From positions 2,670,001 through 2,734,000 of the forward strand of contig NZ_CP117425.1 of NCBI RefSeq assembly GCF_030687295.1: a stretch of DNA of 64,000 nucleotides. Reading direction: 5' to 3'. Source of the DNA: Pseudomonas beijingensis (GTDB lineage: Bacteria > Pseudomonadota > Gammaproteobacteria > Pseudomonadales > Pseudomonadaceae). The notes under the pieces were generated by a model. The model was given only the letters and a program-made list of their open reading frames with translations, did no database searches and had not been told where the DNA came from. The translations under genes were made by a program, and so were the position numbers. Positions 1-64,000 of the stretch are shown here, piece after piece. The first letter of the stretch is position 1; each line of letters begins with the position of its first letter.

Positions 1-471
1 ATGGGCATGTATCTGGGCATAGTAAGAGCCTCCAAAGTTGATGAGTCTCTCTGTTGATCGGGTCGCCAAACCCGGTCGCCTTTTGGGCGACGAGGGACTA
101 TAGACCGACCCACTTGAGGGCTACAAGACACCGCTTTCCGAGCTTTGTGTAGGACTTTTGACCTAGCGGCGGTCGGCTTTTTGGGCTGCTTCGGGTCAGG
201 TAAAAGATGCGACTGCTGCGCAGTCGAGCGGGAGCAAGCTCCCTCGCCACGGGGAACGGTTCTCGACTTGGGTTGGTTTTGTATCAGCCGTGGGAGCTGT
301 CGTGGGGCTTGGCTCTTCGTAGGGGCGGACCCAGTCCCTCCGTTTCCTTCCCAGCGACCCTGCTTGTCGTCCTATCTGTCCCTTTCGCAGGAGGTTTGCG
401 CCTCTGTGCAGGATCTTTCGTACTTTTATAAGGGGATGCGTCTGATTTCAGAAGGACAGTTTCGACAGTAG
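1..471. other. Non-coding stretch with hairpin and REP repeat
   Basis: I see no credible gene here; the short open frames have no family features and run through a REP repeat. A hairpin GTCGCC-TTTTG-GGCGAC sits at 75-91, next to a second GTCGCC copy near 62-67. A REP-type element occupies 209-252. The segment ends in front of a decayed brnT, so it may once have carried the 5' part of that gene, but nothing recognisable remains. Confidence 0.5.
209..252 (+). repeat. REP-type repeat, family B (copy 1)
   Basis: These 44 bases recur without a mismatch at 1747-1790. The core has the dyad GACTGCTGCGCAGTC followed by GAGCGGGAGCAAGCTCCCTC and GCCACGG. Paired inverted versions of the same family occur at 12472-12566 and 47338-47466. 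Confidence 0.8.
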
Positions 472-600
472 GCTTCGGTAAAACAGGTACCCGGGCGTCG
501 ACCCATCGGCTTGATCAAAGAGTTGATCGGCGTGGTCGTGTACACCGAACGGCGGGGCGATGTGATCTGGATCATCTCCGCCCGAAATACTACTAAATAG
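472..600 (+). pseudogene. BrnT-type toxin remnant (C-terminal part only)
   Basis: In the frame closing with TAG at 598-600 the translation contains GVVVYTERRGDVIWIISAR. This resembles the conserved C-terminal strand of BrnT ribonuclease toxins (VVVYTxRGDxIRIISAR). The frame is closed upstream by TAG at 469-471 and no start with a ribosome site is present. The catalytic N-terminal part is therefore missing and the product is not expected to be an active toxin. The stop overlaps the ribosome binding site of the downstream brnA-like gene, the normal brnTA arrangement. The identification rests on about 25 residues plus context. Confidence 0.65.
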
Positions 601-613
601 GAGGCCATACGTT

Positions 614-862
614 ATGTCGAAAACGTCGAAAACTGGCTGGGAGCGCCTGGCCAAGTTGAATGACGGGGACATCGATACCAGCGATATCTCCGAACTGGGT
701 GAAGATTTCTTCCGCCGCACTGAGCTGCGGGTGCCGGTAAAGCAGGCGGTGACCATTCGCCTTGATGCCGATGTGGTGGAGTGGTTCAAGGGGCAGGACG
801 CGGGTTATCAGACACGCATCAATCAGTTCCTTCGCCAATACATGCAGGCCAAGCAGGGATGA
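614..862 (+). CDS. brnA: BrnA-family antitoxin (orphan)
   Basis: This 82-residue protein looks like a BrnA/DUF4415 antitoxin. Residues about 43-78 form a ribbon-helix-helix segment (VKQAVTIRLDADVVEWFK, then a TRINQFLRQYM helix) that would bind operator DNA. A GGAGG at 600-604 precedes the ATG by nine bases and overlaps the stop of the brnT remnant. Since the toxin is truncated, the antitoxin appears to be an orphan. It may persist as a DNA-binding repressor or to neutralise a toxin encoded elsewhere. The family call is fairly secure; the biological role is inferred. Confidence 0.8.
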   Translation: MSKTSKTGWERLAKLNDGDIDTSDISELGEDFFRRTELRVPVKQAVTIRLDADVVEWFKGQDAGYQTRINQFLRQYMQAKQG

Positions 863-992
863 ACTATTTCACGCTATGAATCGGCCTCCCTACGAATCGC
901 CCGCTTTCATAGTTTCCCTTTTCGATCCTCCCTCAACGTGGCTCGTCGTTAAATACATGTCTTGAGTTTCTGAGGCATCATATTTTGTTGCG

Positions 993-1004
993 TGTTGCGC
1001 AACA
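993..1004. promoter_or_regulatory. Palindrome upstream of higBA, likely HigA operator
   Basis: TGTTGCGCAACA is a perfect 12-bp palindrome whose end lies 14 bases before the higB start codon. HigA-type antitoxins autoregulate by binding palindromes overlapping their own promoter, so this is the best operator candidate. The assignment rests on position and symmetry only. Confidence 0.5.
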
Positions 1005-1018
1005 TGCTAGGCTTTCCC

Positions 1019-1297
1019 ATGATCAAGTCTTTTCAACACAAAGGGCTACGCAAGCTCTTCGATACGGGCACTACGGCAGGCGTGCAGCCCGCTCACGCCA
1101 AGCGGCTACGAATGCAGCTAGCGGCCTTGAATACAGCCATGACGATTGATGACATGGATATTCCCGGCTTCCGCCTTCACCCGCTAAAAGGCGAAATGCA
1201 TGGGCGCTGGTCAGTCATGGTGAATGGCAATTGGCGGCTGACGTTCGAGTTTCGCGATGGAAACGCTTACGTCCTGGACTACGAGGATTACCACTGA
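1019..1297 (+). CDS. higB: HigB-type toxin (RelE/ParE superfamily)
   Basis: The 92-residue product has the layout of HigB mRNA interferases. It carries the conserved core GFRLHPLKGEMHGRWSVMV and the C-terminal NGNWRLTFEF..VLDYEDYH. Such toxins cleave mRNA on the ribosome and are neutralised by HigA. I start at the ATG at 1019 (MIKSFQHKGLRKLF), the usual family N-terminus; an upstream in-frame start at 992 would lie inside the palindromic operator. The stop TGA shares its last base with the ATG of higA, so the pair is translationally coupled in the toxin-first order typical of higBA. The gene appears intact. Confidence 0.92.
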   Translation: MIKSFQHKGLRKLFDTGTTAGVQPAHAKRLRMQLAALNTAMTIDDMDIPGFRLHPLKGEMHGRWSVMVNGNWRLTFEFRDGNAYVLDYEDYH

Positions 1298-1584
1298 TGA
1301 ACATGCACAACCCTCCCCATCCAGGGGAGTTCATTACCGAGATTTATCTGGAACCGAACGGTATCAGCGGTCGCGAGCTGGCGGAAAAGCTCGGTGTAGC
1401 CCCCTCGACATTGAGCCGTGTCTTGAAGGGCACTAGCCGCGTTTCGCCTGAAATGGCATTGCGGTTGTCTGTAGCGCTTGGCCGCTCGCCGGAGAGTTGG
1501 CTGGCCATGCAGGATGCTTACGATCTATGGGTGGCCCGTCAGCATGTTGATTTGTTGCAGGTAAGAAAGCTCGCTTTCGCCTGA
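1297..1584 (+). CDS. higA: HigA-type antitoxin, XRE family
   Basis: This 95-residue protein begins MNMHNPPHPGEFITEIYLEP, the standard HigA opening. Residues about 25-60 form a helix-turn-helix (GRELAEKLGVAPSTLSRVLKG) typical of XRE/Cro regulators, followed by the family segment RVSPEMALRLSVALGRSPESW. The start overlaps the higB stop by one base (TGATG). It should neutralise HigB and repress the operon through the palindrome at 993-1004. Length and motifs are complete. Confidence 0.93.
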   Translation: MNMHNPPHPGEFITEIYLEPNGISGRELAEKLGVAPSTLSRVLKGTSRVSPEMALRLSVALGRSPESWLAMQDAYDLWVARQHVDLLQVRKLAFA

Positions 1585-1746
1585 ATCATCCCTCCAATGT
1601 TGGCGGACGCGGGGATCAGAGACAGACCAATCGAGATCGGCCTGTCTTTTTAATCGTGGTCTGGTCCGGTTTTCGTCTGGACAACAGGCGACCCTGAGTT
1701 GCCCATCCTTTCATTACTCCGCTATTTACGCCGGTAGGCACAGAAG

Positions 1747-1790
1747 GCGACTGCTGCGCAGTCGAGCGGGAGCAAGCTCCCTCGCCACGG
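1747..1790 (+). repeat. REP-type repeat, family B (copy 2)
   Basis: Identical over 44 bases to 209-252 and in the same orientation. The two copies bracket the brnT remnant, brnA-like gene and higBA. It lies between higA and the convergent DUF899 gene. Confidence 0.8.
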
Positions 1791-1811
1791 AGGCGGCGCT
1801 CGAGATTGGCA

Positions 1812-2543
1812 TCAGCCATGGCAGCAGCCGTGGGGCTTGGCCTCTTCGTATTTATCGTGGTGCCGTACCCAATCCATGATTTCGTCTTCGTTGCGGCCCT
1901 TGGGCGTCAGGTCGAGGTAGTTGTAGGTACCGACCAATATATCCAGGCCGCGGGCGTAGGTGGAGTAGGTGTGGAAGATGTCGCCGGCTGCGTTGCGATA
2001 GAAGACGCTCAGGCCGGGGAGTTCGCCTTCGGCGCTGTCGGTTTTTTCGTAGTTGTAGGTGGCTTTTTCGTTGGCGGTGTCTTCGGCTTTGAAGCTGACG
2101 CCGAAGTCGTAGTTGAAGTCGTAGCCTTCCGATGAGATCCAGTCGAAGGCCCAGCCCATGCGGCGTTTGAAGGCTTGGAATTCGGCGAACGGGGCGCGGG
2201 AGACGGCGACCACGGCTACGTCGTGGTGGGCCAGGTGTTGGTTGGCGCCGTCGATGTGGTCGGACAGGAAGGAGCAGCCTTGGCAGCCTTCTGTCCAGCC
2301 GGGGCCGAACATGAAGTGGTAGATGATCAGTTGGCTGCGGCCGCCGAACAGGTCGGCCAGGCTCAGTTCGCCGTGGGGGCCTTGGAAGCGGTAGGGTTTG
2401 TCGATTTTTACCCAGGGCAGGGCGCGGCGTTCGGCGCTGAGTTTGTCGCGTTCGCGGGTGAAGGCTTTTTCGTGGATCAGGTGCTGGCGGCGGGCGGCGA
2501 GCCATTCTTCCCGCGAGACGACTGGATGATTTTCTACGTTCAT
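1812..2543 (-). CDS. DUF899 family thioredoxin-like protein
   Basis: The 243-residue product belongs to the DUF899 family, a thioredoxin-fold group of unknown reaction. Visible family segments are PYRFQGPHGELSLADLFGGR, the stretch FGPGWTEGCQGCSFLSD with a CxxC pair in the thioredoxin-like active-site position, and a C-terminal GTYNYLDLTPKGR block. The C-terminus ends in HGCCHG, possibly metal-binding. The ATG at 2543 is preceded by GGAGAAATCACC, which fixes the start against longer open frames. No signal peptide is evident, so it is likely cytosolic. It is monocistronic and convergent with higA. Confidence 0.88.
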   Translation of the reverse strand: MNVENHPVVSREEWLAARRQHLIHEKAFTRERDKLSAERRALPWVKIDKPYRFQGPHGELSLADLFGGRSQLIIYHFMFGPGWTEGCQGCSFLSDHIDGANQHLAHHDVAVVAVSRAPFAEFQAFKRRMGWAFDWISSEGYDFNYDFGVSFKAEDTANEKATYNYEKTDSAEGELPGLSVFYRNAAGDIFHTYSTYARGLDILVGTYNYLDLTPKGRNEDEIMDWVRHHDKYEEAKPHGCCHG

Positions 2544-2727
2544 GGTGATTTCTCCTGTGGCTGAGCTGTGAAATCGGCTTTCAACAGGTGGTCGTTTGGC
2601 CTTGGCGGAATTCGACAGGCCGTTGGTCGGTTCAAGGTAAAGACCGCCCGGAAACCCGGCTGAACGGTGGCGCAGCACCTCGGTCACAACCTAGGTAGGC
2701 ATCTCACTCTTTGGAGGATGGACCAGG

Positions 2728-3120
2728 ATGACGACTTATAACTGGGACTTGATCGAACGGTTGTTGCACGAAGTGCAAAATGGCGCCGGTCATAGCTTTG
2801 CTCCTCGGGCTTATGCGGAGGAGTACGCGGCGGCGAAAGCGGCTGCAGGCGAGGCGATCGAGAATCTCGATCATCTGAAAGCGGTCGCCGGGGAGTATGA
2901 AAAGTTGCTGCTGGAGCGTGGCTATATCGAGCCGCGGCCGGAGGAAGAGGGCGGTAATGGCGAGAATTTTGTGCTGACGCCGCGGGGCTCGCGGTTGTTG
3001 AGCCTGATCGACAGCAGTATTCCGGGCAATGATCATCCGCGCCAGGTGTTGGATGAGCAGGAAGATGCGCTGGATGAGTTTACGTTTGATGACTTGGCTT
3101 CGAAGGCGCAGATTGCCTGA
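2728..3120 (+). CDS. Conserved hypothetical protein, DUF2513-like
   Basis: This 130-residue acidic protein starts MTTYNWDLIERLLHEVQN. The opening and the later segment YEKLLLERGYIEPRP...FVLTPRGSRLLSLID resemble DUF2513-type winged-helix proteins, where the second part reads as a wing plus recognition region. The ATG follows GGAGGATGGACCAGG. A REP pair follows the gene. No partner gene is evident, and the role as a regulator is only suggested by fold resemblance. Confidence 0.6.
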   Translation: MTTYNWDLIERLLHEVQNGAGHSFAPRAYAEEYAAAKAAAGEAIENLDHLKAVAGEYEKLLLERGYIEPRPEEEGGNGENFVLTPRGSRLLSLIDSSIPGNDHPRQVLDEQEDALDEFTFDDLASKAQIA

Positions 3121-3155
3121 CAGGCCTGCACTGAATCCCGTGGGAGCTGAGCTTG

Positions 3156-3244
3156 TGTGGGAGCAAGGCTTGCCCGCGATGCAGGCAACACGGTCTATCA
3201 GATGGACCGAGGTGATGCTATCGCGGGCAAGCCTTGCTCCCACA
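3156..3244. repeat. REP pair (family A, GCAAGGCTTGCCCGCGAT type)
   Basis: Two inverted copies of TGTGGGAGCAAGGCTTGCCC face each other across about 45 bases, so the transcript could fold into a long stem. It lies between convergent genes and may act as a bidirectional transcript end. Confidence 0.85.
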
Positions 3245-3276
3245 GAAGCTCGCTCTCACATGGGATCTCAGTGGTT

Positions 3277-4143
3277 TTATGAGCGTGCTGCCTTCAGACA
3301 CTTCAAGTCAGTGAAATCCTTCTTCACCCCGTCGATTTTCTTCAGCAGCCGTTCGCGCTGGGGCGGGGTGCTTTCGGCCATCAGGTCCACCAGCAGGCTG
3401 CGGGCCTGGGCTTCGGTTTTGCTGAAGGCCTCGCGGTAGGCAGGGGTCCAGAGGCTTTCGCGATTGACCAGCAGTTGCTCGATGCGTTTGGGGAAGTCGG
3501 GGCTGTGGCGTTGGGCCACGGCTTCGCTGAACTGGTTTTGCCAGTGGGCGCGGTTGGCGATCCATTGCTGGTTCTGGTCGCCGAGGGCGGTGGACCAGGC
3601 TGTCACCCGTTGGCGCTGGGCGTCATTGAGTGGACCGAGCCAGTCGTCCAGGCGTTTGACCATGCGTTCGCTGCGTTCCTGGATCTGCTCCTGCAGCGTC
3701 GGCTTGAGGTATTGCTGCTGGCGTTTGCGCTGGTCCTTGACGAAGGCGGCGTCCATGTCGGCGACTTGGTCGTCGCTCAGGCCTTGCAGCAATTCGATGG
3801 CCGAGGGTGTGATAGCCCGGGCGGTTTCGGCGATGGCGGCCTTGGCTTCCCGGGTGCGCTGTTGTAGGGCTTGGTCGGTCACCTGGTTGGCCTGCACCAT
3901 GGTTTCCAAACGGTCCAGCCAATCGAGGTAGCCGGGCAACTGGGTGGTGCAGTGCCAGGTCAAGTGGTCCTTGAGGCGTTCGTTGAACCAGTCTTTTTGC
4001 TCGCCTTTGATGTCCAGGTAATCGTTGAGGGTCCAGGGGATGATCAGGTCGAGGTTGCGGTACGCCAAGCCGACTCGGCTACAGGCAGTGAGCGTCAGCA
4101 GCAGGGCGATGAACATGGCAGTGCGGGTTAACCAGCGCGACAT
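3277..4143 (-). CDS. DUF6279 family lipoprotein
   Basis: The 288-residue protein has a lipoprotein signal: MSRWLTRTAMFIALLLTLTAC with Cys21 after LTA as the predicted lipidation site. The rest is helical and rich in charged residues and Gln (for example DQRKRQQQYLKPTLQEQIQE), matching DUF6279 lipoproteins. These are envelope proteins of unknown function. The residue after the lipidated Cys is Ser, which favours sorting to the outer membrane. It is monocistronic, with a REP pair downstream. Confidence 0.85.
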   Translation of the reverse strand: MSRWLTRTAMFIALLLTLTACSRVGLAYRNLDLIIPWTLNDYLDIKGEQKDWFNERLKDHLTWHCTTQLPGYLDWLDRLETMVQANQVTDQALQQRTREAKAAIAETARAITPSAIELLQGLSDDQVADMDAAFVKDQRKRQQQYLKPTLQEQIQERSERMVKRLDDWLGPLNDAQRQRVTAWSTALGDQNQQWIANRAHWQNQFSEAVAQRHSPDFPKRIEQLLVNRESLWTPAYREAFSKTEAQARSLLVDLMAESTPPQRERLLKKIDGVKKDFTDLKCLKAARS

Positions 4144-4223
4144 GAGCGAGTCCTTGCAAAAACGTAAGTGTCTTGTTTGAGCATGGCAGGCGCACGGCAG
4201 TTCAGCCGATTAATGCGTAACGC

Positions 4224-4934
4224 TTAGTAAAAAGGATGGGCCATCTTGAGGGTCAGCAGGCTGTCGCATTCGCTGTTGTGGCCGGAATACGCCGAGCAAC
4301 TGCTGCCGCTGAGGCTTGAGTCGCTGTAGATCAGGTCCAGATCGATGCCCTTCCACGGACGGGAAATTTTCAATGACCAATCGCTGAAACTGCCTACATA
4401 ACCGTTCTCCACCGAAACCGGTGTATTGAGCTGGTGGGTGGTGTATTTGGCGCTGATGCCAATGCCGAACGGCACGTTGCCGCCCAAGTCGGCAAACAGT
4501 GTGCTGTTCTGTTTGTCTGGATCGTTGCTCAGGGCCGCGCCGAAACGGCTGCCGAGCACGGTCAGGCCGCCATAGAACTCCTGGCTGTCGAGGGTATCGA
4601 GGGTGGGGTAGCTGTAGTGGATCAGGCCGACTTCGTAGCCCAGGGTCTGGTCGAAGGGTTGTTTAAAACCCATGTAGGAATCGACTTCAAGGTCGGCGGA
4701 TACGCCCGCGCTGGGCGACCACTGGCCGACGTACCAGCCGCTGTCGTGGCTCAGGTCCAGGCCACCATGGAACGAACCGGTGCTCGACGGCGTGACCAAG
4801 CCCTGGGCCATGCTGCGGCTGGGGGTGGTGCCAAGCTTGAGGTCGAAGTCGCCGAGTTCGCGCTGGAATACCTGCCCATGGACGAGGGAGCACGAGAGCA
4901 GGCTGAATGTCAGCGGAACAATGGGGATGCGCAT
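4224..4934 (-). CDS. TorF-family putative outer-membrane porin
   Basis: The mature protein looks like a small beta-barrel of the TorF/gcw_chp group: alternating short strands, SGWYVGQWSPSAGVSADLEVDSYMGF, and a C-terminal Phe-Tyr after KMAHPFY. An N-terminal signal peptide (MRIPIVPLTFSLLSCSLVHG) directs export. I use the ATG at 4934 because a GGAA lies just upstream; an in-frame ATG at 4946 would add only MECS. Family members are putative porins or uptake channels with no established substrate. The gene stands alone. Confidence 0.72.
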   Translation of the reverse strand: MRIPIVPLTFSLLSCSLVHGQVFQRELGDFDLKLGTTPSRSMAQGLVTPSSTGSFHGGLDLSHDSGWYVGQWSPSAGVSADLEVDSYMGFKQPFDQTLGYEVGLIHYSYPTLDTLDSQEFYGGLTVLGSRFGAALSNDPDKQNSTLFADLGGNVPFGIGISAKYTTHQLNTPVSVENGYVGSFSDWSLKISRPWKGIDLDLIYSDSSLSGSSCSAYSGHNSECDSLLTLKMAHPFY

Positions 4935-5130
4935 GCTGCATTCCATCAATAGCGAGGAAGCCGGAACGATAACTAAGCTGAAACGCTTGAGTTAGAGAGG
5001 TGAAAGCATACCGGCGAATGCTCGGCAGTGAGGGCCGTTCGTCGATTCATGGGAAATGGGTAGAGCGGAGAGGGGTTCCAGTCCAAGCGCTTCGAAGCTC
5101 AAAGCGCTTTGGGACCAGGTGACGCGCAGG

Positions 5131-5319
5131 TTACTTCTTGCCCAGGCTGATCTGCTTGGACGGGCCGAATGTCTGGCCGCTGACGCCTTTGGCAATTTGC
5201 TGGATCTCGCCGCCGGATTTGAGGAACGCAGCGATCTGGTCGTTGATCGACTCGCTGGTTTCAACGGCTGGAGCTGGCTTTGCTTTGCTGTTGGATGCTT
5301 TTACGCGCATGACGGCCAT
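5131..5319 (-). CDS. Small conserved protein of unknown function
   Basis: This 62-residue basic protein (MAVMRVKASNSKAKPAPAVE onward) has a Lys/Ala/Pro-rich head and a C-terminal half INDQIAAFLKSGGEIQQIAKG with the look of a helix-turn-helix-like hairpin, ending GPSKQISLGKK. I do not recognise a named family. The composition resembles small nucleic-acid-associated proteins, but this is only an impression. The start at 5319 was chosen for a weak CAGG upstream; ATG at 5310 is an alternative. Confidence 0.55.
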   Translation of the reverse strand: MAVMRVKASNSKAKPAPAVETSESINDQIAAFLKSGGEIQQIAKGVSGQTFGPSKQISLGKK

Positions 5320-5659
5320 TAACCTGTAGATAATTAATTGGGCCAGGCATCGTACAGGAAATACTTGACAATTGCTTGGCAAATATCCTTCTGAATTATC
5401 GTTGTCGTGACGGGAATAATGCTCTGTTATCCGGCAATTATTGTCCTAAGCCTCTGTTTTAAATAACAACCCTGTGAAAAATAGTGCGCCGAGAGCGGAC
5501 GGAACGCCCCGGCACCGGCCTGACGAATGGCCCCTGCCCGGAGTGAAAACCCAGGAAAATCAACGGTTGTGCCAAGCCTTCCAGGCAAACCTTGCCGGCG
5601 GCCACGAATCGCGCCGCAAAACCGGGTAGAATGCCGCCCACGCAATGAGGGTATTGGAA
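5320..5659. other. Intergenic region between divergent genes
   Basis: This 340-base region separates the divergent small protein gene and the cvfB-like gene. The first half (5320-5480) is AT-rich and presumably carries promoters for both directions. I could not fix a convincing -35/-10 pair. The second half is GC-rich, and I see no gene in it. Confidence 0.4.
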
Positions 5660-6496
5660 ATGGCTTTAGTCGGGCGCTACAACAGTTTGCAAGTGGTTAA
5701 ACACACTAACTTCGGTTTATATCTGGATGGCGGTGCGGACGGCGAAATCCTGCTGCCCAATCGATATATTCCCAAGGATATTCCCAGTGAAGATGAAGAT
5801 TGGCTCAATGTTTTCATTTATCTGGACAGCGACGACAAATTGATCGCCACCACGGAAAAACCCAAGGTTCAGGTCGGTGAATTCGCCAGCCTGAAAGTGG
5901 TTGAGGTCAACAGCATCGGCGTGTTCCTGGACTGGGGCCTGCCCAAGGACCTGTTGCTGCCGTATTCCGAAGAAAAACGCCAGATGACCGCCGGCGAATA
6001 CTGCGTGGTGCACGTCTACCTCGACAAGCACACCCGTCGCATCACCGCCACGGCGCGCCTGGATCGTTATCTGGACAAGACCCCGGCCAACTACACGCCG
6101 GGCCAGGAAGTGGATTTGCTGGTCGCCGAAGCCACCGACATGGGGTTCAAGGCGATCATCAATAACAAGCACTGGGGCTTGATTCACAAGAATGAAATCT
6201 TCAAGTTCATGCGCGCCGGTAAACAGGAAAAAGGCTTCATCAAGGAAATCCGCCCGGACGGCAAGATCAGCCTGAGCCTGCAGCCTGTGGGCCAGGAAGC
6301 CGCCACCAGCCTGAACGCGAAGATCCTCGCCAAGTTGCGGGAGAACGATGGCACCCTGGCAGTCAGCGACAAGAGCGACCCGGCGCTGATCAGCAGCCTG
6401 TTTGGCGTGAGCAAGGGCAACTTCAAGAAGGCTATTGGTGCGCTGTACAAGAATGGGCAGATTGTCATTCATGCGGATCGCATTGAATTGAGCTGA
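5660..6496 (+). CDS. CvfB-family S1 RNA-binding protein
   Basis: The 278-residue protein matches the CvfB/YitL family. It has tandem S1-type OB folds ([21 protein letters not shown] near the start, [24 protein letters not shown] in the middle, a third ending GKISLSLQP) and a C-terminal winged helix ([26 protein letters not shown]). Homologues bind RNA and affect virulence factor expression. I start at the ATG at 5660, preceded by GAGG; an in-frame ATG at 5645 would add five residues. Likely cytosolic. The gene is followed by a REP pair. Confidence 0.85.
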
Positions 6497-6556
6497 TCTT
6501 CAGTCGAGCCACTGCATCTGTGGCAAGTAAGGGTTTATGTGGCCAGGGAGGCGAGC

Positions 6557-6643
6557 TGTGGGAGCAAGGCTTGCCCGCGATGAAGGCGATGCGGTCTTTC
6601 TGAAACCGAGGCGCCTGTTTCGCGAGCAAGCTTTGCTCCCACA
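6557..6643. repeat. REP pair (family A)
   Basis: TGTGGGAGCAAGGCTTGCCC is followed after about 45 bases by a slightly diverged inverted copy (CGCGAGCAAGCTTTGCTCCC). It lies just after the cvfB-like gene. Confidence 0.85.
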
Positions 6644-6671
6644 TAATAGCGACGCGCCGCGACTTTCCTCT

Positions 6672-6823
6672 GTATACAAACTCCTGCACCTTTAGCATGC
6701 ACCCACGCCCTGTTCGTGGGCGCATGCCTGCTCCTGCTCAGCTTTAACCCCCACTGCACACCCCGGTTTGTCTCACATCCAGCGCTTATGGCACGCATTC
6801 TGCGTAGCAACGCGTATACAAAC
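6672..6823. promoter_or_regulatory. Leader of the NCS1 permease gene: GTATACAAAC repeats and hairpin
   Basis: The 10-mer GTATACAAAC occurs at 6672-6681 and again at 6814-6823; the first copy sits in the palindrome TGTATACA. Between them a strong hairpin lies at 6695-6727 (arms GCATG..CCCACG and CGTGGG..CATGC). TTGTATACAA-like palindromes are typical operators of GntR-family regulators, so the repeats may control the permease gene. This is inference from pattern only; no regulator gene is adjacent. Confidence 0.4.
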
Positions 6824-6896
6824 CATGCCGGCTCCCGTGCGCAGTATGGTGAGCAGGTCGATACGGGGGCACGGCGGTACTCAAAGGAGCCCCGCA

Positions 6897-8351
6897 ATGT
6901 CCGAGCAATTGCCCAACGGCTACAGCCCCCGCCTCTATAACCAGGACCTGGGCCCGCTGGCGCAGAAATGGAATTGGTACAACATCTTCGCGTTCTGGAT
7001 GAGTGATGTGCACAGCGTGGGCGGCTATGTGTTTGCCGCCAGCCTGTTCGCCTTGGGCCTGGCGAGTTGGCAGGTGCTGATTGCCTTGCTCGGAGGGATT
7101 TGCATCGTGCAGTTGATCGCCAACCTGGTCGCCAAGCCGAGCCAGCAGGCGGCGGTGCCTTATCCGGTCATTTGCAGGCTGGCGTTCGGCGTGTTCGGGG
7201 CGAATATTCCTGCGGTCATCCGCGGTTTGATCGCCGTGGCTTGGTACGGCATTCAGACGTACCTGGCTTCCAGCGCGCTGATCATCGTGGTGCTGCGGTT
7301 TTTTCCTGCAATGGAAATCTATGCGACGCCGCATTTTGCCGGTTTGTCCTACTTGGGTTGGTTCGGTTTCCTCAGCCTGTGGTTCGTCCAGGCGCTGGTC
7401 TTCTGGACCGGCATGGAGTCTATCCGTCGTTTCATCGACTGGGCCGGCCCGGTGGTGTATGCCGTGATGTTTCTGTTGGCCGGCTGGATCGTGTGGAAGG
7501 CCGGTTGGAGCAATATCAACTTCACCCTGTCGGAAAAGTCCTTGTCCGGCTGGCAGGCTTTCGGCCAGGTGATCGTGGCGACGGCCCTGGTGGTGTCGTA
7601 CTTTTCCGGCCCGACCCTGAATTTCGGCGATTTCAGTCGTTACTGCCGAAGCATGTCTGACGTGCGCCGGGGCAATTTCTGGGGGCTGCCGGTGAATTTC
7701 CTGGCGTTCTCCTTGGTCACCGTGGTGATTGTTTCAGGGACCTTGCCGGTGTTCGGCGAAATGCTCCATGACCCGATCGCCACCGTGGCGCGCATCGACA
7801 ACGACGTGGCCGTCTTGCTGGGCGCCTTTGCCTTCGTGACCGCCACCATCGGCATCAACATTGTCGCCAACTTCGTCTCGCCGGCGTTCGACTTCGCCAA
7901 CGTCGCCCCCAGCAAGATCAGTTGGCGCGCCGGCGGCATGATTGCGGCGGTGGCGTCGATTTTCATCACGCCGTGGAACCTGTTCAACAACCCCGAAGTG
8001 ATCCACTACACCCTGGACGTGCTGGCCGCATTCATCGGCCCGCTGTTCGGGATCCTGCTGGTGGATTACTACCTGATCAAAAAACAGCAGATCGACGTCG
8101 ACGCGCTGTTCAATGACGGGCCTAGCGGGCGCTATTACTACAGCGGCGGCATCAACTGGACCGCGGTCAAAGCGTTGATCCCGGCGACGCTGATGGGCGT
8201 GGCGATCACTTTCACGCCGCTGCTGCAACCGATGGCCAACTTTGCCTGGTTTACCGGTTGCTTCCTCGGCGGGGTGTTGTATTTCGCCTTGGCGCGACGG
8301 GAGCCGGCCGCGCAGTTGAGCAAAGCGTTGAGCCCGGCCGGTCAGGCCTGA
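6897..8351 (+). CDS. NCS1-family nucleobase/hydantoin/allantoin-type permease
   Basis: The 484-residue protein has about 12 membrane helices and the NCS1 signature. The N-terminal LYNQDLGPLAQKWNWYNIFAFWMSD is followed by PYPVICRLAFGVFGANIPA and AVAWYGIQTYLAS, the conserved substrate-site region of the Mhp1/PucI/CodB group. It should import a nucleobase, hydantoin or related ureide with a cation. An AAGGAG before the ATG at 6897 fixes the start; a longer open frame runs back to 6768 but lacks a site. No catabolic enzyme gene is adjacent, so the substrate cannot be set. Confidence 0.87.
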   Translation: MSEQLPNGYSPRLYNQDLGPLAQKWNWYNIFAFWMSDVHSVGGYVFAASLFALGLASWQVLIALLGGICIVQLIANLVAKPSQQAAVPYPVICRLAFGVFGANIPAVIRGLIAVAWYGIQTYLASSALIIVVLRFFPAMEIYATPHFAGLSYLGWFGFLSLWFVQALVFWTGMESIRRFIDWAGPVVYAVMFLLAGWIVWKAGWSNINFTLSEKSLSGWQAFGQVIVATALVVSYFSGPTLNFGDFSRYCRSMSDVRRGNFWGLPVNFLAFSLVTVVIVSGTLPVFGEMLHDPIATVARIDNDVAVLLGAFAFVTATIGINIVANFVSPAFDFANVAPSKISWRAGGMIAAVASIFITPWNLFNNPEVIHYTLDVLAAFIGPLFGILLVDYYLIKKQQIDVDALFNDGPSGRYYYSGGINWTAVKALIPATLMGVAITFTPLLQPMANFAWFTGCFLGGVLYFALARREPAAQLSKALSPAGQA

Positions 8352-9524
8352 TCAACGCAGGGCGGTTTGGGCGCAAGGGCTCGTCGCGCCCCGGCTGGCG
8401 GGCCGCAGCAACAGGCCACCGGCCAGCACCAGGCCGCTACCAGCAATGATCAACGCCGGTTGCAGGCCGCCGCTGAAATGGCTGCTCAGCGCCGCAAGCA
8501 GGGGCCCGCTGAGCTGGCCCACGGCAAAGCAGGCGGTCAGCAGGCCCGCGTTGCGCTGGGTGGCGTGAGGCGCTAGTTCCCGGGAGCGCAGCATCACCAG
8601 CTGCATGCAGGCCAGGAACGGTGCACCGCACAGGATCACCCCCAGCGCCAGCCCTGGCCCACTGCCCAGCAGACAGGCAAACACCCCGGCGGCTTGCAGC
8701 CAGAGCGTACCGATCAGCCAGCGGCCGGTGGTGCTTGGGTCTGGTCGACGCAAACTCACCAGCAGCACGCCAGTGGCGGCGGCCAGGCCGAAGCAGGGCC
8801 AGAACAGGTCGGCTTGCCATTGCCCGTGGAACTGCGCCGAGGCCATTTGCGACAGGAATGTGGCCGGAATGATGTAGCCCACGCCGTACAGGGCGTACAC
8901 CACTCCGAGCCGAGCGATGCCACGGTTCGGCGAGGCGCTGACCGGCGCTGCAACGGGCGCGGCTGCGGCGGGTCGTGGCAGGATCGGCAAAATCACCAGC
9001 AACATCGCCAGCGCCACGCCGGCATACACCAGCCATAGGGTTGCGGAAGTCTGGCCCAGCAGGTTCGAGCCCAACGCCAACAAACCTGTCAGGAAAATCC
9101 CCAATCCAGGTCCGGCAAACACCAGTGCGCCGAGCCGTGGCCGTCCCGCCGCTGCGGCCAAGGGTTGGCTCAGGGCGGTGATCATCACCATCACCCAGGC
9201 GCTCGCCACGCCGGTGCCGAAGCGCAACGCCAGGTGCGGCCAGAAGCCCCAGGCCCAGAACGACGCCAGGGTCAGCAGCACGCACAGCCACAGGCCGCCG
9301 AGCAACCGTCGCCGCACCTGTTCCGGACGACGGGCGAACATGGCGTCCAGCGCGCCGAGGAAATAACCCAGGTAGTTGGCGGCGGCAATCAGACCGGCGG
9401 CGGTCAAGTCGACCTGACCTTCGCCGATCAAATGAGGTAACTGCGGTGTGAGGGCGAAGCGGCCAATGCCCATGGCCATCATCAGCGCGATGAAACTGCC
9501 GAGCAGGCGAATAAGAGGTGACAT
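8352..9524 (-). CDS. YbfB/YjiJ-family MFS transporter
   Basis: The 390-residue protein has 12 predicted membrane helices and begins LGSFIALMMAMGIGRFALTP, the family hallmark of YbfB/YjiJ major facilitator proteins. Family members are uncharacterised, probably exporters. The gene diverges from a LysR regulator gene across a 104-base region with a clean palindrome at 9578-9592, so it is probably that regulator's target. Its stop is adjacent to the stop of the convergent NCS1 gene. Confidence 0.88.
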   Translation of the reverse strand: MSPLIRLLGSFIALMMAMGIGRFALTPQLPHLIGEGQVDLTAAGLIAAANYLGYFLGALDAMFARRPEQVRRRLLGGLWLCVLLTLASFWAWGFWPHLALRFGTGVASAWVMVMITALSQPLAAAAGRPRLGALVFAGPGLGIFLTGLLALGSNLLGQTSATLWLVYAGVALAMLLVILPILPRPAAAAPVAAPVSASPNRGIARLGVVYALYGVGYIIPATFLSQMASAQFHGQWQADLFWPCFGLAAATGVLLVSLRRPDPSTTGRWLIGTLWLQAAGVFACLLGSGPGLALGVILCGAPFLACMQLVMLRSRELAPHATQRNAGLLTACFAVGQLSGPLLAALSSHFSGGLQPALIIAGSGLVLAGGLLLRPASRGATSPCAQTALR

Positions 9525-9577
9525 GGTCGTTCTCCGGGTGTCGGGGCGAATGACCGTCAGGCTAGGACTGATTGACT

Positions 9578-9592
9578 TTCATTAAAAATGAA
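9578..9592. promoter_or_regulatory. Palindrome between divergent MFS and LysR genes
   Basis: TTCATT-AAA-AATGAA is a perfect inverted repeat with 6-base arms in the AT-rich divergent promoter region. A LysR protein normally binds such a site to repress its own gene and activate the divergent one. The assignment is inferred from position and symmetry. Confidence 0.5.
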
Positions 9593-9628
9593 TAATAGTG
9601 AGTAACTTGTTCTTTTTTGGAGAAGGTC

Positions 9629-10522
9629 ATGGAGTTCAGCCAACTGCGGATTTTCCAGGCCGTGGCCGAGGAAGGTTCCATCACCCGGGCTGCCGAGCGC
9701 CTGCACCGGGTGCCGTCGAACTTGTCGACCCGGCTCAAGCAGCTGGAAGAGCAACTGGGCGTGGACCTTTTCCTGCGCGAGCGTCAGCGTTTGCAGTTGT
9801 CGCCGGCAGGAAAAGTCCTGCTGGACTATGCGGCCAAGCTGTTCGCCTTGCACGACGAGGCCCATGCCGCCGTGCAGGGCGGGCAGCCAGCCGGGGATTT
9901 CCTGCTGGGCACGATGTACAGCACGGCGGCGACGCATTTGCCGGACCTGCTGGCGGCGTATCACCGGGCGTATCCGGCGGTGAACCTGCAAGTGCAGTCC
10001 GGGCCGAGTGGCGAGTTGTTTGAAGGGTTGCTCACCAATCGGCTCGATGCGGCGCTGGTGGATGGTCCGCTGGAGTTGGCGGGGCTGGATGGCGTGCCGT
10101 TGTGCGACGAGCGGTTGGTGCTGATCACCGAGGCCGATCACCCGCCGGTGCGCAGTGCGCTGGATGTGCAGGGTCGCGCGGTGTTCACGTTCCGGCGTGG
10201 TTGCTCGTACCGGATGCGCTTGGAAGCCTGGTTTGCCCATGACCATGCAACCATGGGTCGGGCGATGGAAATCGAGTCTTACCAAGGGATGCTGGCGTGT
10301 GTGATCGCCGGGTCCGGGGTGGCGTTGATGTCTGAGTCGATGCTGGCCAGCCTGCCGGGCCGCGAGCGGGTGACGGTGCATCCGCTGGCAGAGCCGTTTG
10401 CCAGCGCCACCACCTGGCTGATGTGGCGCAAAGGCATGGTCGGGGCCAACCTGAACGCCTGGATCGAATTGCAACAACAGGCCTGGCCGCGAGCGCCAAT
10501 GATCACGGCGCAATCGGCTTGA
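9629..10522 (+). CDS. LysR-family transcriptional regulator
   Basis: The 297-residue protein is a standard LysR regulator. The N-terminal winged HTH (MEFSQLRIFQAVAEEGSITR..AAERLHRVPSNLSTRLKQLEE) is followed by a type-2 periplasmic-binding-like effector domain starting near residue 90. I use the ATG at 9629 with GGAGAAGG upstream; an in-frame TTG lies 12 bases earlier. It is divergent from the YbfB-type MFS gene, which it probably controls. It immediately precedes the sicX homologue, as LysR gene PA1413 precedes PA1414 in P. aeruginosa, so it is likely the PA1413 counterpart. Confidence 0.88.
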   Translation: MEFSQLRIFQAVAEEGSITRAAERLHRVPSNLSTRLKQLEEQLGVDLFLRERQRLQLSPAGKVLLDYAAKLFALHDEAHAAVQGGQPAGDFLLGTMYSTAATHLPDLLAAYHRAYPAVNLQVQSGPSGELFEGLLTNRLDAALVDGPLELAGLDGVPLCDERLVLITEADHPPVRSALDVQGRAVFTFRRGCSYRMRLEAWFAHDHATMGRAMEIESYQGMLACVIAGSGVALMSESMLASLPGRERVTVHPLAEPFASATTWLMWRKGMVGANLNAWIELQQQAWPRAPMITAQSA

Positions 10523-10533
10523 ACTCCGGGAGG

Positions 10534-10547
10534 TGGATTTGGATCAA
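10534..10547 (+). promoter_or_regulatory. Candidate Anr/Dnr (FNR-type) box upstream of sicX
   Basis: TGGATTTGGATCAA matches the FNR/Anr consensus TTGAT-N4-ATCAA at nine of ten defined positions. It lies 115 bases before the sicX start codon. sicX of P. aeruginosa is induced by low oxygen, so an Anr site is expected here. A possible -10 (TATTAT) lies at 10600-10605, but I could not set a confident start site. Confidence 0.6.
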
Positions 10548-10661
10548 TTCAGTAACAGATCATTGCAAACTGAGACGAGCATTGCGTAGAACATCGGACT
10601 ATTATCAGTGCGAAGGGGCCACAGAAATCTGCCGCTCGCACCACCCTGAGGGGGCACCACG

Positions 10662-10790
10662 ATGAAAGAGAAAATCCAGAACTGGCTTCACGACTTGGGT
10701 GTCGCGCTTGGCCTGATCGAGCCGCCGATGCAACCGGTACCGATCCGCACCGATGACGAGCAACGCCGCCGCCAACCGCGCCGCCGGTAA
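10662..10790 (+). CDS. sicX: Small PA1414-like protein encoded within sicX
   Basis: The frame encodes 42 residues starting MKEKIQNWLHDLGVALGLIE, then PPMQPVPIRTDDEQ and an Arg-rich tail ending RRQPRRR. I recognise this as the counterpart of the small P. aeruginosa protein PA1414. The start follows GAGGGGG about ten bases upstream. The head forms an amphipathic helix and the tail is strongly basic. In P. aeruginosa the same transcript is the sRNA SicX, and the role of the peptide is unclear. The neighbour order (LysR, then this gene, then the gbu region) also fits PA1413-PA1422. No paralogue is visible in the window. Confidence 0.78.
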   Translation: MKEKIQNWLHDLGVALGLIEPPMQPVPIRTDDEQRRRQPRRR

Positions 10791-10810
10791 ACACACCGCA
10801 GAATTTGGAG

Positions 10811-10866
10811 AGATCGCAGCTCCGGACCATTTCAATTGAGATGGGCCGGAACTGCGATCTTTTTAT
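10811..10866 (+). terminator. Rho-independent terminator of sicX
   Basis: A 15-bp stem with one mismatch (AGATCGCAGCTCCGG at 10811-10825, partner CCGGAACTGCGATCT at 10846-10860) is followed directly by TTTTATTT. It ends the sicX transcript 20 bases after the reading frame. Confidence 0.85.
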
Positions 10867-10882
10867 TTCTGAAGACAGAATC

Positions 10883-10972
10883 TGTGGGAGCGAGCTTGCT
10901 CGCGATGACGGGGGAACATTCAACAGGTGTGTTGCCTGTACAGCCGCTATCGCGAGCAAGCTCGCTCCCACA
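10883..10972. repeat. REP pair (family A, GCGAGCTTGCTCGCGAT type)
   Basis: Two inverted copies of TGTGGGAGCGAGCTTGCTCG separated by about 45 bases lie between the sicX terminator and the convergent symporter gene. Confidence 0.85.
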
Positions 10973-10999
10973 GGGGTTTTCATTGCCAAGGGTTGTCGG

Positions 11000-12388
11000 T
11001 CAAACCGCCTTGGTTACCACACCCGGCCGTGGCGCCAACACACTCACCAGCACAAAACTCACCAGCGCCACGCTCAGGCTGTAGTAGATCGGCGTGTTCG
11101 CGTCCAGGCCGTCCTTGAGCATGAAGAACAGTGCGGTCAAGAAGCCCAGCGACATGCTGGTGATCGCGCCGGCGGTGGTGGCGCGTTTCCAGTAGATGGC
11201 GCCGATCAGTGGGATCAGCATGCCGCCCACCAACAGGTTGTAGGCCAGGGTCAGGGCGCTGATGACGTCGCTGACCACCAGGGCGATCACCAGGACCACC
11301 GCCCCCATCAGCAGGGTCGCGATGCGGTTCTCGTGGACATCGCCACTGCCGCTCTCACGGCCCTGGCGCAGACGGGGCAGCAAGTCCTGGACGACCGTGG
11401 TGGACGCCGCGAGCAAGCCCGCTGCGGCGGTGGACATCAAGGCCGCCAGGGCCGCGGCGATCACCAGCCCGCGAATACCGTTGGGCAGGCTGGTCTGCAC
11501 CACGCTGGCGAAAGCGTTGTTGACGTTCGCAAGGTCCGGCAGCAAAACCTTGGCCGCCATGCCGATCAACGCCCCGGCCAGGCCGTACAGCACGCAGTAC
11601 AGGCCGGCTGCGGTGCCGGCCACTTTGGCCACGCCTTCGCTGCGAGCAGTGAACACCCGCTGCCAGATGTCCTGGCCGATGAAGATGCCGAAGAAGTAGA
11701 TCAGGAAGTAGGTGAGGATGGTGTCCCAGCCAATGGCGGTGAAGTCGAAGTAGCTGGCCGGCAGCTTGGCCACCATCGTGTCCCAGCCGCCGGCGTCGAC
11801 GATGGACATCGGCATCAGCAAGAACACCAGACCCACGGTCATGATCAAGAATTGCACGATGTCGGTGAGGGTCAGCGACCACATGCCGCCGATGGTGGAA
11901 TACAGCACCACCACGCCACCGCCCACCAGGATCGACACCCAAAACGGCAGGCCGAACAGCACCTGCATCACGGTGCCGATGGCGATGGTCGAGGTGGCAC
12001 CGATCATCAGCGCATACACCAGCATGATCAGCGCACTGGCCTGGCGCGCGGCAGGGTTGTAGCGGCGCTCCAGCACTTGGGTCACGGTGTAGATCTTGAG
12101 CTTGAGCAGCGGCTTGGCGAGGAACAGGCTCAGGCCGACGATGCCAAGGCCAATGGCGCCGCACAGCCAGAACCCGGAAATGCCATAGACGTAGCCCAGG
12201 CGCACGGTGCCGATGGTGGACGCACCGCCCAGGACGGTGGCGGCCATGGTGCCCAGGTAAAAGCCCGGGCCGAGGTTGCGCCCGGCGACCAGGTAGTCGT
12301 CACGGGTCTTGGCGCGGCGCATGCCGTACCAGCCGAGGGCAATCATGCCGGTGGCGTAGATGAGAACGACGATTAAGTCCAAAGCCAT
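11000..12388 (-). CDS. Sodium:solute symporter (SSS family), PA1418-like
   Basis: The 462-residue protein has about 13 membrane helices and the SSS pattern (YGMRRAKTRDDYLVAGRNLG near the start; GQDIWQRVFTARSEGVAKVA in the middle, the family's conserved cytoplasmic loop). It should import a solute with Na+. The ATG at 12388 is preceded by GGAGA, so longer frames into the REP are rejected. It lies at the far end of the gbuA cluster in the same order as PA1418-PA1421. A guanidino or amino acid substrate is plausible but not shown. A REP pair separates it from the upstream permease gene. Confidence 0.85.
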   Translation of the reverse strand: MALDLIVVLIYATGMIALGWYGMRRAKTRDDYLVAGRNLGPGFYLGTMAATVLGGASTIGTVRLGYVYGISGFWLCGAIGLGIVGLSLFLAKPLLKLKIYTVTQVLERRYNPAARQASALIMLVYALMIGATSTIAIGTVMQVLFGLPFWVSILVGGGVVVLYSTIGGMWSLTLTDIVQFLIMTVGLVFLLMPMSIVDAGGWDTMVAKLPASYFDFTAIGWDTILTYFLIYFFGIFIGQDIWQRVFTARSEGVAKVAGTAAGLYCVLYGLAGALIGMAAKVLLPDLANVNNAFASVVQTSLPNGIRGLVIAAALAALMSTAAAGLLAASTTVVQDLLPRLRQGRESGSGDVHENRIATLLMGAVVLVIALVVSDVISALTLAYNLLVGGMLIPLIGAIYWKRATTAGAITSMSLGFLTALFFMLKDGLDANTPIYYSLSVALVSFVLVSVLAPRPGVVTKAV

Positions 12389-12471
12389 GGTGGCGTGTCT
12401 CCGATTGTCTTTTTTATATGGGACGAGGCGGTGCTGTCCCTGGCACTGCAGCCTCAGTGCGAACGAGCTGT

Positions 12472-12566
12472 TGTGGCGAGGGGGCTTGCTCCCGCTCGGT
12501 TGCGCAGCAACCGCTAAAAGCTTGGAGCTGCTGCGCAGCCCAGCGGGAGCAAGCTCCCTCGCCACA
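12472..12566. repeat. REP pair (family B, TGTGGCGAGGG type)
   Basis: Two inverted elements (TGTGGCGAGGGGGCTTGCTC and its partner ending CTCCCTCGCCACA), each with an internal GCGCAGC core, lie between the two permease genes of the gbu cluster. Confidence 0.85.
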
Positions 12567-12586
12567 GGTATTTCGTTGATCTCGGG

Positions 12587-14098
12587 TCAGGCGGTCTGTC
12601 TGAGGGAGGGTTTATCGATTGGCTCCGAAGCATCCTGGCTTCGCGGATCCCCCGGCCCATACACCGCCGCCGGCTCTGGAAACAGCCCCAGCAACGCCAG
12701 GTACACCACCGAGGCCAGGCCCAGGGTCACCGGCAGGCTGATGTCGATCCCGCCGGCCAGTTCCCCCAGCGGCCCGACGAACTGCCCCGGCAGGTTGACG
12801 AAGCACAACCCCACCAACGCGCTGGGAATCCACGCCCCCAGGCCGCGCCAGTTCCAGCCGTGGCTGAACCAGTAGCGCCCGCCGGTTTCGCCGCGGGTGA
12901 ATACTTGCAGGTCATCCGGGCAGTAGAAGCCGCGGCGCACCAGCAGGCCGATGATCATGATCACCATCCACGGCGTGGTGCAGGTGATGATCAGCACCGC
13001 GAAGGTCGACACGCTCTGCACCAGGTTCGCCGCGAAGCGCCCGATGAAGATGAACGCAATCGACATCACGCCGATCAGCAGCGTCGCCTTGACCCGCGAC
13101 AGCACCCGTGGGAACACGCTGGACATGTCCAGCCCGGTGCCATACAGCGACGTGGTGCCGGTGGACATGCCGCCAATCACCGCGATCAGGCACACCGGCA
13201 GGAAGAACCACCCCGGCGACACCGCCAGCAACCCGCCGACGTAGTTGTTGGCCGCGATGTAGTCCGGCGCCTTGATCGCCACGATGGTGGCGGTGGCGAG
13301 GCCGAACAGGAACGGGATCAGCGTCGCCAGTTGCGCGGCGATCACGGCCAGCATGATGCGGCGTTTGGGGGTATTGCGCGGGATGTAGCGCGACCAGTCG
13401 CCCAGGAACGCACCGAAGGAAATCGGGTTGCTCATGGCCACCAGCGCCGCGCCGATGAAGGCGGCGTAGAAGCCCGGCTGGCCGAGGCTGACCGTGCCGG
13501 CGAACTGGCTGTCGAAGGTCGGTGCGAAGGCGAAAATGCCCAGCAGGAACAGCAGGCTGGCGGCCCACACGGCGATGCGGTTGACCCACAGCATGAAGCG
13601 GAAGCCGTAGATGCACACCGTCAACACCAGCAGGGCGAACAGGCCGTAGGCCAGGCCCAGGCTCAGGTCGGTTTCCGGTACGCCGACCAGCCGCTTGGCG
13701 CCGCCGATCAACGCATCGCCCGAGCTCCACACCGACAGCGAGAAAAACGCGATGGCGGTCAGCAACGAGAGGAACGAGCCGACGATGCGCCCGTGCACGC
13801 CGAAGTGCGCACCGGAAGACACCGCGTTGTTGGTGCCGTTGAGCGGGCCGAACAGGCCCATCGGCGCGAGAATGATCGATCCCACCAACACCCCCAGCAC
13901 AATCGCCCAGACCCCAGCCTGGAACGACAGGCCGAACAGCACGGGGAAACTGCCGAGCACGGCGGTGGCAAAGGTATTGGCGCCGCCGAAGATCAGGCGA
14001 AACAGGTCGCCCGGGCCGGCGGTGCGTTCGTGGTCCGGGATCTGTTCGACCCCGTTGGTTTCAATGTGCGTAAGGCTTTTATCGTTATTGTTATTCAT
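12587..14098 (-). CDS. Cytosine permease-type NCS1 transporter, PA1419-like
   Basis: The 503-residue protein has about 12 membrane helices and NCS1/CodB features: GGANTFATAVLGSFPVLFGL near the start, SSGAHFGVHG, and ISFGAFLGDWSRYIP in the middle. It is distinct from the NCS1 protein at 6897. It follows gbuA and the small SnoaL-like gene on the same strand, as PA1419 follows PA1421 and PA1420, so it probably imports the guanidino compound used by GbuA or a related substrate. That role is inferred from context. The N-terminus (MNNNNDKSLTH) is polar and probably cytosolic. Confidence 0.82.
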   Translation of the reverse strand: MNNNNDKSLTHIETNGVEQIPDHERTAGPGDLFRLIFGGANTFATAVLGSFPVLFGLSFQAGVWAIVLGVLVGSIILAPMGLFGPLNGTNNAVSSGAHFGVHGRIVGSFLSLLTAIAFFSLSVWSSGDALIGGAKRLVGVPETDLSLGLAYGLFALLVLTVCIYGFRFMLWVNRIAVWAASLLFLLGIFAFAPTFDSQFAGTVSLGQPGFYAAFIGAALVAMSNPISFGAFLGDWSRYIPRNTPKRRIMLAVIAAQLATLIPFLFGLATATIVAIKAPDYIAANNYVGGLLAVSPGWFFLPVCLIAVIGGMSTGTTSLYGTGLDMSSVFPRVLSRVKATLLIGVMSIAFIFIGRFAANLVQSVSTFAVLIITCTTPWMVIMIIGLLVRRGFYCPDDLQVFTRGETGGRYWFSHGWNWRGLGAWIPSALVGLCFVNLPGQFVGPLGELAGGIDISLPVTLGLASVVYLALLGLFPEPAAVYGPGDPRSQDASEPIDKPSLRQTA

Positions 14099-14152
14099 GA
14101 TCTGCTCCGATCATCGAGGCGCACTCATCGTGTGTGAGCGTCGCCTGTTTGG

Positions 14153-14560
14153 CTAAGGGGGTGGCAGCCCTTCCGGCATTGCGGACAAATGTTCATGACA
14201 GGCCAGCCATAGGCCTTGTTGTTCTTGGCGAAACACAATGGTTTCGCGCTCCTGGCTAAGGTGAAGCTCCCCTTGCATGCGCAGCTCGGTGGCCACGTCA
14301 TGGATGAAAATCGCCACGTCCCCTTGCAGGCTGACGAAGGCGTTGCTCGAGGTACAAGCGAGCACCTCGAAGCCATCCTCGGACCGCCAGCGATCCCACA
14401 ACGCCTGGTAGGCATCGCGTGACAGCAGGGGCTGTCCGAGGGTGTAGAACACAAAACTCGCATCGGCCGTGAACGCACCGAAGTAGGCGTCGCGGTCATT
14501 GCGGGCGAAGGCCGCCACCAGTTTTGCGGCGGCCTCAAGTACCTGATCGTGATCGTTCAT
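14153..14560 (-). CDS. SnoaL/NTF2-like protein, PA1420-like
   Basis: This 135-residue protein has the NTF2-like fold pattern: DHDQVLEAAAKLVAAFARND at the start, then DAYFGAFTADASFVF and a final strand GLWLACHEHLSAMP. Such DUF4440/SnoaL domains hold small ligands or act as simple isomerases. The gene begins nine bases after the gbuA stop, so it is in the same operon. It corresponds in position to PA1420. No catalytic role can be assigned. Confidence 0.78.
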   Translation of the reverse strand: MNDHDQVLEAAAKLVAAFARNDRDAYFGAFTADASFVFYTLGQPLLSRDAYQALWDRWRSEDGFEVLACTSSNAFVSLQGDVAIFIHDVATELRMQGELHLSQERETIVFRQEQQGLWLACHEHLSAMPEGLPPP

Positions 14561-14569
14561 GGCGGCGCC

Positions 14570-15520
14570 TCAGCGATGAACCACGCCGGGCAGCACGCAG
14601 AGCATCTCGTACAGCAGGTTGGCGCCCAGCAGCGAGGTGTTGCCGGTGGTGTCGTACGGCGGCGAGACTTCTACCAGATCGCAACCGACCAGGTCGAGGC
14701 CCTGGCAGCCACGCACGATTTCGATCGCCTGGATGGTGGTCAGGCCGCCGATTTCCGGGGTGCCGGTGCCGGGTGCCCAGGCCGGGTCGATGCCGTCGAT
14801 GTCGAAGCTCAGGTACACCGGGCCGCCGCCGACTTTCTCACGCACTTCGGCCATCAGCGGTGCCAGGGACTTGTGCCAGCACTCTTCGGCCTGGACCACG
14901 CGGAAACCCTGGTTGCGACTCCAGTTGAAATCATCGGCGGTGTAGCCCTGGGCCCGCAGGCCGATCTGCACCACGCGGTCGCAATCGAGCAGGCCTTCTT
15001 CCACGGCGCGTCGGAAGGTGGTGCCATGGGCGATTTTCTCGCCGAACATGTGGTCGTTCACATCGGCATGGGCGTCGATGTGCACCAAGCCGACCTTGCC
15101 GTGTTTCTTGTGGATCGCCCGCAGGATCGGCAGGGTGATGGTGTGGTCGCCGCCCAGGGTCAGGGGGATGACGTTGTGTTCGAGGATCTTGTGGTACGAC
15201 TCTTCGATGATCCGCACCGCGTCCAGCAGGTTGAAGGTGTTGATCGCCACATCACCGATGTCCGCCACTGACAGCGAATCGAATGGCGCGGCGCCGGTGG
15301 CCATGTTGTAGGGGCGGATCATCACGGATTCGGCGCGGATTTCGCGGGGGCCGAAGCGGGTGCCGGCGCGCAGGGAGGTGCCGATGTCCAGCGGCACGCC
15401 GACGAAGGCAGCGTCGAGGCCGGCAGCGGTTTGCAAATGAGGAAGTCGCATCATGGTGGCGATGCCGCCGAAGCGCGGCATTTCGTTGCCGCCCAGTGGT
15501 TGGTGAAGAATCTTGTCCAC
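14570..15520 (-). CDS. gbuA: Guanidinobutyrase (ureohydrolase)
   Basis: GbuA hydrolyses 4-guanidinobutyrate to 4-aminobutyrate and urea, a step of arginine/agmatine-linked catabolism in the cytosol. The 316-residue sequence has all ureohydrolase manganese ligands: His126 in GGDHT, Asp149, His151 and Asp153 in DAHAD, and Asp240 and Asp242 in SFDIDGIDPA. The start MDKILHQPLGGNEMPRFGGI is that of P. aeruginosa GbuA. It heads an operon with the SnoaL-like gene and the NCS1 permease, and is divergent from the LysR gene gbuR, its expected activator. A LysR-type site lies between them at 15605-15628. Confidence 0.95.
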   Translation of the reverse strand: MDKILHQPLGGNEMPRFGGIATMMRLPHLQTAAGLDAAFVGVPLDIGTSLRAGTRFGPREIRAESVMIRPYNMATGAAPFDSLSVADIGDVAINTFNLLDAVRIIEESYHKILEHNVIPLTLGGDHTITLPILRAIHKKHGKVGLVHIDAHADVNDHMFGEKIAHGTTFRRAVEEGLLDCDRVVQIGLRAQGYTADDFNWSRNQGFRVVQAEECWHKSLAPLMAEVREKVGGGPVYLSFDIDGIDPAWAPGTGTPEIGGLTTIQAIEIVRGCQGLDLVGCDLVEVSPPYDTTGNTSLLGANLLYEMLCVLPGVVHR

Positions 15521-15604
15521 GGGTAGGGCCTCATCGTTGTTTTATTTATCAGGGGCCGATTCTGCGAAAAGCTTTTGCCGTGAAGAATCGCTGGCGGCAA
15601 ATAC

Positions 15605-15628
15605 TTAGTTCAGATTTTTCTAAACTAA
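15605..15628. promoter_or_regulatory. LysR-type (GbuR) binding site between gbuA and gbuR
   Basis: TTAGTT and AACTAA form a perfect inverted repeat separated by 12 bases. Within it TTAG-N11-CTAA fits the LysR T-N11-A rule. It lies 85 bases upstream of the gbuA start codon, a usual place for a LysR activator site. GbuR is the adjacent candidate protein. Inferred from pattern and position. Confidence 0.6.
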
Positions 15629-15674
15629 TGCGCGGTGGGGCGATAGACTCGCGATTGATCTGATGAGGTGAAAT

Positions 15675-15776
15675 GGTGGGAGCAAGCCTGCGGGAGCAAG
15701 GCTTGCCCGCGATGACGTTCATGCGGTTTCCTCTGGAACCGAGGCCCCTGTATCGCGAGCAAGCTTTGCTCCCACA
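15675..15776. repeat. REP pair (family A) in the gbuA-gbuR intergenic region
   Basis: An inverted pair (GGGAGCAAGGCTTGCCCGCG and its diverged partner ending TTTGCTCCCACA) lies between the GbuR site and the gbuR start. This is unusual, since REPs more often follow genes. Confidence 0.8.
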
Positions 15777-15831
15777 GATAAATCCCTTCGCCACAGAGTT
15801 TGCAGTGTCCTGTCTGTACTTGGAGTTTCCC

Positions 15832-16725
15832 ATGGCCAACGCTCTACCCGACCTGAAACTGCTGCGCATTTTCGTCAGCGTGGTCCGGCACCAGGGGTTC
15901 GCCAATGCCCAGCACGAGCTCAATCTGTCCACGTCGGCCATCAGCACCTACATGAGCCAGTTGGAATCGGCCTTGGGCCTGGTGCTGTGTCATCGCGGCC
16001 GGGGCGGGTTCAGCCTGACCAGCAAGGGCGAGTTGTTCCACCAGGAAACCCTGCGCCTGTTGGGCGAGCTCGAAGGGTTCGAGCAATACGCCGCCGCGCT
16101 CAAGGGGGAACTGCGCGGCACGTTGAATCTGGGGGTAATCGACTCGACGGTCAGCGACAAGGCCTTGCCGTTCGCCGAAGCCATCGGTGCCTACAGCCAG
16201 GAGCATCCGGCGGTGCATTTGCATCTATCCGTCATGAGCCCTTACGAGCTGCAACTCGGCGTCCAGGACAACCGCCTGGACCTGGCCATCGGTGCGTTTT
16301 CCACGCGCATGAGCGGGCTGGTCTACATGCCGCTGTACCGCGAGCAGCACTGGTTGTATTGCAGCAACCGCCACCCGTTGTTCAACGAGCGGCGCATTCC
16401 TGAACAAGTCATCACCCAGCAGCGCATGGTCGGGCGCGGTTACTGGAGCCAGGCTGAACTGGCCCGCCACGGCTTCAAGCACAGCGCGGCGACGGTGGAG
16501 AGCATGGAGGCGCAGTTGATCCTGGTGCTGTCCGGTGCCTATGTCGGTTACTTGCCTGAGCACTACGCCCAGGCTTGGGTCGACAAGGGCGACTTGCGCG
16601 TGCTGCTGCCGGCGACCTTCGGCTATCAGGCGCCGTTTTCGATGATCGTGCGCCGTGGTCGCAGCCGCGAGCCGTTGATCCAGACCTTCCGTGACTTGCT
16701 CAAAGCTCAACTGAATCAGGCCTGA
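15832..16725 (+). CDS. gbuR: LysR-family regulator of guanidinobutyrate use
   Basis: The 297-residue protein is a LysR regulator: the HTH lies at residues about 5-65 (LPDLKLLRIFVSVVRHQGFA..LNLSTSAISTYMSQLE), followed by a periplasmic-binding-like effector domain. Its position divergent from gbuA matches PA1422 gbuR, the activator of gbuA in response to 4-guanidinobutyrate. I start at the ATG at 15832; the open frame extends upstream only through the REP pair. The downstream DTW-domain gene begins two bases after its stop. Confidence 0.88.
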   Translation: MANALPDLKLLRIFVSVVRHQGFANAQHELNLSTSAISTYMSQLESALGLVLCHRGRGGFSLTSKGELFHQETLRLLGELEGFEQYAAALKGELRGTLNLGVIDSTVSDKALPFAEAIGAYSQEHPAVHLHLSVMSPYELQLGVQDNRLDLAIGAFSTRMSGLVYMPLYREQHWLYCSNRHPLFNERRIPEQVITQQRMVGRGYWSQAELARHGFKHSAATVESMEAQLILVLSGAYVGYLPEHYAQAWVDKGDLRVLLPATFGYQAPFSMIVRRGRSREPLIQTFRDLLKAQLNQA

Positions 16726-16727
16726 CC

Positions 16728-17324
16728 ATGTCCAGAATCCAATGCCCGCGTTGCCAACGACCGCAAAGCCATTGCCTGTGCCCGTTGATTCCCAGCCTCG
16801 ACAGCCGCACCCGCGTCTTGCTGCTGCAGCATCCCAGCGAAGTGGACCATGCCTTGAACACCGCCCGGCTGGCGGCGTTGGGGCTGCGCAATGCCGAGCT
16901 GATCGTGGGCGAGGTGTTCGAGGATTTGCCCCGGTTGCTCGATCAGCCGGGTTATCAGGCGCGGTTGTTGTTTCCCGCTGATGATGCGCAGCCGCTGCAC
17001 GCCTACGAGCCGTCCGATGAGCCGCTGCTGTTGGTCGTACCCGACGGTACCTGGCGCAAGGCGCGCAAGTTGCTGCACCTCAACCCGCTGCTGGCGGCAC
17101 TGCCGAGGGTGACGTTGGCGGAGGGCGGTGTGTCCCGCTACCGCTTGCGCAAGGCGCCCGGGCCGGGGGCGTTGTCGACGGTGGAGGCGATTGTCCAGGC
17201 GTTGCAAGTCCTGGAAGCGCCAGAGAGCTTCGAACCTTTGTTGAGGCCGTTCGAGGCGTTGATCGAGGGGCAGATTGCGGCGATGGGGGCGGAAACGTTT
17301 CGGCGTAATCATGCTGAAAAATAG
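16728..17324 (+). CDS. tapT: DTW-domain tRNA-uridine aminocarboxypropyltransferase
   Basis: The 198-residue protein has the DTW family layout: an N-terminal zinc-type Cys cluster (CPRCQRPQSHCLCP), an HPSE motif near residue 35, and the DGTW signature at residues 106-109. E. coli TapT (YfiP), of this family, adds the 3-amino-3-carboxypropyl group to U47 of tRNAs using S-adenosylmethionine. The ATG lies two bases after the gbuR stop, so translation is probably coupled, although no functional link to arginine catabolism is evident. Confidence 0.85.
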   Translation: MSRIQCPRCQRPQSHCLCPLIPSLDSRTRVLLLQHPSEVDHALNTARLAALGLRNAELIVGEVFEDLPRLLDQPGYQARLLFPADDAQPLHAYEPSDEPLLLVVPDGTWRKARKLLHLNPLLAALPRVTLAEGGVSRYRLRKAPGPGALSTVEAIVQALQVLEAPESFEPLLRPFEALIEGQIAAMGAETFRRNHAEK

Positions 17325-17342
17325 GGTGTGGTTGCCGGCCTC

Positions 17343-17438
17343 ATCGCGAGCAAGCTCGCTCCCACAGTTGATCTTCTGTGCCCACAAAATGTGTGATCAG
17401 CACAGGCCACTGTGGGAGCGAGCTTGCTCGCGATAGCG
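17343..17438. repeat. REP pair (family A, tail-out orientation)
   Basis: ATCGCGAGCAAGCTCGCTCC and its inverse TGTGGGAGCGAGCTTGCTCG are separated by about 50 bases. They lie between the convergent tapT and lapC-like genes. Confidence 0.85.
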
Positions 17439-17471
17439 GTAGAACAATCAATGAAAGTCTCAGCTCAAGGC

Positions 17472-18836
17472 TTACCGCTCGCGCATCGCCTCGGTCCGCG
17501 CCTTCAACACTGGCTTGAGCAGGTAATCCAGGACACTTTTCTCCCCGGTGATGATGTCCACTGTCGCGACCATCCCCGGAATGATCAGCAACGGCTTGGC
17601 ATCCCCGCCCAAGTGGTTTTTGTCGGTGCGCACCTGGATCAGGTAGAAGCTGTTGCCCTTGTCATCGGTAATGGTGTCGGCGCCAATCAGTTCGAGCTTG
17701 GCACTGAGCCCGCCATAGATCGTGTAGTCGTAGGCGCTGAACTTGACCATGGCTTTCTGGCCCGGGTGCAGGAACGCCACGTCTTGGGGGCGGACCTTGG
17801 CTTCGATCAGCAGGTTGTCTTCCAGGGGCACGATTTCCACCATGTCATTGCCCGGCTGCACCACGCCGCCGATGGTGTTGACCTTCAGTTGCTTGATCAC
17901 CCCATGCACCGGCGAGACCACGGTTGTACGGGTCACGCGGTCGTCGATGGCGATGCTCGATGCGGTGATCTTCGACAGTTCGGTGCGTTTCTCGTTGAGG
18001 TCCTTGGCCGCCTCGGAGCGGAAGGTCTGTTCCGATTCGTCGATCTTGCTCTTGATCTCGTTGATCGCCGATTCGGCCCGGGGAATCGCCAGGGTGGTGG
18101 CGTTGAGCGAACCGCGGATCTCCACCGCGCTGCGCTTGAGCCGCAGGATCTCCACCGGCGATACCGCTCCGGTGCGCACCAAGGGGGCGGACATGTTCAT
18201 TTCTTCCTGCAGCAAGGCCAGGGCGGAGCTGAACTGACCTTGCTTGGAGCGAAACTCTGCCAGTTCCTGGGTCTTCTGCCGCAGTTGTTCGGTCAGGGTG
18301 CGTTGTTCGCTGGCCAGGCGCCGCTGGCGTTGTTCATACAGCGAGCGCTCGTCCTCGGCCACTTGCGGGGCCTTGGCGGTGACCTCTGCCGAAAGCGCGA
18401 ACGGCCGCCCCTCGGCCTCGGCCGACAGGCGCTCGACCTGGGCTGTCAGCGCATAGCGGTCAGCCTCGCTCTCGCCCTTGTTCGACAGGAACCGTGTATC
18501 GTCCAGACGCAGCAGGGTGTCGCCCTTGTTCACCATTTGGCCTTCGCGCACGAATATCTCGGTGACGATGCCGCCCTCCAGGTTCTGGATCACCTGGATC
18601 TTGCTTGACGGAATCGCCTTGCCTTCGCCGGTGGTGACTTCCTGCAAGACCGCAAACTTTGCCCAGACCAGCCCGCTGACGATCAACCCGGCCGCCAGCC
18701 ACACGGTAACCCGCGAGCGCCGGGGCGAATCCTGCAGCGTGGCGCCGGCAGTTTCCGGCATGAACTCGCTTTCGGCGCTTTTGCTGAAACTGCCGAAGTA
18801 GCTTCGGGCGGCTGAATCCGGGGTTTGAGCAGACAT
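17472..18836 (-). CDS. Type I secretion membrane fusion protein, LapC/HlyD family
   Basis: The 454-residue periplasmic adaptor links the inner-membrane ABC transporter to a TolC-type outer-membrane pore. It has a cytosolic head, one membrane helix at about residues 45-62 (VTVWLAAGLIVSGLVWA), a biotinyl-lipoyl-like region (QNLEGGIVTEIFVREGQ), a long coiled coil (about 115-300), and a C-terminal HlyD barrel (VSPVHGVIKQLKVNTIGGVV). I start at MSAQTPDS (18836). Together with the lapB- and lapE-like genes it forms the exporter for the adhesin at 23062. Whether it is the Lap or Map copy cannot be told here. Confidence 0.9.
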   Translation of the reverse strand: MSAQTPDSAARSYFGSFSKSAESEFMPETAGATLQDSPRRSRVTVWLAAGLIVSGLVWAKFAVLQEVTTGEGKAIPSSKIQVIQNLEGGIVTEIFVREGQMVNKGDTLLRLDDTRFLSNKGESEADRYALTAQVERLSAEAEGRPFALSAEVTAKAPQVAEDERSLYEQRQRRLASEQRTLTEQLRQKTQELAEFRSKQGQFSSALALLQEEMNMSAPLVRTGAVSPVEILRLKRSAVEIRGSLNATTLAIPRAESAINEIKSKIDESEQTFRSEAAKDLNEKRTELSKITASSIAIDDRVTRTTVVSPVHGVIKQLKVNTIGGVVQPGNDMVEIVPLEDNLLIEAKVRPQDVAFLHPGQKAMVKFSAYDYTIYGGLSAKLELIGADTITDDKGNSFYLIQVRTDKNHLGGDAKPLLIIPGMVATVDIITGEKSVLDYLLKPVLKARTEAMRER

Positions 18837-18901
18837 GGGGCGGTACCCGTTGGTTAAGTGAAATAAAGCCGAACACACATCTGTGGCTTGAAAGAGGTAT
18901 C

Positions 18902-19038
18902 TGTGGGAGCAAGGCTTTTGTGGGAGCAAGGCTTGCCCGCGATACAGGCGCCTCGGTTCCAGTGAGACCGCATCAGCTTCATCGCGGGCAAGCCTTGCTC
19001 CCACACAAACCTGTTCCCACACAAACCTTGCTCCCACA
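18902..19038. repeat. REP cluster (family A) between exporter genes
   Basis: An inverted pair (TGTGGGAGCAAGGCTTGCCC and its partner) is extended on both sides by partial copies (CTGTGGGAGCAAGGCTTTTG; AACCTTGCTCCCACAGG). It sits inside the presumed lapB-lapC operon, where it could lower or uncouple lapC expression. Confidence 0.8.
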
Positions 19039-19055
19039 GGTTGCTGTGTTGGCAG

Positions 19056-21206
19056 CTATACCGCTGCGGAGCCTACCCGTCCCTTGCGCAGGGCATCGAT
19101 CACCGCGTCCTTCGGTCCATCCGCCACGATCCGGCCGTTATCCAGCACCACCAGGCGGTCCACCAGGCTCAGCATCGAGGTGCGGTGGGTGACCAGCAGC
19201 ACGGTCTTGCCCTGCACGTGGGTGTGAAGCTTCTGCCGCAAAACGTCTTCACTGCTGTTGTCCATGGCGCTGGTGGGTTCGTCCAGCAGCAGGATCGGTG
19301 GGTCGAGCAGCAAGGCCCGGGCCAGCAGCACGGCTTGGCGTTGGCCGCCGGACAGCAGCTGCCCGCGCTCGCCCACCGGCCGGTCAAAACCTTGGGGGTG
19401 CTGGCGCGCCAGTTCGGTGACACCGGTCAGCTCCGCCACTTCCAGCATGCGCGTATCACTGATGTAGCGGGCGCCCAGGGTGAGATTATCCCGCAGGCTG
19501 CCGGCCAGCAGCGGCAGGTCATGGGCGACGTAGCCGATCTGTTGGCGCAGGTCGGCGACGTCCAGTTGCCGCAGGTCCAGCCCGTCCAGCAGCAACTGGC
19601 CTTCCTCTGGTGCATAGAAACCCATCACCAGGCGCGCCAGGGTGCTCTTGCCCGAGCCGCTGCGGCCGATGATCCCGACCCGTTCGCCGGGCTTGAGGCT
19701 GAAGCTGACGTTCGCCAGCGCCGGGGCGCTCTGGCCGTTGTAGTGGAAGGTCACGCCGCTGACGTCCAGTGCGCCCTGCAACTGGGTGCGATCCAGCGGC
19801 CGCTGCTTGGCGTCACGCTCCTGGGGCAACGCCATCAGGGCGTCGGTGCTGCGCATAGTGAGCTGGGCTTGCTGGTAGCGGGTGATCAGCCCGGCGATCT
19901 GCCCGAGGGGGGCGAGGACCCGGCTGCCGAGCATGTAGGTCGCCACCAGCGCGCCGACGCTGAGGTTGCCGGCGATGATGCTGTAGACCCCGGCGACGAT
20001 GGTCGCCATGCCCGCCAGTTGTTGCAGGAACAAGGTGCCGTTGGTCGCCAGCGCCGAGAGGTTGCGCGCATGGCTGTCCAGGCGGGTGAGGGCGCCGTGG
20101 GTGCTTTCCCATTGATGCTGGCGCTCGCTTTCGGCGCTGCAGGCCTTGAGGGTTTCCAGGCCGCCGAGGGTTTCGATCAGCAGGGCCTGGCGCTGGGCGC
20201 CGAGGGCCAGGCTTTTTTCCACGGTGTCGCGCAGGCGCGCCTGGATGATCATCGCGAAAACAATGGTGATGGGAAACGCCACCACGGGAATCACCACCAG
20301 CCAGCCGCCCAGCAGGCCGATCACGACTAGCATCAGCAGGGCGAAGGGCAGGTCGATCAGGCTGGTGAGGGTCACCGCCGTGAGGAATTCGCGCAGGCCC
20401 TGAAAGTCGTGGATGCTCTGGGCGAAGCCGCCGATGGTCACCGGCTTGGCCTTCATCGCCATGCCGGTGATGCGTTCGAACAGCGTCGCGGAAAGAATCA
20501 CGTCGGTTTTCTTGCCGGCGGTGTCCAGCAGATGGGCGCGTACCACCCGCAGCACCAGTTCGAAACCGGTGCCGATCAACAGCCCCACGGCCAGCACCCA
20601 CAAGGTCGACGTGGCCTGGTTCGGCACCACGCGGTCGTAGGTCTGCATGACGAACAGCGGCACCATCAGCCCCAGCAGGTTGATCAGGAAACTCGCCAGG
20701 ATCGCGTCGCTGTACAGCCAGCGCGACAGTTTCAGGGTGTCGCGAAACCACGCCTCGACCCGTGGCACCAGCGGGGCGCGCAGGTCTTCGAGTTCATGAC
20801 GCGGCCGGGCGAATAGCGCCTGGCCGCTGTAATCGTTGGTCAGTTCCTCGCGGCTGACCCACTGTTCGCCACCCTCGGCTTCGCTGGGCAGGATCAGTGC
20901 CTTGCCATCTTCGCCCCAGCGCCGCAATACCGCGCAGCGCCCACCCGCCAGGATCAGCATCACCGGCAGGTTCAGGGGGGAGATGTCCGCCAGCTCACGA
21001 CGCAGCAGCCGCGCCTGCAAGCTCGCCCGGGCCGCTGCGCGGGGCAGCAGGTCCAGGCTCAAGCGTTGGTGCGCCATAGGGAGCCCGGCGCTGAGGCTGG
21101 CGCGACTGACCGTCGCGCCATGGAGTTTGCAGAGGATCAGCAGGCCGTCCAGCAAGGGATCATCGAAGTTCAGGCGCGGATCGGCGCCGGGGATTGTGGG
21201 TTCCAT
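19056..21206 (-). CDS. Type I secretion ABC transporter, LapB family
   Basis: The 716-residue protein exports the adjacent adhesin. An N-terminal C39-like domain (about 1-140) is followed by six membrane helices (about 165-450) and an ATPase domain: Walker A GRSGSGKST near residue 513, signature LSGGQRQAVLLARALL, Walker B ILLLDEPTSAMD, and switch His in LLVTHRTS. I start at MEPTIPGADPRLNFDDPLLDG on homology; an upstream in-frame ATG at 21230 would add eight residues, and neither start has a clear ribosome site. The preceding lapE-like gene ends 39 bases upstream, so they are co-transcribed. Confidence 0.92.
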   Translation of the reverse strand: MEPTIPGADPRLNFDDPLLDGLLILCKLHGATVSRASLSAGLPMAHQRLSLDLLPRAAARASLQARLLRRELADISPLNLPVMLILAGGRCAVLRRWGEDGKALILPSEAEGGEQWVSREELTNDYSGQALFARPRHELEDLRAPLVPRVEAWFRDTLKLSRWLYSDAILASFLINLLGLMVPLFVMQTYDRVVPNQATSTLWVLAVGLLIGTGFELVLRVVRAHLLDTAGKKTDVILSATLFERITGMAMKAKPVTIGGFAQSIHDFQGLREFLTAVTLTSLIDLPFALLMLVVIGLLGGWLVVIPVVAFPITIVFAMIIQARLRDTVEKSLALGAQRQALLIETLGGLETLKACSAESERQHQWESTHGALTRLDSHARNLSALATNGTLFLQQLAGMATIVAGVYSIIAGNLSVGALVATYMLGSRVLAPLGQIAGLITRYQQAQLTMRSTDALMALPQERDAKQRPLDRTQLQGALDVSGVTFHYNGQSAPALANVSFSLKPGERVGIIGRSGSGKSTLARLVMGFYAPEEGQLLLDGLDLRQLDVADLRQQIGYVAHDLPLLAGSLRDNLTLGARYISDTRMLEVAELTGVTELARQHPQGFDRPVGERGQLLSGGQRQAVLLARALLLDPPILLLDEPTSAMDNSSEDVLRQKLHTHVQGKTVLLVTHRTSMLSLVDRLVVLDNGRIVADGPKDAVIDALRKGRVGSAAV

Positions 21207-21245
21207 GCTGGTCACGTCGGTCGCTCCCATTTGTGTGGAGGGGGG

Positions 21246-22605
21246 CTACTTCAGTTCCGGCAGCCGTGCCTGGTTCTTGACTTCGGTTTGCGCGACCGTA
21301 TCGGCAGGCAGCACGATCCGCTGTTTGTGCAACAGCAGGCCCATGTTCGCCAGCACCCGGTACATCGAGTACTCCTCGGTGTAACGCACTTCGGTGTAGC
21401 GACGGTTGGCGTTGTACAGCTCGTTTTCGCTGTCGAGCACGTCGAGCAAGGTCCGTTGGCCGAGACCGAACTGATCCTGGTACGCGGCGCGCACGCGGGA
21501 AGTGGTTTCGGCGTATTCGCGGGCGGTGGGGGTCTGTTTGCGGGCGTTGAGCATCGCGTTCCAGGCCAGGCGCGTGTCTTCGTTGAGCTGGCGCAGGGCA
21601 TTGTTGCGGATGTCCATGGCCTGGTTGATCTGGTGGGCGTTGGATGCCAGCCGTGCCTTGTCGCTGCCACCGCGGAACAGGTTGTAGTTCATCACCACGC
21701 CGACCCGCCAGTTGTTGTCGTGGCCTTCTTCGCCGCCGAGGTTGTTGTTGGCGCCCACCGCCGCTTCGGCATCGAAGCGCGGGTAGAACGGCGACTTCGC
21801 CACTTCATATTGGCTCTCGGCGGACTGTATGTCGGCCTGGGCCGATTTCAGGTAGGGGTTGTTATCCACCATGCTTTGCTGGGCTTCGCGCAGGTCGGCG
21901 GGGATTTCGCCTTTGGTCGAGGGCGGCGTTTCCAGCTCATCGGGCATGCGCCCGACCACGCTGTAGAAGTTCGCCTCGGCGTCGGCCAGGTCCACCTGGG
22001 CGGTGTCGTAGTTGTTTTCCGCCAGGGCGCGACGGGCATTGGACTGGTCGGAGTCGGCCGTACTGCCCACCCCGCGCTCGGTGCGCAAGCCGATCTGGTC
22101 GTTGACCCGCAGGTGCGCCTGCAGGTTGTTCTTGGCCAGGGTCACCAGCTCGCGACGCTTGAGCACTTCCAGGTAGACCTCGATGGTGCGCAGTGCCAGA
22201 TCCTGGGCAGTGCCCTGGGCGTAATAGGCCCGGGAGTTGACCACGCCTTGGGTGCGCTGCACTTCATTGGCGGTGTTGAAGCCGTCGAAGATCATCTGCC
22301 GCAAGCGCAGCTCCGATTGGGTGTAGGTCAGGATATTGGTGTGGTGGTTGCCTAGCGCCCGGGTGTTGGTGTTGTCGCTGTAGCCACGGCCATAACCGGC
22401 ATTGAGATCCACCGACGGGAAAAAGCCCCCTCTGGCGACCTTGACGTCTTTCATTGGCCGACAGACGGCTGTCCACCCGTTGCGCCAGTTCCGGGTGAGT
22501 CGCGATGGTGCTCTGGATCGCTTCGGTCAATGACATGGCCTGCGCCTGAGAAGAGCAGGCCATGGCCAGCAAAACCGCGCTGCAGAGGGGGGTTAGAACG
22601 CGCAT
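21246..22605 (-). pseudogene. TolC-family outer-membrane secretion protein (LapE type), frameshifted
   Basis: The outer-membrane component of the adhesin exporter is broken by one extra base. The first frame gives the signal peptide MRVLTPLCSAVLLAMACSSQ and then THPELAQRVDSRLSANE. The next frame continues DVKVARGGFFPSVDLNAGYG and runs intact to the C-terminus. Removing one A:T pair from the run at 22449-22451 restores a 452-residue TolC protein of normal LapE length. The rest of the sequence shows no decay, so a sequencing error or very recent mutation is likely. The ATG at 22605 has CAGGAG upstream. If the shift is real, adhesin export should fail unless another TolC protein substitutes. Confidence 0.88.
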
Positions 22606-23061
22606 GGGGTGCATCTCCTGAGGTCTGTAGTGCTTCGCTTGTCGCCAAAATATTGACGTGTTTAAGATCAAAACCGTTTCAACCTTGTAACAACACAGCT
22701 AAGAACATCCTGAGCAAAACCTAAGAAGAATTTCTCATAAGACTTATTCCGAAAAAAACTTATGTACTTAAAAAAAAACCGGCACATTGTTCAAAGCGAA
22801 AGCCTTTGAATCTGCGGGTTCTGACGGATTTTAGGCGTCAATAAAAGTTCCATTCAGATTTTTAAGCGACGTGAAGAAGTGCCGAAAGGGCGATGTGAGA
22901 AGCGGGTTTTTGTGACGGTTTTTTGTCGTTTAGGCGAAATGCCAGCACCTTCTGCTTTCCCGAAAGCTGGCAGATTTTCCAGCTTTTTTGGTCGCCAAAC
23001 CTAAGGACGAATTCTTCACCCAGACAGGTGCCGATTGCGGTCGGCAACGGAGGAAATGCAC
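22606..23061. promoter_or_regulatory. Divergent adhesin/exporter promoter region with FleQ-like sites
   Basis: This 456-base AT-rich region separates the lapE-like gene from the adhesin gene. Two sequences resemble the FleQ box GTCAATAAATTGAC: on the minus strand GTCAATATTTTGGC (22644-22657, 11 of 14) and on the plus strand GTCAATAAAAGTTC (22837-22850). FleQ controls LapA-type adhesin genes in pseudomonads in response to cyclic di-GMP, so such sites are expected. The matches are imperfect and unproven. GGAGG at 23049-23053 serves the adhesin start. Confidence 0.4.
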
Positions 23062-26000
23062 ATGGCAGCGCTCATCGGTATCGTCAGCAAAGTAGTCGGG
23101 CAAGTTTTCGCAGAAGCGGCCGGTGGCCTGCGGCGGCCTTTGGTCGAAGGCGATCGGCTCTATGCCGGCGAACACTTGGTCACCGGTGCCGAAGGGGCCG
23201 TGGCGGTTCATCTGCAGAACGGCCAGTCATTGACCCTGGGCCGCGGAAGCGACCTGACTCTGACCCCGCAGCTGCTGGCCAACCATGCGCCTCATGTCGA
23301 TACGCCCGACACGACGACGCCGAGTGACGCGCAACTGACCGATGTGCAAAAGCTGCAGCAAGCCATCGCCGCCGGAGCCGACCCGACCCAGACCGGTGAA
23401 GCCACCGCTGCTGGCCCCGAAGGTGGTAACCCGGGGGGCGTGGGTGGTGGGCACAGTTTTGTGCTGCTGGAAGAAGTTGGCGGGGAGGTCGATCCGCTGA
23501 TCGGTTTCCCGACGGCCGGGTTCAACGGGATTCCCGAGTTTCCGCAGCTACGCTTGGCCGGTGACCCGGATAACACTGGCGACGATGCAACCGTGCCGCC
23601 AGTGACCCCTGAGACGCCGGACAACCCCGTGACCCTCGACGGGGTCAACGTCGAGGGCGGCGAGCTGACCACCAACGAGGCCAATCTGGCCGATGGTTCG
23701 GCCAGCAATCCGGGGGCGCTGGTGCAAAATGGCACCTTCACGGTGTCCGCGCCTGACGGGCTGAGCAGCCTGAGCATCGGCGGCATCAACGTGATCAGTG
23801 GCGGTGTGCCCGCCGGCTTTCCTCAAACCATCACCTCGGCGCTGGGCAACACGTTGACCATCACCGGTTATGACCCGGCTACGGGAGTGGTCAGCTACAC
23901 CTACACCCTGACGGACAATGAAACCCATCCTGCCGGTGGCGGTGCCAATAACATTACCGAGCAGTTCCCAGTGGTGGCCGTCGACACCGACGGTGATACG
24001 GCCACCGGCACCCTGGACGTCAACATCACCGATGACGTGCCCCAGGCGATTGACGACAGCCACGCCAGCACGGCGTCGGAAACCCTGGTCACTCTTACCG
24101 GCAACGTATTGCCCAACGACCACCAGGGCGCCGACCGGATCCCCACCGGCCCCGACAGCGGGCCGATCATTGGCGGGACGTTCACCGGCACCTACGGCAC
24201 GCTGGTGCTCAACCCCAACGGCACGTACACCTACACCCTGAACACCAGCGACCCGCAATTCGTCGCGTTGCATGGCGGGGGCAGCGGCACCGAAACCTTC
24301 ACCTACACCCTGACCGACGCCGACGGCGACACCAGCACCGCGAACCTGGTATTGCAGGTGCACAACAATGACGATCCGGTGGTGTTGGTGGGCTTGGATG
24401 CTGAAGGTGGCGAGCTGTCGTTGCAGGAGAAAAACCTCAGTGATGGCAGCAGCCCGGACGCGTCGGCCCTGACCCAAAGCGGCACCTTTACCGTGACCGC
24501 GTTGGACGGTGTGCAGACCCTGAGCGTGGGGGGGATCAATGTGGTTGTAGGTGGTGTGGCAGCGGGTTTCCCTCAGTCCATCACCACCGCACTGGGCAAC
24601 ACCCTGACCATCACTGGCTACGACGCCGCTACCGGTGTAGTGAGTTACAGCTACACCTTGCTGGACAACGAAGCTCATCCAAATGCCAATGGCGCCAACA
24701 GCGTTAGCGAGCAATTCGCCGTAGTTGCCACTGACGACAACGGCACCACCGCCAACGGCAATTTGGACGTGAACATCGTCGACGACCTGCCCAAGGCCGT
24801 AGATGACAGTAACGCCAGCACGGCTTCGGAAACCCACCTGACCCTGACCGGCAGTGTGCTGACGAATGACACCCAAGGCGCGGACCCTGTAGCGTCCGGC
24901 CCAATCACCCCCGGCACCTTCACTGGCACTTACGGCACCCTGGTGCTCAACGCCGACGGTTCCTACACCTACACCCTCAACACCGCTGATGCCGACTTCA
25001 AAGGTTTGCATGGCGGCGGCAACGGCAGCGAAACCTTCACCTACACCCTGACCGACGCTGATGGCGACACCAGCACCGCGAACCTGGTGCTGCAAGTGCA
25101 CAACAACGACGACCCTGTGATTATCACCGGCCTCGACACCGAGGGTGGTGAGCTGTCGCTGCAGGAGAAAAACCTCAGCGACGGCAGCAGTCCGGACGCA
25201 TCGGCTCTGACTCAAAGCGGCACGTTCACGGTGACCGCGCTGGATGGTGTGCAGACCCTGAGTGTGGGTGGCATCAATGTGGTGACGGGCGGCGTAGCAG
25301 CCGGTTTCCCACAATCGATCACCACTGCTCTGGGCAACACCCTGACCATCACCGGCTTCAACGCCGCTACCGGTGTAGTGAGTTACAGCTACACCTTGCT
25401 GGACAACGAAGCCCATCCAAACGCCAACGGCGCCAACAGCGTTAGCGAGCAATTCGCCGTAGTTGCCACTGACGACAACGGCACCACCGCCAACGGCAAT
25501 TTGGACGTGAACATCGTCGACGACCTGCCCAAGGCCGTAGATGACAGCAACGCCAGCACGGCTTCGGAAACCCACCTGACCCTGACCGGCAGTGTGCTGA
25601 CGAATGACACCCAAGGCGCGGACCCTGTAGCGTCCGGCCCAATCACCCCCGGCACCTTCACTGGCACTTACGGCACCCTGGTGCTCAACGCCGACGGCTC
25701 CTACACCTACACCCTCAACACTGCCGATGCCGACTTCAAAGGTTTACATGGCGGCGGCAATGGCAGCGAAACCTTCACCTACACCCTGACCGACGCCGAC
25801 GGCGACACCAGCACCGCGAACTTGGTGCTGCAAGTGCACAACAACGACGACCCAGTGATTATCACTGGCCTCGACACCGAGGGCGGTGAGCTGTCGTTGC
25901 AGGAGAAAAACCTCAGCGACGGCAGCAGTCCGGACGCATCGGCTCTGACTCAAAGCGGCACGTTCACGGTGACGGCGCTGGACGGTGTGCAGACGTTGAG

Positions 26001-29000
26001 CGTGGGCGGCATCAATGTGGTTATAGGTGGTGTGGCAGCGGGTTTCCCTCAGTCCATCACCACTGCGTTGGGCAACACCCTGACCATCACCGGCTTCAAC
26101 GCCAGCACGGGCGTGGTCAGCTACAGCTACACCTTGCTGGACAACGAAGCCCATCCAAACGCCAACGGCGCCAACAGCGTTAGCGAGCAATTTGCCGTAG
26201 TTGTTACCGATGACAACGGCACCACCGCCAACGGCAATCTGGACGTGAACATCGTCGATGACTTGCCAACCGCTCATGCTGACTCCGCCTCGGTGGATGA
26301 AGGCGGGACGGTCAGTGGCAACGTCCTGAACAACGATGAAGGCGGTGCCGACGGGCCGGCTGCGAGCGGTGCGGTGATCGGTGTGCGTGCTGGCAACGAC
26401 ACCTCGACCCCGGCGATTGGCGGCCTGAATACCCAGATCAACGGCACCTACGGCTACCTGACCCTGGACGCCAACGGCAACGCCGTCTACCACAGCAACC
26501 CGAACACCGTCAGTGCCCCAGGTGCAACCGATGTTTTCACCTACACCGTGCGCGACGCCGATGGCGATGAAAGCACCACCACCATCACCATCGATGTTCA
26601 TGACGTCTGCCTAGTCGCCACGCCCGACCAAGGAATCAGCGTCTACGAAAAAGCCCTCGACCTGAACCAGGACGGCCAGGACCTGGCTCCCGGCACCGTC
26701 ACCGGCAGCGCTCCGAGCGCCACCAGCGAGACCGCCAGCGGCAGCCTCGTCGGTTCGATCAGCGGTGCCGTGGGCGCAGTAACCTTCGCGCTGGTGGGCA
26801 ACGCTACGGGTGCTTACGGTCAACTGTCGCTTCAGCCTGACGGTTCGTATACCTACACCCTGACCTCGCCAGCCACCACCACGCCTCACGCCAACGATGG
26901 CCCGAATGTGCTGAGCGAAAGCTTCACCTATCAGGCCACGGATTCCTTGGGCAACACGGTCACCAGCACCATTGTCATCGACATCGTCGACGACGTGCCC
27001 AACGCCCATGCCGATTTTGCCTCGGTACTGGAGGGTGGCACGGTCAGCGGCAATGTGCTGGACAACGACGTGCTTGGCGCGGACGGTGGCATGGTGATTG
27101 GCGTGCGCGCCGGTAATGACACCTCTAACCCTGCTGTCGGTGGCCTCAACAGCCAGATCAACGGCACTTACGGCTACTTGACCCTGGACGCCAACGGCAA
27201 CGCCGTCTACCACAGTAATCCGAACACCGTCAGCGCCCCGGGCGCGACCGATGTCTTCACCTACACCGTGCGTGACGCCGACGGCGACGAAAGCACCACC
27301 ACCATCACCATCGATGTCCATGAAAGCTGCCTCGTTGCCACATCGGACCAGGAAATCAGCGTCTACGAAAAAGCCCTCGACCTGAACCAGGACGGCCAGG
27401 ACCTGGCCCCCGGCACCGTCACCGGCAGCGCTCCGAGCGCCACCAGCGAGACCGCCAGCGGCAGCCTCGTCGGTTCGATCAGCGGTGCCGTGGGCGCAGT
27501 AACCTTCGCGCTGGTGGGCAACGCTACCGGTGCTTACGGTCAACTGTCGCTTCAGCCGGACGGTTCGTATACCTACACCCTGACCTCGCCAGCCACCACT
27601 ACGCCTCACGCCAACGATGGCCCGAATGTCCTGAGCGAAAGCTTCACCTACCAGGCCACGGACTCCTTGGGCAACACGGTCACCAGTACTATCGTTATCG
27701 ACATCGTCGACGATGTGCCCAAGGCCCACTGCGATTTCGCCTCGGTGGTAGAGGGCGGGACAGTCAATGGCAACGTGCTGGACAACGATGTACTCGGTGC
27801 CGACGGCGGTGCAGTCATCGGTGTGCGTGCCGGTAACGACACCTCGACCCCGGCCATCGGCGGCCTGAACAGCCAGATCAACGGCACCTACGGCTACCTG
27901 ACCCTGGATGCCAACGGCAACGCGGTCTACCACAGCAACCCCGACGCTGTTGGCGCCCCCGGCGCGACCGATGTCTTCACCTACACCGTGCGTGATGCCG
28001 ATGGTGATGAGAGCACCACGACCGTCACCATTGACGTGCACAACAGCTGCCTCGTCGCGGAAACCGACCACGACATTACCGTCTACGAAAAAGCCCTCGA
28101 CCTGAACCAGGACGGCCAGGACCTGGCCCCCGGCACCGTCACCGGCAGTGACCCGAGCGCCACCGGTGAAACCGCCAGCGGTAGCTTGGTCGGGTCGGTC
28201 AGCGGGGCCACGGGCGCCGTCACCTTCACCCTGGTGGGCAACGCCACGGGTGCCTACGGCCAGTTGTTGCTCCATCCTGATGGTTCGTACACCTACACCC
28301 TGACCTCGCCAGCTACGACGACGCCCCACGCCAATGATGGCCCGAATGCTCTGAGCGAAAGCTTCACCTACCAGGCCACGGACTCCCTGGGCAACAGCAC
28401 CACCGGCAGCCTCGTGGTGAGCATTGTCGATGACGTGCCAAAGGCCGTTGCGTCCGAGCGTTCGGTCACGGCGGTGGAGGTCGATTCGAACCTGCTGATC
28501 GTGCTCGACGTCTCCGGCAGCATGAAAGACGCCTCCGGCGTGCCGGGGCTCTCGCGGATGGAGTTGGCCAAACAGGCGATCAGCGCCTTGCTCGACAAAT
28601 ACGACGACATGGGCGATGTGAAAGTCCAGCTCGTGACCTTCAGCGGCAGCGCCACCGACCAGAGCACCATGTGGGTGGATGTGGCAACTGCCAAGACGCT
28701 GATCTCCGCGCTGAACGCGCACGGCGACACCAACTATGATGCTGCCGTAGCGATGGCCAAGACTGCGTTCGCAAATTCCGGCCAACTGACCGGCGCACAG
28801 AACGTCGGCTATTTCTTCTCCGACGGCAAGCCGACCTTGGGCGAAATCGGCACGGCAGACGAAACCGCTTGGAAAGCCTTCCTCGACGCCAACGGCATAA
28901 AGAACTACGCCATTGGCCTGGGCAGCGGCGTCAGCAATGCTCACCTCGACCCGCTGGCCTACGACGGCAGCGCCCACACCAACACCAACGCGGTAGTGGT

Positions 29001-30894
29001 CACCGACCTGAACCAGCTCAACTCGGTGCTCTCCGGCACCGTGCAAGGCGCGCCGGTTACCGGCAACCTGTTGGATGAGGGGGGTTCGTTCGGCGCCGAT
29101 GGCGGGTTTATCAAAAACCTGGTGGTCGATGGCACCACGTACAGCTACGACCCGGCGGCCAACGGTGGTCACGGAGCACTGACCGCCAGCGGCGGGCTCA
29201 ACCATGGCTCCTTCAATACCGCCACCAATACATTGAGCATCGCCACCGACCACCACGGTACTTTGGTGGTCAACCTGGATACCGGTGCGTTCAGCTACAC
29301 CTCCCAGACGGCCACCAGCACCTTGATCACCGAGCACATCGGCTACACCGTCAGCGACCATGACGGTGACCTGGCGAGCTCTAACCTGGTGATCAACGTC
29401 GTGCCCAACAGCCCGCCGATCGCTGTTGACGACAACATCATCACCAATGTGCTGTCGGGCAACATCGTGATCCCGGGCGAATTGCTGCTGGGTAACGACA
29501 GCGACGCCAACGGCGATCCACTCACCGCATCACCCACCAGTTTCAATACCGGATGGGTCGCCAAAGGCGCGGACTTCACCGGCAGCACCGGCACGGCCAG
29601 CTTCACCGGCAACAACGTGCAGTCGATCAACCTCAGCCGCAGTGCCTTCGTCGCCAATACCGCGAGCATGACGGCGATGCTGGTGGTCAGCGGTGCATTG
29701 GGGATGGTCTCCAACAACAACGCCAACGATGAAGACCGCCTCAACATCAGCCTCAAACAGGGCGAAACCCTCACCCTGGACCACAACCTGTCGGCCGGTC
29801 GCATTGCGATGGAGTATTCACTCAATGGCGGGCCCTTCATCGCGATCAACGATGGAGCTTCTTTCACCGCGGCAGCGGATGGCAATTACCAGATCCACGT
29901 CACCAACATTGCCAATCCCGGCGGCGGTAATGCCAACGCTGCGGAAAACTATCAACTGACCCTGACGGTCGACTATGCCGGGGCGCAGGACAAAACAGCG
30001 GATTACCACGGCAGCTACACCGCCAGCGACAACCACGGCGGCAGTGACAGCGCATCGGTAGGCATCAGTTATCAGGCGGGCCATACCCTGACGGGCACCA
30101 GTGGCGACGATGTGCTGTTGGCCGGCAACGGCGACGACACCCTCAACGCCGGCGACGGCAACGACATCCTCAGTGCCGGTTCGGGCAACAACACCTTGCA
30201 TGGCGGGGCAGGGGATGACGTGCTCTACAGCGGCACGGGCAATGACCTGCTCGATGGCGGCAGCGGTAACGACACCGCCAGCTACGCCCATGCCACATCA
30301 GCGGTCACGGTGAACCTGGGACTGTTGGCGGCGCAGAACACCCTGGGCGCCGGCACCGACACCCTGGCCGGCATCGAAAACCTCGTCGGCTCGAACTTCA
30401 ATGACACCCTCACGGGCGATGGCGCCAGCAACCGCATCAACGGCGGACTTGGCAACGACGTGCTCAATGGCGCTGGTGGCGACGACATGCTGATCGGCGG
30501 CTTGGGCAACAACACCCTCACCGGCGGCAGCGGCGCCGACACCTTTCAATGGCAGGCGGGCAACAGCGGCCACGACGTGATCACCGACTTCGCGCTCGGC
30601 GTCGACAAACTCGACCTGTCCCAACTGTTGCAAGGAGAGAACGGCAGCGCGGCGTTACTGGATGACTACCTGCATTTCAGCGTGAGCGGCAGCGGTGGGT
30701 CGGTCGTCACCAGCATCGACGTCAGCGCCATTGCCGGTGCCACGCCGAACCAGACCATCGACCTGGCCGGCGTCAACCTGGCCAGCCACTACGGCGTCAC
30801 GCCGGGCGCGGGGGGAATCATCGGTGGAGCGGACACGGCGACCATCATCAACGGCATGTTGAATGATCATTCGTTGAAGGTGGACACGGTGTGA
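23062..30894 (+). CDS. Giant RTX adhesin of the LapA/MapA type
   Basis: This 2610-residue surface adhesin mediates biofilm attachment. Residues 1-110 form the LapA-type retention module (LIGIVSKVVGQVFAEAAGG), and TAAG at 115-118 is the LapG cleavage motif. Residues about 190-1066 hold 246-residue VCBS/Ig-like repeats and 1067-1790 three 240-244-residue repeats of a second type. A VWA domain has its MIDAS motif DVSGS at 1816-1820. RTX nonapeptides (GNGDDTLNAGDGNDILSAG) begin near 2344, and the C-terminal type I secretion signal follows. I start at the ATG eight bases after GGAGG. The divergent LapC/B/E-type genes are its exporter. No lapD or lapG is nearby; being half the size of Pf0-1 LapA, it may be the second adhesin MapA. 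Confidence 0.92.
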   Translation: MAALIGIVSKVVGQVFAEAAGGLRRPLVEGDRLYAGEHLVTGAEGAVAVHLQNGQSLTLGRGSDLTLTPQLLANHAPHVDTPDTTTPSDAQLTDVQKLQQAIAAGADPTQTGEATAAGPEGGNPGGVGGGHSFVLLEEVGGEVDPLIGFPTAGFNGIPEFPQLRLAGDPDNTGDDATVPPVTPETPDNPVTLDGVNVEGGELTTNEANLADGSASNPGALVQNGTFTVSAPDGLSSLSIGGINVISGGVPAGFPQTITSALGNTLTITGYDPATGVVSYTYTLTDNETHPAGGGANNITEQFPVVAVDTDGDTATGTLDVNITDDVPQAIDDSHASTASETLVTLTGNVLPNDHQGADRIPTGPDSGPIIGGTFTGTYGTLVLNPNGTYTYTLNTSDPQFVALHGGGSGTETFTYTLTDADGDTSTANLVLQVHNNDDPVVLVGLDAEGGELSLQEKNLSDGSSPDASALTQSGTFTVTALDGVQTLSVGGINVVVGGVAAGFPQSITTALGNTLTITGYDAATGVVSYSYTLLDNEAHPNANGANSVSEQFAVVATDDNGTTANGNLDVNIVDDLPKAVDDSNASTASETHLTLTGSVLTNDTQGADPVASGPITPGTFTGTYGTLVLNADGSYTYTLNTADADFKGLHGGGNGSETFTYTLTDADGDTSTANLVLQVHNNDDPVIITGLDTEGGELSLQEKNLSDGSSPDASALTQSGTFTVTALDGVQTLSVGGINVVTGGVAAGFPQSITTALGNTLTITGFNAATGVVSYSYTLLDNEAHPNANGANSVSEQFAVVATDDNGTTANGNLDVNIVDDLPKAVDDSNASTASETHLTLTGSVLTNDTQGADPVASGPITPGTFTGTYGTLVLNADGSYTYTLNTADADFKGLHGGGNGSETFTYTLTDADGDTSTANLVLQVHNNDDPVIITGLDTEGGELSLQEKNLSDGSSPDASALTQSGTFTVTALDGVQTLSVGGINVVIGGVAAGFPQSITTALGNTLTITGFNASTGVVSYSYTLLDNEAHPNANGANSVSEQFAVVVTDDNGTTANGNLDVNIVDDLPTAHADSASVDEGGTVSGNVLNNDEGGADGPAASGAVIGVRAGNDTSTPAIGGLNTQINGTYGYLTLDANGNAVYHSNPNTVSAPGATDVFTYTVRDADGDESTTTITIDVHDVCLVATPDQGISVYEKALDLNQDGQDLAPGTVTGSAPSATSETASGSLVGSISGAVGAVTFALVGNATGAYGQLSLQPDGSYTYTLTSPATTTPHANDGPNVLSESFTYQATDSLGNTVTSTIVIDIVDDVPNAHADFASVLEGGTVSGNVLDNDVLGADGGMVIGVRAGNDTSNPAVGGLNSQINGTYGYLTLDANGNAVYHSNPNTVSAPGATDVFTYTVRDADGDESTTTITIDVHESCLVATSDQEISVYEKALDLNQDGQDLAPGTVTGSAPSATSETASGSLVGSISGAVGAVTFALVGNATGAYGQLSLQPDGSYTYTLTSPATTTPHANDGPNVLSESFTYQATDSLGNTVTSTIVIDIVDDVPKAHCDFASVVEGGTVNGNVLDNDVLGADGGAVIGVRAGNDTSTPAIGGLNSQINGTYGYLTLDANGNAVYHSNPDAVGAPGATDVFTYTVRDADGDESTTTVTIDVHNSCLVAETDHDITVYEKALDLNQDGQDLAPGTVTGSDPSATGETASGSLVGSVSGATGAVTFTLVGNATGAYGQLLLHPDGSYTYTLTSPATTTPHANDGPNALSESFTYQATDSLGNSTTGSLVVSIVDDVPKAVASERSVTAVEVDSNLLIVLDVSGSMKDASGVPGLSRMELAKQAISALLDKYDDMGDVKVQLVTFSGSATDQSTMWVDVATAKTLISALNAHGDTNYDAAVAMAKTAFANSGQLTGAQNVGYFFSDGKPTLGEIGTADETAWKAFLDANGIKNYAIGLGSGVSNAHLDPLAYDGSAHTNTNAVVVTDLNQLNSVLSGTVQGAPVTGNLLDEGGSFGADGGFIKNLVVDGTTYSYDPAANGGHGALTASGGLNHGSFNTATNTLSIATDHHGTLVVNLDTGAFSYTSQTATSTLITEHIGYTVSDHDGDLASSNLVINVVPNSPPIAVDDNIITNVLSGNIVIPGELLLGNDSDANGDPLTASPTSFNTGWVAKGADFTGSTGTASFTGNNVQSINLSRSAFVANTASMTAMLVVSGALGMVSNNNANDEDRLNISLKQGETLTLDHNLSAGRIAMEYSLNGGPFIAINDGASFTAAADGNYQIHVTNIANPGGGNANAAENYQLTLTVDYAGAQDKTADYHGSYTASDNHGGSDSASVGISYQAGHTLTGTSGDDVLLAGNGDDTLNAGDGNDILSAGSGNNTLHGGAGDDVLYSGTGNDLLDGGSGNDTASYAHATSAVTVNLGLLAAQNTLGAGTDTLAGIENLVGSNFNDTLTGDGASNRINGGLGNDVLNGAGGDDMLIGGLGNNTLTGGSGADTFQWQAGNSGHDVITDFALGVDKLDLSQLLQGENGSAALLDDYLHFSVSGSGGSVVTSIDVSAIAGATPNQTIDLAGVNLASHYGVTPGAGGIIGGADTATIINGMLNDHSLKVDTV
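24373..26259 (+). repeat. 738-bp tandem repeats inside the adhesin gene
   Basis: Units start at 24373, 25111 and 25849, exactly 738 bases apart (246 codons each; the last is partial). A diverged earlier copy begins near 23620. The full units are nearly identical at the DNA level, including synonymous positions, which points to recent duplication or gene conversion. Confidence 0.9.
26260..28431 (+). repeat. 720-bp tandem repeats inside the adhesin gene
   Basis: Three units start at 26260 (732 bases), 26992 (720) and 27712 (720). Comparing 26641-26880 with 27361-27600 I count four differences in 240 bases. The protein motif VYEKALDLNQDGQDLAPGTV recurs once per unit. Confidence 0.9.
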
Positions 30895-30901
30895 GGGCTG
30901 C

Positions 30902-31033
30902 TGTGGCGAGGGGATTTATCCCCGTTCGGCTGCGCAGCAGTCGCAAACCGGTCGGTAGGGGTCATCTGTTGCTGCGCGGCGTCTGGTTTTGGGGTTGCTT
31001 CGCAACCCAGCGGGGATAAATCCCCTCGCCACA
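30902..31033. repeat. REP pair (family B variant) after the adhesin gene
   Basis: TGTGGCGAGGGGATTTATCC and its inverse (GGATAAATCCCCTCGCCACA) form the ends of a 132-base palindromic element with GCGCAGC cores inside. It lies between convergent genes and could end both transcripts. Confidence 0.85.
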
Positions 31034-31055
31034 GGGGAATGCGCCGCACTCATAC

Positions 31056-31451
31056 TCAGGGTTTTCGCAGTGTCTTCTGCCTGAGGATATACACCGTCAC
31101 CAGCACCGCACTGGTGAGCATGAACCCCCGCGCCCATGGCAGCGGCACCAGGTAGCAGGACAGCAGGATGCTCGCCCACATCAGCCCGATGGCATAGACC
31201 TTGCCCTTGAGCGGGATGCCGTTGCCGCTGAGGTAGTCGCTGATCCACGGGCCCAGGCGGGGATGTTCCACCAGCCACTGGTAGAAGCGCGGCGAACTGC
31301 GGGCGAAGCAGGCCGCGGCCAGCAGCAGGAAGGGGGTGGTAGGCAGGACGGGAATGAAAATGCCGATGACCCCCAGCACCACGCTCAGCCAGCCGATGGC
31401 CAGTAGAGCGTAACGCAGGATCAGCGGGCGGTTGCCGACTGGCGAGGGCAC
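31056..31451 (-). CDS. DUF454 (YbaN-like) inner-membrane protein
   Basis: The 131-residue protein has the DUF454/YbaN pattern: a membrane helix LLAIGWLSVVLGVIGIFIPV, the conserved LPTTPFLLLAAACFARSSPRF, then two C-terminal helices. The function is unknown. No ATG lies near the family start, so I use GTG at 31451 (PSPVGNRPLILRYALL), eight bases after the stop of the yecA-like gene. The true start could be a few codons away. It is co-transcribed with the yecA-like gene. Confidence 0.75.
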   Translation of the reverse strand: MPSPVGNRPLILRYALLAIGWLSVVLGVIGIFIPVLPTTPFLLLAAACFARSSPRFYQWLVEHPRLGPWISDYLSGNGIPLKGKVYAIGLMWASILLSCYLVPLPWARGFMLTSAVLVTVYILRQKTLRKP

Positions 31452-31459
31452 CCGGTCAC

Positions 31460-32047
31460 TCAGTGGTGGCGCGGCTTGAGGATCGCCGGTTTCTCGTCCG
31501 GGGCGTTGCACAGCAGGTACAGGGCGGTGAGGGCTTCGGGGATCTGGACGATCATGTCGTCCATCAGGTTCGCGTCGGCGGCGATGTCGGAAAACTCCGG
31601 TTGCTCGTCGAACAGGCCGGAACCGACCATGATCGGCAGCAGCATTTCGCTGACTTCCTCTTCGGCGGTTTCGAACCAGGCGGCTTCGCGCAGGAACACG
31701 CCTTCCATGAAGCCGATGCACCAGCCACGCAGTTCCGAATCGTCCGGGTCATCGCCCAGGTCCAGTTCGCACGGCAGCTCGAATTCTTCGTCGGACGCCA
31801 GTTGACGGGCGATGTGGGCCTTGAGGCCGACCAGGGTGGCTTCGATTTCGGCGCGCTGGGCTTCGTCGCTGTAATGCGGCTCTTCGGCGAACAGGGCATC
31901 GATCCACTCACGGTCCGGCACCGTTTCGGCGCAGATCGACAGGGCGGTCAGATAGCCGTGAGCGGCCACGTAGTCCAGCGCTTCCTCGTGCAGCTCATCG
32001 GCGTCGAGGAAGACTTGCAGGCGGGTCAGTTGCTCAGCGAAGGACAT
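31460..32047 (-). CDS. YecA/UPF0149 family protein
   Basis: This 195-residue, strongly acidic protein matches the UPF0149 (YgfB/YecA) family: LDYVAAHGYLTALSICAETV, then LRGWCIGFMEGVFLREAAW in the centre and IPEALTALYLLCNAPDEKP near the end. Members are all-helical proteins of unclear role. It is divergent from recQ and upstream of the DUF454 gene, the order PA3343-PA3342 next to PA3344 recQ in P. aeruginosa. Confidence 0.85.
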   Translation of the reverse strand: MSFAEQLTRLQVFLDADELHEEALDYVAAHGYLTALSICAETVPDREWIDALFAEEPHYSDEAQRAEIEATLVGLKAHIARQLASDEEFELPCELDLGDDPDDSELRGWCIGFMEGVFLREAAWFETAEEEVSEMLLPIMVGSGLFDEQPEFSDIAADANLMDDMIVQIPEALTALYLLCNAPDEKPAILKPRHH

Positions 32048-32178
32048 TACGGGCTACCTTGGGGAATAAACAATGCGGGAATTCTAGGCCTTCTTGAGCG
32101 CCCAGGCCAGCCGCGTGGTGTATTTGCCTCTCGACGGTCCGAGGGTCGACACAAATGGGGGGGGCACCGCAGATCAAA

Positions 32179-32267
32179 TGTGGGAGCGAGCTTGCTCGCG
32201 ATGAGGGTATGGCATTCAACACTGCCCAAGCTGATCCACCGCTATCGCGAGCAAGCTCGCTCCCACA
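32179..32267. repeat. REP pair (family A) upstream of recQ
   Basis: Inverted copies of TGTGGGAGCGAGCTTGCTCG lie in the 419-base region between the divergent yecA-like and recQ genes. The remainder, 32268-32466, must hold the recQ promoter; I could not identify it with confidence. Confidence 0.82.
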
Positions 32268-32466
32268 GGGACTGGGGCAACCGGAAGATCGCCAGCACCT
32301 CTTGTCAGCAGCGCCCTTTGCGGCGAAGGCCTCGGGTATACTGCCGCGTTTTGTGATGCCCTGCGGCGTCCCGCCGGTTCGAAACGCGCACTTACGATTT
32401 GCCGGTGCAGCGTGTGCGATTCTGAACCAGCCTTGCAGGGATGTTTCGGTGATTTTTGGAGTTTCT

Positions 32467-34593
32467 ATGCTCGAACAGGCTCAACGCGTCCTCAAGGACA
32501 TCTTCGGCTACGACAGTTTCCGTGGCCGCCAGGGTGCCATTATTGAGCGTGTGGCCAGCGGTGGCGATGCCTTGGTGCTCATGCCCACCGGCGGCGGCAA
32601 ATCCTTGTGCTTCCAGGTGCCGGCGCTGCTGCGCAACGGCCTGGCGGTGGTGGTTTCGCCGCTGATCGCGCTGATGGACGACCAGGTCGCGACCCTCGAG
32701 GAACTGGGGGTCGCCGCCGCTTCGCTGAACTCCACCCTCAGCGCCGAGCAACAACGGGACCTGGCGACGCGGATCAAGCGCGGTGAAGTCAAGATGTTGT
32801 ACCTGGCCCCGGAACGCCTGGTACAGCCGCGCATGCTGGCGTTCCTGCAGAGCCTGGAAATCGCCCTGTTCGCCATTGACGAAGCCCACTGCGTATCGCA
32901 ATGGGGCCACGATTTCCGGCGTGAATACCTGCAGCTGGGGCAATTGGCGGAACTGTTCCCCGACGTGCCGCGCATCGCCCTGACCGCTACCGCCGACAAG
33001 CGTACCCGCGAGGAAATCGTCGAGCGCCTGCACTTGCAGGATGCCGAGCGGTTCCTGTCGAGCTTCGACCGTCCCAATATTTTCTACCGCATCGTGCCCA
33101 AGGAGCAGCCGCGCAAGCAATTGCTGGCGTTCCTCGCCGAGCGCCGCAGCGATGCCGGCATTGTCTATTGCCTGTCGCGCAAAAAGGTCGATGAAGTGGC
33201 GGCGTTCCTGTGTGAGCAAGGGTTCCCGGCGTTGCCGTATCACGCCGGCCTGCCCAACGACCTGCGGGCCTATCACCAGAAGCGCTTCCTCAACGAGGAA
33301 GGCCTGATCATGGTGGCCACCATTGCGTTCGGCATGGGCATCGACAAGCCCAACGTGCGTTTTGTCGCACACCTGGACCTGCCCAAGTCCCTCGAGGCGT
33401 ACTACCAGGAAACCGGGCGTGCCGGCCGTGATGGCTTGCCGGCCGATGCCTGGATGGCCTACGGCCTGCAAGACGTGGTGATGCTCAAGCAGATGCTGCA
33501 GAACTCCGAAGGCGATGAGCGCCACAAGCGCCTGGAGCAGCACAAGCTCGACGCCATGCTCTCGCTGTGCGAAGAAACTCGCTGCCGTCGCCAGACCTTG
33601 CTGGCCTATTTTGACGAAGACATGCCCCAGCCTTGCGGGCATTGCGACAACTGCGTCGATGGCGTGGAGACCTGGGACGCCACCGAACCGGCCCGTCAGG
33701 CCTTGTCGGCGATTTTCCGCACCGGCCAGCGCTATGGCGTCGGGCACCTGGTGGACGTATTGCTGGGCAAGGACAACGAGAAGGTCCGCAACTTCGGTCA
33801 CCAGCACCTCTCGGTGTTTGGCGTGGGCAAGGCGCGCACCGAGAGTGAGTGGCGCTCATTGTTCCGGCAACTGGTGGCCCGCGGCCTGGCGGACATCGAC
33901 CTGGAAGGCTACGGCGGCCTGCGCCTGAGTGCGACTTGCCGGCCGTTGCTCAAAGGCGAGGTCACCCTCGAACTGCGCCGCGACCTCAAGCCGGCAACGG
34001 CGGTCAAGAGCAGCAAGAGCCAGGCCAGCCAATTGGTACGCGGCGAAGAGCGCGACCAATGGGAAGCCTTGCGCGCCTTGCGTCGCAAGCTGGCCGAGGA
34101 ACACGGCGTACCGCCGTACGTCATCTTCCCCGATTCGACGCTGCTGGAAATGCTCCGCAGCCAGCCCACCTCCCTGGCGGAAATGGCCCGGGTCAGCGGC
34201 GTGGGGGCGCGCAAGCTGGAGCGTTATGGCGAAGCCTTCCTCCAGGTCCTGGGGGGCGAAGCCGAAGCGCCGAAAGCGGTGGCCGATGTGCGCCACGAGC
34301 TCATCACACTGGCCCGGGCTGGCATGACACCGGTGCAGATCGCTGGGCAATTGCAGTGCTCGGAGAAGAACGTCTACACGATGCTGGCCGAGGCCATCGG
34401 CAAACAGCAGTTATCCCTGGATCAGGCGCTGGATCTGCCCGAGGAACTGATGGGCGAAGTACAGGACGCGTTCCTGGATGGCGAAGGCGAATTACCGCCA
34501 GTATCCGAAGTCGCCGCGCTGTTTGTCGGACGGGTGCCCGAAGGTGTGCTGTACTGCGTCAGGGCTGCGTTGCAGTCGGAATTTGAAGTCTGA
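32467..34593 (+). CDS. recQ: ATP-dependent DNA helicase RecQ
   Basis: RecQ unwinds DNA 3' to 5' in recombination and fork repair. The 708-residue sequence has Walker A MPTGGGKS near residue 40, DEAH at 138-141, motif [12 protein letters not shown], and the zinc cluster (Cys368 onward, ending CGHCDNC). These are followed by a winged-helix RQC domain and an HRDC domain near residues 520-600. It is about 100 residues longer than E. coli RecQ, with an extra C-terminal helical region ([20 protein letters not shown]) of repeat-like type common in Pseudomonas RecQ. I start at [20 protein letters not shown] with GGAG upstream. Confidence 0.96.
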
Positions 34594-34666
34594 TCAGTGA
34601 GTTGCGCTCCTTTAACGATTCAGTACAAGGCGAGCCTTGCTTGAATCCAAAGCTCATGCTTAGCTG

Positions 34667-34679
34667 ACTAATAATTAGT
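34667..34679. promoter_or_regulatory. Palindrome upstream of the MarR gene
   Basis: ACTAAT-A-ATTAGT is a perfect inverted repeat 31 bases before the start codon, in an AT-rich promoter stretch. MarR proteins bind such short palindromes to repress their own genes. Inferred from position. Confidence 0.5.
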
Positions 34680-34710
34680 TTTTCTCTATTTCAGATCTGA
34701 TGAGTTTTTT

Positions 34711-35145
34711 ATGCCGTTAACCGATCAACACCGTTTTGGCATGCAGTTGGCGCAAATGTCCCGAGGCTGGCGGGCCGAACTGGACCGCCGCTTGGCCGGG
34801 CTGGGCCTGTCCCAGGCGCGCTGGCTGGTGCTGCTGCACCTGGCCCGTTTCGAACAGGCGCCGACCCAGCGTGAACTGGCCCAGAGTGTCGCCGTCGAAG
34901 GCCCGACTCTGGCCCGGTTGCTCGACAGCCTGGAAACCCAGGGGTTGGTGCAGCGCCAAGCCGTGGCCGAGGACCGTCGGGCCAAGAAAATCGTGCTCTG
35001 CGCGCCGGCCTTACCGTTGATCGAACAAATCGAAACCATTGCCACACAGTTGCGACGGGAGCTGTTCGAAGGGGTCGACGAGGCGGACATGCGCGTCTGC
35101 ATGCGGGTTCACGGCACGATCCTGGCCAACCTGGAAAAATCCTGA
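34711..35145 (+). CDS. MarR-family transcriptional regulator
   Basis: The 144-residue protein has the MarR layout: a dimerisation helix (HRFGMQLAQMSRGWRAELDR), a winged HTH at about residues 33-95 (LSQARWLVLLHLARFEQAPTQ, LAQSVAVEGPTLARLLDSLE), and the wing with AVAEDRRAKKIVL. It corresponds in position to PA3341. The inducer and targets are unknown, and it likely represses itself through the palindrome at 34667-34679. Confidence 0.88.
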   Translation: MPLTDQHRFGMQLAQMSRGWRAELDRRLAGLGLSQARWLVLLHLARFEQAPTQRELAQSVAVEGPTLARLLDSLETQGLVQRQAVAEDRRAKKIVLCAPALPLIEQIETIATQLRRELFEGVDEADMRVCMRVHGTILANLEKS

Positions 35146-35207
35146 GGCAGATCCCTGGCGTCAGACTTTTGAGATTCGTCGGTTAGCGAACTATAACCAG
35201 TAGTAAG

Positions 35208-35227
35208 CGCTCCTATTGGGAGCGTTT
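35208..35227 (+). terminator. Weak hairpin before the fimV-like gene
   Basis: CGCTCC-TATTG-GGAGCG is followed by TTTAC. It could end the marR transcript or attenuate transcription into the fimV-like gene. The stem is only six base pairs and the T-run is short, so this is tentative. Confidence 0.4.
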
Positions 35228-35264
35228 ACGCCGAGGTTGGTTTTGGTAATCGAAAGGGATACCC

Positions 35265-37237
35265 ATGCTTGAAAGTTTGCAGTCCACGTTGCGCAGTTGG
35301 ATCAACGTGTCGATCTTCGTGGGTGCCTTGGGGTTTCCGGCCTTGGCGTCAGCGCTGGGGCTTGGCGAGATCACGCTCCATTCCGCCTTGAACCAGCCGT
35401 TGCGTGCCGATATCGCCCTGGTCGATGTGGCCGGGATCGGCGAAGGTGAACTGTCGGCCAGCCTGGCGAGTCCGGACGATTTCAATCGTGCGGGTGTGGA
35501 GCGGGTGTTCTTTCTCAATAATCTTCGCTTTACGCCGGTATTGCGCGGTGAGCGCAGCTTCATTCGGGTGACCTCCAGCAAACCGGTGAAGGAACCCTTC
35601 CTTAATTTCCTGGTGCAGCTCAATCAGCCCAACGGGCGCTTGCTGCGCGAATACACCGTGCTGATCGACCCACCGGGCTCACCGGGTATCGTGCCGGCCC
35701 GTGACGAACCGTCCACGCCCCCGCAGCCTGGGACGCCGAGCCAGGCCACACCGGCCATCAAGCCGCCCCCGGCGGTACAGGGCAAGCGCTATACGGTCGT
35801 GCAGGGAGACAATCCCTGGGTGATTGCCCAGCGCCTGCATGACGCCGGGAGCAACGCGTCGGTCAATGAGTTGATGCAAGGGATCCAGGCCTTGAACCCC
35901 GGCAGCGACCGGCTCTCCATCGGCCAGCGTCTGTTATTGCCCGACTCGGCCGTGCTGCCGACATCGGTTGCAAGCACCGCCGGCCAGGCCTCCGCCGCGT
36001 CCGATGAGCAGTTGGCCGCCAGCGTGCTGCAGAACCAGCAACAACAGAAGACCATTGAGGAACTGCAGGCGCGGCTCCAGGCCCAGGATGAGGAAATCGC
36101 CGGCCAGCGCCAGCAGATCAGCGAATTGCAGACCCGGCTGGCCGAGACGGCTCCGGCCCCCGTTGCGTCGGCGCAACCGCAACCAGCGCAGCCTGCGTCG
36201 GAGCCGGCTCCAGATGTATCCCCCGTTACCGAACCGGCCGCTGAGCCTGAGGGCATCAATTGGACATGGGTGGCGGGGTTGGTGGCCTTGTTGGGATTGC
36301 TCGCCTTGTTATTGTTCATTCGACGTCGCCAACAGCAGGCCGAGTTGGAACCGATGACCGAGCGCCCCGAGCCGATGCTGGAGGCGGGCGACGACACCTT
36401 TGCATCAATCCCCCGACTCGGAGCCATCCGAGGCCGCGACCTCGTTCAACAACGGTGATGCGCCCCTGGGTGATGTGCTGGAAGGCGTCGGGATCTACCT
36501 GACCTACGGCCGTTTCACCGAGGCCGCCGGGCTGTTGCGCGCGGCATTGCTGGCCGAACCGGAACGCACCGACCTGGGCCTCAAGTTGCTGGAAGTATTG
36601 GGCAAGCAGGGCGATGTCATCGGTTTCCAGGCCCAGGAACATCATCTGTTGGCACAAGGCGTCGATGCCGGGACGCTGGAAGGATATCCGCGGGCGCTAT
36701 CCCAAGGTGGCCCTGATCAGCGCACCGACAGTGGAACAGGCGCAACCCTTGGTACCGGCTCCTGCGCCTGAACCTGAACAGGCGCCCAGTGACGAGTTCG
36801 AGCTGGACTTGGAAGCACTGTCCATGGAAACCAGTTGGGACCTGGCGGATGACCAGGGCACGCCGGCTGAAGAAAATCTTGCTGCACCACTGGCTGTCGA
36901 CAGTACCGAGGGCTTGTCGCTTTCAGGTTTCGACGAACCGGAGTTGCAGTGGGAGGCTCCCCTGGAAACCGAGTCGCTGGACGATGCCTTTCTCGATGGC
37001 TTTGCCGATGAGGAGCAGGCGCTGGAATTTGAGCCGCTGGCCCTTGAACCTGTCGCCCTGGACACCCTGTCCCTCGAACCCCAGGCCCCGGAGCATTCGG
37101 TCAAACTGGAGCAGGCACAGAACTGCATCGACGATGGCGACCTGAAGACCGCCGTCACCCTGCTTGAAGAGCTGCTCGAAGAGGGTGACGAACCCCTCAA
37201 GCAGACCGCCCGGGTGCTGCTGGCGGGGATTCGCTAA
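35265..37237 (+). pseudogene. FimV-like protein with LysM domain, two frameshifts
   Basis: The gene resembles the FimV family, large inner-membrane proteins that help organise polar machinery. The first frame encodes a signal-like head, the FimV N-terminal domain (LGLGEITLHSALNQPLRADI), a LysM domain near residues 180-225, a coiled coil (LQNQQQQKTIEELQARLQAQ) and a membrane helix (WVAGLVALLGLLALLLFI). One extra C in the run 36410-36414 and one extra base near 36682 then shift the frame twice. Correcting both gives about 656 residues with the usual acidic TPR tail (HSVKLEQAQNCIDDGDLKTA). Reading frames are otherwise well preserved. The position matches PA3340 between marR (PA3341) and plpD (PA3339). 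Confidence 0.85.
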
Positions 37238-37266
37238 GTACCATCGAAGTTGTAGTGGCTGGCCTC

Positions 37267-37360
37267 ATCGCGAGCAAGCTCGCTCCCACAGGGATTTGCG
37301 TAAGCATCGAGCTCGCGACCGCCAGGGAACCCTTGTGGGAGCGAGCTTGCTCGCGATAGC
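37267..37360. repeat. REP pair (family A, tail-out)
   Basis: ATCGCGAGCAAGCTCGCTCC and its inverse separated by about 55 bases lie between the convergent fimV-like and plpD genes. Confidence 0.82.
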
Positions 37361-37404
37361 AATGGGTCAGGCCATCACTCCAGCCCAGGCAAACACCCAC
37401 CCCC

Positions 37405-39594
37405 TCAAAACGTCTGCCCCAGGTTCAGGTACACCGCCTGTTCATCGTCGTCGTTAAAGCCATAGCTGAAGTTCAAGGGCCCTAGCGGTGTATCGAAACC
37501 TAGGAAAATACTGGCGGCGTTGATGTAACCACTGTCGAACTCGTTGTCGTTGTTCCAGGCCCGGCCGCGCTCCAAGGAGCCACCGATGTACAGCGGGAAG
37601 TCCAATGGCAGGTATGCCCGCGGTGTGAGGCGTCGGTAATACACGGCACGCATCAGGCTCATGTTCTGCCCGGATACCCCATCTTCGCGAAAGCCCGACA
37701 GTTGCCGCGCGCCACCGAGCACAAAGCTGGAGGTCACCACCTCCGCAGTATCCAGGGTACGGCCATAGCGCCCGCCCAGGATGAAGGTGTCCGGGCCGCT
37801 GCTCAGGGCCTTGTCCAGTTTGAATTCCCACTGGCGGTAACGCTGGTCGGAGCCCAGCCCCGGTTCGTATTGGCGCCAGCTCAGGCCGATGTCTTCCCCT
37901 TCATGGGGAAAGTACACGCTGTCGAGGGAGTCGAACGAATACTTCAGTTCGTAGAACCCCTCGTTGAAATTCTCGCTGGGTTGGTCGTGGTCGCCGATGC
38001 GCACATCGGCCTTGCCCCAGGCCTGTCCGACACCGAAGCGGATTTCGCCGCTGTTGCCGATCTGGCGGCCCACATTGAGCCCGAAGCCATAGCGTTCGAC
38101 GCGATACTGGGCCACTGGATCGTTGTCCAGGATCGACTCCACGTTGCGGGATTCGAATTGCCCATAGGGGGCTATGAAGTAGCGCGAGCCAACATCCAAT
38201 GGCTGATAGAACTCGCTGTACAACTCCTGCTTGTCGCCGATCTGCGCCCGGGTCAGCCACTCGGCGCCCAGGCGATTGATGCCGTTGACCCGATAGCTGG
38301 CCCCCAGGTTGAAAGCGCTGTCGCCGCGCATGTCGTCCGACAGGCTCAGCCCCAACCGCAGGTAATCGGTGCCGGTGCGTCGGCCCCGGGCGCTGATCAC
38401 CAAGGTGTGGTCCGGGCCCTTGTGGACCACGCGGTATTGCACCTGTTCGAAGTAGTCCAGGCCGTACAACGTGCCCATGTCGGTTTGCAGGCGCCCCAGG
38501 TCCAGCGGCTCGCCGATTTGTTGGCGAATGTAGTAGCGAATCACGTCATCGCCGACTTTCGAATCGTTCTCCACACGAATGGCGGTGATGACCGGCGTGC
38601 GTTCGCTGGGCGTGCGTGCGGCCATGAGTTCGGCGTCGGGCGCCTCGGACGGGCGCAGAGGGGCCAGGCGTGCCTCGAGTATCCGGGTGGCGCGGTAGCC
38701 GGCGTCGATCATGTCCCGGGCCCGGCCGAAGTCGGTGGAGCCGAAGCTCGCCAAGGCCGGCTGGATCAATACGTCGCTTTTTTTCAGGGTGGCCAGTTGT
38801 TCTTCAGAGTTGCGCCGGGTCATTAGGGTGGTCGACTGGTTCAGCACGTCGACCACCGTGACCAGTTGCTTGCGGGTGCGCAGCGGCGTGCCGATATCGA
38901 CCACGATGGCCACGTCTACGCCCATGTCCCGGGCCACATCCAGCGGGATGTTGTCGGCCATGCCGCCGTCCACCAGCAACCGGCCGTCCAGCTCCACCGG
39001 GGCGAACACCGCCGGGATCGACATGCTGGCGCGAATGACCTTGGGCAGGTGGCCTTTGCGGAACACGACTTTTTCGCCGGTGGCGATGTCGGTGGCCACG
39101 GCGCGAAATGGGATCGGCAGTTTGTCGAAGTCCCGCGTGTCGCTGGCGTGGGCCAGCAGGCTTTCGAGCAGCAGGGCCAGGTTCTGGCCCTGGATGACCC
39201 CCAAGGGCAGGCCGAGGCTGCCGTCGTCACGAAAGCTCAGTTTCTGTTTCACCAGGAAATCGCGGTCATCCTGCTTGCGCCGGAACGGCACGTCCTTGCG
39301 TGGCGGCGCATCGGACAAGGCCTGTTGCCAGTCGATGCCCAGGGCGAGTTTTTCCAGTTCGTCGATCTTGTAGCCCGAGGCATACAGCCCGCCGATCACC
39401 GCGCCCATGCTGGTGCCGGCAATGGCGTCGATCTTGATGCCTTGCTCCTCCAGGGCCTTGAGCACGCCGATGTGGGCCAGTCCCCGCGCCGCGCCGCCGG
39501 ACAGCACCAAGCCGATTTTCGGGCGTGGCGCTTCGACGGCCTGGACGAAAAAGGGCAACAGCAGCAGAAGCAGGAGGGGAAGCAGGCGGCGCAT
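37405..39594 (-). CDS. plpD: Patatin-like phospholipase with autotransporter-type barrel
   Basis: PlpD is a type Vd secreted lipase: a patatin domain carried across the outer membrane by its own barrel. The 729-residue sequence has a signal peptide (MRRLLPLLLLLLLPFFVQA), the oxyanion motif GGAARGLAH, the nucleophile Ser62 in GTSMG, and Asp209 in DGG. A POTRA-like domain lies at about 335-410 (ITAIRVENDSKVGDDVIRYY), and the C-terminal 16-strand-type barrel ends in Phe (AVYLNLGQTF). All catalytic residues are present. It stands alone, divergent from the SelT-like gene, as at PA3339. Confidence 0.92.
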   Translation of the reverse strand: MRRLLPLLLLLLLPFFVQAVEAPRPKIGLVLSGGAARGLAHIGVLKALEEQGIKIDAIAGTSMGAVIGGLYASGYKIDELEKLALGIDWQQALSDAPPRKDVPFRRKQDDRDFLVKQKLSFRDDGSLGLPLGVIQGQNLALLLESLLAHASDTRDFDKLPIPFRAVATDIATGEKVVFRKGHLPKVIRASMSIPAVFAPVELDGRLLVDGGMADNIPLDVARDMGVDVAIVVDIGTPLRTRKQLVTVVDVLNQSTTLMTRRNSEEQLATLKKSDVLIQPALASFGSTDFGRARDMIDAGYRATRILEARLAPLRPSEAPDAELMAARTPSERTPVITAIRVENDSKVGDDVIRYYIRQQIGEPLDLGRLQTDMGTLYGLDYFEQVQYRVVHKGPDHTLVISARGRRTGTDYLRLGLSLSDDMRGDSAFNLGASYRVNGINRLGAEWLTRAQIGDKQELYSEFYQPLDVGSRYFIAPYGQFESRNVESILDNDPVAQYRVERYGFGLNVGRQIGNSGEIRFGVGQAWGKADVRIGDHDQPSENFNEGFYELKYSFDSLDSVYFPHEGEDIGLSWRQYEPGLGSDQRYRQWEFKLDKALSSGPDTFILGGRYGRTLDTAEVVTSSFVLGGARQLSGFREDGVSGQNMSLMRAVYYRRLTPRAYLPLDFPLYIGGSLERGRAWNNDNEFDSGYINAASIFLGFDTPLGPLNFSYGFNDDDEQAVYLNLGQTF

Positions 39595-39665
39595 CGTCTA
39601 TCTCGGGGCGGGCGATCAAAGGCAGGTATTATAACGACGCCTTCGAATCCAGGAGTTCACCCGCA

Positions 39666-39953
39666 ATGACCGAACACAAGCCGGAAGTCGTCATCACGTA
39701 TTGCACCCAGTGCCAATGGCTGCTGCGCGCCGCCTGGCTGGCCCAGGAACTGCTCAGCACCTTCGGCGACGACCTGGGCAAGGTGTCCCTGGTGCCGGGT
39801 ACCGGCGGTGTGTTCCACATCAGTTGCGACGGTGCGCAAATCTGGGAGCGCAAGGCCGATGGCGGTTTTCCCGAGGCCAAGGTCCTCAAGCAGCGGGTCC
39901 GCGACCGGATCGACCCGGAGCGGGACCTGGGCCACAACGATCGGGTTCAATGA
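39666..39953 (+). CDS. SelT/SelW/SelH family redox protein
   Basis: The 95-residue protein is a Rdx-type member of the SelW family. It starts with a beta strand and a CxxC redox pair (VVITYCTQCQWLLRAAWLA), followed by the conserved GTGGVFHISCDGAQIWERK and GGFPEAKVLKQRVRD. Family members have a thioredoxin-like fold; a redox role is assumed, not proven. The 3' end overlaps the convergent EamA gene by seven bases. Confidence 0.87.
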   Translation: MTEHKPEVVITYCTQCQWLLRAAWLAQELLSTFGDDLGKVSLVPGTGGVFHISCDGAQIWERKADGGFPEAKVLKQRVRDRIDPERDLGHNDRVQ

Positions 39954-40837
39954 GACGCGGCCTGGGCTCCCACCCCCGGTTTCTTCGAGCTGCCCAGTTG
40001 GCTTGAGATCACGATGGCCGCGATGATCACCACGCCGCCCAGCAGCATGCGCAGTGTCGGGCGTTCGTCGAACAGCCACCAGGCCATGGCGATGCCGTAG
40101 ACCGGTTCCATGGCGAAGATCACCGCCGCCGTGCGGGCCTTGACAACCGCCAGGCTGGCGACGAACAGGCTGTGGGCCAGGCCGGTGCAGAACACGCCGA
40201 GCAGGCCGATCCACAACCAGTCGATGGGGCGAACGTCGCTCAGTTGTGGCGCGGCCATCGGTAGTAGGCACAACCCGACCACCACGTTCTGGCACAGCGC
40301 GGCCTGCACCGGCGGCACATGCGCGGCGCCGGCACGGTTGGTCAATGACAACAGGGAAAACAGCAGCCCCGAAGCCATGGCCCACAGCAGGCCGGTGGTG
40401 GCACCGCTGGCCAGGTCGAAGTTCGGCGTGACCAACACCAGGCCGACGCTCACCAACACCACCAGCCAGATTTCATTGGCGCGAATCCGCTCGCGGAAGA
40501 TCAGCCCCTCGAGCAATACCGTGAAGGCTGGGAAACTGGCGAACCCCAACGTGGCGATTGCCACGCCGGCCACCTTCACGGCGATGAAGAAGCTCACCCA
40601 GTGCGCGGCCAGCAACAGGCCCCCGAGCAGCAATCGCCGGCCATCCTGTGCCCGCAGTTTCTGCCAGCGGCTGCTGCTGGCGAACCGGGCGAACATCGCC
40701 AGGGCCAGCACGGCGAAGACGGCGCGACCGAACACGATGACCGCTGGCGAAGCCGCGGCGAGTTTGCCGAAGACACCGGTCAGGCCAAACATGAGTGCGC
40801 CAATGTGCAGGGCGCCGAGGGCGGTACGAGGTGTCAT
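39947..40837 (-). CDS. EamA/DMT-family transporter
   Basis: The 296-residue protein has ten predicted membrane helices in two EamA halves (GALHIGALMFGLTGVFGKLA to about residue 140; WAMASGLLFSLLSLTNRAGA onward). Such proteins export small metabolites such as amino acids. I start at MTPRTALGALHIG (40837); longer frames run into a REP element. An AraC regulator gene lies upstream on the same strand beyond two REP pairs and could control it. Confidence 0.85.
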   Translation of the reverse strand: MTPRTALGALHIGALMFGLTGVFGKLAAASPAVIVFGRAVFAVLALAMFARFASSSRWQKLRAQDGRRLLLGGLLLAAHWVSFFIAVKVAGVAIATLGFASFPAFTVLLEGLIFRERIRANEIWLVVLVSVGLVLVTPNFDLASGATTGLLWAMASGLLFSLLSLTNRAGAAHVPPVQAALCQNVVVGLCLLPMAAPQLSDVRPIDWLWIGLLGVFCTGLAHSLFVASLAVVKARTAAVIFAMEPVYGIAMAWWLFDERPTLRMLLGGVVIIAAIVISSQLGSSKKPGVGAQAASH

Positions 40838-40884
40838 TTCAATCCTTTCAACCGATAAGCCATAGCGGGACGGTGAGCGTCTTC

Positions 40885-40974
40885 TGAGGGAGCGAGCTTG
40901 CTCGCGATAGCGGTGGTTCAGGCAATGCAGAAATTGACTGACAGATAGCAATCGCGAGCAAGCTCGCTCCCACA
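40885..40974. repeat. REP pair (family A), first of two in tandem
   Basis: GGGAGCGAGCTTGCTCGCGA and its inverse lie across about 50 bases, followed 45 bases later by a second pair. Confidence 0.85.
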
Positions 40975-41018
40975 CTGGATTTTCAGCAGGCACAAAATTC
41001 ATGTGCACCCAGTTCCCC

Positions 41019-41107
41019 TGTGGGAGCGAGCTTGCTCGCGATGAGGCCAGCAAACCCAACATCCATGTAACTGAACCACCGCCTTCGCGAGCAGGTTCGC
41101 TCCCACA
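41019..41107. repeat. REP pair (family A), second of two in tandem
   Basis: TGTGGGAGCGAGCTTGCTCG pairs with a slightly diverged inverse (CGCGAGCAGGTTCGCTCCCA). With the preceding pair it forms a REP cluster between the EamA and AraC genes. Confidence 0.85.
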
Positions 41108-41193
41108 GGACTGTTCCCCCTCACAGATTGCAGTATTTAAGCGCGGGTGGGGCGGCAGGGTCTGTCGCGATCCTAGCGATTTTTAACGCGCAT

Positions 41194-41943
41194 CTAGCGT
41201 TGGCGCCGCAGCTTACCCGGCGAGGCACCGAACTCTCGCAGCACCGCCGCGGCGAAAGCACTCTGAGAGCTGTAGCCGACCCGGTGGGCGATCTCGCCGA
41301 TGGGCAGGTCCGACTCGCGCAACAACGCCACGGCCTGATGCAAGCGGCGGCTGCGGATGTACTCCATTGGGGTTTGTCCGCACTCGGCGATGAAGCGCGC
41401 ATGCAGGCGTGCGCTGGAAAGGCCGGCGACCCGCGCCAGGTCCGCCACTTGCAGCGGGTAGGCGGCGTTCTGGTCGATGTGGGCGTTGAGCGCGGCGTAG
41501 GGCAGGCGCCGGCCACCGAGGGTGTGCTGGCGAACGCCATTGAGACTCGCCAGCAGCAGCACCGCGCCTTGCTGGGCAATCACCGGGTCGTCCACCGGGC
41601 TGCCCGCCAGCCAACTGACCAACTGGCTTTGCCCCGCGTCCAAGGGCAGGCGAGCGCTGTCGTCGAGCAAGCGGCGACTGGCGTCGGCATGATCCCCCAG
41701 GCATTGCCCGACCCAATCGTCACTGGGCACATCCAACACCAGGCAGCGACTGCCCTGGGGACTGCCACAGGCATGATGGGCTCCGGCGGGTACCACCACG
41801 AAACTCTGTTGCACCACCTGGCTGCCACGCCCTTCGACCTCGAAGTCCAGCGCGCCGGACAACCCGAACACCAGTTGCGCGTGGTCGTGGCTGTGGACAA
41901 TCAAATCGTGGCTGTAGTGGCGTAGCGTGAGGATCGGTCGCAT
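41194..41943 (-). CDS. AraC-family transcriptional regulator (cupin sensor)
   Basis: The 249-residue protein has an N-terminal cupin-type sensor (HSHDHAQLVFGLSGALDFEV, residues about 14-80) and a C-terminal pair of AraC HTH motifs (LQVADLARVAGLSSARLHAR and IGEIAHRVGYSSQSAFAAAV). I begin at the ATG at 41943 (MRPILTLRHYSHDLI), which places the cupin at the usual distance; the open frame extends to 42003. It lies upstream of the EamA exporter gene on the same strand, a common regulator-exporter arrangement, so the exporter is the likely target. The ligand is unknown. Confidence 0.85.
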   Translation of the reverse strand: MRPILTLRHYSHDLIVHSHDHAQLVFGLSGALDFEVEGRGSQVVQQSFVVVPAGAHHACGSPQGSRCLVLDVPSDDWVGQCLGDHADASRRLLDDSARLPLDAGQSQLVSWLAGSPVDDPVIAQQGAVLLLASLNGVRQHTLGGRRLPYAALNAHIDQNAAYPLQVADLARVAGLSSARLHARFIAECGQTPMEYIRSRRLHQAVALLRESDLPIGEIAHRVGYSSQSAFAAAVLREFGASPGKLRRQR

Positions 41944-42078
41944 CGCGGTCTCCCGGGTCAGGCCGCCAGCATACACCGAGGGCACACCGCCTCGCGCTGT
42001 CATGGAATAGACTTGTGTTTGTCATGGGCCATTAACCGCTGGCGTGCACAGTGGCGAAAACGATCAGAGGGTTGCCCA

Positions 42079-42897
42079 ATGACCAGCGCCGAGCTCGCCA
42101 AACCCAGCCGCAAGCAGCGTGTTCGCACCCTGTGGATTTCCGATGTGCACCTGGGCACCCGGGATTGCCAGGCCGAGCACTTGTCGCAGTTTCTCAAGGG
42201 CTACCACGCCGACAAGATCTACCTGGTGGGTGACATCATCGATGGTTGGAAACTGCGCGGTGGCATGTATTGGCCCCAGGCCCACACCAACGTCATTCGC
42301 CGCTTGCTGACCATGAGCAAGCGCGGCACCGAAGTGATCTACGTCACCGGGAACCATGACGAATTCCTGCGGCGCTATTCGAAGTTGATCCTGGGCAATA
42401 TCCAGTTGGTGGACGAAGCGGTGCACGTCACTGCCGATGGCCGGCACCTGTTGGTGATCCATGGCGACCAGTTCGACGTCATCACCCGTTACCACCGTTG
42501 GTTGGCGTTCCTCGGTGATTCGGCCTACGAGTTCACCCTCACGCTGAACCGCTGGCTCAATCATTGGCGGGCCCGTTATGGCTACGGCTACTGGTCGCTG
42601 TCGGCGTACCTCAAGCACAAGGTCAAGACCGCTGTCAGCTTCATCAGCGATTTTGAAGAAGCCATCGCCCACGAGTGTGTGAAGCGCGAGCTGCATGGCG
42701 TGGTCTGCGGGCACATCCACCATGCCGAGATGCGTATGGTGGGTGAGGTGGAATACCTCAATTGTGGCGATTGGGTCGAATCCTGCACCGCGCTGATCGA
42801 GCATTGGGATGGGTCGATCGAGTTGTATCGGTTGGCTGAGGCCCAGGCGCGGGAGGCGTTGGTCAAAGCTGAGTTGAAAGTGACCGAGCCGGTGTAG
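42079..42897 (+). CDS. LpxH-like metallophosphoesterase
   Basis: The 272-residue protein has all five metallophosphoesterase motifs: DVHLG, GDIIDGW, GNHDE, HGDQFD and GHIHHAE. The layout is that of the UDP-2,3-diacylglucosamine diphosphatase family, but members of this size are usually paralogues of true LpxH with unproven substrates. The long helical insert (YEFTLTLNRWLNHWRARYGY) typical of the group could contact lipid. I start at MTSAELAKPSRKQRV (42079). It is monocistronic, followed by a REP pair. Confidence 0.8.
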   Translation: MTSAELAKPSRKQRVRTLWISDVHLGTRDCQAEHLSQFLKGYHADKIYLVGDIIDGWKLRGGMYWPQAHTNVIRRLLTMSKRGTEVIYVTGNHDEFLRRYSKLILGNIQLVDEAVHVTADGRHLLVIHGDQFDVITRYHRWLAFLGDSAYEFTLTLNRWLNHWRARYGYGYWSLSAYLKHKVKTAVSFISDFEEAIAHECVKRELHGVVCGHIHHAEMRMVGEVEYLNCGDWVESCTALIEHWDGSIELYRLAEAQAREALVKAELKVTEPV

Positions 42898-42911
42898 GCC
42901 TTCATGACGCC

Positions 42912-42994
42912 ATCGCGGGCAAGCCTTGCTCCCACATGTACTCACTGTCTATGAGAGCAGGCAACACCTGTGGGAGCAAGGCTTGCCCGCGATG
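42912..42994. repeat. REP pair (family A, tail-out)
   Basis: ATCGCGGGCAAGCCTTGCTC and its inverse TGTGGGAGCAAGGCTTGCCC are separated by about 35 bases between the convergent LpxH-like and HD-domain genes. Confidence 0.82.
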
Positions 42995-43021
42995 GACCGC
43001 GCAGCGGCCCCCAGAAATCTG

Positions 43022-43612
43022 TCAGCCAGAAGGCTGCTCCGTCATCGCCGCCTTGTAGATCGACTGCTTCGGCGCGGCAAACACCCTTTCCAGCATCGGC
43101 TCGAAGAAACTCAACGGCAGTGTGTCGTACTCGGGATCGAACGCCGCTGCGTCATATTTCGCACAAAAGTCGACCGTCGCCTGGTACTGCGGATGTTCGA
43201 AAAACTGCTCGCGCAGGTACCGGTCCATGCCCAGGTGATGGAAGAAGTAATAACCCTGGAAAATCCCGTGCTTCTCCACCATCCACAGGTTCTCGGCGCT
43301 GACGAAGGGCTTGAGGATCGCCGCGGCGATGTCCGGGTGGTTATACGAACCGAGGGTGTCGCCGATGTCGTGGAGCAGGGCGCAGACCACGTATTCCTCG
43401 TCCCGCCCGTCCCGGTAGGCGCGGGTGGCGGTTTGCAGGGAATGGGTCAGGCGATCCACCGGGAACCCGCCGAAATCGCCGTCCAGCAGTTTCAAGTGGG
43501 CCAGGATCCGCCCCGGCAATTGCCGTGCGTAGGCGCTGAAGTCGGCCGCGATGATCGCCCAGTCTTGTTGAGTCCCTTCCTGCATGTGGGTAAAGCGCGC
43601 ATGGTTGCTCAT
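43022..43612 (-). CDS. HD-domain protein
   Basis: The 196-residue protein has an HD metal site: His in RLTHSLQTATRAYRDG, then the HD pair in EYVVCALLHDIGD, with further His residues in NLWMVEKHG and FFHHLGMDRY. The additional histidines resemble HD proteins with two-iron centres, such as PhnZ or inositol oxygenase relatives, rather than simple phosphohydrolases. The substrate is unknown. It follows the DUF962 gene by 12 bases and is probably in its operon. Confidence 0.75.
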   Translation of the reverse strand: MSNHARFTHMQEGTQQDWAIIAADFSAYARQLPGRILAHLKLLDGDFGGFPVDRLTHSLQTATRAYRDGRDEEYVVCALLHDIGDTLGSYNHPDIAAAILKPFVSAENLWMVEKHGIFQGYYFFHHLGMDRYLREQFFEHPQYQATVDFCAKYDAAAFDPEYDTLPLSFFEPMLERVFAAPKQSIYKAAMTEQPSG

Positions 43613-43624
43613 GGGTAGTCCTTA

Positions 43625-43936
43625 TCAGAACGCGACCTTGCCCCGCAGCATGTCGCGGTACATGACGAAATCGCCGAGCAGGCTGTAGAGCGGATGCTGG
43701 AAAGTGGCGGGACGGTTCTTTTCGAAGAAGAAGTGCCCGACCCAGGCGAAGCCGTAGCCGGCGACGGGCAGGGCGAGCCACAGCCACCCGCTACCCACGA
43801 CGAGGGCGAGGACGAACACCAGGATGACCAGGGAGGTGCCGATGAAATGCAGTCGTCGGCAGGTGCTGTTGCTGTGTTCGCTGAGGTAATACGGGTAAAA
43901 CTCGGCGAAGGTATTGAATCGTTTAGCGTTTTCCAC
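43625..43936 (-). CDS. DUF962/Mpo1-like membrane protein
   Basis: The 103-residue protein matches the DUF962 family: FAEFYPYYLSEHSNSTCRRL, HFIGTSLVILVFVLALVVGS, and HFFFEKNRPATFQHPLYSLL with the conserved histidines. The yeast member Mpo1 is an iron dioxygenase acting on 2-hydroxy fatty acids. A similar membrane oxygenase role is possible here but not shown. It precedes the HD gene and is divergent from an AraC regulator gene. Confidence 0.85.
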   Translation of the reverse strand: MENAKRFNTFAEFYPYYLSEHSNSTCRRLHFIGTSLVILVFVLALVVGSGWLWLALPVAGYGFAWVGHFFFEKNRPATFQHPLYSLLGDFVMYRDMLRGKVAF

Positions 43937-44096
43937 GACGGCTGACTCTGTGGTTATTGTTCTGGCGACCGATGCATCCAGCGGCTTACTTTGAGTCTAG
44001 AGCCATGATGTGCAACAGCCAGTGACAATCAGCGCCACTTTAGTATCCTTCGCAAATCCAGCCGTACCCTGCGGCTCGTCATGCAAGTAAAACGTC

Positions 44097-45110
44097 ATGA
44101 GCGAACGAACCACTTCTTCAAGCTGGGCTATGGGGATTGTCAAGGCGTTGGAAATGGACGGCCTGGATTGTCGGGTGCTGTTCAAGCAACTGGGGCTGGA
44201 CTTTGATGCACTGGACGATCCGGATGCGCGTTTCCCCCAGGATTCGATGACGCGGCTCTGGCAACGGGCGGTGGAATTGTCGGGTAACCCGGCCATTGGC
44301 TTGAACATGGGTAAGGTGGTGCGCCCAGCCTCGTTCCACGTGGCGGGTTACGCCTTGATGTCCAGTCGCACCCTGGTGGAGGGTTTCCAACGGCTGGTGC
44401 GTTACCAGCGGATCATTGCCGAAAGCGCCGACTTGAGTTTTCGCCAGTTGGAAGAGGGCTACGGGTTGATCCTGACGGTGCATGGCGACCACCTGCCGCC
44501 GACCCGTCAAAGCGCCGAAGCGTCCCTGGCGTGCGCGCTGGCCCTGTGCAGTTGGTTGACCGGGCGCACCCTGCGCCCGGTGAAGGTGTTGTTCCAAGGC
44601 GCGGAGCCCTCGGACCCGGCGCCTTATCAGCGAGCCTTCCCCGCGCCGCTGGTGTTCGGTGCGCCTTATGACGCGCTGATCTTTGAACGGGCCGACATGG
44701 AGGCGCCGCTGCCGACGGCCAACGAAGCCATGGCCCAGCTTCACGACCGGTTTGCCGGGGAGTACCTCGCGCGTTTTTCGGAAAGCCGCGTGACCCACAA
44801 GGCGCGACAAGTATTGTGTCGGCTGCTGCCCCAGGGCGAACCCAAGCGAGACGTGGTGGCGCAGACGCTGCACCTGTCGCAGCGCACCTTGCAACGGCGC
44901 TTGCAGGAAGAAGGCACCAGTTTCCAGAGCCTGCTCGAAGACACCCGTCGCGAACTGGCCGAGCAGTACCTGGCGCAGTCGGGCATGACGTTGCTGGAGA
45001 TCGCCTATCTGCTGGGGTTCGCCGACCCGAGCAATTTTTTCCGGGCGTTTCGCCGCTGGTTCGACACCACACCCGGCGAATACCGGGCGCGATTGGCTAG
45101 CCAGCCGTAA
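44097..45110 (+). CDS. AraC-family regulator, OruR-like
   Basis: The 337-residue protein has an N-terminal arabinose-binding-like domain of the OruR/ArgR type (residues about 20-210; FHVAGYALMSSRTLVEGFQR) and a C-terminal AraC HTH pair (DVVAQTLHLSQRTLQRRLQE, LLEIAYLLGFADPSNFFRAF). It resembles OruR, the ornithine-utilisation regulator, but no ornithine gene is adjacent. It is divergent from the DUF962/HD pair, which it may control. The regulator class is secure; the inducer is not. Confidence 0.82.
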   Translation: MSERTTSSSWAMGIVKALEMDGLDCRVLFKQLGLDFDALDDPDARFPQDSMTRLWQRAVELSGNPAIGLNMGKVVRPASFHVAGYALMSSRTLVEGFQRLVRYQRIIAESADLSFRQLEEGYGLILTVHGDHLPPTRQSAEASLACALALCSWLTGRTLRPVKVLFQGAEPSDPAPYQRAFPAPLVFGAPYDALIFERADMEAPLPTANEAMAQLHDRFAGEYLARFSESRVTHKARQVLCRLLPQGEPKRDVVAQTLHLSQRTLQRRLQEEGTSFQSLLEDTRRELAEQYLAQSGMTLLEIAYLLGFADPSNFFRAFRRWFDTTPGEYRARLASQP

Positions 45111-45114
45111 CCGG

Positions 45115-46569
45115 TCAGTGGCGCCAGAACGCCGGGATACACAGCACGAACACCGTGATGATCTCCAATCGGCCCAGCAGCATGCCCGCCGACAGAATCC
45201 ATTTGGCCGCGTCCGGCAACGGTGCGAAGTTGCCGGCCGGTCCGATGGTTTCCCCCAGCCCCGGGCCGACGCCCGACACGGTACTGGCCGCGCCGGTCAG
45301 GGCCGTCATCCATTCCACCCCCAGCAGTGACAGCAGCAGGGCGATCACGCAAATGGTGATGGCAAAGAAGAACGAGAACGTGAGGATCGAACGGACGATC
45401 TCTTCGTCGAGGCGATGACCGTTGTATTTCTGCTTGATCACCGCGCGGGGGTGGATCAGTTGATTAAGGTTGGCCCGAAGCAGGATGTAGGCGACCTGGA
45501 AGCGGAAAATCTTGATCCCGCCGGCCGTCGACCCCGAACAACCGCCAACGAACCCCAGGTAGAAGAACAGCATCAGCGAGAAATTGCCCCACAGGCTGTA
45601 GTCCCCCAGGGCGAAGCCGGTGGTGGTGACGATGGACGTCACGTTCAGCGCCACGTGCCGCAGCGCGTCCAGCCAATGCAGGTCGGTGGTGGCCCAATAC
45701 CAGGTGCCGAGCACCAGCCAGGTCACCAGCAGCACGCCGATAAGCCCCTGGACCTGCTGGTCCTTGATCAGCGCCCGGCGATTGCCTCGCAGCGTCGAGA
45801 CATACAGGGCAAACGGCAGGCTGCCGAGGATCATGATGACGATGGCGACCCAGTGCACCGCCGGTTGGGTCCATTTGGCCAAGGACAGGTCCGAGGTGGA
45901 GAAACCGCCGGTGGAGATCGCCGACATCGAATGGTTGATAGCATCGAACAGGCTCATCCCGGCCCACCAGAGCGCCAGGGTGCCGAAAATGGTGATGCCC
46001 ACGTAGGACGCCACGATCAGCCGCGCCACCATGTGGGACCGGGGCATGACTTTTTCCGAGCGGTCCGACGACTCGGTCTGGAACAGCCGCATGCCACCAA
46101 TGCGCAGCAAGGGCAGGATCGCTACCGCCATGCCGATGAAGCCGATACCGCCGAGCCAGTGCAGCAACGAGCGCCACATCAGGATGCCCGGAGACATGGT
46201 GTCCAGGCCGCTCAGCACGGTAGCGCCGGTGGCGGTGATGCCCGACATGCTTTCGAAGAACGAGTCCGTATAGCTGATGTGCTGGGTCAGCAGGAACGGC
46301 AGCGCAGCGAAGATGCACACCACCAGCCAGCTGCTGACGGTCAGCAGGTACATGTCCCGCGGTCGCAGGTGGATGTGTTCCGGGCGCCCGGGAAGCACCA
46401 GTGCCAGGCCGGCGACGAAGGTGATCATGCTCGACCAGAGGAACGACGGCAGGTCGCGGGTGCGCTCGAAGACCATCAGCGTGATCATGGGCACAACCAT
46501 GAAGATCGCCAGGGTGATCAGGAAGATGCCGATGATGAAACCAATGATCCGCAGGGTCGGCAACGCCAT
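45115..46569 (-). CDS. trkH: Trk potassium uptake protein, membrane subunit
   Basis: TrkH is the K+-translocating subunit of the Trk system. The 484-residue protein has four M1-P-M2 repeats with selectivity segments ITATGATVLSGLD, MSAISTGGFSTSD, VTSIVTTTGFALG and AASTVSGVGPGLG, each centred on the filter glycine. It has the family N-terminus LRIIGFIIGIFLITLAIFMV. It needs a TrkA partner encoded elsewhere. The stop lies four bases from the convergent AraC gene. Confidence 0.95.
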   Translation of the reverse strand: MALPTLRIIGFIIGIFLITLAIFMVVPMITLMVFERTRDLPSFLWSSMITFVAGLALVLPGRPEHIHLRPRDMYLLTVSSWLVVCIFAALPFLLTQHISYTDSFFESMSGITATGATVLSGLDTMSPGILMWRSLLHWLGGIGFIGMAVAILPLLRIGGMRLFQTESSDRSEKVMPRSHMVARLIVASYVGITIFGTLALWWAGMSLFDAINHSMSAISTGGFSTSDLSLAKWTQPAVHWVAIVIMILGSLPFALYVSTLRGNRRALIKDQQVQGLIGVLLVTWLVLGTWYWATTDLHWLDALRHVALNVTSIVTTTGFALGDYSLWGNFSLMLFFYLGFVGGCSGSTAGGIKIFRFQVAYILLRANLNQLIHPRAVIKQKYNGHRLDEEIVRSILTFSFFFAITICVIALLLSLLGVEWMTALTGAASTVSGVGPGLGETIGPAGNFAPLPDAAKWILSAGMLLGRLEIITVFVLCIPAFWRH

Positions 46570-46730
46570 GAAGTCCGCTCAGGCTGAAAGGGAAGGGCGC
46601 CATTCTACCTGCGACAAGCGGCATGTAAACCAGCAGCCGGCGGGGCCTGGGCGCCTGGCCGCGGAATTTGCGCTAACGGACTCGCCGCACAGCAACTAGA
46701 ATAGCCAAACATTTTTTCAGGAGGTGGCCG

Positions 46731-47294
46731 ATGCAGGCTCTCGACGCTTTGCTCAACCGTGTTTCCGTCCCGCGCCTGGTGGAGCCGGCCCCCACGCCGG
46801 AACAGCGCGAACTCATGTTCGCCGCGGCCATGCGCGCGCCGGATCACGGCCAGTTGCGGCCATGGCGCTTTCTGACGATCGAGGGGCAGGCGCGGCATCG
46901 CATGGGCGAACTGCTGGCCGAAGCGGCGAAGTTCAATGACCCGCTGGTACCCGAAGCCGTCGTGGAAAAAGCCCTCAACGGCCCTTTGCGCGCGCCCCTG
47001 GTCGTGGTGGTGATCGCCCGCCTGCAGGACCATTTCAAAATCCCGAAATCCGAGCAACTGCTGGCGGCCGGCTGCGCGGCCCATGGCATCTTGTTGGCTG
47101 CGTACGCCCAAGGTGTCGGTGGGGTGTGGCGTACCGGTGAGCTGGCGTATTCGCCGCATGTGGCCAGGGGACTGGGTCTTGAAGATGGGGAAGAGGTGAT
47201 CGGATTCCTCTATCTGGGCACGCCGCAGAAAGAAGCGCGTACGGCACCGCAGGAAGATGTCGGGCAGTTTGTCCGCGAGTGGACTGGCCAATAA
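46731..47294 (+). CDS. YdjA-type nitroreductase
   Basis: The 187-residue protein is a small FMN-dependent nitroreductase of the YdjA group. Features are MRAPDHGQLRPWRFLTIEG near residue 35, AAGCAAHGILLAAYAQGVGG in the second half, and EEVIGFLYLGTPQ near the end. It would reduce nitro compounds or quinones with NAD(P)H in the cytosol; the natural substrate is unknown. An AGGAGG lies just before the ATG. It is divergent from trkH. Confidence 0.87.
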   Translation: MQALDALLNRVSVPRLVEPAPTPEQRELMFAAAMRAPDHGQLRPWRFLTIEGQARHRMGELLAEAAKFNDPLVPEAVVEKALNGPLRAPLVVVVIARLQDHFKIPKSEQLLAAGCAAHGILLAAYAQGVGGVWRTGELAYSPHVARGLGLEDGEEVIGFLYLGTPQKEARTAPQEDVGQFVREWTGQ

Positions 47295-47337
47295 TTGCTC
47301 AACGGCGGCGGATGACTTGAGGCTGGTTTGATCCACC

Positions 47338-47466
47338 GTGGCGAGGGAGCTTGCTCCCGCTGGGCGGCGAAGCCGCCCCAAGAAGCAATGCAATCTTCCA
47401 GGCATGCCGCGCCAAGCCTTTTTACGACTGCTGCGCAGCCGAGCGGGAGCAAGCTCCCTCGCCACA
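47338..47466. repeat. REP pair (family B)
   Basis: GTGGCGAGGGAGCTTGCTCC and its inverse (GGAGCAAGCTCCCTCGCCAC) with internal GCGCAGC cores span the space between the nitroreductase gene and the convergent phhC. Confidence 0.85.
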
Positions 47467-47488
47467 AAATCTACAGCCGACGGTGGTG

Positions 47489-48682
47489 TTATTTACACGC
47501 GTCCGCAATCGCCTCGGCCAGCAGATCCAAACGCGTGGCGTCGATGCCGGCTACATTGGCCCGGCCGGTGCCGACCATGTAGACGCTGTGGCGCTCGCGC
47601 AGATGCTTGACCTGTTCCGGCGTCAGGCCAGTGTAGGAAAACATCCCACGTTGCACGCCGATATGGGCGAAGCGCTCGCGCAAACCATGGAGTTCGAGGG
47701 CTTCCAGCAAGCCGCTGCGCAATTGCGCGATACGCAGGCGCATGGTCTGGACTTCATCGGCCCACAGGCTTTTGAGTTCCGGGTTGCCGAGGATGGTCGC
47801 CACCACGGCCGCGCCATGGTCCGGCGGCGTCGACCACAGGTTGCGGGCGATATTGGCCAGTTGGCTGCGGATATCCAGCAGCTTCTCGCCATCCCGGGCG
47901 CAGACGATCAGCGCACCGGTACGGTCGCGGTACAGACCGAAATTCTTCGAACAGGAACTGGTGACCAGCACTTCCGGCAGGGCCTGGGCAAACAGCCGGA
48001 CCGCCCAGGCGTCCTGCTCCAAGCCATCGCCGAAGCCTTGGTAGGCAAAGTCGATCAGCGGTAGCAGGTCGCGGCTGCGCACCACCTCCAGCACCTGACG
48101 CCATTGCTCATGGGACAGGTCGAACCCGGTGGGGTTGTGGCAGCAGGCGTGCAGTAGCACCACATCGCCTTTGGGTGCCTGGCTCAGGGTCGCCAGCATC
48201 GCCTCGAAATCCAGGCGGTTATCGGCGCCCACATACGGGTAGTGACTGACCTTGACCCCGGCCGCGGCGAAGATGGTTTCGTGGATCGGCCAGGTCGGGT
48301 TGCTCAGCCATACGCCACGGCCCGGCAGGCACTGGGCGATGAAGTCGGCGCTCAGGCGCAGGGCGCCGGTGCCGCCCGGTGTCTGGGTGGCGCCGGCGCG
48401 TTTTTCGCTGATCAACGGCGAGTCGGCCCCCAGCACCAGCGCATTGATCAACTGGCCGAACGCGGCGTCGCCATGGCCGCCGATGTAGGTCTTGGTGGTC
48501 TGGCGATCCACCAGCCGCTGCTCGGCCTGCTTCACTGACTGAAGAATCGGCGTCAGGCCCTGGGCGTCCTTGTAGACCCCCACGCCCAGGTCGAACTTGC
48601 TCGGGTTGCTGTCCGCCCCGTAGGCCTCCATCAGGCCGAGGATCGGGTCGCCGGGTACCCGGCCGATGGCATCGAAATGCAT
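47489..48682 (-). CDS. phhC: Aromatic amino acid aminotransferase
   Basis: PhhC transaminates tyrosine (and phenylalanine) with 2-oxoglutarate, the step after hydroxylation. The 397-residue protein is a class I aminotransferase: GVYKDAQGLTPILQSVKQAE, the PLP-phosphate site TPGGTGALR, the Asn in HACCHNPTG, and the Schiff-base Lys246 in SSCSKNFGLYRDR. The start codon overlaps the phhB stop by one base (TAATG), so the two are coupled. It is the last gene of phhABC. Confidence 0.93.
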   Translation of the reverse strand: MHFDAIGRVPGDPILGLMEAYGADSNPSKFDLGVGVYKDAQGLTPILQSVKQAEQRLVDRQTTKTYIGGHGDAAFGQLINALVLGADSPLISEKRAGATQTPGGTGALRLSADFIAQCLPGRGVWLSNPTWPIHETIFAAAGVKVSHYPYVGADNRLDFEAMLATLSQAPKGDVVLLHACCHNPTGFDLSHEQWRQVLEVVRSRDLLPLIDFAYQGFGDGLEQDAWAVRLFAQALPEVLVTSSCSKNFGLYRDRTGALIVCARDGEKLLDIRSQLANIARNLWSTPPDHGAAVVATILGNPELKSLWADEVQTMRLRIAQLRSGLLEALELHGLRERFAHIGVQRGMFSYTGLTPEQVKHLRERHSVYMVGTGRANVAGIDATRLDLLAEAIADACK

Positions 48683-49038
48683 TACTTGCGGCCCTCGGCG
48701 GTCTTGGCCACGTCATCGGTGCGGGCGGCCATGATGAAGTCATTGCGGTGCAGGCCCTTGATGGAGTGGCTCCACCAGGTCACGGTGACTTTGCCCCATT
48801 CGGTGAGCAGGCCTGGGTGGTGGCCTTCGGCCTCGGAGATCTCGCCGACGGCATTGGTGAACGCCAGGGCGTGCTTGAAATTCTTGAACAGGAAAACTTT
48901 CTCCAGTTGCATCACGCCGTCGCGCACTTCGATGTTCCAGTCGGGGATCTGCTTGATCAGCACCGGCAGTTCTTCGTCGCTGACTTGCGGGGCATCGGCG
49001 CGGCAGGCTTCGCAATGGGCTTGGTTCAGAGTGTTCAT
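48682..49038 (-). CDS. phhB: Pterin-4a-carbinolamine dehydratase
   Basis: PhhB dehydrates the 4a-carbinolamine formed by PhhA and so recycles the tetrahydropterin cofactor. The 118-residue protein has the family core [20 protein letters not shown] with the active-site histidines, then [20 protein letters not shown] start at [20 protein letters not shown]. It lies between phhA (about 100 bases upstream) and phhC (overlapping). In P. aeruginosa PhhB is also needed for PhhA expression. Confidence 0.95.
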
Positions 49039-49137
49039 GGTGTGTTCCTGGATCGAATATTTGGAAAACGTCGATGCACCCACGCTAAAGCAAAGCCGCG
49101 TTGTGCAACAGACTCAATTGGGCTTAAAAGATGCGGT

Positions 49138-49923
49138 TCACGCTGCTTTTGGTGGGAATTTCGGGGCATGCAAGCCCAGCTCCCGACCGCGCTTGACCAT
49201 GCCCATGATGTCTTCGTGGGCCAGGTCGAACAGCCGCTTGAGCTCGGGCAGCACGAAATACACCGGTTGCAGGATGTCGATGCGATACGGCGTGCGCATG
49301 GCTTCCAACGGATCGAACGCTTGATGCTCCGGCTCGTCCGACAGGCAGTACACAGTTTCCTTGGGCGAAGACAGGATGCCGCCGCCGTAGATGCGCCGGC
49401 CCTGCGGGGTCTGCACCAGGCCGAACTCGATGGTCATCCAATACAGGCGCGCCAGGTAAACCCGTTCTTCCTTGGACGCCTGTAGGCCGAGCTTGCCGTA
49501 GGTGTGGGTAAATTCCGCAAACCAGGGGTTGGTCAGCAGCGGACAGTGGCCGAAGATCTCGTGGAAAATGTCCGGCTCTTGCAGGTAATCCAGCTCTTCC
49601 CGCGTACGAATAAAGGTCGCCACCGGAAACTGCTTGCTGGCGAGCAATTCGAAGAAGGTCTGGAAGGGGATCAGCGCCGGTACCCGGGCGACTTGCCAGC
49701 CGGTGGTCGCGCCTAGCACCTTGTTGATTTCGTCCAGTTGCGGGATGCGGTCGTGGGGCAAGCCCAGCTTGTCGATGCCGTCCAGGTATTCCTGGCACGC
49801 ACGGCCTTCGATGACTTTCAGCTGGCGGGTGATCAGCGTGTTCCACACTGCGTGTTCTTCGGCGGTGTAGTGGATAAAACCTTGCGCATCGGGCTCGCGG
49901 GCCACGTACTGCGTCTGCTTCAT
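49138..49923 (-). CDS. phhA: Phenylalanine 4-monooxygenase
   Basis: PhhA converts phenylalanine to tyrosine using tetrahydropterin and O2. The 261-residue protein is the compact bacterial form without the regulatory domain. The iron ligands are visible: His121 and His126 in HEIFGH, and Glu166 in YWMTIEFGLV. The start MKQTQYVAREPDAQGFIHYT follows GGAG. It is first in the phhABC operon and divergent from phhR, its activator, with candidate operators at 50057-50074 and 50130-50147. Confidence 0.96.
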   Translation of the reverse strand: MKQTQYVAREPDAQGFIHYTAEEHAVWNTLITRQLKVIEGRACQEYLDGIDKLGLPHDRIPQLDEINKVLGATTGWQVARVPALIPFQTFFELLASKQFPVATFIRTREELDYLQEPDIFHEIFGHCPLLTNPWFAEFTHTYGKLGLQASKEERVYLARLYWMTIEFGLVQTPQGRRIYGGGILSSPKETVYCLSDEPEHQAFDPLEAMRTPYRIDILQPVYFVLPELKRLFDLAHEDIMGMVKRGRELGLHAPKFPPKAA

Positions 49924-50056
49924 GCTGTTCTCCTGCTGATTTCCCTCAGGGGGAAGGCTGTTTGTTTTTATGTCCAGCGATGCATTAGAGATAACGCGAA
50001 GCAGGGATGTGTGCAGCCGGCAGACGAGAGTTCGTATGGCGATAACGAGGCAATTT

Positions 50057-50147
50057 CGTAAAGTTTTCGTTACGTATTGAGCGGTGCGTCGATGTTGTCG
50101 GGATTTTTGACTGGGAAATGGCCTACAGCTGTCACATAATCTTGACG
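50057..50147. promoter_or_regulatory. phhA-phhR divergent region with candidate PhhR boxes
   Basis: PhhR and TyrR bind TGTAAA-N6-TTTACA-like sites. CGTAAA-GTTTTC-GTTACG at 50057-50074 has the correct 18-base frame with nine of twelve matches. TGTCAC-ATAATC-TTGACG at 50130-50147 is weaker, with eight of twelve. Both lie in the 310-base region between the divergent genes, 134 and 207 bases upstream of the phhA start. I saw no convincing sigma-54 site for phhA. Confidence 0.45.
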
Positions 50148-50233
50148 TTTATTTGCGCTGCCATGCAGAAAACCTTGTGGTGAGGGAGCTTGATGGCGCG
50201 CCTTTCTATATCAATACGCACCCGGGCCTTTTC

Positions 50234-51787
50234 ATGCGCATCAAAGTCCATTGCCAGAACCGCATCGGTATCCTGCGAGACATCCTCAACCTGTTGGTGG
50301 AGTACGGCATCAACGTCGCCCGGGGGGAGGTCGGTGGTGAGCATGGCAATGCGATCTACTTGCACTGCCCGAACCTGATCAACATCCAGTTCCAGGCGTT
50401 GCGTCCGAAATTCGAAGGCATCGCCGGGGTATTTGGCGTCAAGCGCGTAGGCCTGATGCCCAGCGAGCGTCGGCACATGGAACTCAACGCCTTGCTCGGC
50501 GCCCTGGAGTTCCCAGTGCTGTCCATCGACATGGGTGGCTCCATCGTCGCGGCCAACCGGGCGGCGGCGCAGTTGCTCGGGGTGCGTGTCGATGAGGTGC
50601 CGGGGATTCCCCTGTCCCGCTACGCCGAGGATTTCGACTTGCCGGAACTGGTGCGCGCCAACCAGTCGCGCATCAACGGCCTGCGGGTCAAGGTCAAGGG
50701 CGATGTGTTCCTGGCCGACATCGCGCCACTGCAATCGGAACACGACGACAGCGAAGCCATGGCCGGTGCGGTGCTGACCCTGCACCGGGCCGACCGGGTC
50801 GGCGAGCGGATCTACAACGTGCGCAAGCAGGAGCTGCGCGGCTTCGACAGTATTTTCCAGAGCTCGAAGGTGATGGCGGCGGTGGTGCGTGAGGCCCGGC
50901 GCATAGCACCGCTGGACGCGCCGCTATTGATAGAAGGCGAAACCGGCACCGGCAAGGAACTGCTGGCGCGTGCCTGTCACCTGGCCAGTCCGCGCGGGCA
51001 ATCGCCGTTGATGGCCCTCAACTGTGCCGGGCTGCCGGAGTCCATGGCCGAGACCGAATTGTTCGGCTACGGCCCCGGTGCCTTTGAAGGCGCACGGGCC
51101 GAAGGCAAGCTCGGCCTGCTGGAGTTGACCGCCGGCGGCACGCTGTTCCTCGACGGGGTAGGAGAAATGAGCCCGCGCCTGCAAGTGAAATTGCTGCGCT
51201 TCCTGCAGGACGGTTGCTTCCGGCGCGTTGGCAGCGATGAAGAGGTGTACCTGGATGTCCGGGTGATCTGCGCCACCCAGGTCGATTTGTCCGAACTCTG
51301 CGCCCGGGGCGAATTCCGTCAGGATTTGTACCATCGCTTGAACGTGCTTTCGTTGCACATCCCACCCCTGCGCGAATGCCTCGATGGCCTGGCGCCGCTG
51401 GTGGAGCACTTCCTCGACCAGGCCAGCCGCCAGATCGGCTGTGCGCTGCCCAAGCTGGCCCAGGCGGCGATGGAGCGTCTGAGTCACTACCACTGGCCAG
51501 GCAATGTCCGGCAGTTGGAAAACGTGCTGTTCCAGGCCGTTTCCCTGTGCGATGGCGGCACGGTGAAGGCCGAGCATATTCGTTTGCCGGACTACGGTGT
51601 GCGCCAACCCCTTGGCGATTTTTCCCTCGAGGGCGGGTTGGACGAGATCGTCGGACGCTTCGAGAAAGCCGTGCTGGAGCGCCTGTACGCCGATCATCCC
51701 AGCAGCCGGCAACTGGGCAAGCGGCTGGGGGTTTCCCATACGACCATCGCCAACAAGTTGCGTGAATATGAGGTGGGCAAGGACTGA
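50234..51787 (+). CDS. phhR: Transcriptional regulator of aromatic amino acid catabolism
   Basis: PhhR activates phhABC in response to phenylalanine or tyrosine. The 517-residue TyrR-type protein has an ACT domain (MRIKVHCQNRIGILRDILNL, residues 1-70), a PAS domain (about 78-150), an AAA+ domain with Walker A GETGTGKE near 235, and a C-terminal HTH (SSRQLGKRLGVSHTTIANKL). The sigma-54 contact loop reads GAFEGA instead of GAFTGA, which is usual for this subgroup. I start at the ATG at 50234; longer frames lack family similarity. Confidence 0.95.
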   Translation: MRIKVHCQNRIGILRDILNLLVEYGINVARGEVGGEHGNAIYLHCPNLINIQFQALRPKFEGIAGVFGVKRVGLMPSERRHMELNALLGALEFPVLSIDMGGSIVAANRAAAQLLGVRVDEVPGIPLSRYAEDFDLPELVRANQSRINGLRVKVKGDVFLADIAPLQSEHDDSEAMAGAVLTLHRADRVGERIYNVRKQELRGFDSIFQSSKVMAAVVREARRIAPLDAPLLIEGETGTGKELLARACHLASPRGQSPLMALNCAGLPESMAETELFGYGPGAFEGARAEGKLGLLELTAGGTLFLDGVGEMSPRLQVKLLRFLQDGCFRRVGSDEEVYLDVRVICATQVDLSELCARGEFRQDLYHRLNVLSLHIPPLRECLDGLAPLVEHFLDQASRQIGCALPKLAQAAMERLSHYHWPGNVRQLENVLFQAVSLCDGGTVKAEHIRLPDYGVRQPLGDFSLEGGLDEIVGRFEKAVLERLYADHPSSRQLGKRLGVSHTTIANKLREYEVGKD

Positions 51788-51917
51788 GCCTTGGCGGGGG
51801 CGTTTTTTCCCTGGTATGGGATTTGCTAGATCGTGGCTGTCCCCCGCTTATTCAGAGTAGGTGGCGATTTTTTGACAGGGCTGAGGCCCGGTTTCGGCTG
51901 CGTACGTGAGGCTCAGG

Positions 51918-52619
51918 ATGCAAAAAAAAATAGCTGTGGTGCAGTCGAACTACATCCCTTGGAAGGGGTATTTCGATCTGATCCGCAGCGTCGATGCGTT
52001 CATCCTGTACGACGATGTCCAGTACACCCGGAGTGACTGGCGCAACCGCAACAAGATCAAGACTGCCCAGGGTGAGCATTGGCTCAGTATTCCGGTCAAG
52101 AAGAAGGGCCGTCTCGGACAGTTGATCAATGAAGTCCAGATCACCAGTGCGGATTGGGCCGCCGCGCACTGGAAGACGATTGAGCAGAGCTACCGGCGCG
52201 CACCGTGCTTCGCCCAGATGGAGGCGCCGATTCGCGCGCTCTACGAGCAGGCAGCCGACCTCACCCACCTGACTCGCATCAACCACCTGTTCATCGCCGG
52301 CTTGTGCCCCCTGCTGGGCATCCATACACCGCTTCACCGTTCCGAGGACCTGGGTGGCGTAGAGGGCAAGAACGAACGCCTGATCCATCTCTGCCAGGCT
52401 CTCGGGGCCAACGAATACCTCTCTGGACCCGCCGCCAGTCACTATCTCGACGAAGCGGCGTTCGCCGCCAACGGGATCGCCGTGTCGTACATGAGCTATG
52501 CCGGTTATCCCGAGTACCCGCAGGTGTATGGCGAGTTCCAGCACGCGGTCAGCGTCATCGACCTGTTGTTCAACACCGGCGCGGATGCATCGGCTTTTCT
52601 GGAGAAAAGGGCTGCCTGA
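51918..52619 (+). CDS. WbqC-family protein
   Basis: The 233-residue protein matches WbqC-like proteins found in O-antigen and glycan clusters: VVQSNYIPWKGYFDLIRSVD, FILYDDVQYTRSDWRNRNKI, and INHLFIAGLCPLLGI. The biochemical role is not established; family members often accompany amino-sugar pathways and have been linked to their N-acylation. A GAGG precedes the ATG at 51918. It opens the seven-gene glycan cassette that ends before flgF and starts 130 bases after phhR. Confidence 0.85.
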   Translation: MQKKIAVVQSNYIPWKGYFDLIRSVDAFILYDDVQYTRSDWRNRNKIKTAQGEHWLSIPVKKKGRLGQLINEVQITSADWAAAHWKTIEQSYRRAPCFAQMEAPIRALYEQAADLTHLTRINHLFIAGLCPLLGIHTPLHRSEDLGGVEGKNERLIHLCQALGANEYLSGPAASHYLDEAAFAANGIAVSYMSYAGYPEYPQVYGEFQHAVSVIDLLFNTGADASAFLEKRAA

Positions 52620-52671
52620 GCGGGCCTTGCCAGTGACACCCTTTTTGATTTGATTCTGGAGATTGCACCCG

Positions 52672-55600
52672 ATGTCGAACCTTGCGCAGCTGGACGCTCA
52701 TTCGCTTGAACAGGCGCTGGCGCGTCTGCGGCTGATGTATGCCAAACCCGAGCATCCGTACTACTTCCTGGCGCCGGCCTACCGTGAGTCGTCGTCGGGC
52801 GTCGTCTCGCTGCACTACCTCTGCCACATGCTCAATCTCAGTGGTCGTGAGGCCTACATCTGCGGTACCGAAGTGGTCAATCCAGACCTCAAGACACCCG
52901 TGATCGATTCCGCAATCAAACAGCGCCATGCGGCGGCGGGCAAGGTGCCGATCGCGGTTTATCCCGAGGTGTTCCCAGGCAATCCGCTCAACTGTTCGGT
53001 CGTGGCGCGTTTTCTCCTGAATTTCGAGGGGTTCCTCACGGGAAATGGCATGAACGCCGCGCCCACCGACCTGTTTTTCTATTACGCCGCCCGGCTCGCC
53101 GAGCATCGTGGTGACCTTGACGGTGACCTGTTGTGCCTGCCGGCGATCGATATCGAAATGTTCTCGACGGTGGGCGCCGCAGCTGTGCGTAAAGGGAGCT
53201 ATCTCTACCAGAACCGCCACCCGTTGGACCAGATCGACTATGCGCTACTGCCAGCGGATGTCCGCCTGCTGAGCATGGCCAATCCCTTGTCCTTGCCTGA
53301 GCTGGCCGAGCTGCTGCGCAGTGCGGAAGTGATGTACAGCTACGAGTGGTCAATGACCTGCGTCATGGCAGTGCTGTGTGGCTGCCCGGTGATCTTCATT
53401 CCGGGGCATGGCGTCGACCAGCCACTGCTCGACAATAGTTTCTTCGGCAGCGTCGGCTTTGCCATGCTCGATCAGCCCAACCCGTTGGAACAGGCGCGGG
53501 CAAGCCTCGGTGATGCCTTGCATCGTTACGTCGAACGCACCGCGTCTTTCTGGCAGCAGCTGGACGTGTTCATTGCAAAAACCCAGGCGTCTGCCGCTCG
53601 AGAGGCGGTTGGAAATCGTCTGGGGGCGCTCGACTGGTTACGCCAACGTTACCCGACGGCGCAGCAATTGCGTCAGATCAACGAGCAGTTGGCGAGCTCG
53701 GCTGCACCCAGTTTCACTGTCCTGGTCCGCGATGACGGCAATCAGTTGGCGCTGGCTCATACCCTGGACAGCCTGGATCGACAGTTATACCAGCGCATCC
53801 ATGTGTGTGTGATGGGGGCCACTGACCCGGGGCGTGCCAACGTTCATTGGCTGGCGTGCGATCCCAAGCAACCGGCAACCGCGATCAATGGCTTGCTCGA
53901 GGGCGTCCAGAGCGATTGGTTCATGCTGGTGGAGGCGGAGGAGGAGTTCATCGCCGCAGGGTTGCTGGTGACGGCTCTGAATCTGCTTGATGCGCCTGAC
54001 GGGTGCCTGGCGGTGTACGCCGACGAGGCGCAGCGTACGGGCGGTGTGATCGACCTCTCGTTGCGACCCGATCTGAACCTGGATTTGTTGTTGGCGTTTC
54101 CGGCCAGCCATTCCCGTCACTGGCTGTACCGTCGTGAGGCGCTGGTGCGCTTGAGCGGTTTTGATAATGCCTGCGGTGAGGCTTTTGAATTGGCCTACCA
54201 ACTGCGCTTGATCAGCGAGCAGGGCGCGGCGAGCGTCGGTCATGTCAACGAACCCCTGTTGATCGCCAATGAGGTGCGGCAGTCGGAGTGCGCGGACGAG
54301 CGTGCGGTCATCGATGCGCATCTGCAAGCGCGTGGTTACGCTCAGGCGCGAGCGATTGCGTTGGAGCCGGGCCGCTATCGTATCGACTACGGCCACGAGC
54401 GGCAGGCCTCGGTCAGTATTCTGATTTACCTGGAAGGACAGTTGGCGAATTTCCAGCGTTGCCTGGAAAGCCTGCTGACGCAGACCCGCGCGGTGGACTT
54501 CGAGGTCTTGCTGGTTGAGCCGGGCAACGACGAGCCTGCATTGCTGGAGTGGCTGGGGCTGGTCGAGGAAATGGGCGAAGGCCGGTTCCAGGTGCTGCGG
54601 TTCATGCCCGGGCAGTCGCGTGCGGCCATGTGCAATGCGGCGGCTCAAGAGGCGCGCGGCGAGTATCTGCTCTGGCTCGATGCGCAAAGCGTTGTGCTTG
54701 AGCCTGGGTGGCTGCAAGCGTTGCTCAATCACGCTCAGCGTCCGGAAGTGGGCGCCGTGGGAGGCAAATTGCAGGATAGCCAAGGCCGCATACGACAAGC
54801 GGGCCTGGTGTTGGGACAGGGCGGCGTTGTCGGTCGGGCGTTTGAGGGCCTGCCATCCCAGGCCGCAGGTTACATGGGGCGGCTTGGGCTTGAGCAGAAC
54901 TGCTCCGCAGTGGGCGGTGAATGCCTGATGCTGCGGCGGGACCTGTTTCTCGAGGCCGATGGTTTCGACACCGATCCGCTGCTGGCGCCCTGGACCGATC
55001 TCGACCTGTGCCTGAAGCTGCAGCAGGCCGGTTACCTGAACGTCTGGACGCCTCACGCGCGGCTGTTGGTCAACCCGGCGGCAGATGCCCGTGCAAGTAG
55101 CGAGCAGGAGGATGCCTTGTTCGCGCGCTGGTTGCCGCAGTTGGCCCGCGACCCGGCCTACAATGCCAACCTTTCGCTGCGCGCCGGCGAAGGTTTTGTC
55201 CGGGAAAACAAGGACCTGTGCTGGTATCCCCTGCAAGGCAGCGTGCCAAGGGTGCTGGTTTTTGTCACCGAGCAGCGGGCGGGTGCTTATTCGCGACTGG
55301 TCCAACCGTTCAGCACGTTGCTTGACGCGGGGCAAATCGAAGGCGCGGCGGTTTCGAGCCTGCTGTCGCCGGTGGAGATCGAGCGCCTGGCGCCGACGAC
55401 CGTCGTGTTGCAGCGCCCCCTGGATGACGCCGGGCTGCTCGCCCTGAGCCGCCTGAGGGCGTTTTCCAAGGCCTTCACCGTCTACGAACTGGACGGCTAC
55501 TTGCCGCAGATGGAATTGAAGGGCGATTACGCTGCCGATGAACTGTTGGAACGGCTGCGGTTCGGCATGCTGCAAGCCGATCGGGTGCTGGTCCCCACGC

Positions 55601-56208
55601 CAGCGCTGGCCGAACTGTTGCAGGGCCAGCATGACGACATCCGCGTGCTGGAAACCCTGCTGCCGGCCGCCTGGGGGCGTGTACAAAGCAAGCGAGGCAT
55701 GGGGCCCAAGCCGCGCCTGGGTTGGTTGGGCGGCAAGGATACTCAACTGCTGGCGGACGTGCTGCCCGCGTTCGCTGGCGAAGTGGACTGGGTGGTGCTG
55801 GGCGACTGCCCCGCGTCACTGCAGCCTTTCCTGAAGGAGCTCCATCCAACGGTGGCGCAGCAGCAGTTGGCGGGCGCCATGGCAGCCTTGAATCTGGATC
55901 TTGCACTGGTACCCATGGCTGAAACCCTGGGCAATGCCTGCTCGGGTGACCTGCGTGTCCTGCAGCATGCCGCATGCGGCCATCCGGTCATTTGCAGCCG
56001 GGTGCCGGGTTTTGTCGGCGGCGAGGTATTGCCTTTGTCCCGGGTCAGTAACGAGGCGCAAGACTGGATCCGGGCGATTCGCTTGCACCTGGAAGACCGT
56101 GAGGCTTCCGCGACGCTGGGGGACGCCTTGCAGTCGACGGTGCGGGCGCAATGGCTGCTCGAAGGCGAGCGCCTGGACGCCTGGCGACGAGCCTGGTTGG
56201 CCGATTGA
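52672..56208 (+). CDS. Large multi-domain glycosyltransferase (FgtA-like context)
   Basis: The 1178-residue protein appears to hold several glycosyltransferase modules. These are an N-terminal GT-B-like region (about 15-320, with VMAVLCGCPVIFIPGHGVDQ), a degenerate GT2-like region (about 345-560), a GT2 domain (about 585-830: VSILIYLEGQLANFQRCLES, GEYLLWLDAQSVVLEPGWLQ), and a C-terminal GT-B region (about 860-1178, ending LRVLQHAACGHPVICSRVPG). A single chain may add two or three sugars in order. Similarly large transferases modify flagellin in other pseudomonads, such as FgtA of P. aeruginosa. The location next to flgF suggests the same here, but the acceptor is inferred. GGAG precedes the ATG by ten bases. 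Confidence 0.78.
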   Translation: MSNLAQLDAHSLEQALARLRLMYAKPEHPYYFLAPAYRESSSGVVSLHYLCHMLNLSGREAYICGTEVVNPDLKTPVIDSAIKQRHAAAGKVPIAVYPEVFPGNPLNCSVVARFLLNFEGFLTGNGMNAAPTDLFFYYAARLAEHRGDLDGDLLCLPAIDIEMFSTVGAAAVRKGSYLYQNRHPLDQIDYALLPADVRLLSMANPLSLPELAELLRSAEVMYSYEWSMTCVMAVLCGCPVIFIPGHGVDQPLLDNSFFGSVGFAMLDQPNPLEQARASLGDALHRYVERTASFWQQLDVFIAKTQASAAREAVGNRLGALDWLRQRYPTAQQLRQINEQLASSAAPSFTVLVRDDGNQLALAHTLDSLDRQLYQRIHVCVMGATDPGRANVHWLACDPKQPATAINGLLEGVQSDWFMLVEAEEEFIAAGLLVTALNLLDAPDGCLAVYADEAQRTGGVIDLSLRPDLNLDLLLAFPASHSRHWLYRREALVRLSGFDNACGEAFELAYQLRLISEQGAASVGHVNEPLLIANEVRQSECADERAVIDAHLQARGYAQARAIALEPGRYRIDYGHERQASVSILIYLEGQLANFQRCLESLLTQTRAVDFEVLLVEPGNDEPALLEWLGLVEEMGEGRFQVLRFMPGQSRAAMCNAAAQEARGEYLLWLDAQSVVLEPGWLQALLNHAQRPEVGAVGGKLQDSQGRIRQAGLVLGQGGVVGRAFEGLPSQAAGYMGRLGLEQNCSAVGGECLMLRRDLFLEADGFDTDPLLAPWTDLDLCLKLQQAGYLNVWTPHARLLVNPAADARASSEQEDALFARWLPQLARDPAYNANLSLRAGEGFVRENKDLCWYPLQGSVPRVLVFVTEQRAGAYSRLVQPFSTLLDAGQIEGAAVSSLLSPVEIERLAPTTVVLQRPLDDAGLLALSRLRAFSKAFTVYELDGYLPQMELKGDYAADELLERLRFGMLQADRVLVPTPALAELLQGQHDDIRVLETLLPAAWGRVQSKRGMGPKPRLGWLGGKDTQLLADVLPAFAGEVDWVVLGDCPASLQPFLKELHPTVAQQQLAGAMAALNLDLALVPMAETLGNACSGDLRVLQHAACGHPVICSRVPGFVGGEVLPLSRVSNEAQDWIRAIRLHLEDREASATLGDALQSTVRAQWLLEGERLDAWRRAWLAD

Positions 56209-56252
56209 TCCCTACTAATATGACCTTGGTCGCTCAGCGGAGAACCTGTGAC

Positions 56253-56981
56253 ATGAGCAACGATCTCGATACCTTCATCGCAGCCTACAGCGACAGCTTT
56301 GGCTACGCGTTTGACAACAACATCATTCTCAATTGGTATCCCCAACGCATCATGGCGCTGTGCACCAAGGAGCAGAGCCTGCTGGAGCTTGGTGTTGGCC
56401 ATGGCTTCAGCACCCACCGCTTCTCGCAGTTCTTCAGCGAGCACACAGTCATCGACGGCTCCGCATCGGTGATCGCCCAGTTCAAGTCCCAATACCCGGA
56501 CAATACGGCCGAGATCGTCGAAAGTTATTTCGAGACATTCGACACCGACAAGCGTTTCGATCTCATCGTGATGGGTTTTATCCTTGAACATGTCGATGAT
56601 CCACAGACCGTACTGCAAAGGTTCAAGCGCTTCCTTGCTCCGGGCGGTCGTTGCTTCGTGCTGGTTCCCAATGGCGAATCCCTGCATCGGCGGTTCGGTC
56701 ATGCGGCCGGACTGCTTGGCGACATGACGGCGCTGGGCAGTGGCGATCTGGAGTTGGGCCATATGCGCAGCTACTCGCTACAGACCCTGACCGCTGAAAT
56801 TGAAGCCGCGGGCCTCCAGGTAGTGCGCAAGGAAGGCGTGTTCCTCAAACCCTTCACCACCGGGCAATTGAAAGACTTGAACTTGAGTCCGGACATCATT
56901 CAAGCCATGTGCACCGTAGGCGTCGATTATCCAGAGCTGTGTTGTGCAATGATGCTGGAAGCGACAGTCACCTCGTCATGA
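56253..56981 (+). CDS. Class I SAM-dependent methyltransferase
   Basis: The 242-residue protein has the SAM-binding motif I LLELGVGHGFSTHRF at about residue 50, motif II FDLIVMGFILEHVDDP, and the later FLAPGGRCFVLVPNGES. It probably methylates a sugar of the cassette's glycan or its precursor. The start MSNDLDTFIAAYSDSFGYAF has GGAGAA upstream. The stop overlaps the next start by four bases (ATGA), so it is coupled to the epimerase gene. Confidence 0.83.
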   Translation: MSNDLDTFIAAYSDSFGYAFDNNIILNWYPQRIMALCTKEQSLLELGVGHGFSTHRFSQFFSEHTVIDGSASVIAQFKSQYPDNTAEIVESYFETFDTDKRFDLIVMGFILEHVDDPQTVLQRFKRFLAPGGRCFVLVPNGESLHRRFGHAAGLLGDMTALGSGDLELGHMRSYSLQTLTAEIEAAGLQVVRKEGVFLKPFTTGQLKDLNLSPDIIQAMCTVGVDYPELCCAMMLEATVTSS

Positions 56982-57826
56982 AAAGCCTGGTCATAGGAAG
57001 TACTTCAGTCATTGGCAAGGCCGTCGCCCGGGAGTTGTCGCGCTATGGCCAAGTCAAATTGGCGGGGCGCCGGGACGCTGATATTGCCTTTGACTTGAAT
57101 AGCCAGCTGCCCGGCGCCTGCGACGAGCGCTTCGACGTGGTCGTGTTGGCAGCGGCCGATTTTGGCGGCGGCCAGCCAGATGATCTGATTCGCGCCGAAC
57201 GGGTCAACAGTGTCGGTACATTGGCGGCCTGCCGCCTGGCCGAACATTGCGGGGCGCGTCATTTCATTCTGCTGTCGTCGCGTTGGGCCAGTCACCAGGC
57301 GACGGATCCTTACTTTGGCATCTACTCGCTGTCCAAGCGCCATGGCGAGGAAGTGGCGAGCCTGTATTGCCAGGAGCGCGGCATGGCGTTGACGGTCCTG
57401 CGCATCAGTCAGGTCTACGATGACGGCGAGCAGTGCCGGCCTCACCAACCGTTGCTGTATGCCATTGCCGACAAGGCGCAGGTGGGGCGCACCGTCGAGC
57501 TGTATGGCAGCAACGACGCCAGGCGCAACTACTTGCATTTGAGTGACCTTGCCGAGGTCTGCGCGCGGCTGGCAGAGCAGGGGGTTACGGGCTTGTACAA
57601 CTGCGGCCACCCTGACAGCCCCCGTCTTTCCGAGATTGCCCGGGCCGCGTTCGAGGCGTTTGGCAAGCCGTCGGACGTCCGCTTCCTGCCGGAAAAGAAC
57701 GATATTCCAGATTTGCCTCCCTTTGACTGTGGGCATGATTTGTACGAGCAAATAGGTTTCGTCCCGCGAATCGATGTTCGCCAGGGTTTTGAGCGGATGA
57801 GAGCGCACCGGGAGAGCCTGTCATGA
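56978..57826 (+). CDS. NAD-dependent epimerase/dehydratase (SDR) family
   Basis: The 282-residue protein is an extended short-chain dehydrogenase: Rossmann start SLVIGSTSVIGKAVARELS, Ser in FILLSSRWASHQ, and the catalytic YSLSK. It likely reduces or epimerises a nucleotide sugar, for example a 4-keto-6-deoxy hexose, in the cassette pathway. It overlaps its neighbours by four bases on both sides (ATGA), so translation is coupled from the methyltransferase through to the ATP-grasp gene. The substrate is not determined. Confidence 0.85.
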   Translation: MKSLVIGSTSVIGKAVARELSRYGQVKLAGRRDADIAFDLNSQLPGACDERFDVVVLAAADFGGGQPDDLIRAERVNSVGTLAACRLAEHCGARHFILLSSRWASHQATDPYFGIYSLSKRHGEEVASLYCQERGMALTVLRISQVYDDGEQCRPHQPLLYAIADKAQVGRTVELYGSNDARRNYLHLSDLAEVCARLAEQGVTGLYNCGHPDSPRLSEIARAAFEAFGKPSDVRFLPEKNDIPDLPPFDCGHDLYEQIGFVPRIDVRQGFERMRAHRESLS

Positions 57827-58800
57827 AGACTGTCATGGTGACAGGCGTCGGCGCCATCATGGGTTACGGCCTGCTCAAGTCGCTGCGTGCGGCGGACCCT
57901 TCTGTTCGGCTGGTCGGCACCGATATCTACGACGACGCCGTCGGTCGCGGCTGGTGCGATGTATTCGTGCAGGCTCCTTTGACCGCTGACGCGGGGTACG
58001 CCCAGTGGCTGGGCGATACGCTGGCCAGGCACGAGGTCGACCTGCTGATTCCCGGGATCGAACAGGATGTCCATTGGCTATCGGATAACCGAGCGTTGTT
58101 GGCGACGTTCGATTGTCAGGTTGTGCTCAACAACCAGCGCTTGATTGATCTTTCCAAAGACAAGTGGGCCATGGACCAGGCGCTGGTGGCGCTGGGAGAT
58201 GCCAGCCGTATTCCCAGCCTGCTGTCGGGGGATTTTCACGCGCTCAAGGCGGCCTTGGGCCTGCCGTTCCTGCTCAAGCCGCGCCGAAGCTACGCCTCCA
58301 AAGGGCTGGTCTGGGTTCGCGAGGAGCGCGACTTCACGCCTCACGCGGCCCTGCTCGGTGACTACCTCATGGCGCAACCCATCATTGGCAGCGCGGCCGA
58401 CGAATTCACCGTGGCGGCGTTTGGCGATGGCCGGGGAGACACCGGTCCGATCATCAGCTTCCAGCGCAAGTTGGCGTCGGACGGGTCAACCGCCAAGGCC
58501 TGGGTATATCAGGACGATTCGCTGGATAAAACAGTCGCCAGGTTGTGCCGCGCCTTCAAACCGGTGGGCCCGACCAACTTGCAATTCCGTCGTGGCAGCG
58601 ATGCCTCCTGGAGCCTGCTGGAGATCAATCCGCGAATATCTTCGACCAGTTCGATACGACGCGCATTCGGCTACAACGAGGCGGCCATGTGCCTGGATTT
58701 TTACCTCGATGGCAAGACATCGGGCCAGCCGATCATCCGCAGTGGTTTCGCCGTTCGTTATATAGAGGATTTCATTGTCTATGATCGGGATCATTTCTGA
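57823..58800 (+). CDS. ATP-grasp family ligase
   Basis: The 325-residue protein has an N-terminal Rossmann-like domain (VMVTGVGAIMGYGLLKSLRA) and an ATP-grasp fold: ATP-binding LPFLLKPRRSYASKGLVWV and the metal-binding LLEINPRISSTSS. It resembles CarB/PylC-type ligases, which join a carboxylate to an amine via an acyl phosphate. In this cassette it could couple an amino acid or hydroxy acid to the amino sugar made by the RffA-like enzyme; that is inference. Its 3' end overlaps the next gene by 20 bases. Confidence 0.8.
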   Translation: MKTVMVTGVGAIMGYGLLKSLRAADPSVRLVGTDIYDDAVGRGWCDVFVQAPLTADAGYAQWLGDTLARHEVDLLIPGIEQDVHWLSDNRALLATFDCQVVLNNQRLIDLSKDKWAMDQALVALGDASRIPSLLSGDFHALKAALGLPFLLKPRRSYASKGLVWVREERDFTPHAALLGDYLMAQPIIGSAADEFTVAAFGDGRGDTGPIISFQRKLASDGSTAKAWVYQDDSLDKTVARLCRAFKPVGPTNLQFRRGSDASWSLLEINPRISSTSSIRRAFGYNEAAMCLDFYLDGKTSGQPIIRSGFAVRYIEDFIVYDRDHF

Positions 58801-59458
58801 CGTACATGGCAATTACAGCGCCTTGCGGACAGTGCTTGCCAAGCTGGATGAGCTGGGTGTCTCGCGGATTATCTGCCTGGGTGACACGGCGGGTTATTAC
58901 AGCCAGGTCAATGAGTGTTGCGAGGCCCTGCGCGAACGAAACATTTTCTCCGTGATGGGCAATCATGATTGGTACCTGGCGAAGAATGAGCGCTGCCCTC
59001 GTTCCAATAGCGCCAATGCCTGCCTGGATTATCAACAGGGCGTCATCACTTCGCAGAATCTGGCCTGGCTGGGATCGCTCCCGGAGCGCTCGACCCTGCA
59101 TGAATTAAGCATCGTCCATGGCGGCTGGAACGATCCGCTGGACGAATACGTACGACCCTCGCAAGCGTATTTCGCGCCGTTGCCTGGCCGCTATTTCGCC
59201 TCAGGCCATACCCACGTCCAGTACTTGTGGAGCGGGGAGGACAAGGTCTATTGCAACCCCGGTTCCGTCGGCCAGCCACGTGATGGCGATCCCCGGGCAG
59301 GCTTTGCGACCTGGGACGGTGAAACCTTCAATCTGCACCGGGTTGCATACGCGATTGGTGAAACCCAACAGGCCATGAAGAACGCCGGGTTTACCCCGTA
59401 CTTTTATGAAAATCTTGATATCGGCAGTCAGATAGGCGGGCGGATCAGTGCGGTTTGA
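58781..59458 (+). CDS. Metallophosphoesterase, YfcE-like
   Basis: The 225-residue protein carries calcineurin-type motifs: ISDVHGN, LGDTAGYY, MGNHDW, VHGGWND and SGHTHVQY, all metal ligands present. The closest overall layout is the small YfcE/MJ0936 phosphodiesterase group. It overlaps the ATP-grasp gene by 20 bases, so the two products probably act together. A TTG at 58775, only five bases after AGAGGA, is an alternative start that adds two residues. The substrate is unknown; a phosphoester intermediate or carrier is possible. Confidence 0.82.
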   Translation: MIGIISDVHGNYSALRTVLAKLDELGVSRIICLGDTAGYYSQVNECCEALRERNIFSVMGNHDWYLAKNERCPRSNSANACLDYQQGVITSQNLAWLGSLPERSTLHELSIVHGGWNDPLDEYVRPSQAYFAPLPGRYFASGHTHVQYLWSGEDKVYCNPGSVGQPRDGDPRAGFATWDGETFNLHRVAYAIGETQQAMKNAGFTPYFYENLDIGSQIGGRISAV

Positions 59459-59509
59459 AGTTTTGTGCTGTGCGCCACCCATGACCATGCCTCCCCTGGG
59501 AAGTTTGCA

Positions 59510-60661
59510 ATGAGCAAAGAAACGATACTCTTCAATCGCCCGTATATGACTGGCAAGGAACTGGATTACATTGCCCAGGCCAAGTTCGGCAACATGCTCG
59601 CCGGTGATGGCCCGTTCACCAAGCAGTGCCACCGCTGGCTGGAGTCCCACACGGGGTGCAACAAGGCATTGCTCACTCACTCCTGTACCGCTGCGCTGGA
59701 AATGGCCGCTCTGCTGCTGGACATCCAGCCTGGCGACGAAATCATCCTGCCTTCCTATACCTTCGTTTCCACGGCCAACGCCTTTGTGTTGCGCGGCGCG
59801 GTGCCGGTTTTCGTCGATGTACGTCCTGATACCCTGAACCTGGACGAGCGCCTGATCGAGGCGGCGATCACGTCACGGACCAAGGCGATCGTGCCCGTCC
59901 ATTACGCCGGCGTGGCCTGCGAAATGGACACTATCCTGGCTATTGCGCGCAAGCATGGGCTGGCGGTGGTCGAGGACGCCGCGCAAGGGGTGATGTCAAC
60001 CTACAAGGGCCGAGCCTTGGGCAGTATTGGCGACCTTGGCGCATTCAGTTTTCACGAAACCAAGAACGTGATCTCGGGGGAGGGCGGGGCGTTGCTGGCC
60101 AATGAGCCTGCCATGGCACTGCGCGCCGAGATCATTCGGGAAAAAGGCACCGATCGCAGTCGATTCTTCAGGGGCGAGGTGGACAAATACACTTGGCAAG
60201 AGGTGGGATCCTCCTTTCTGCCCGGAGAAATGACGGCAGCCTTCCTTTGGGCCCAGTTGGAAGAGGCGCAAGCCATCACCAGCCGCCGCCTGGCGGTCTG
60301 GGACCACTACCATGCCGCTTTGGCGGGGCTTGAGCAGCAAGGGTTGCTGCGTCGTCCGATCGTTCCTGAACATTGCCAGCACAATGCGCACATGTATTAC
60401 GTACTCCTCGCCCCTGGCGTGGAGCGCCAGGTTGTCCTCGAGACGCTCAAGAGCCACGCGATCTATGCGGTGTTCCATTACGTGCCGCTGCATTCATCCC
60501 CCGGCGGCGCGCGCTATGGGCGTGTTCATGGCTCAATGGAAATTACCGACGGTTATTCCGAGCGGCTGCTGCGTTTGCCGATGTGGCTCGGTCTATCCAA
60601 GGATCAACAAGACCGCGTGGTCGATGTGCTCGGCAGTGCTTTGGCAGCCCTTGCCACTTAG
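59510..60661 (+). CDS. rffA: dTDP-4-amino-4,6-dideoxygalactose transaminase
   Basis: RffA (WecE) makes dTDP-4-amino-4,6-dideoxy-D-galactose from the 4-keto sugar with glutamate and PLP. The 383-residue sequence shares long stretches with E. coli RffA, such as LEMAALLLDIQPGDE, PSYTFVSTANAFVLRG and IVPVHYAGVACEMDTI, and has the PLP lysine Lys185 in FHETKN. E. coli reads TAGGEGG where this protein has ISGEGG, a one-residue deletion beside the active site. The start has GGGAAG upstream. Last gene of the cassette, it suggests a Fuc4N-type sugar in the glycan. Confidence 0.88.
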   Translation: MSKETILFNRPYMTGKELDYIAQAKFGNMLAGDGPFTKQCHRWLESHTGCNKALLTHSCTAALEMAALLLDIQPGDEIILPSYTFVSTANAFVLRGAVPVFVDVRPDTLNLDERLIEAAITSRTKAIVPVHYAGVACEMDTILAIARKHGLAVVEDAAQGVMSTYKGRALGSIGDLGAFSFHETKNVISGEGGALLANEPAMALRAEIIREKGTDRSRFFRGEVDKYTWQEVGSSFLPGEMTAAFLWAQLEEAQAITSRRLAVWDHYHAALAGLEQQGLLRRPIVPEHCQHNAHMYYVLLAPGVERQVVLETLKSHAIYAVFHYVPLHSSPGGARYGRVHGSMEITDGYSERLLRLPMWLGLSKDQQDRVVDVLGSALAALAT

Positions 60662-60763
60662 CGGCATGACACCGCCGGTTTTTCGTCTTCGATACAACTC
60701 GGCACTGCCCTCCTAATTCCCAGAGCCCTTTGTTTCAAGGGTCTGGGCCCGCCAGAAAAAAGT

Positions 60764-60778
60764 TGGTCTGCAAATTGC
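60764..60778 (+). promoter_or_regulatory. Sigma-54 (-24/-12) promoter of flgF
   Basis: TGGTCTGCAAATTGC has the GG-N10-GC spacing and a perfect TTGC -12 element of RpoN promoters (TGGCAC-N5-TTGC). The predicted start near 60790 is about 45 bases before flgF. In pseudomonads many flagellar genes of this class use RpoN with FleQ or FleR. A hairpin at 60719-60747 (CCCAGA-G-CCCTT with AAGGG-TCTGGG) just upstream may end the glycan transcript. Confidence 0.65.
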
Positions 60779-60835
60779 TTAAGGCTGTGCAACACAGCAG
60801 TGGGCGGCAAACGTCCGGCATGCAGAGGAACGACA

Positions 60836-61573
60836 GTGGACAAGTACCTTTATGTGGCAATGACCGGCGCCAGCCAGAACGCACTGGCGCAGCGGGCCCA
60901 TGCCAACAACCTGGCGAACATTTCCACCAATGGCTTTCAGAAAGACCTGGAGCAGGCGCGCTCGATGCCGGTGTTCGGCGACAGCTTTCCGGCGCGGGCG
61001 TTTGCCTTGTCCGAACGGCCTGCCACGGACTTCACCCCGGGTGCGCTGGTTCAAACCGGTCGCGACCTCGACGTGGCGGTGAGCGGGCCGGGCTGGATGG
61101 CCGTGCAGAATCCTGACGGCGGTGAAAGCTACGTGCGCACCGGCAGTCTCAATGTTGACGCCCTGGGCGTGCTGCGGGCCGGCAACGGCATGCCGGTGAT
61201 GGGCAACGGCGGTCCGATCGCTGTGCCGCCGGAGCAGAAAATCGAAATCGGCCAGGACGGCACCATCAGCATTCGCGCCATGGGTGAAGGCCCGCGGGTG
61301 ATGGCTGAAGTGGACCGCATCAAGCTGGTCAACCCGGACCTCAAGAACATGACCAAGACCCTGGACGGCACGATCCGTACCAAGGACGGCCAGCCGGCGC
61401 CCATCGATGCCAACGTGCAGTTGGTATCGGGTTTCCAGGAGGCGAGCAACGTCAACGCCGTGGATGAAATGACTTCGGTGCTGGCCCTGGCCAAGCAGTT
61501 CGAGCTCCACGTCAAGATGATGAACACCGCCAAAGAAGGCGATGAAGCCATGGCTCGGGTCTTGCAGATCTAA
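60836..61573 (+). CDS. flgF: Flagellar proximal rod protein FlgF
   Basis: FlgF is a rod subunit of the flagellar basal body. The 245-residue protein begins at a GTG (VDKYLYVAMTGASQNALAQR), preceded by GAGGAA, and carries the rod signature NNLANISTNGFQKDLEQARS. The C-terminal rod domain reads EASNVNAVDEMTSVLALAKQ. It opens the flgFGHI run and is preceded by a sigma-54 promoter. It is exported without a cleaved signal by the flagellar apparatus. Confidence 0.95.
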   Translation: MDKYLYVAMTGASQNALAQRAHANNLANISTNGFQKDLEQARSMPVFGDSFPARAFALSERPATDFTPGALVQTGRDLDVAVSGPGWMAVQNPDGGESYVRTGSLNVDALGVLRAGNGMPVMGNGGPIAVPPEQKIEIGQDGTISIRAMGEGPRVMAEVDRIKLVNPDLKNMTKTLDGTIRTKDGQPAPIDANVQLVSGFQEASNVNAVDEMTSVLALAKQFELHVKMMNTAKEGDEAMARVLQI

Positions 61574-61622
61574 CTATTAATTACAGCGCTGCGCCGAAAA
61601 ACAGGCGTACGAGGAGAATCGA

Positions 61623-62408
61623 ATGCTTCCGGCTCTATGGGTTGCCAAAACAGGTCTGTCCGCCCAGGACACCAACCTGACGACCATTTCCAACAACTTG
61701 GCGAACGTTTCGACCACGGGTTTCAAACGTGATCGCGCCGAGTTCCAGGACCTGCTGTATCAGGTAAAACGCCAACCTGGCGCCCAGTCGACCCAGGACA
61801 GCGAACTGCCGTCGGGCCTGCAAGTGGGTACCGGTGTACGCATTGTCGGCACCCAGAAAAACTTCAACGCCGGCAGCCTGCAGACCACCGAGCAGCCGCT
61901 GGACATGGCCATCGACGGGCGCGGTTTCTTCCAGATCCTGCAGCCGGACGGCACCACGTCCTACACTCGCGACGGTACATTCCACCTCGACTCCAACGGC
62001 CAGATCGTCAACGCCAGCGGTTTCGCCCTGGAGCCGGCGATCATCATTCCGAACGATGCCCAGACCTTTACCGTGGGCCGCGACGGCACCGTGTCCATCA
62101 CCATTGCGGGCAACCCGGCCGCACAGGTGATCGGCAACCTGCAGACCGCCGACTTCATCAACCCGGCCGGCCTGCAAGCGGTGGGCAACAACCTGTTCCT
62201 GGAAACCGCCGCCAGTGGCGCGCCGCAAGTCGGCACCCCGGGCCTGAACGGTTTCGGCACCACGCTGCAGAACACCCTGGAAACCTCCAACGTGAGCACC
62301 GTTGAGGAGATGGTCAACATGATCACCACCCAGCGCGCCTACGAGATGAACTCCAAGGTGATCTCCACCGCCGACCAGATGCTCTCGTTCGTTACGCAGA
62401 ATCTGTAA
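61623..62408 (+). CDS. flgG: Flagellar distal rod protein FlgG
   Basis: FlgG forms the distal rod. The 261-residue protein has the N-terminal rod motif LTTISNNLANVSTTGFKRDR, the distal-rod segment LLYQVKRQPGAQSTQDSELP typical of FlgG, and the C-terminal heptad region NVSTVEEMVNMITTQRAYEM. It lies 49 bases after flgF with GAGGAG upstream of the ATG. Confidence 0.97.
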   Translation: MLPALWVAKTGLSAQDTNLTTISNNLANVSTTGFKRDRAEFQDLLYQVKRQPGAQSTQDSELPSGLQVGTGVRIVGTQKNFNAGSLQTTEQPLDMAIDGRGFFQILQPDGTTSYTRDGTFHLDSNGQIVNASGFALEPAIIIPNDAQTFTVGRDGTVSITIAGNPAAQVIGNLQTADFINPAGLQAVGNNLFLETAASGAPQVGTPGLNGFGTTLQNTLETSNVSTVEEMVNMITTQRAYEMNSKVISTADQMLSFVTQNL

Positions 62409-62480
62409 TCACGTCGCAACGTCCGTCATCACGTAGACAGGGCGGCCCCAGGGTCGCCTGCAACACCAAGAGGTAGGGTC

Positions 62481-63176
62481 ATGAAACGCTTCGTATCTGT
62501 TCTGGCACTGAGTGGGATCACCGCACTCGCGGGCTGTGTCGCCCCGACACCCAGGCCCAATGACCCGTATTACGCTCCGGTGTTGCCGCGCACGCCGTTG
62601 CCGGCTGCCGCCAACAATGGCTCGATCTACCAGGCCGGCTTCGAGCAGAACCTGTACAGCGACCGCAAGGCTTTCCGGGTCGGTGACATCATCACCATCA
62701 CCCTGAACGAGCGGACCCAGGCCAGCAAGAACGCCAATTCGCAAATGGACAAGACCAGCCAGACCAGCGTCGGCCTGACGTCGTTGTTCGGCTCCAGCCT
62801 GACCACCAACAACCCGATCGGTGGCGGTGACCTGAGCCTCAACGCCGGCTATGGCTCCGACCGGGCCACCAAGGGCGACAGCAAGTCCGGCCAGAGCAAC
62901 AGCCTGACCGGTTCGATTACCGTGACCGTCGCCGATGTGCTGCCCAACGGCATCATCGTCGTGCGCGGCGAGAAGTGGCTGACCCTCAACACCGGTGACG
63001 AACTGGTGCGCATCGCCGGCATGGTTCGCGCTGACGACATCGCCACCGACAACACCGTTTCGTCCACCCGTGTGGCCGATGCGCGCATCACCTATTCGGG
63101 CACCGGTGCCTTTGCCGATGCGAGTCAGCCAGGCTGGTTCGACCGTTTCTTCCTCAGCCCGAAGTTCCCTTTCTAG
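62481..63176 (+). CDS. flgH: Flagellar L-ring lipoprotein FlgH
   Basis: FlgH builds the L-ring in the outer membrane. The 231-residue precursor has a lipoprotein signal ([19 protein letters not shown], Cys19 predicted lipidated), and the conserved segments [20 protein letters not shown] and [20 protein letters not shown]. The stop is immediately followed by the flgI start. Confidence 0.97.
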
Positions 63177-64000
63177 GTGGCCCAGTTGAATCTTAAGCAG
63201 CTGTTGATCGGTGCCCTGATGATGTCCGCAGCCTTTGCCGCTCAGGCCGAGCGCCTGAAGGACATCGCCAGCATTTCCGGCGTGCGCTCCAACCAGTTGA
63301 TCGGCTACGGCCTGGTCGTGGGCCTCAACGGCACCGGTGACCAGACCACCCCAGACCCCGTTCACCCTGCAGACCTTCAACAACATGTTGTCGCAGTTCG
63401 GCATCAAGGTGCCGGCCGGTTCCGGCAACGTGCAGTTGAAGAACGTCGCAGCAGTGTCGATCAGTGCCGACCTGCCGGCGTTCGCCAAGCCTGGCCAGCA
63501 GGTGGATATCACTGTCTCGTCCATCGGTAACTCCAAGAGCCTGCGCGGCGGCACCTTGCTGCTGACACCGCTCAAGGGTATCGACGGCAACGTCTATGCC
63601 ATCGCCCAGGGCAACCTGGTGGTGGGCGGTTTCGATGCCGAGGGGCGCGATGGTTCGAAGATCACCGTCAACGTTCCGTCGGCCGGTCGCATCCCGGGTG
63701 GTGCGTCGGTGGAACGTGCGGTGCCGAGTGGTTTCAATCAAGGCAACAGCCTGACGCTGAACCTCAACCGTTCCGACTTCACCACAGCCAAGCGCATCGT
63801 CGACAAGATCAACGACATGCTCGGCCCAGGCGTGGCCCAGGCCATCGACGGTGGCTCGATCCGCGTCACCGCACCCCTGGATCCGAGCCAGCGGGTCGAC
63901 TACCTGTCGATCCTGGAAAACCTCGAAGTCGATCCGGGCCAGGCGGTGGCGAAAGTCATCATCAATTCGCGCACCGGCACCATCGTGATCGGCCAGAACG
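63177..64000 (+). pseudogene. flgI: Flagellar P-ring protein FlgI, frameshifted and cut by the window end
   Basis: FlgI forms the periplasmic P-ring. Translation starts at a GTG directly after the flgH stop and gives a signal peptide ([16 protein letters not shown]) and the family start [20 protein letters not shown]. At 63349-63352 a run of four C, where three are expected, shifts the frame after DQTT. With one C removed the frame continues [20 protein letters not shown] and is intact to 64000 (about 274 residues). The flawless remainder suggests a base-calling error. If real, the cell would lack a P-ring and swimming motility. Confidence 0.9.

What the first reader, a model, noticed from the sequence alone, without database searches (positions are those of the whole stretch)
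51918..60661. Seven-gene glycan cassette docked upstream of flgFGHI, with a possible ATP-grasp amino-sugar ligation step
WbqC-like, a 1178-residue multi-domain glycosyltransferase, methyltransferase, SDR, ATP-grasp, metallophosphoesterase and RffA-type aminotransferase genes run in one direction with ATGA and 20-base overlaps. No acetyl-CoA-type N-acetyltransferase or formyltransferase is present, yet the RffA-like enzyme makes a free 4-amino sugar. ATP-grasp ligases join carboxylates to amines, so this pathway may cap Fuc4N with an amino or hydroxy acid, with WbqC and the phosphoesterase assisting. The flagellar neighbours suggest flagellin or hook as the target. I know no description of this exact gene set.
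Basis: partly seen in the sequence, partly recalled or inferred. Interest (0 to 1): 0.75.

Follow-up and report, generated by a model that had tools for sequence, protein, structure and literature searches.

The report
Flagellin sugar-capping gene cassette
Seven neighbouring genes in a Pseudomonas bacterium look like a movable kit, probably switched on together with the flagellum, that builds an unusual capped amino sugar and hangs it on the flagellum protein; one of its least understood enzymes resembles an enzyme thought to join an amino acid to a sugar.

Summary
The seven genes are there as described, with the stated overlaps. Flagellin as target is well supported. The complete cassette occurs in two flagellar sites: phhR-flgF, or fgt2-KASIII-fliC. 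In three species that keep the sugar module elsewhere, the glycosyltransferase still sits in the flagellin island. A sigma-54-type site lies 104-110 bases before wbqC in 15 of 16 flagellar-locus copies examined; of 63 other Pseudomonas copies one has any such site. FliC keeps all six serines glycosylated in P. syringae. A WecE-type aminotransferase supports a dTDP-4-amino-4,6-dideoxyhexose.

The capping step is only partly supported. The ATP-grasp protein has a complete-looking active site and a PylC-like fold, but WbqC is the more constant partner, and its predicted fold best matches BshC, a putative amino-acid:amino-sugar ligase. Sister islands keep WbqC, aminotransferase and glycosyltransferase and lack ATP-grasp and phosphoesterase. 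I read WbqC as the likelier amide-forming enzyme, ATP-grasp plus phosphoesterase as a variable tail. No chemistry was shown. It is a new variant of the known Pseudomonas flagellin glycosylation island.

The parts
51812..51827 (+). sigma-54-type promoter-like site TGGTATGGGATTTGCT, 106 bases before wbqC
   Evidence: 10 of 12 consensus positions (consensus recalled); at the same distance in 15 of 16 flagellar-locus wbqC copies examined; of 63 other Pseudomonas wbqC copies one has any site scoring 10 or more, at -20
51918..52619 (+). WbqC-family protein (233 aa); predicted HUP/class-I-synthetase-like fold; proposed amide-forming ligase on the amino sugar
52672..56208 (+). multi-domain glycosyltransferase (1178 aa), size and role like VioT of P. 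syringae; proposed terminal amino-sugar transferase
   Evidence: PF00535 in the middle; close relatives sit in the flagellin island beside fgt1/fgt2
56253..56981 (+). class I SAM methyltransferase (242 aa), proposed O-methylation
   Evidence: Methyltransf_23 and others; in 26 of 29 related loci
56978..57826 (+). extended SDR, sugar-nucleotide epimerase/reductase-like (282 aa)
   Evidence: PF01370 68 bits; in 21 of 29 related loci
57823..58800 (+). ATP-grasp protein (325 aa), PRK12767/ATPgrasp_Ter group, proposed carboxylate-amine ligase
58781..59458 (+). calcineurin-like phosphoesterase (225 aa) overlapping the ATP-grasp gene by 20 bases
   Evidence: PF12850; D7, H9, D35, N61, H62, H113, H143, H145 invariant in 32 sequences; directly after ATP-grasp in 29 of 29 loci
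59510..60661 (+). WecE/RffA-type dTDP-4-amino-4,6-dideoxyhexose aminotransferase (383 aa)
   Evidence: TIGR02379 634 bits, cut-off 435; best solved relative 4piw, E 2.9e-149
60764..60779 (+). sigma-54-type site before flgF, possibly the flagellar operon's own promoter kept downstream of the cassette
   Evidence: 9 of 12 consensus positions

Best explanation
The cassette is a horizontally moving, flagellar-regulated flagellin glycosylation module. Housekeeping RmlA/RmlB supply dTDP-4-keto-6-deoxyglucose. The WecE-type enzyme aminates it to dTDP-4-amino-4,6-dideoxyhexose (Fuc4N by family). The 4-amino group is then capped by an amide: WbqC, with a BshC/class-I-synthetase-like fold, is the likeliest enzyme to join an amino acid or other acid to the sugar amine. 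The ATP-grasp ligase with its phosphoesterase builds or extends that acid, and SDR and methyltransferase adjust acid or sugar. The 1178-residue glycosyltransferase puts the finished sugar at the end of the rhamnose chain that Fgt1/Fgt2-like enzymes build on flagellin serines. Shown by computation: the gene set, its flagellar linkage, the promoter-like site, complete catalytic motifs, predicted folds. Inferred from named pathways: dTDP-sugar supply, Fuc4N, terminal position. Inferred only: which enzyme makes the amide, what the cap is, what the phosphoesterase removes.
Against: No chemistry was tested. Foldseek gives BshC only E 0.044, and no WbqC match reaches 0.001; no sequence link to BshC was seen; BshC's own activity had not been shown in vitro in the review passages read (PMC4360819). 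The module also occurs without a nearby DegT aminotransferase (L015, L016, L032) and, in most Rhizobiales loci, beside aminotransferases only about 30% alike and other sugar genes, so its product need not be capped Fuc4N. L017 lacks WbqC. In 11 of 74 wbqC regions no DegT gene was found, and about 25 of the 55 positives are one conserved cluster type with the gene about 5 kb away. A KASIII gene beside fliC could supply an ordinary acyl group. The copies nearest fliC in L121 (Pseudomonas) and L031 (Cupriavidus) have no sigma-54-type site.
Confidence: 0.6

Rival explanations
1. One reading: the ATP-grasp enzyme itself caps the 4-amino group of dTDP-Fuc4N with a carboxylic acid, the phosphoesterase and WbqC only help.
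For: Complete-looking ATP-grasp site and PylC-like fold, PylC being an amide ligase (recalled); an ATP-grasp gene in C. difficile type B flagellin modification is needed for a peptidylamido-sugar (PMC5207246).
Against: Four sister flagellin islands lack ATP-grasp but keep WbqC, aminotransferase and transferase; WbqC is the partner seen with DegT aminotransferases across Pseudomonas. The C. difficile protein is PF13535 (paper's wording), ours PF15632, so it is analogy.
Confidence: 0.25
2. The amide is an ordinary 3-hydroxybutyryl-type acyl made by the KASIII gene next to fliC, as in modified viosamine of P. syringae, and the ATP-grasp set makes another decoration.
For: KASIII-like gene with GCSG, HQGS and GNTVS motifs between fgt2 and fliC; P. 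syringae VioT accepts only N-acylated viosamine (PMC3927599, section 2.3).
Against: The KASIII gene is beside fliC in islands without this cassette too (L106-L110, L117), so it is not tied to it; no VioB-type acyltransferase, FabG-type reductase or ACP in the cassette.
Confidence: 0.2
3. The genes serve O-antigen or exopolysaccharide and sit by the flagellar genes by chance; the phhR-flgF junction merely tolerates insertions.
For: 19 of 29 loci lack the big transferase, with sugar genes among the neighbours sampled; the same junction holds nap-like genes in G172 and G214.
Against: Second flagellin-island site with the same order, split genomes that keep the transferase in the flagellin island, sigma-54-type site in flagellar copies; the genome has other DegT genes and sugar genes at 2.85-2.87 Mb.
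Confidence: 0.08
4. The ATP-grasp enzyme formylates or carbamoylates the amino sugar (PurT- or carbamoyl-phosphate-like chemistry) rather than ligating a larger acid.
For: PurT and CPS-like proteins are among the fold matches; NCBIfam calls the family carbamoyl phosphate synthase-like.
Confidence: 0.07

Closest known systems
Viosamine island of Pseudomonas syringae (vioA, vioM, vioT, vioS, vioB, vioR, acp), PMC3927599 (abstract, introduction, sections 2.1, 2.3, 2.4, 2.5 and part of 2.2 read)
   Same: 4-amino-4,6-dideoxyhexose aminotransferase, methyltransferase and a roughly 1,175-residue transferase that caps rhamnosylated flagellin; fgt1 and fgt2 upstream of fliC
   Different: vioS/vioB/vioR/acp are absent; WbqC, extended SDR, ATP-grasp and phosphoesterase stand instead; WecE-type aminotransferase; location at phhR-flgF or fgt2-KASIII
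C. difficile type B flagellin modification locus (GT1-GT3 and CDR20291_0244-0247), PMC5207246 (passages seen)
   Same: Flagellar locus with amino-sugar aminotransferase and ATP-grasp gene; the ATP-grasp mutant loses the terminal peptidylamido-sugar
   Different: ATP-grasp family PF13535, FemAB-like and ornithine-cyclodeaminase-like genes; no WbqC or phosphoesterase named in those passages
Insert between fliA and fliC of Dickeya zeae WH1, PMC9650423 (one passage seen)
   Same: WbqC, DegT aminotransferase and methyltransferase genes in a flagellar locus
   Different: No ATP-grasp or phosphoesterase named; no function proposed in the passage
BshC, bacillithiol biosynthesis (PMC4360819, passages seen; structure 4wbd)
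   Same: Predicted WbqC fold matches over 220 of 233 residues; the proposed BshC reaction joins an amino acid to an amino sugar
   Different: BshC is 540 residues with extra parts; no sequence similarity seen; BshC activity unproven in vitro in the text read

Membership tests
Pseudomonas flagellin glycosylation island | Genes lie in the flagellar locus and recur there in relatives | tested here: met
   10 of 29 loci, two sites; split genomes keep the transferase in the flagellin island
Pseudomonas flagellin glycosylation island | Flagellin serines of the P. syringae type present | tested here: met
   6 of 6 positions are Ser in FliC
Pseudomonas flagellin glycosylation island | Flagellin mass or glycan changes in mutants | not testable with these tools
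   needs mass spectrometry
P. syringae viosamine island | Carries vioS, vioB, vioR and acp | tested here: not met
   none of the seven proteins is a KASIII, hexapeptide acyltransferase, FabG-type SDR or ACP
WecE/RffA aminotransferase | Passes the curated WecE cut-off | tested here: met
   TIGR02379 634 bits versus 434.85; PRK11706 617 versus 375
ATP-grasp carboxylate-amine ligases | ATP-grasp fold with ATP/Mg-binding residues | tested here: met
ATP-grasp carboxylate-amine ligases | Forms an amide with an amino sugar | not testable with these tools
   no assay
BshC family | Shared fold | tested here: met
BshC family | Sequence family match | tested here: inconclusive
   62 WbqC members scanned against Pfam up to E 10: no BshC model among the 12 families listed, and HMMER filters drop weak hits
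BshC family | Amino acid:amino sugar ligation | not testable with these tools
   no assay
C. difficile type B flagellin locus | ATP-grasp of family PF13535 | tested here: not met
   ours matches PF15632 and PRK12767 models; the PF13535 label is from PMC5207246

The most novel reading that the evidence does not exclude
WbqC proteins, a large family without known function, are small class-I-synthetase-like ligases that load amino acids (or similar acids) onto the amine of nucleotide-linked 4-amino sugars. Flagellin and O-antigen islands pair this constant step (aminotransferase, WbqC, transferase) with interchangeable tail enzymes. In this variant the ATP-grasp/phosphoesterase pair adds a second unit, so the flagellum carries a small peptide-like or hydroxy-acid-extended sugar.
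Probability: 0.35. Interest if true: 0.78.

Novelty: new variant of a known kind. Interest (0 to 1): 0.6.

Why it matters
WbqC is found in 62 of 249 sampled Pseudomonas genomes and in at least 7,998 clustered database proteins, and no function is assigned in the WbqC passages that I read. This locus, with a constant core and swappable tails on an abundant, easily purified protein, makes its function directly testable by intact-mass spectrometry of flagellin. Flagellin sugars also affect motility and plant immune recognition in Pseudomonas (recalled).

Tried and rejected
Rejected: a chance neighbourhood (second flagellar site, split genomes, promoter-like site); reading the GC dip as a sign of a very recent insert (GC3 0.67-0.77 against 0.81-0.83 in neighbours, suggests foreign origin but not age); another glycan gene in the 4.47-kb gaps of G172 and G214 (they are nap-like genes by my reading of the translations). 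Led nowhere: phmmer of ATP-grasp and WbqC against solved structures, no hits; the SDR gives only weak matches to epimerase/decarboxylase structures; Pfam scan of the WbqC alignment for a BshC link; PHROGs; papers for an experimentally assigned function of WbqC and for this gene set. Two papers opened for ATP-grasp (PMC11167607, PMC4431377), one on Shewanella flagellin (PMC3765264), one for RmlC (PMC8184846) and one on Plesiomonas LPS (PMC7555982) did not bear on it; passages only. The aminotransferase scan used a profile spoiled by two wrong frames and was redone with the same count of 55. My first gene calls picked many false frames and were redone; in L109 a false frame still covers part of the island. 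The wbqC start is a proxy. The tables were cut by the tool; one search paired 123 genomes and left out 11 that were in both tables, so one search added them (134 of 249 in all).
Full report
What is there. The window lies at 2.670-2.734 Mb of a 6.45-Mb single-contig genome whose closest named relatives at this locus are Pseudomonas. The seven genes at 51918-60661 are confirmed with their overlaps. They follow phhR, which ends at 51787, and precede flgF (reading frame from about 60836); flgGH and the start of flgI follow in the window. Beyond the window come flgJ, flgK, flgL, two large transferases that I take as fgt1/fgt2 (1198 and 970 aa), a KASIII-like gene, fliC, flaG, fliD, fliS and a FleQ-like regulator (names are my reading of the translations).

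It is an insertion. The tables of phhR and flgF positions were cut by the tool; 134 of 249 genomes appear in both. Of these, 125 have both genes on one contig: 105 with a gap under 600 bases (median 326), twelve between 0.7 and 4.5 kb, four with 9.04-9.09 kb and four of 48-160 kb; nine have them on different contigs. In the four 9-kb genomes (G000, G010, G153, G156) the ATP-grasp and transferase genes lie inside that gap (coordinates). Two 4.47-kb gaps hold nap-like genes, so the junction accepts unrelated cargo. Cassette genes have GC3 of 0.67-0.77, phhR and flgFGH 0.81-0.83.

Relatives of the ATP-grasp gene. A scan of the species-level genome collection gave 29 loci (the window's own genome may be left out there). 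The phosphoesterase gene follows directly in 29 of 29; WbqC is present in 28 (L017 lacks it), the methyltransferase in 26, the SDR in 21, a DegT aminotransferase in 26 (best match on the same strand in 18; in L023-L030 and L033 it is only about 30-38% alike), the 1178-residue transferase in 10. Those ten have the window's gene order: five at phhR-flgF, five between fgt2 and the KASIII gene next to fliC; one of them (L012) is labelled Pantoea in its record but came up as a same-genus genome here (G134). Of the other nineteen I sampled neighbours in a few: rmlBACD in L014, nucleotidyltransferase-, dehydratase- and C-methyltransferase-like genes in L023, a transferase family 2 gene in L021. In Cupriavidus necator A5-1 (L031) the module lies about 6 kb from fliD and fliC. 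In a sample of 249 Pseudomonas genomes the ATP-grasp gene is in 12.

Split genomes. In P. entomophila COR5 (L014, G127), P. palmensis (L016, G226) and P. aegrilactucae (L015, G249) the module lies on another contig, yet each has a 70, 60 or 60% identical full-length transferase beside fgt1/fgt2-like genes in the flagellin island, and G226 and G249 also have a 58-59% identical aminotransferase there. Of the 12 genomes asked, nine have a transferase at 60% identity or more; the other three have 37-45%. Of 14 genomes with a transferase at 53% or more, nine carry the ATP-grasp gene; four of the other five (L106-L109) carry a sister island: WbqC (79-81%), other genes, aminotransferase (58-59%), transferase (63-65%); the fifth (L110) has neither WbqC nor aminotransferase in the stretch fetched. 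The other genes, checked by Pfam in L108, are a methyltransferase, a 255-residue protein without a match that reads to me like a methyltransferase, and an FAD-dependent oxidoreductase (PF01266); L106 and L107 have genes of the same size and order. A third kind (L115 by Pfam, L111 by size; transferase about 41%) has aminotransferase, WbqC, a protein without a Pfam match, GNAT, PhyH and methyltransferase. Thus WbqC, aminotransferase and transferase recur together and the rest varies.

Regulation. A sigma-54-type site with at least 10 of 12 consensus positions lies 104-110 bases before wbqC in 15 of 16 flagellar-locus copies examined (window, L005-L013, L018, L106-L109; L121 lacks it); 16 of 2,000 single-base shuffles of the window's upstream 200 bases hold such a site. 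In the 74 Pseudomonas wbqC regions fetched (of 76 matches; two partial ones dropped), 11 of 11 copies that I had classed as flagellar beforehand have it at that distance, and 1 of the other 63 has any such site, at -20; these 63 include the fliC-adjacent copy of G028 (L202, the same as L121), which has none. Most of the 11 are the same copies as. Seven copies of other loci, among them L031 near fliC, have none. The consensus is recalled, as is the dependence of Pseudomonas flagellar genes on sigma-54 and FleQ.

Flagellin. FliC (282 aa) has serine at all six positions glycosylated in P. syringae pv. tabaci 6605 (positions from PMC3927599; check). In that species VioT adds only N-acylated viosamine to rhamnosyl chains, and the acylation genes proposed are vioS, vioB, vioR and acp, none of which is in this cassette.

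Conclusion. Flagellin as target: I put about 0.85. A 4-amino-4,6-dideoxyhexose as the base sugar: about 0.85. Amide capping involving WbqC and/or the ATP-grasp enzyme: about 0.6. WbqC as the enzyme acting on the sugar amine: about 0.4. These are judgements, not computed values.

Noticed in passing
window 51860-51880: A stretch GGTGGCGATTTTTTGACAGGG between the promoter-like site and wbqC is conserved in the six phhR-flgF-type copies compared (one has a single change) and overlaps a terminator-like hairpin; possibly a leader element.
   Followed up: no
L206 (G172) and L207 (G214): The phhR-flgF junction holds nap-like genes (periplasmic nitrate reductase, by my reading of the translations) in these two genomes, so this junction accepts unrelated inserts.
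   Followed up: partly
L117 (G239): A relative with near-identical flanking flagellar genes (KASIII 94%, FleQ 99%) carries an entirely different flagellin island with a TPP-enzyme-like gene, a methyltransferase-like gene and a 41% transferase, and a phhR-flgF gap of under 600 bases.
   Followed up: partly
L030 (Rhizobium sp. RCAM05350): WbqC and the phosphoesterase appear in two and three separate matched pieces; decay or sequencing errors.
   Followed up: no
window 23035-30894: A 2619-residue repeat-rich protein that looks like a large secreted adhesin, with type I secretion-like genes nearby on the other strand (my reading of the translations).
   Followed up: no
L003:12861-13829 (outside the window): KASIII-like gene between fgt2 and fliC, also present in islands without this cassette; its role in flagellin acylation remains open.
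   Followed up: partly
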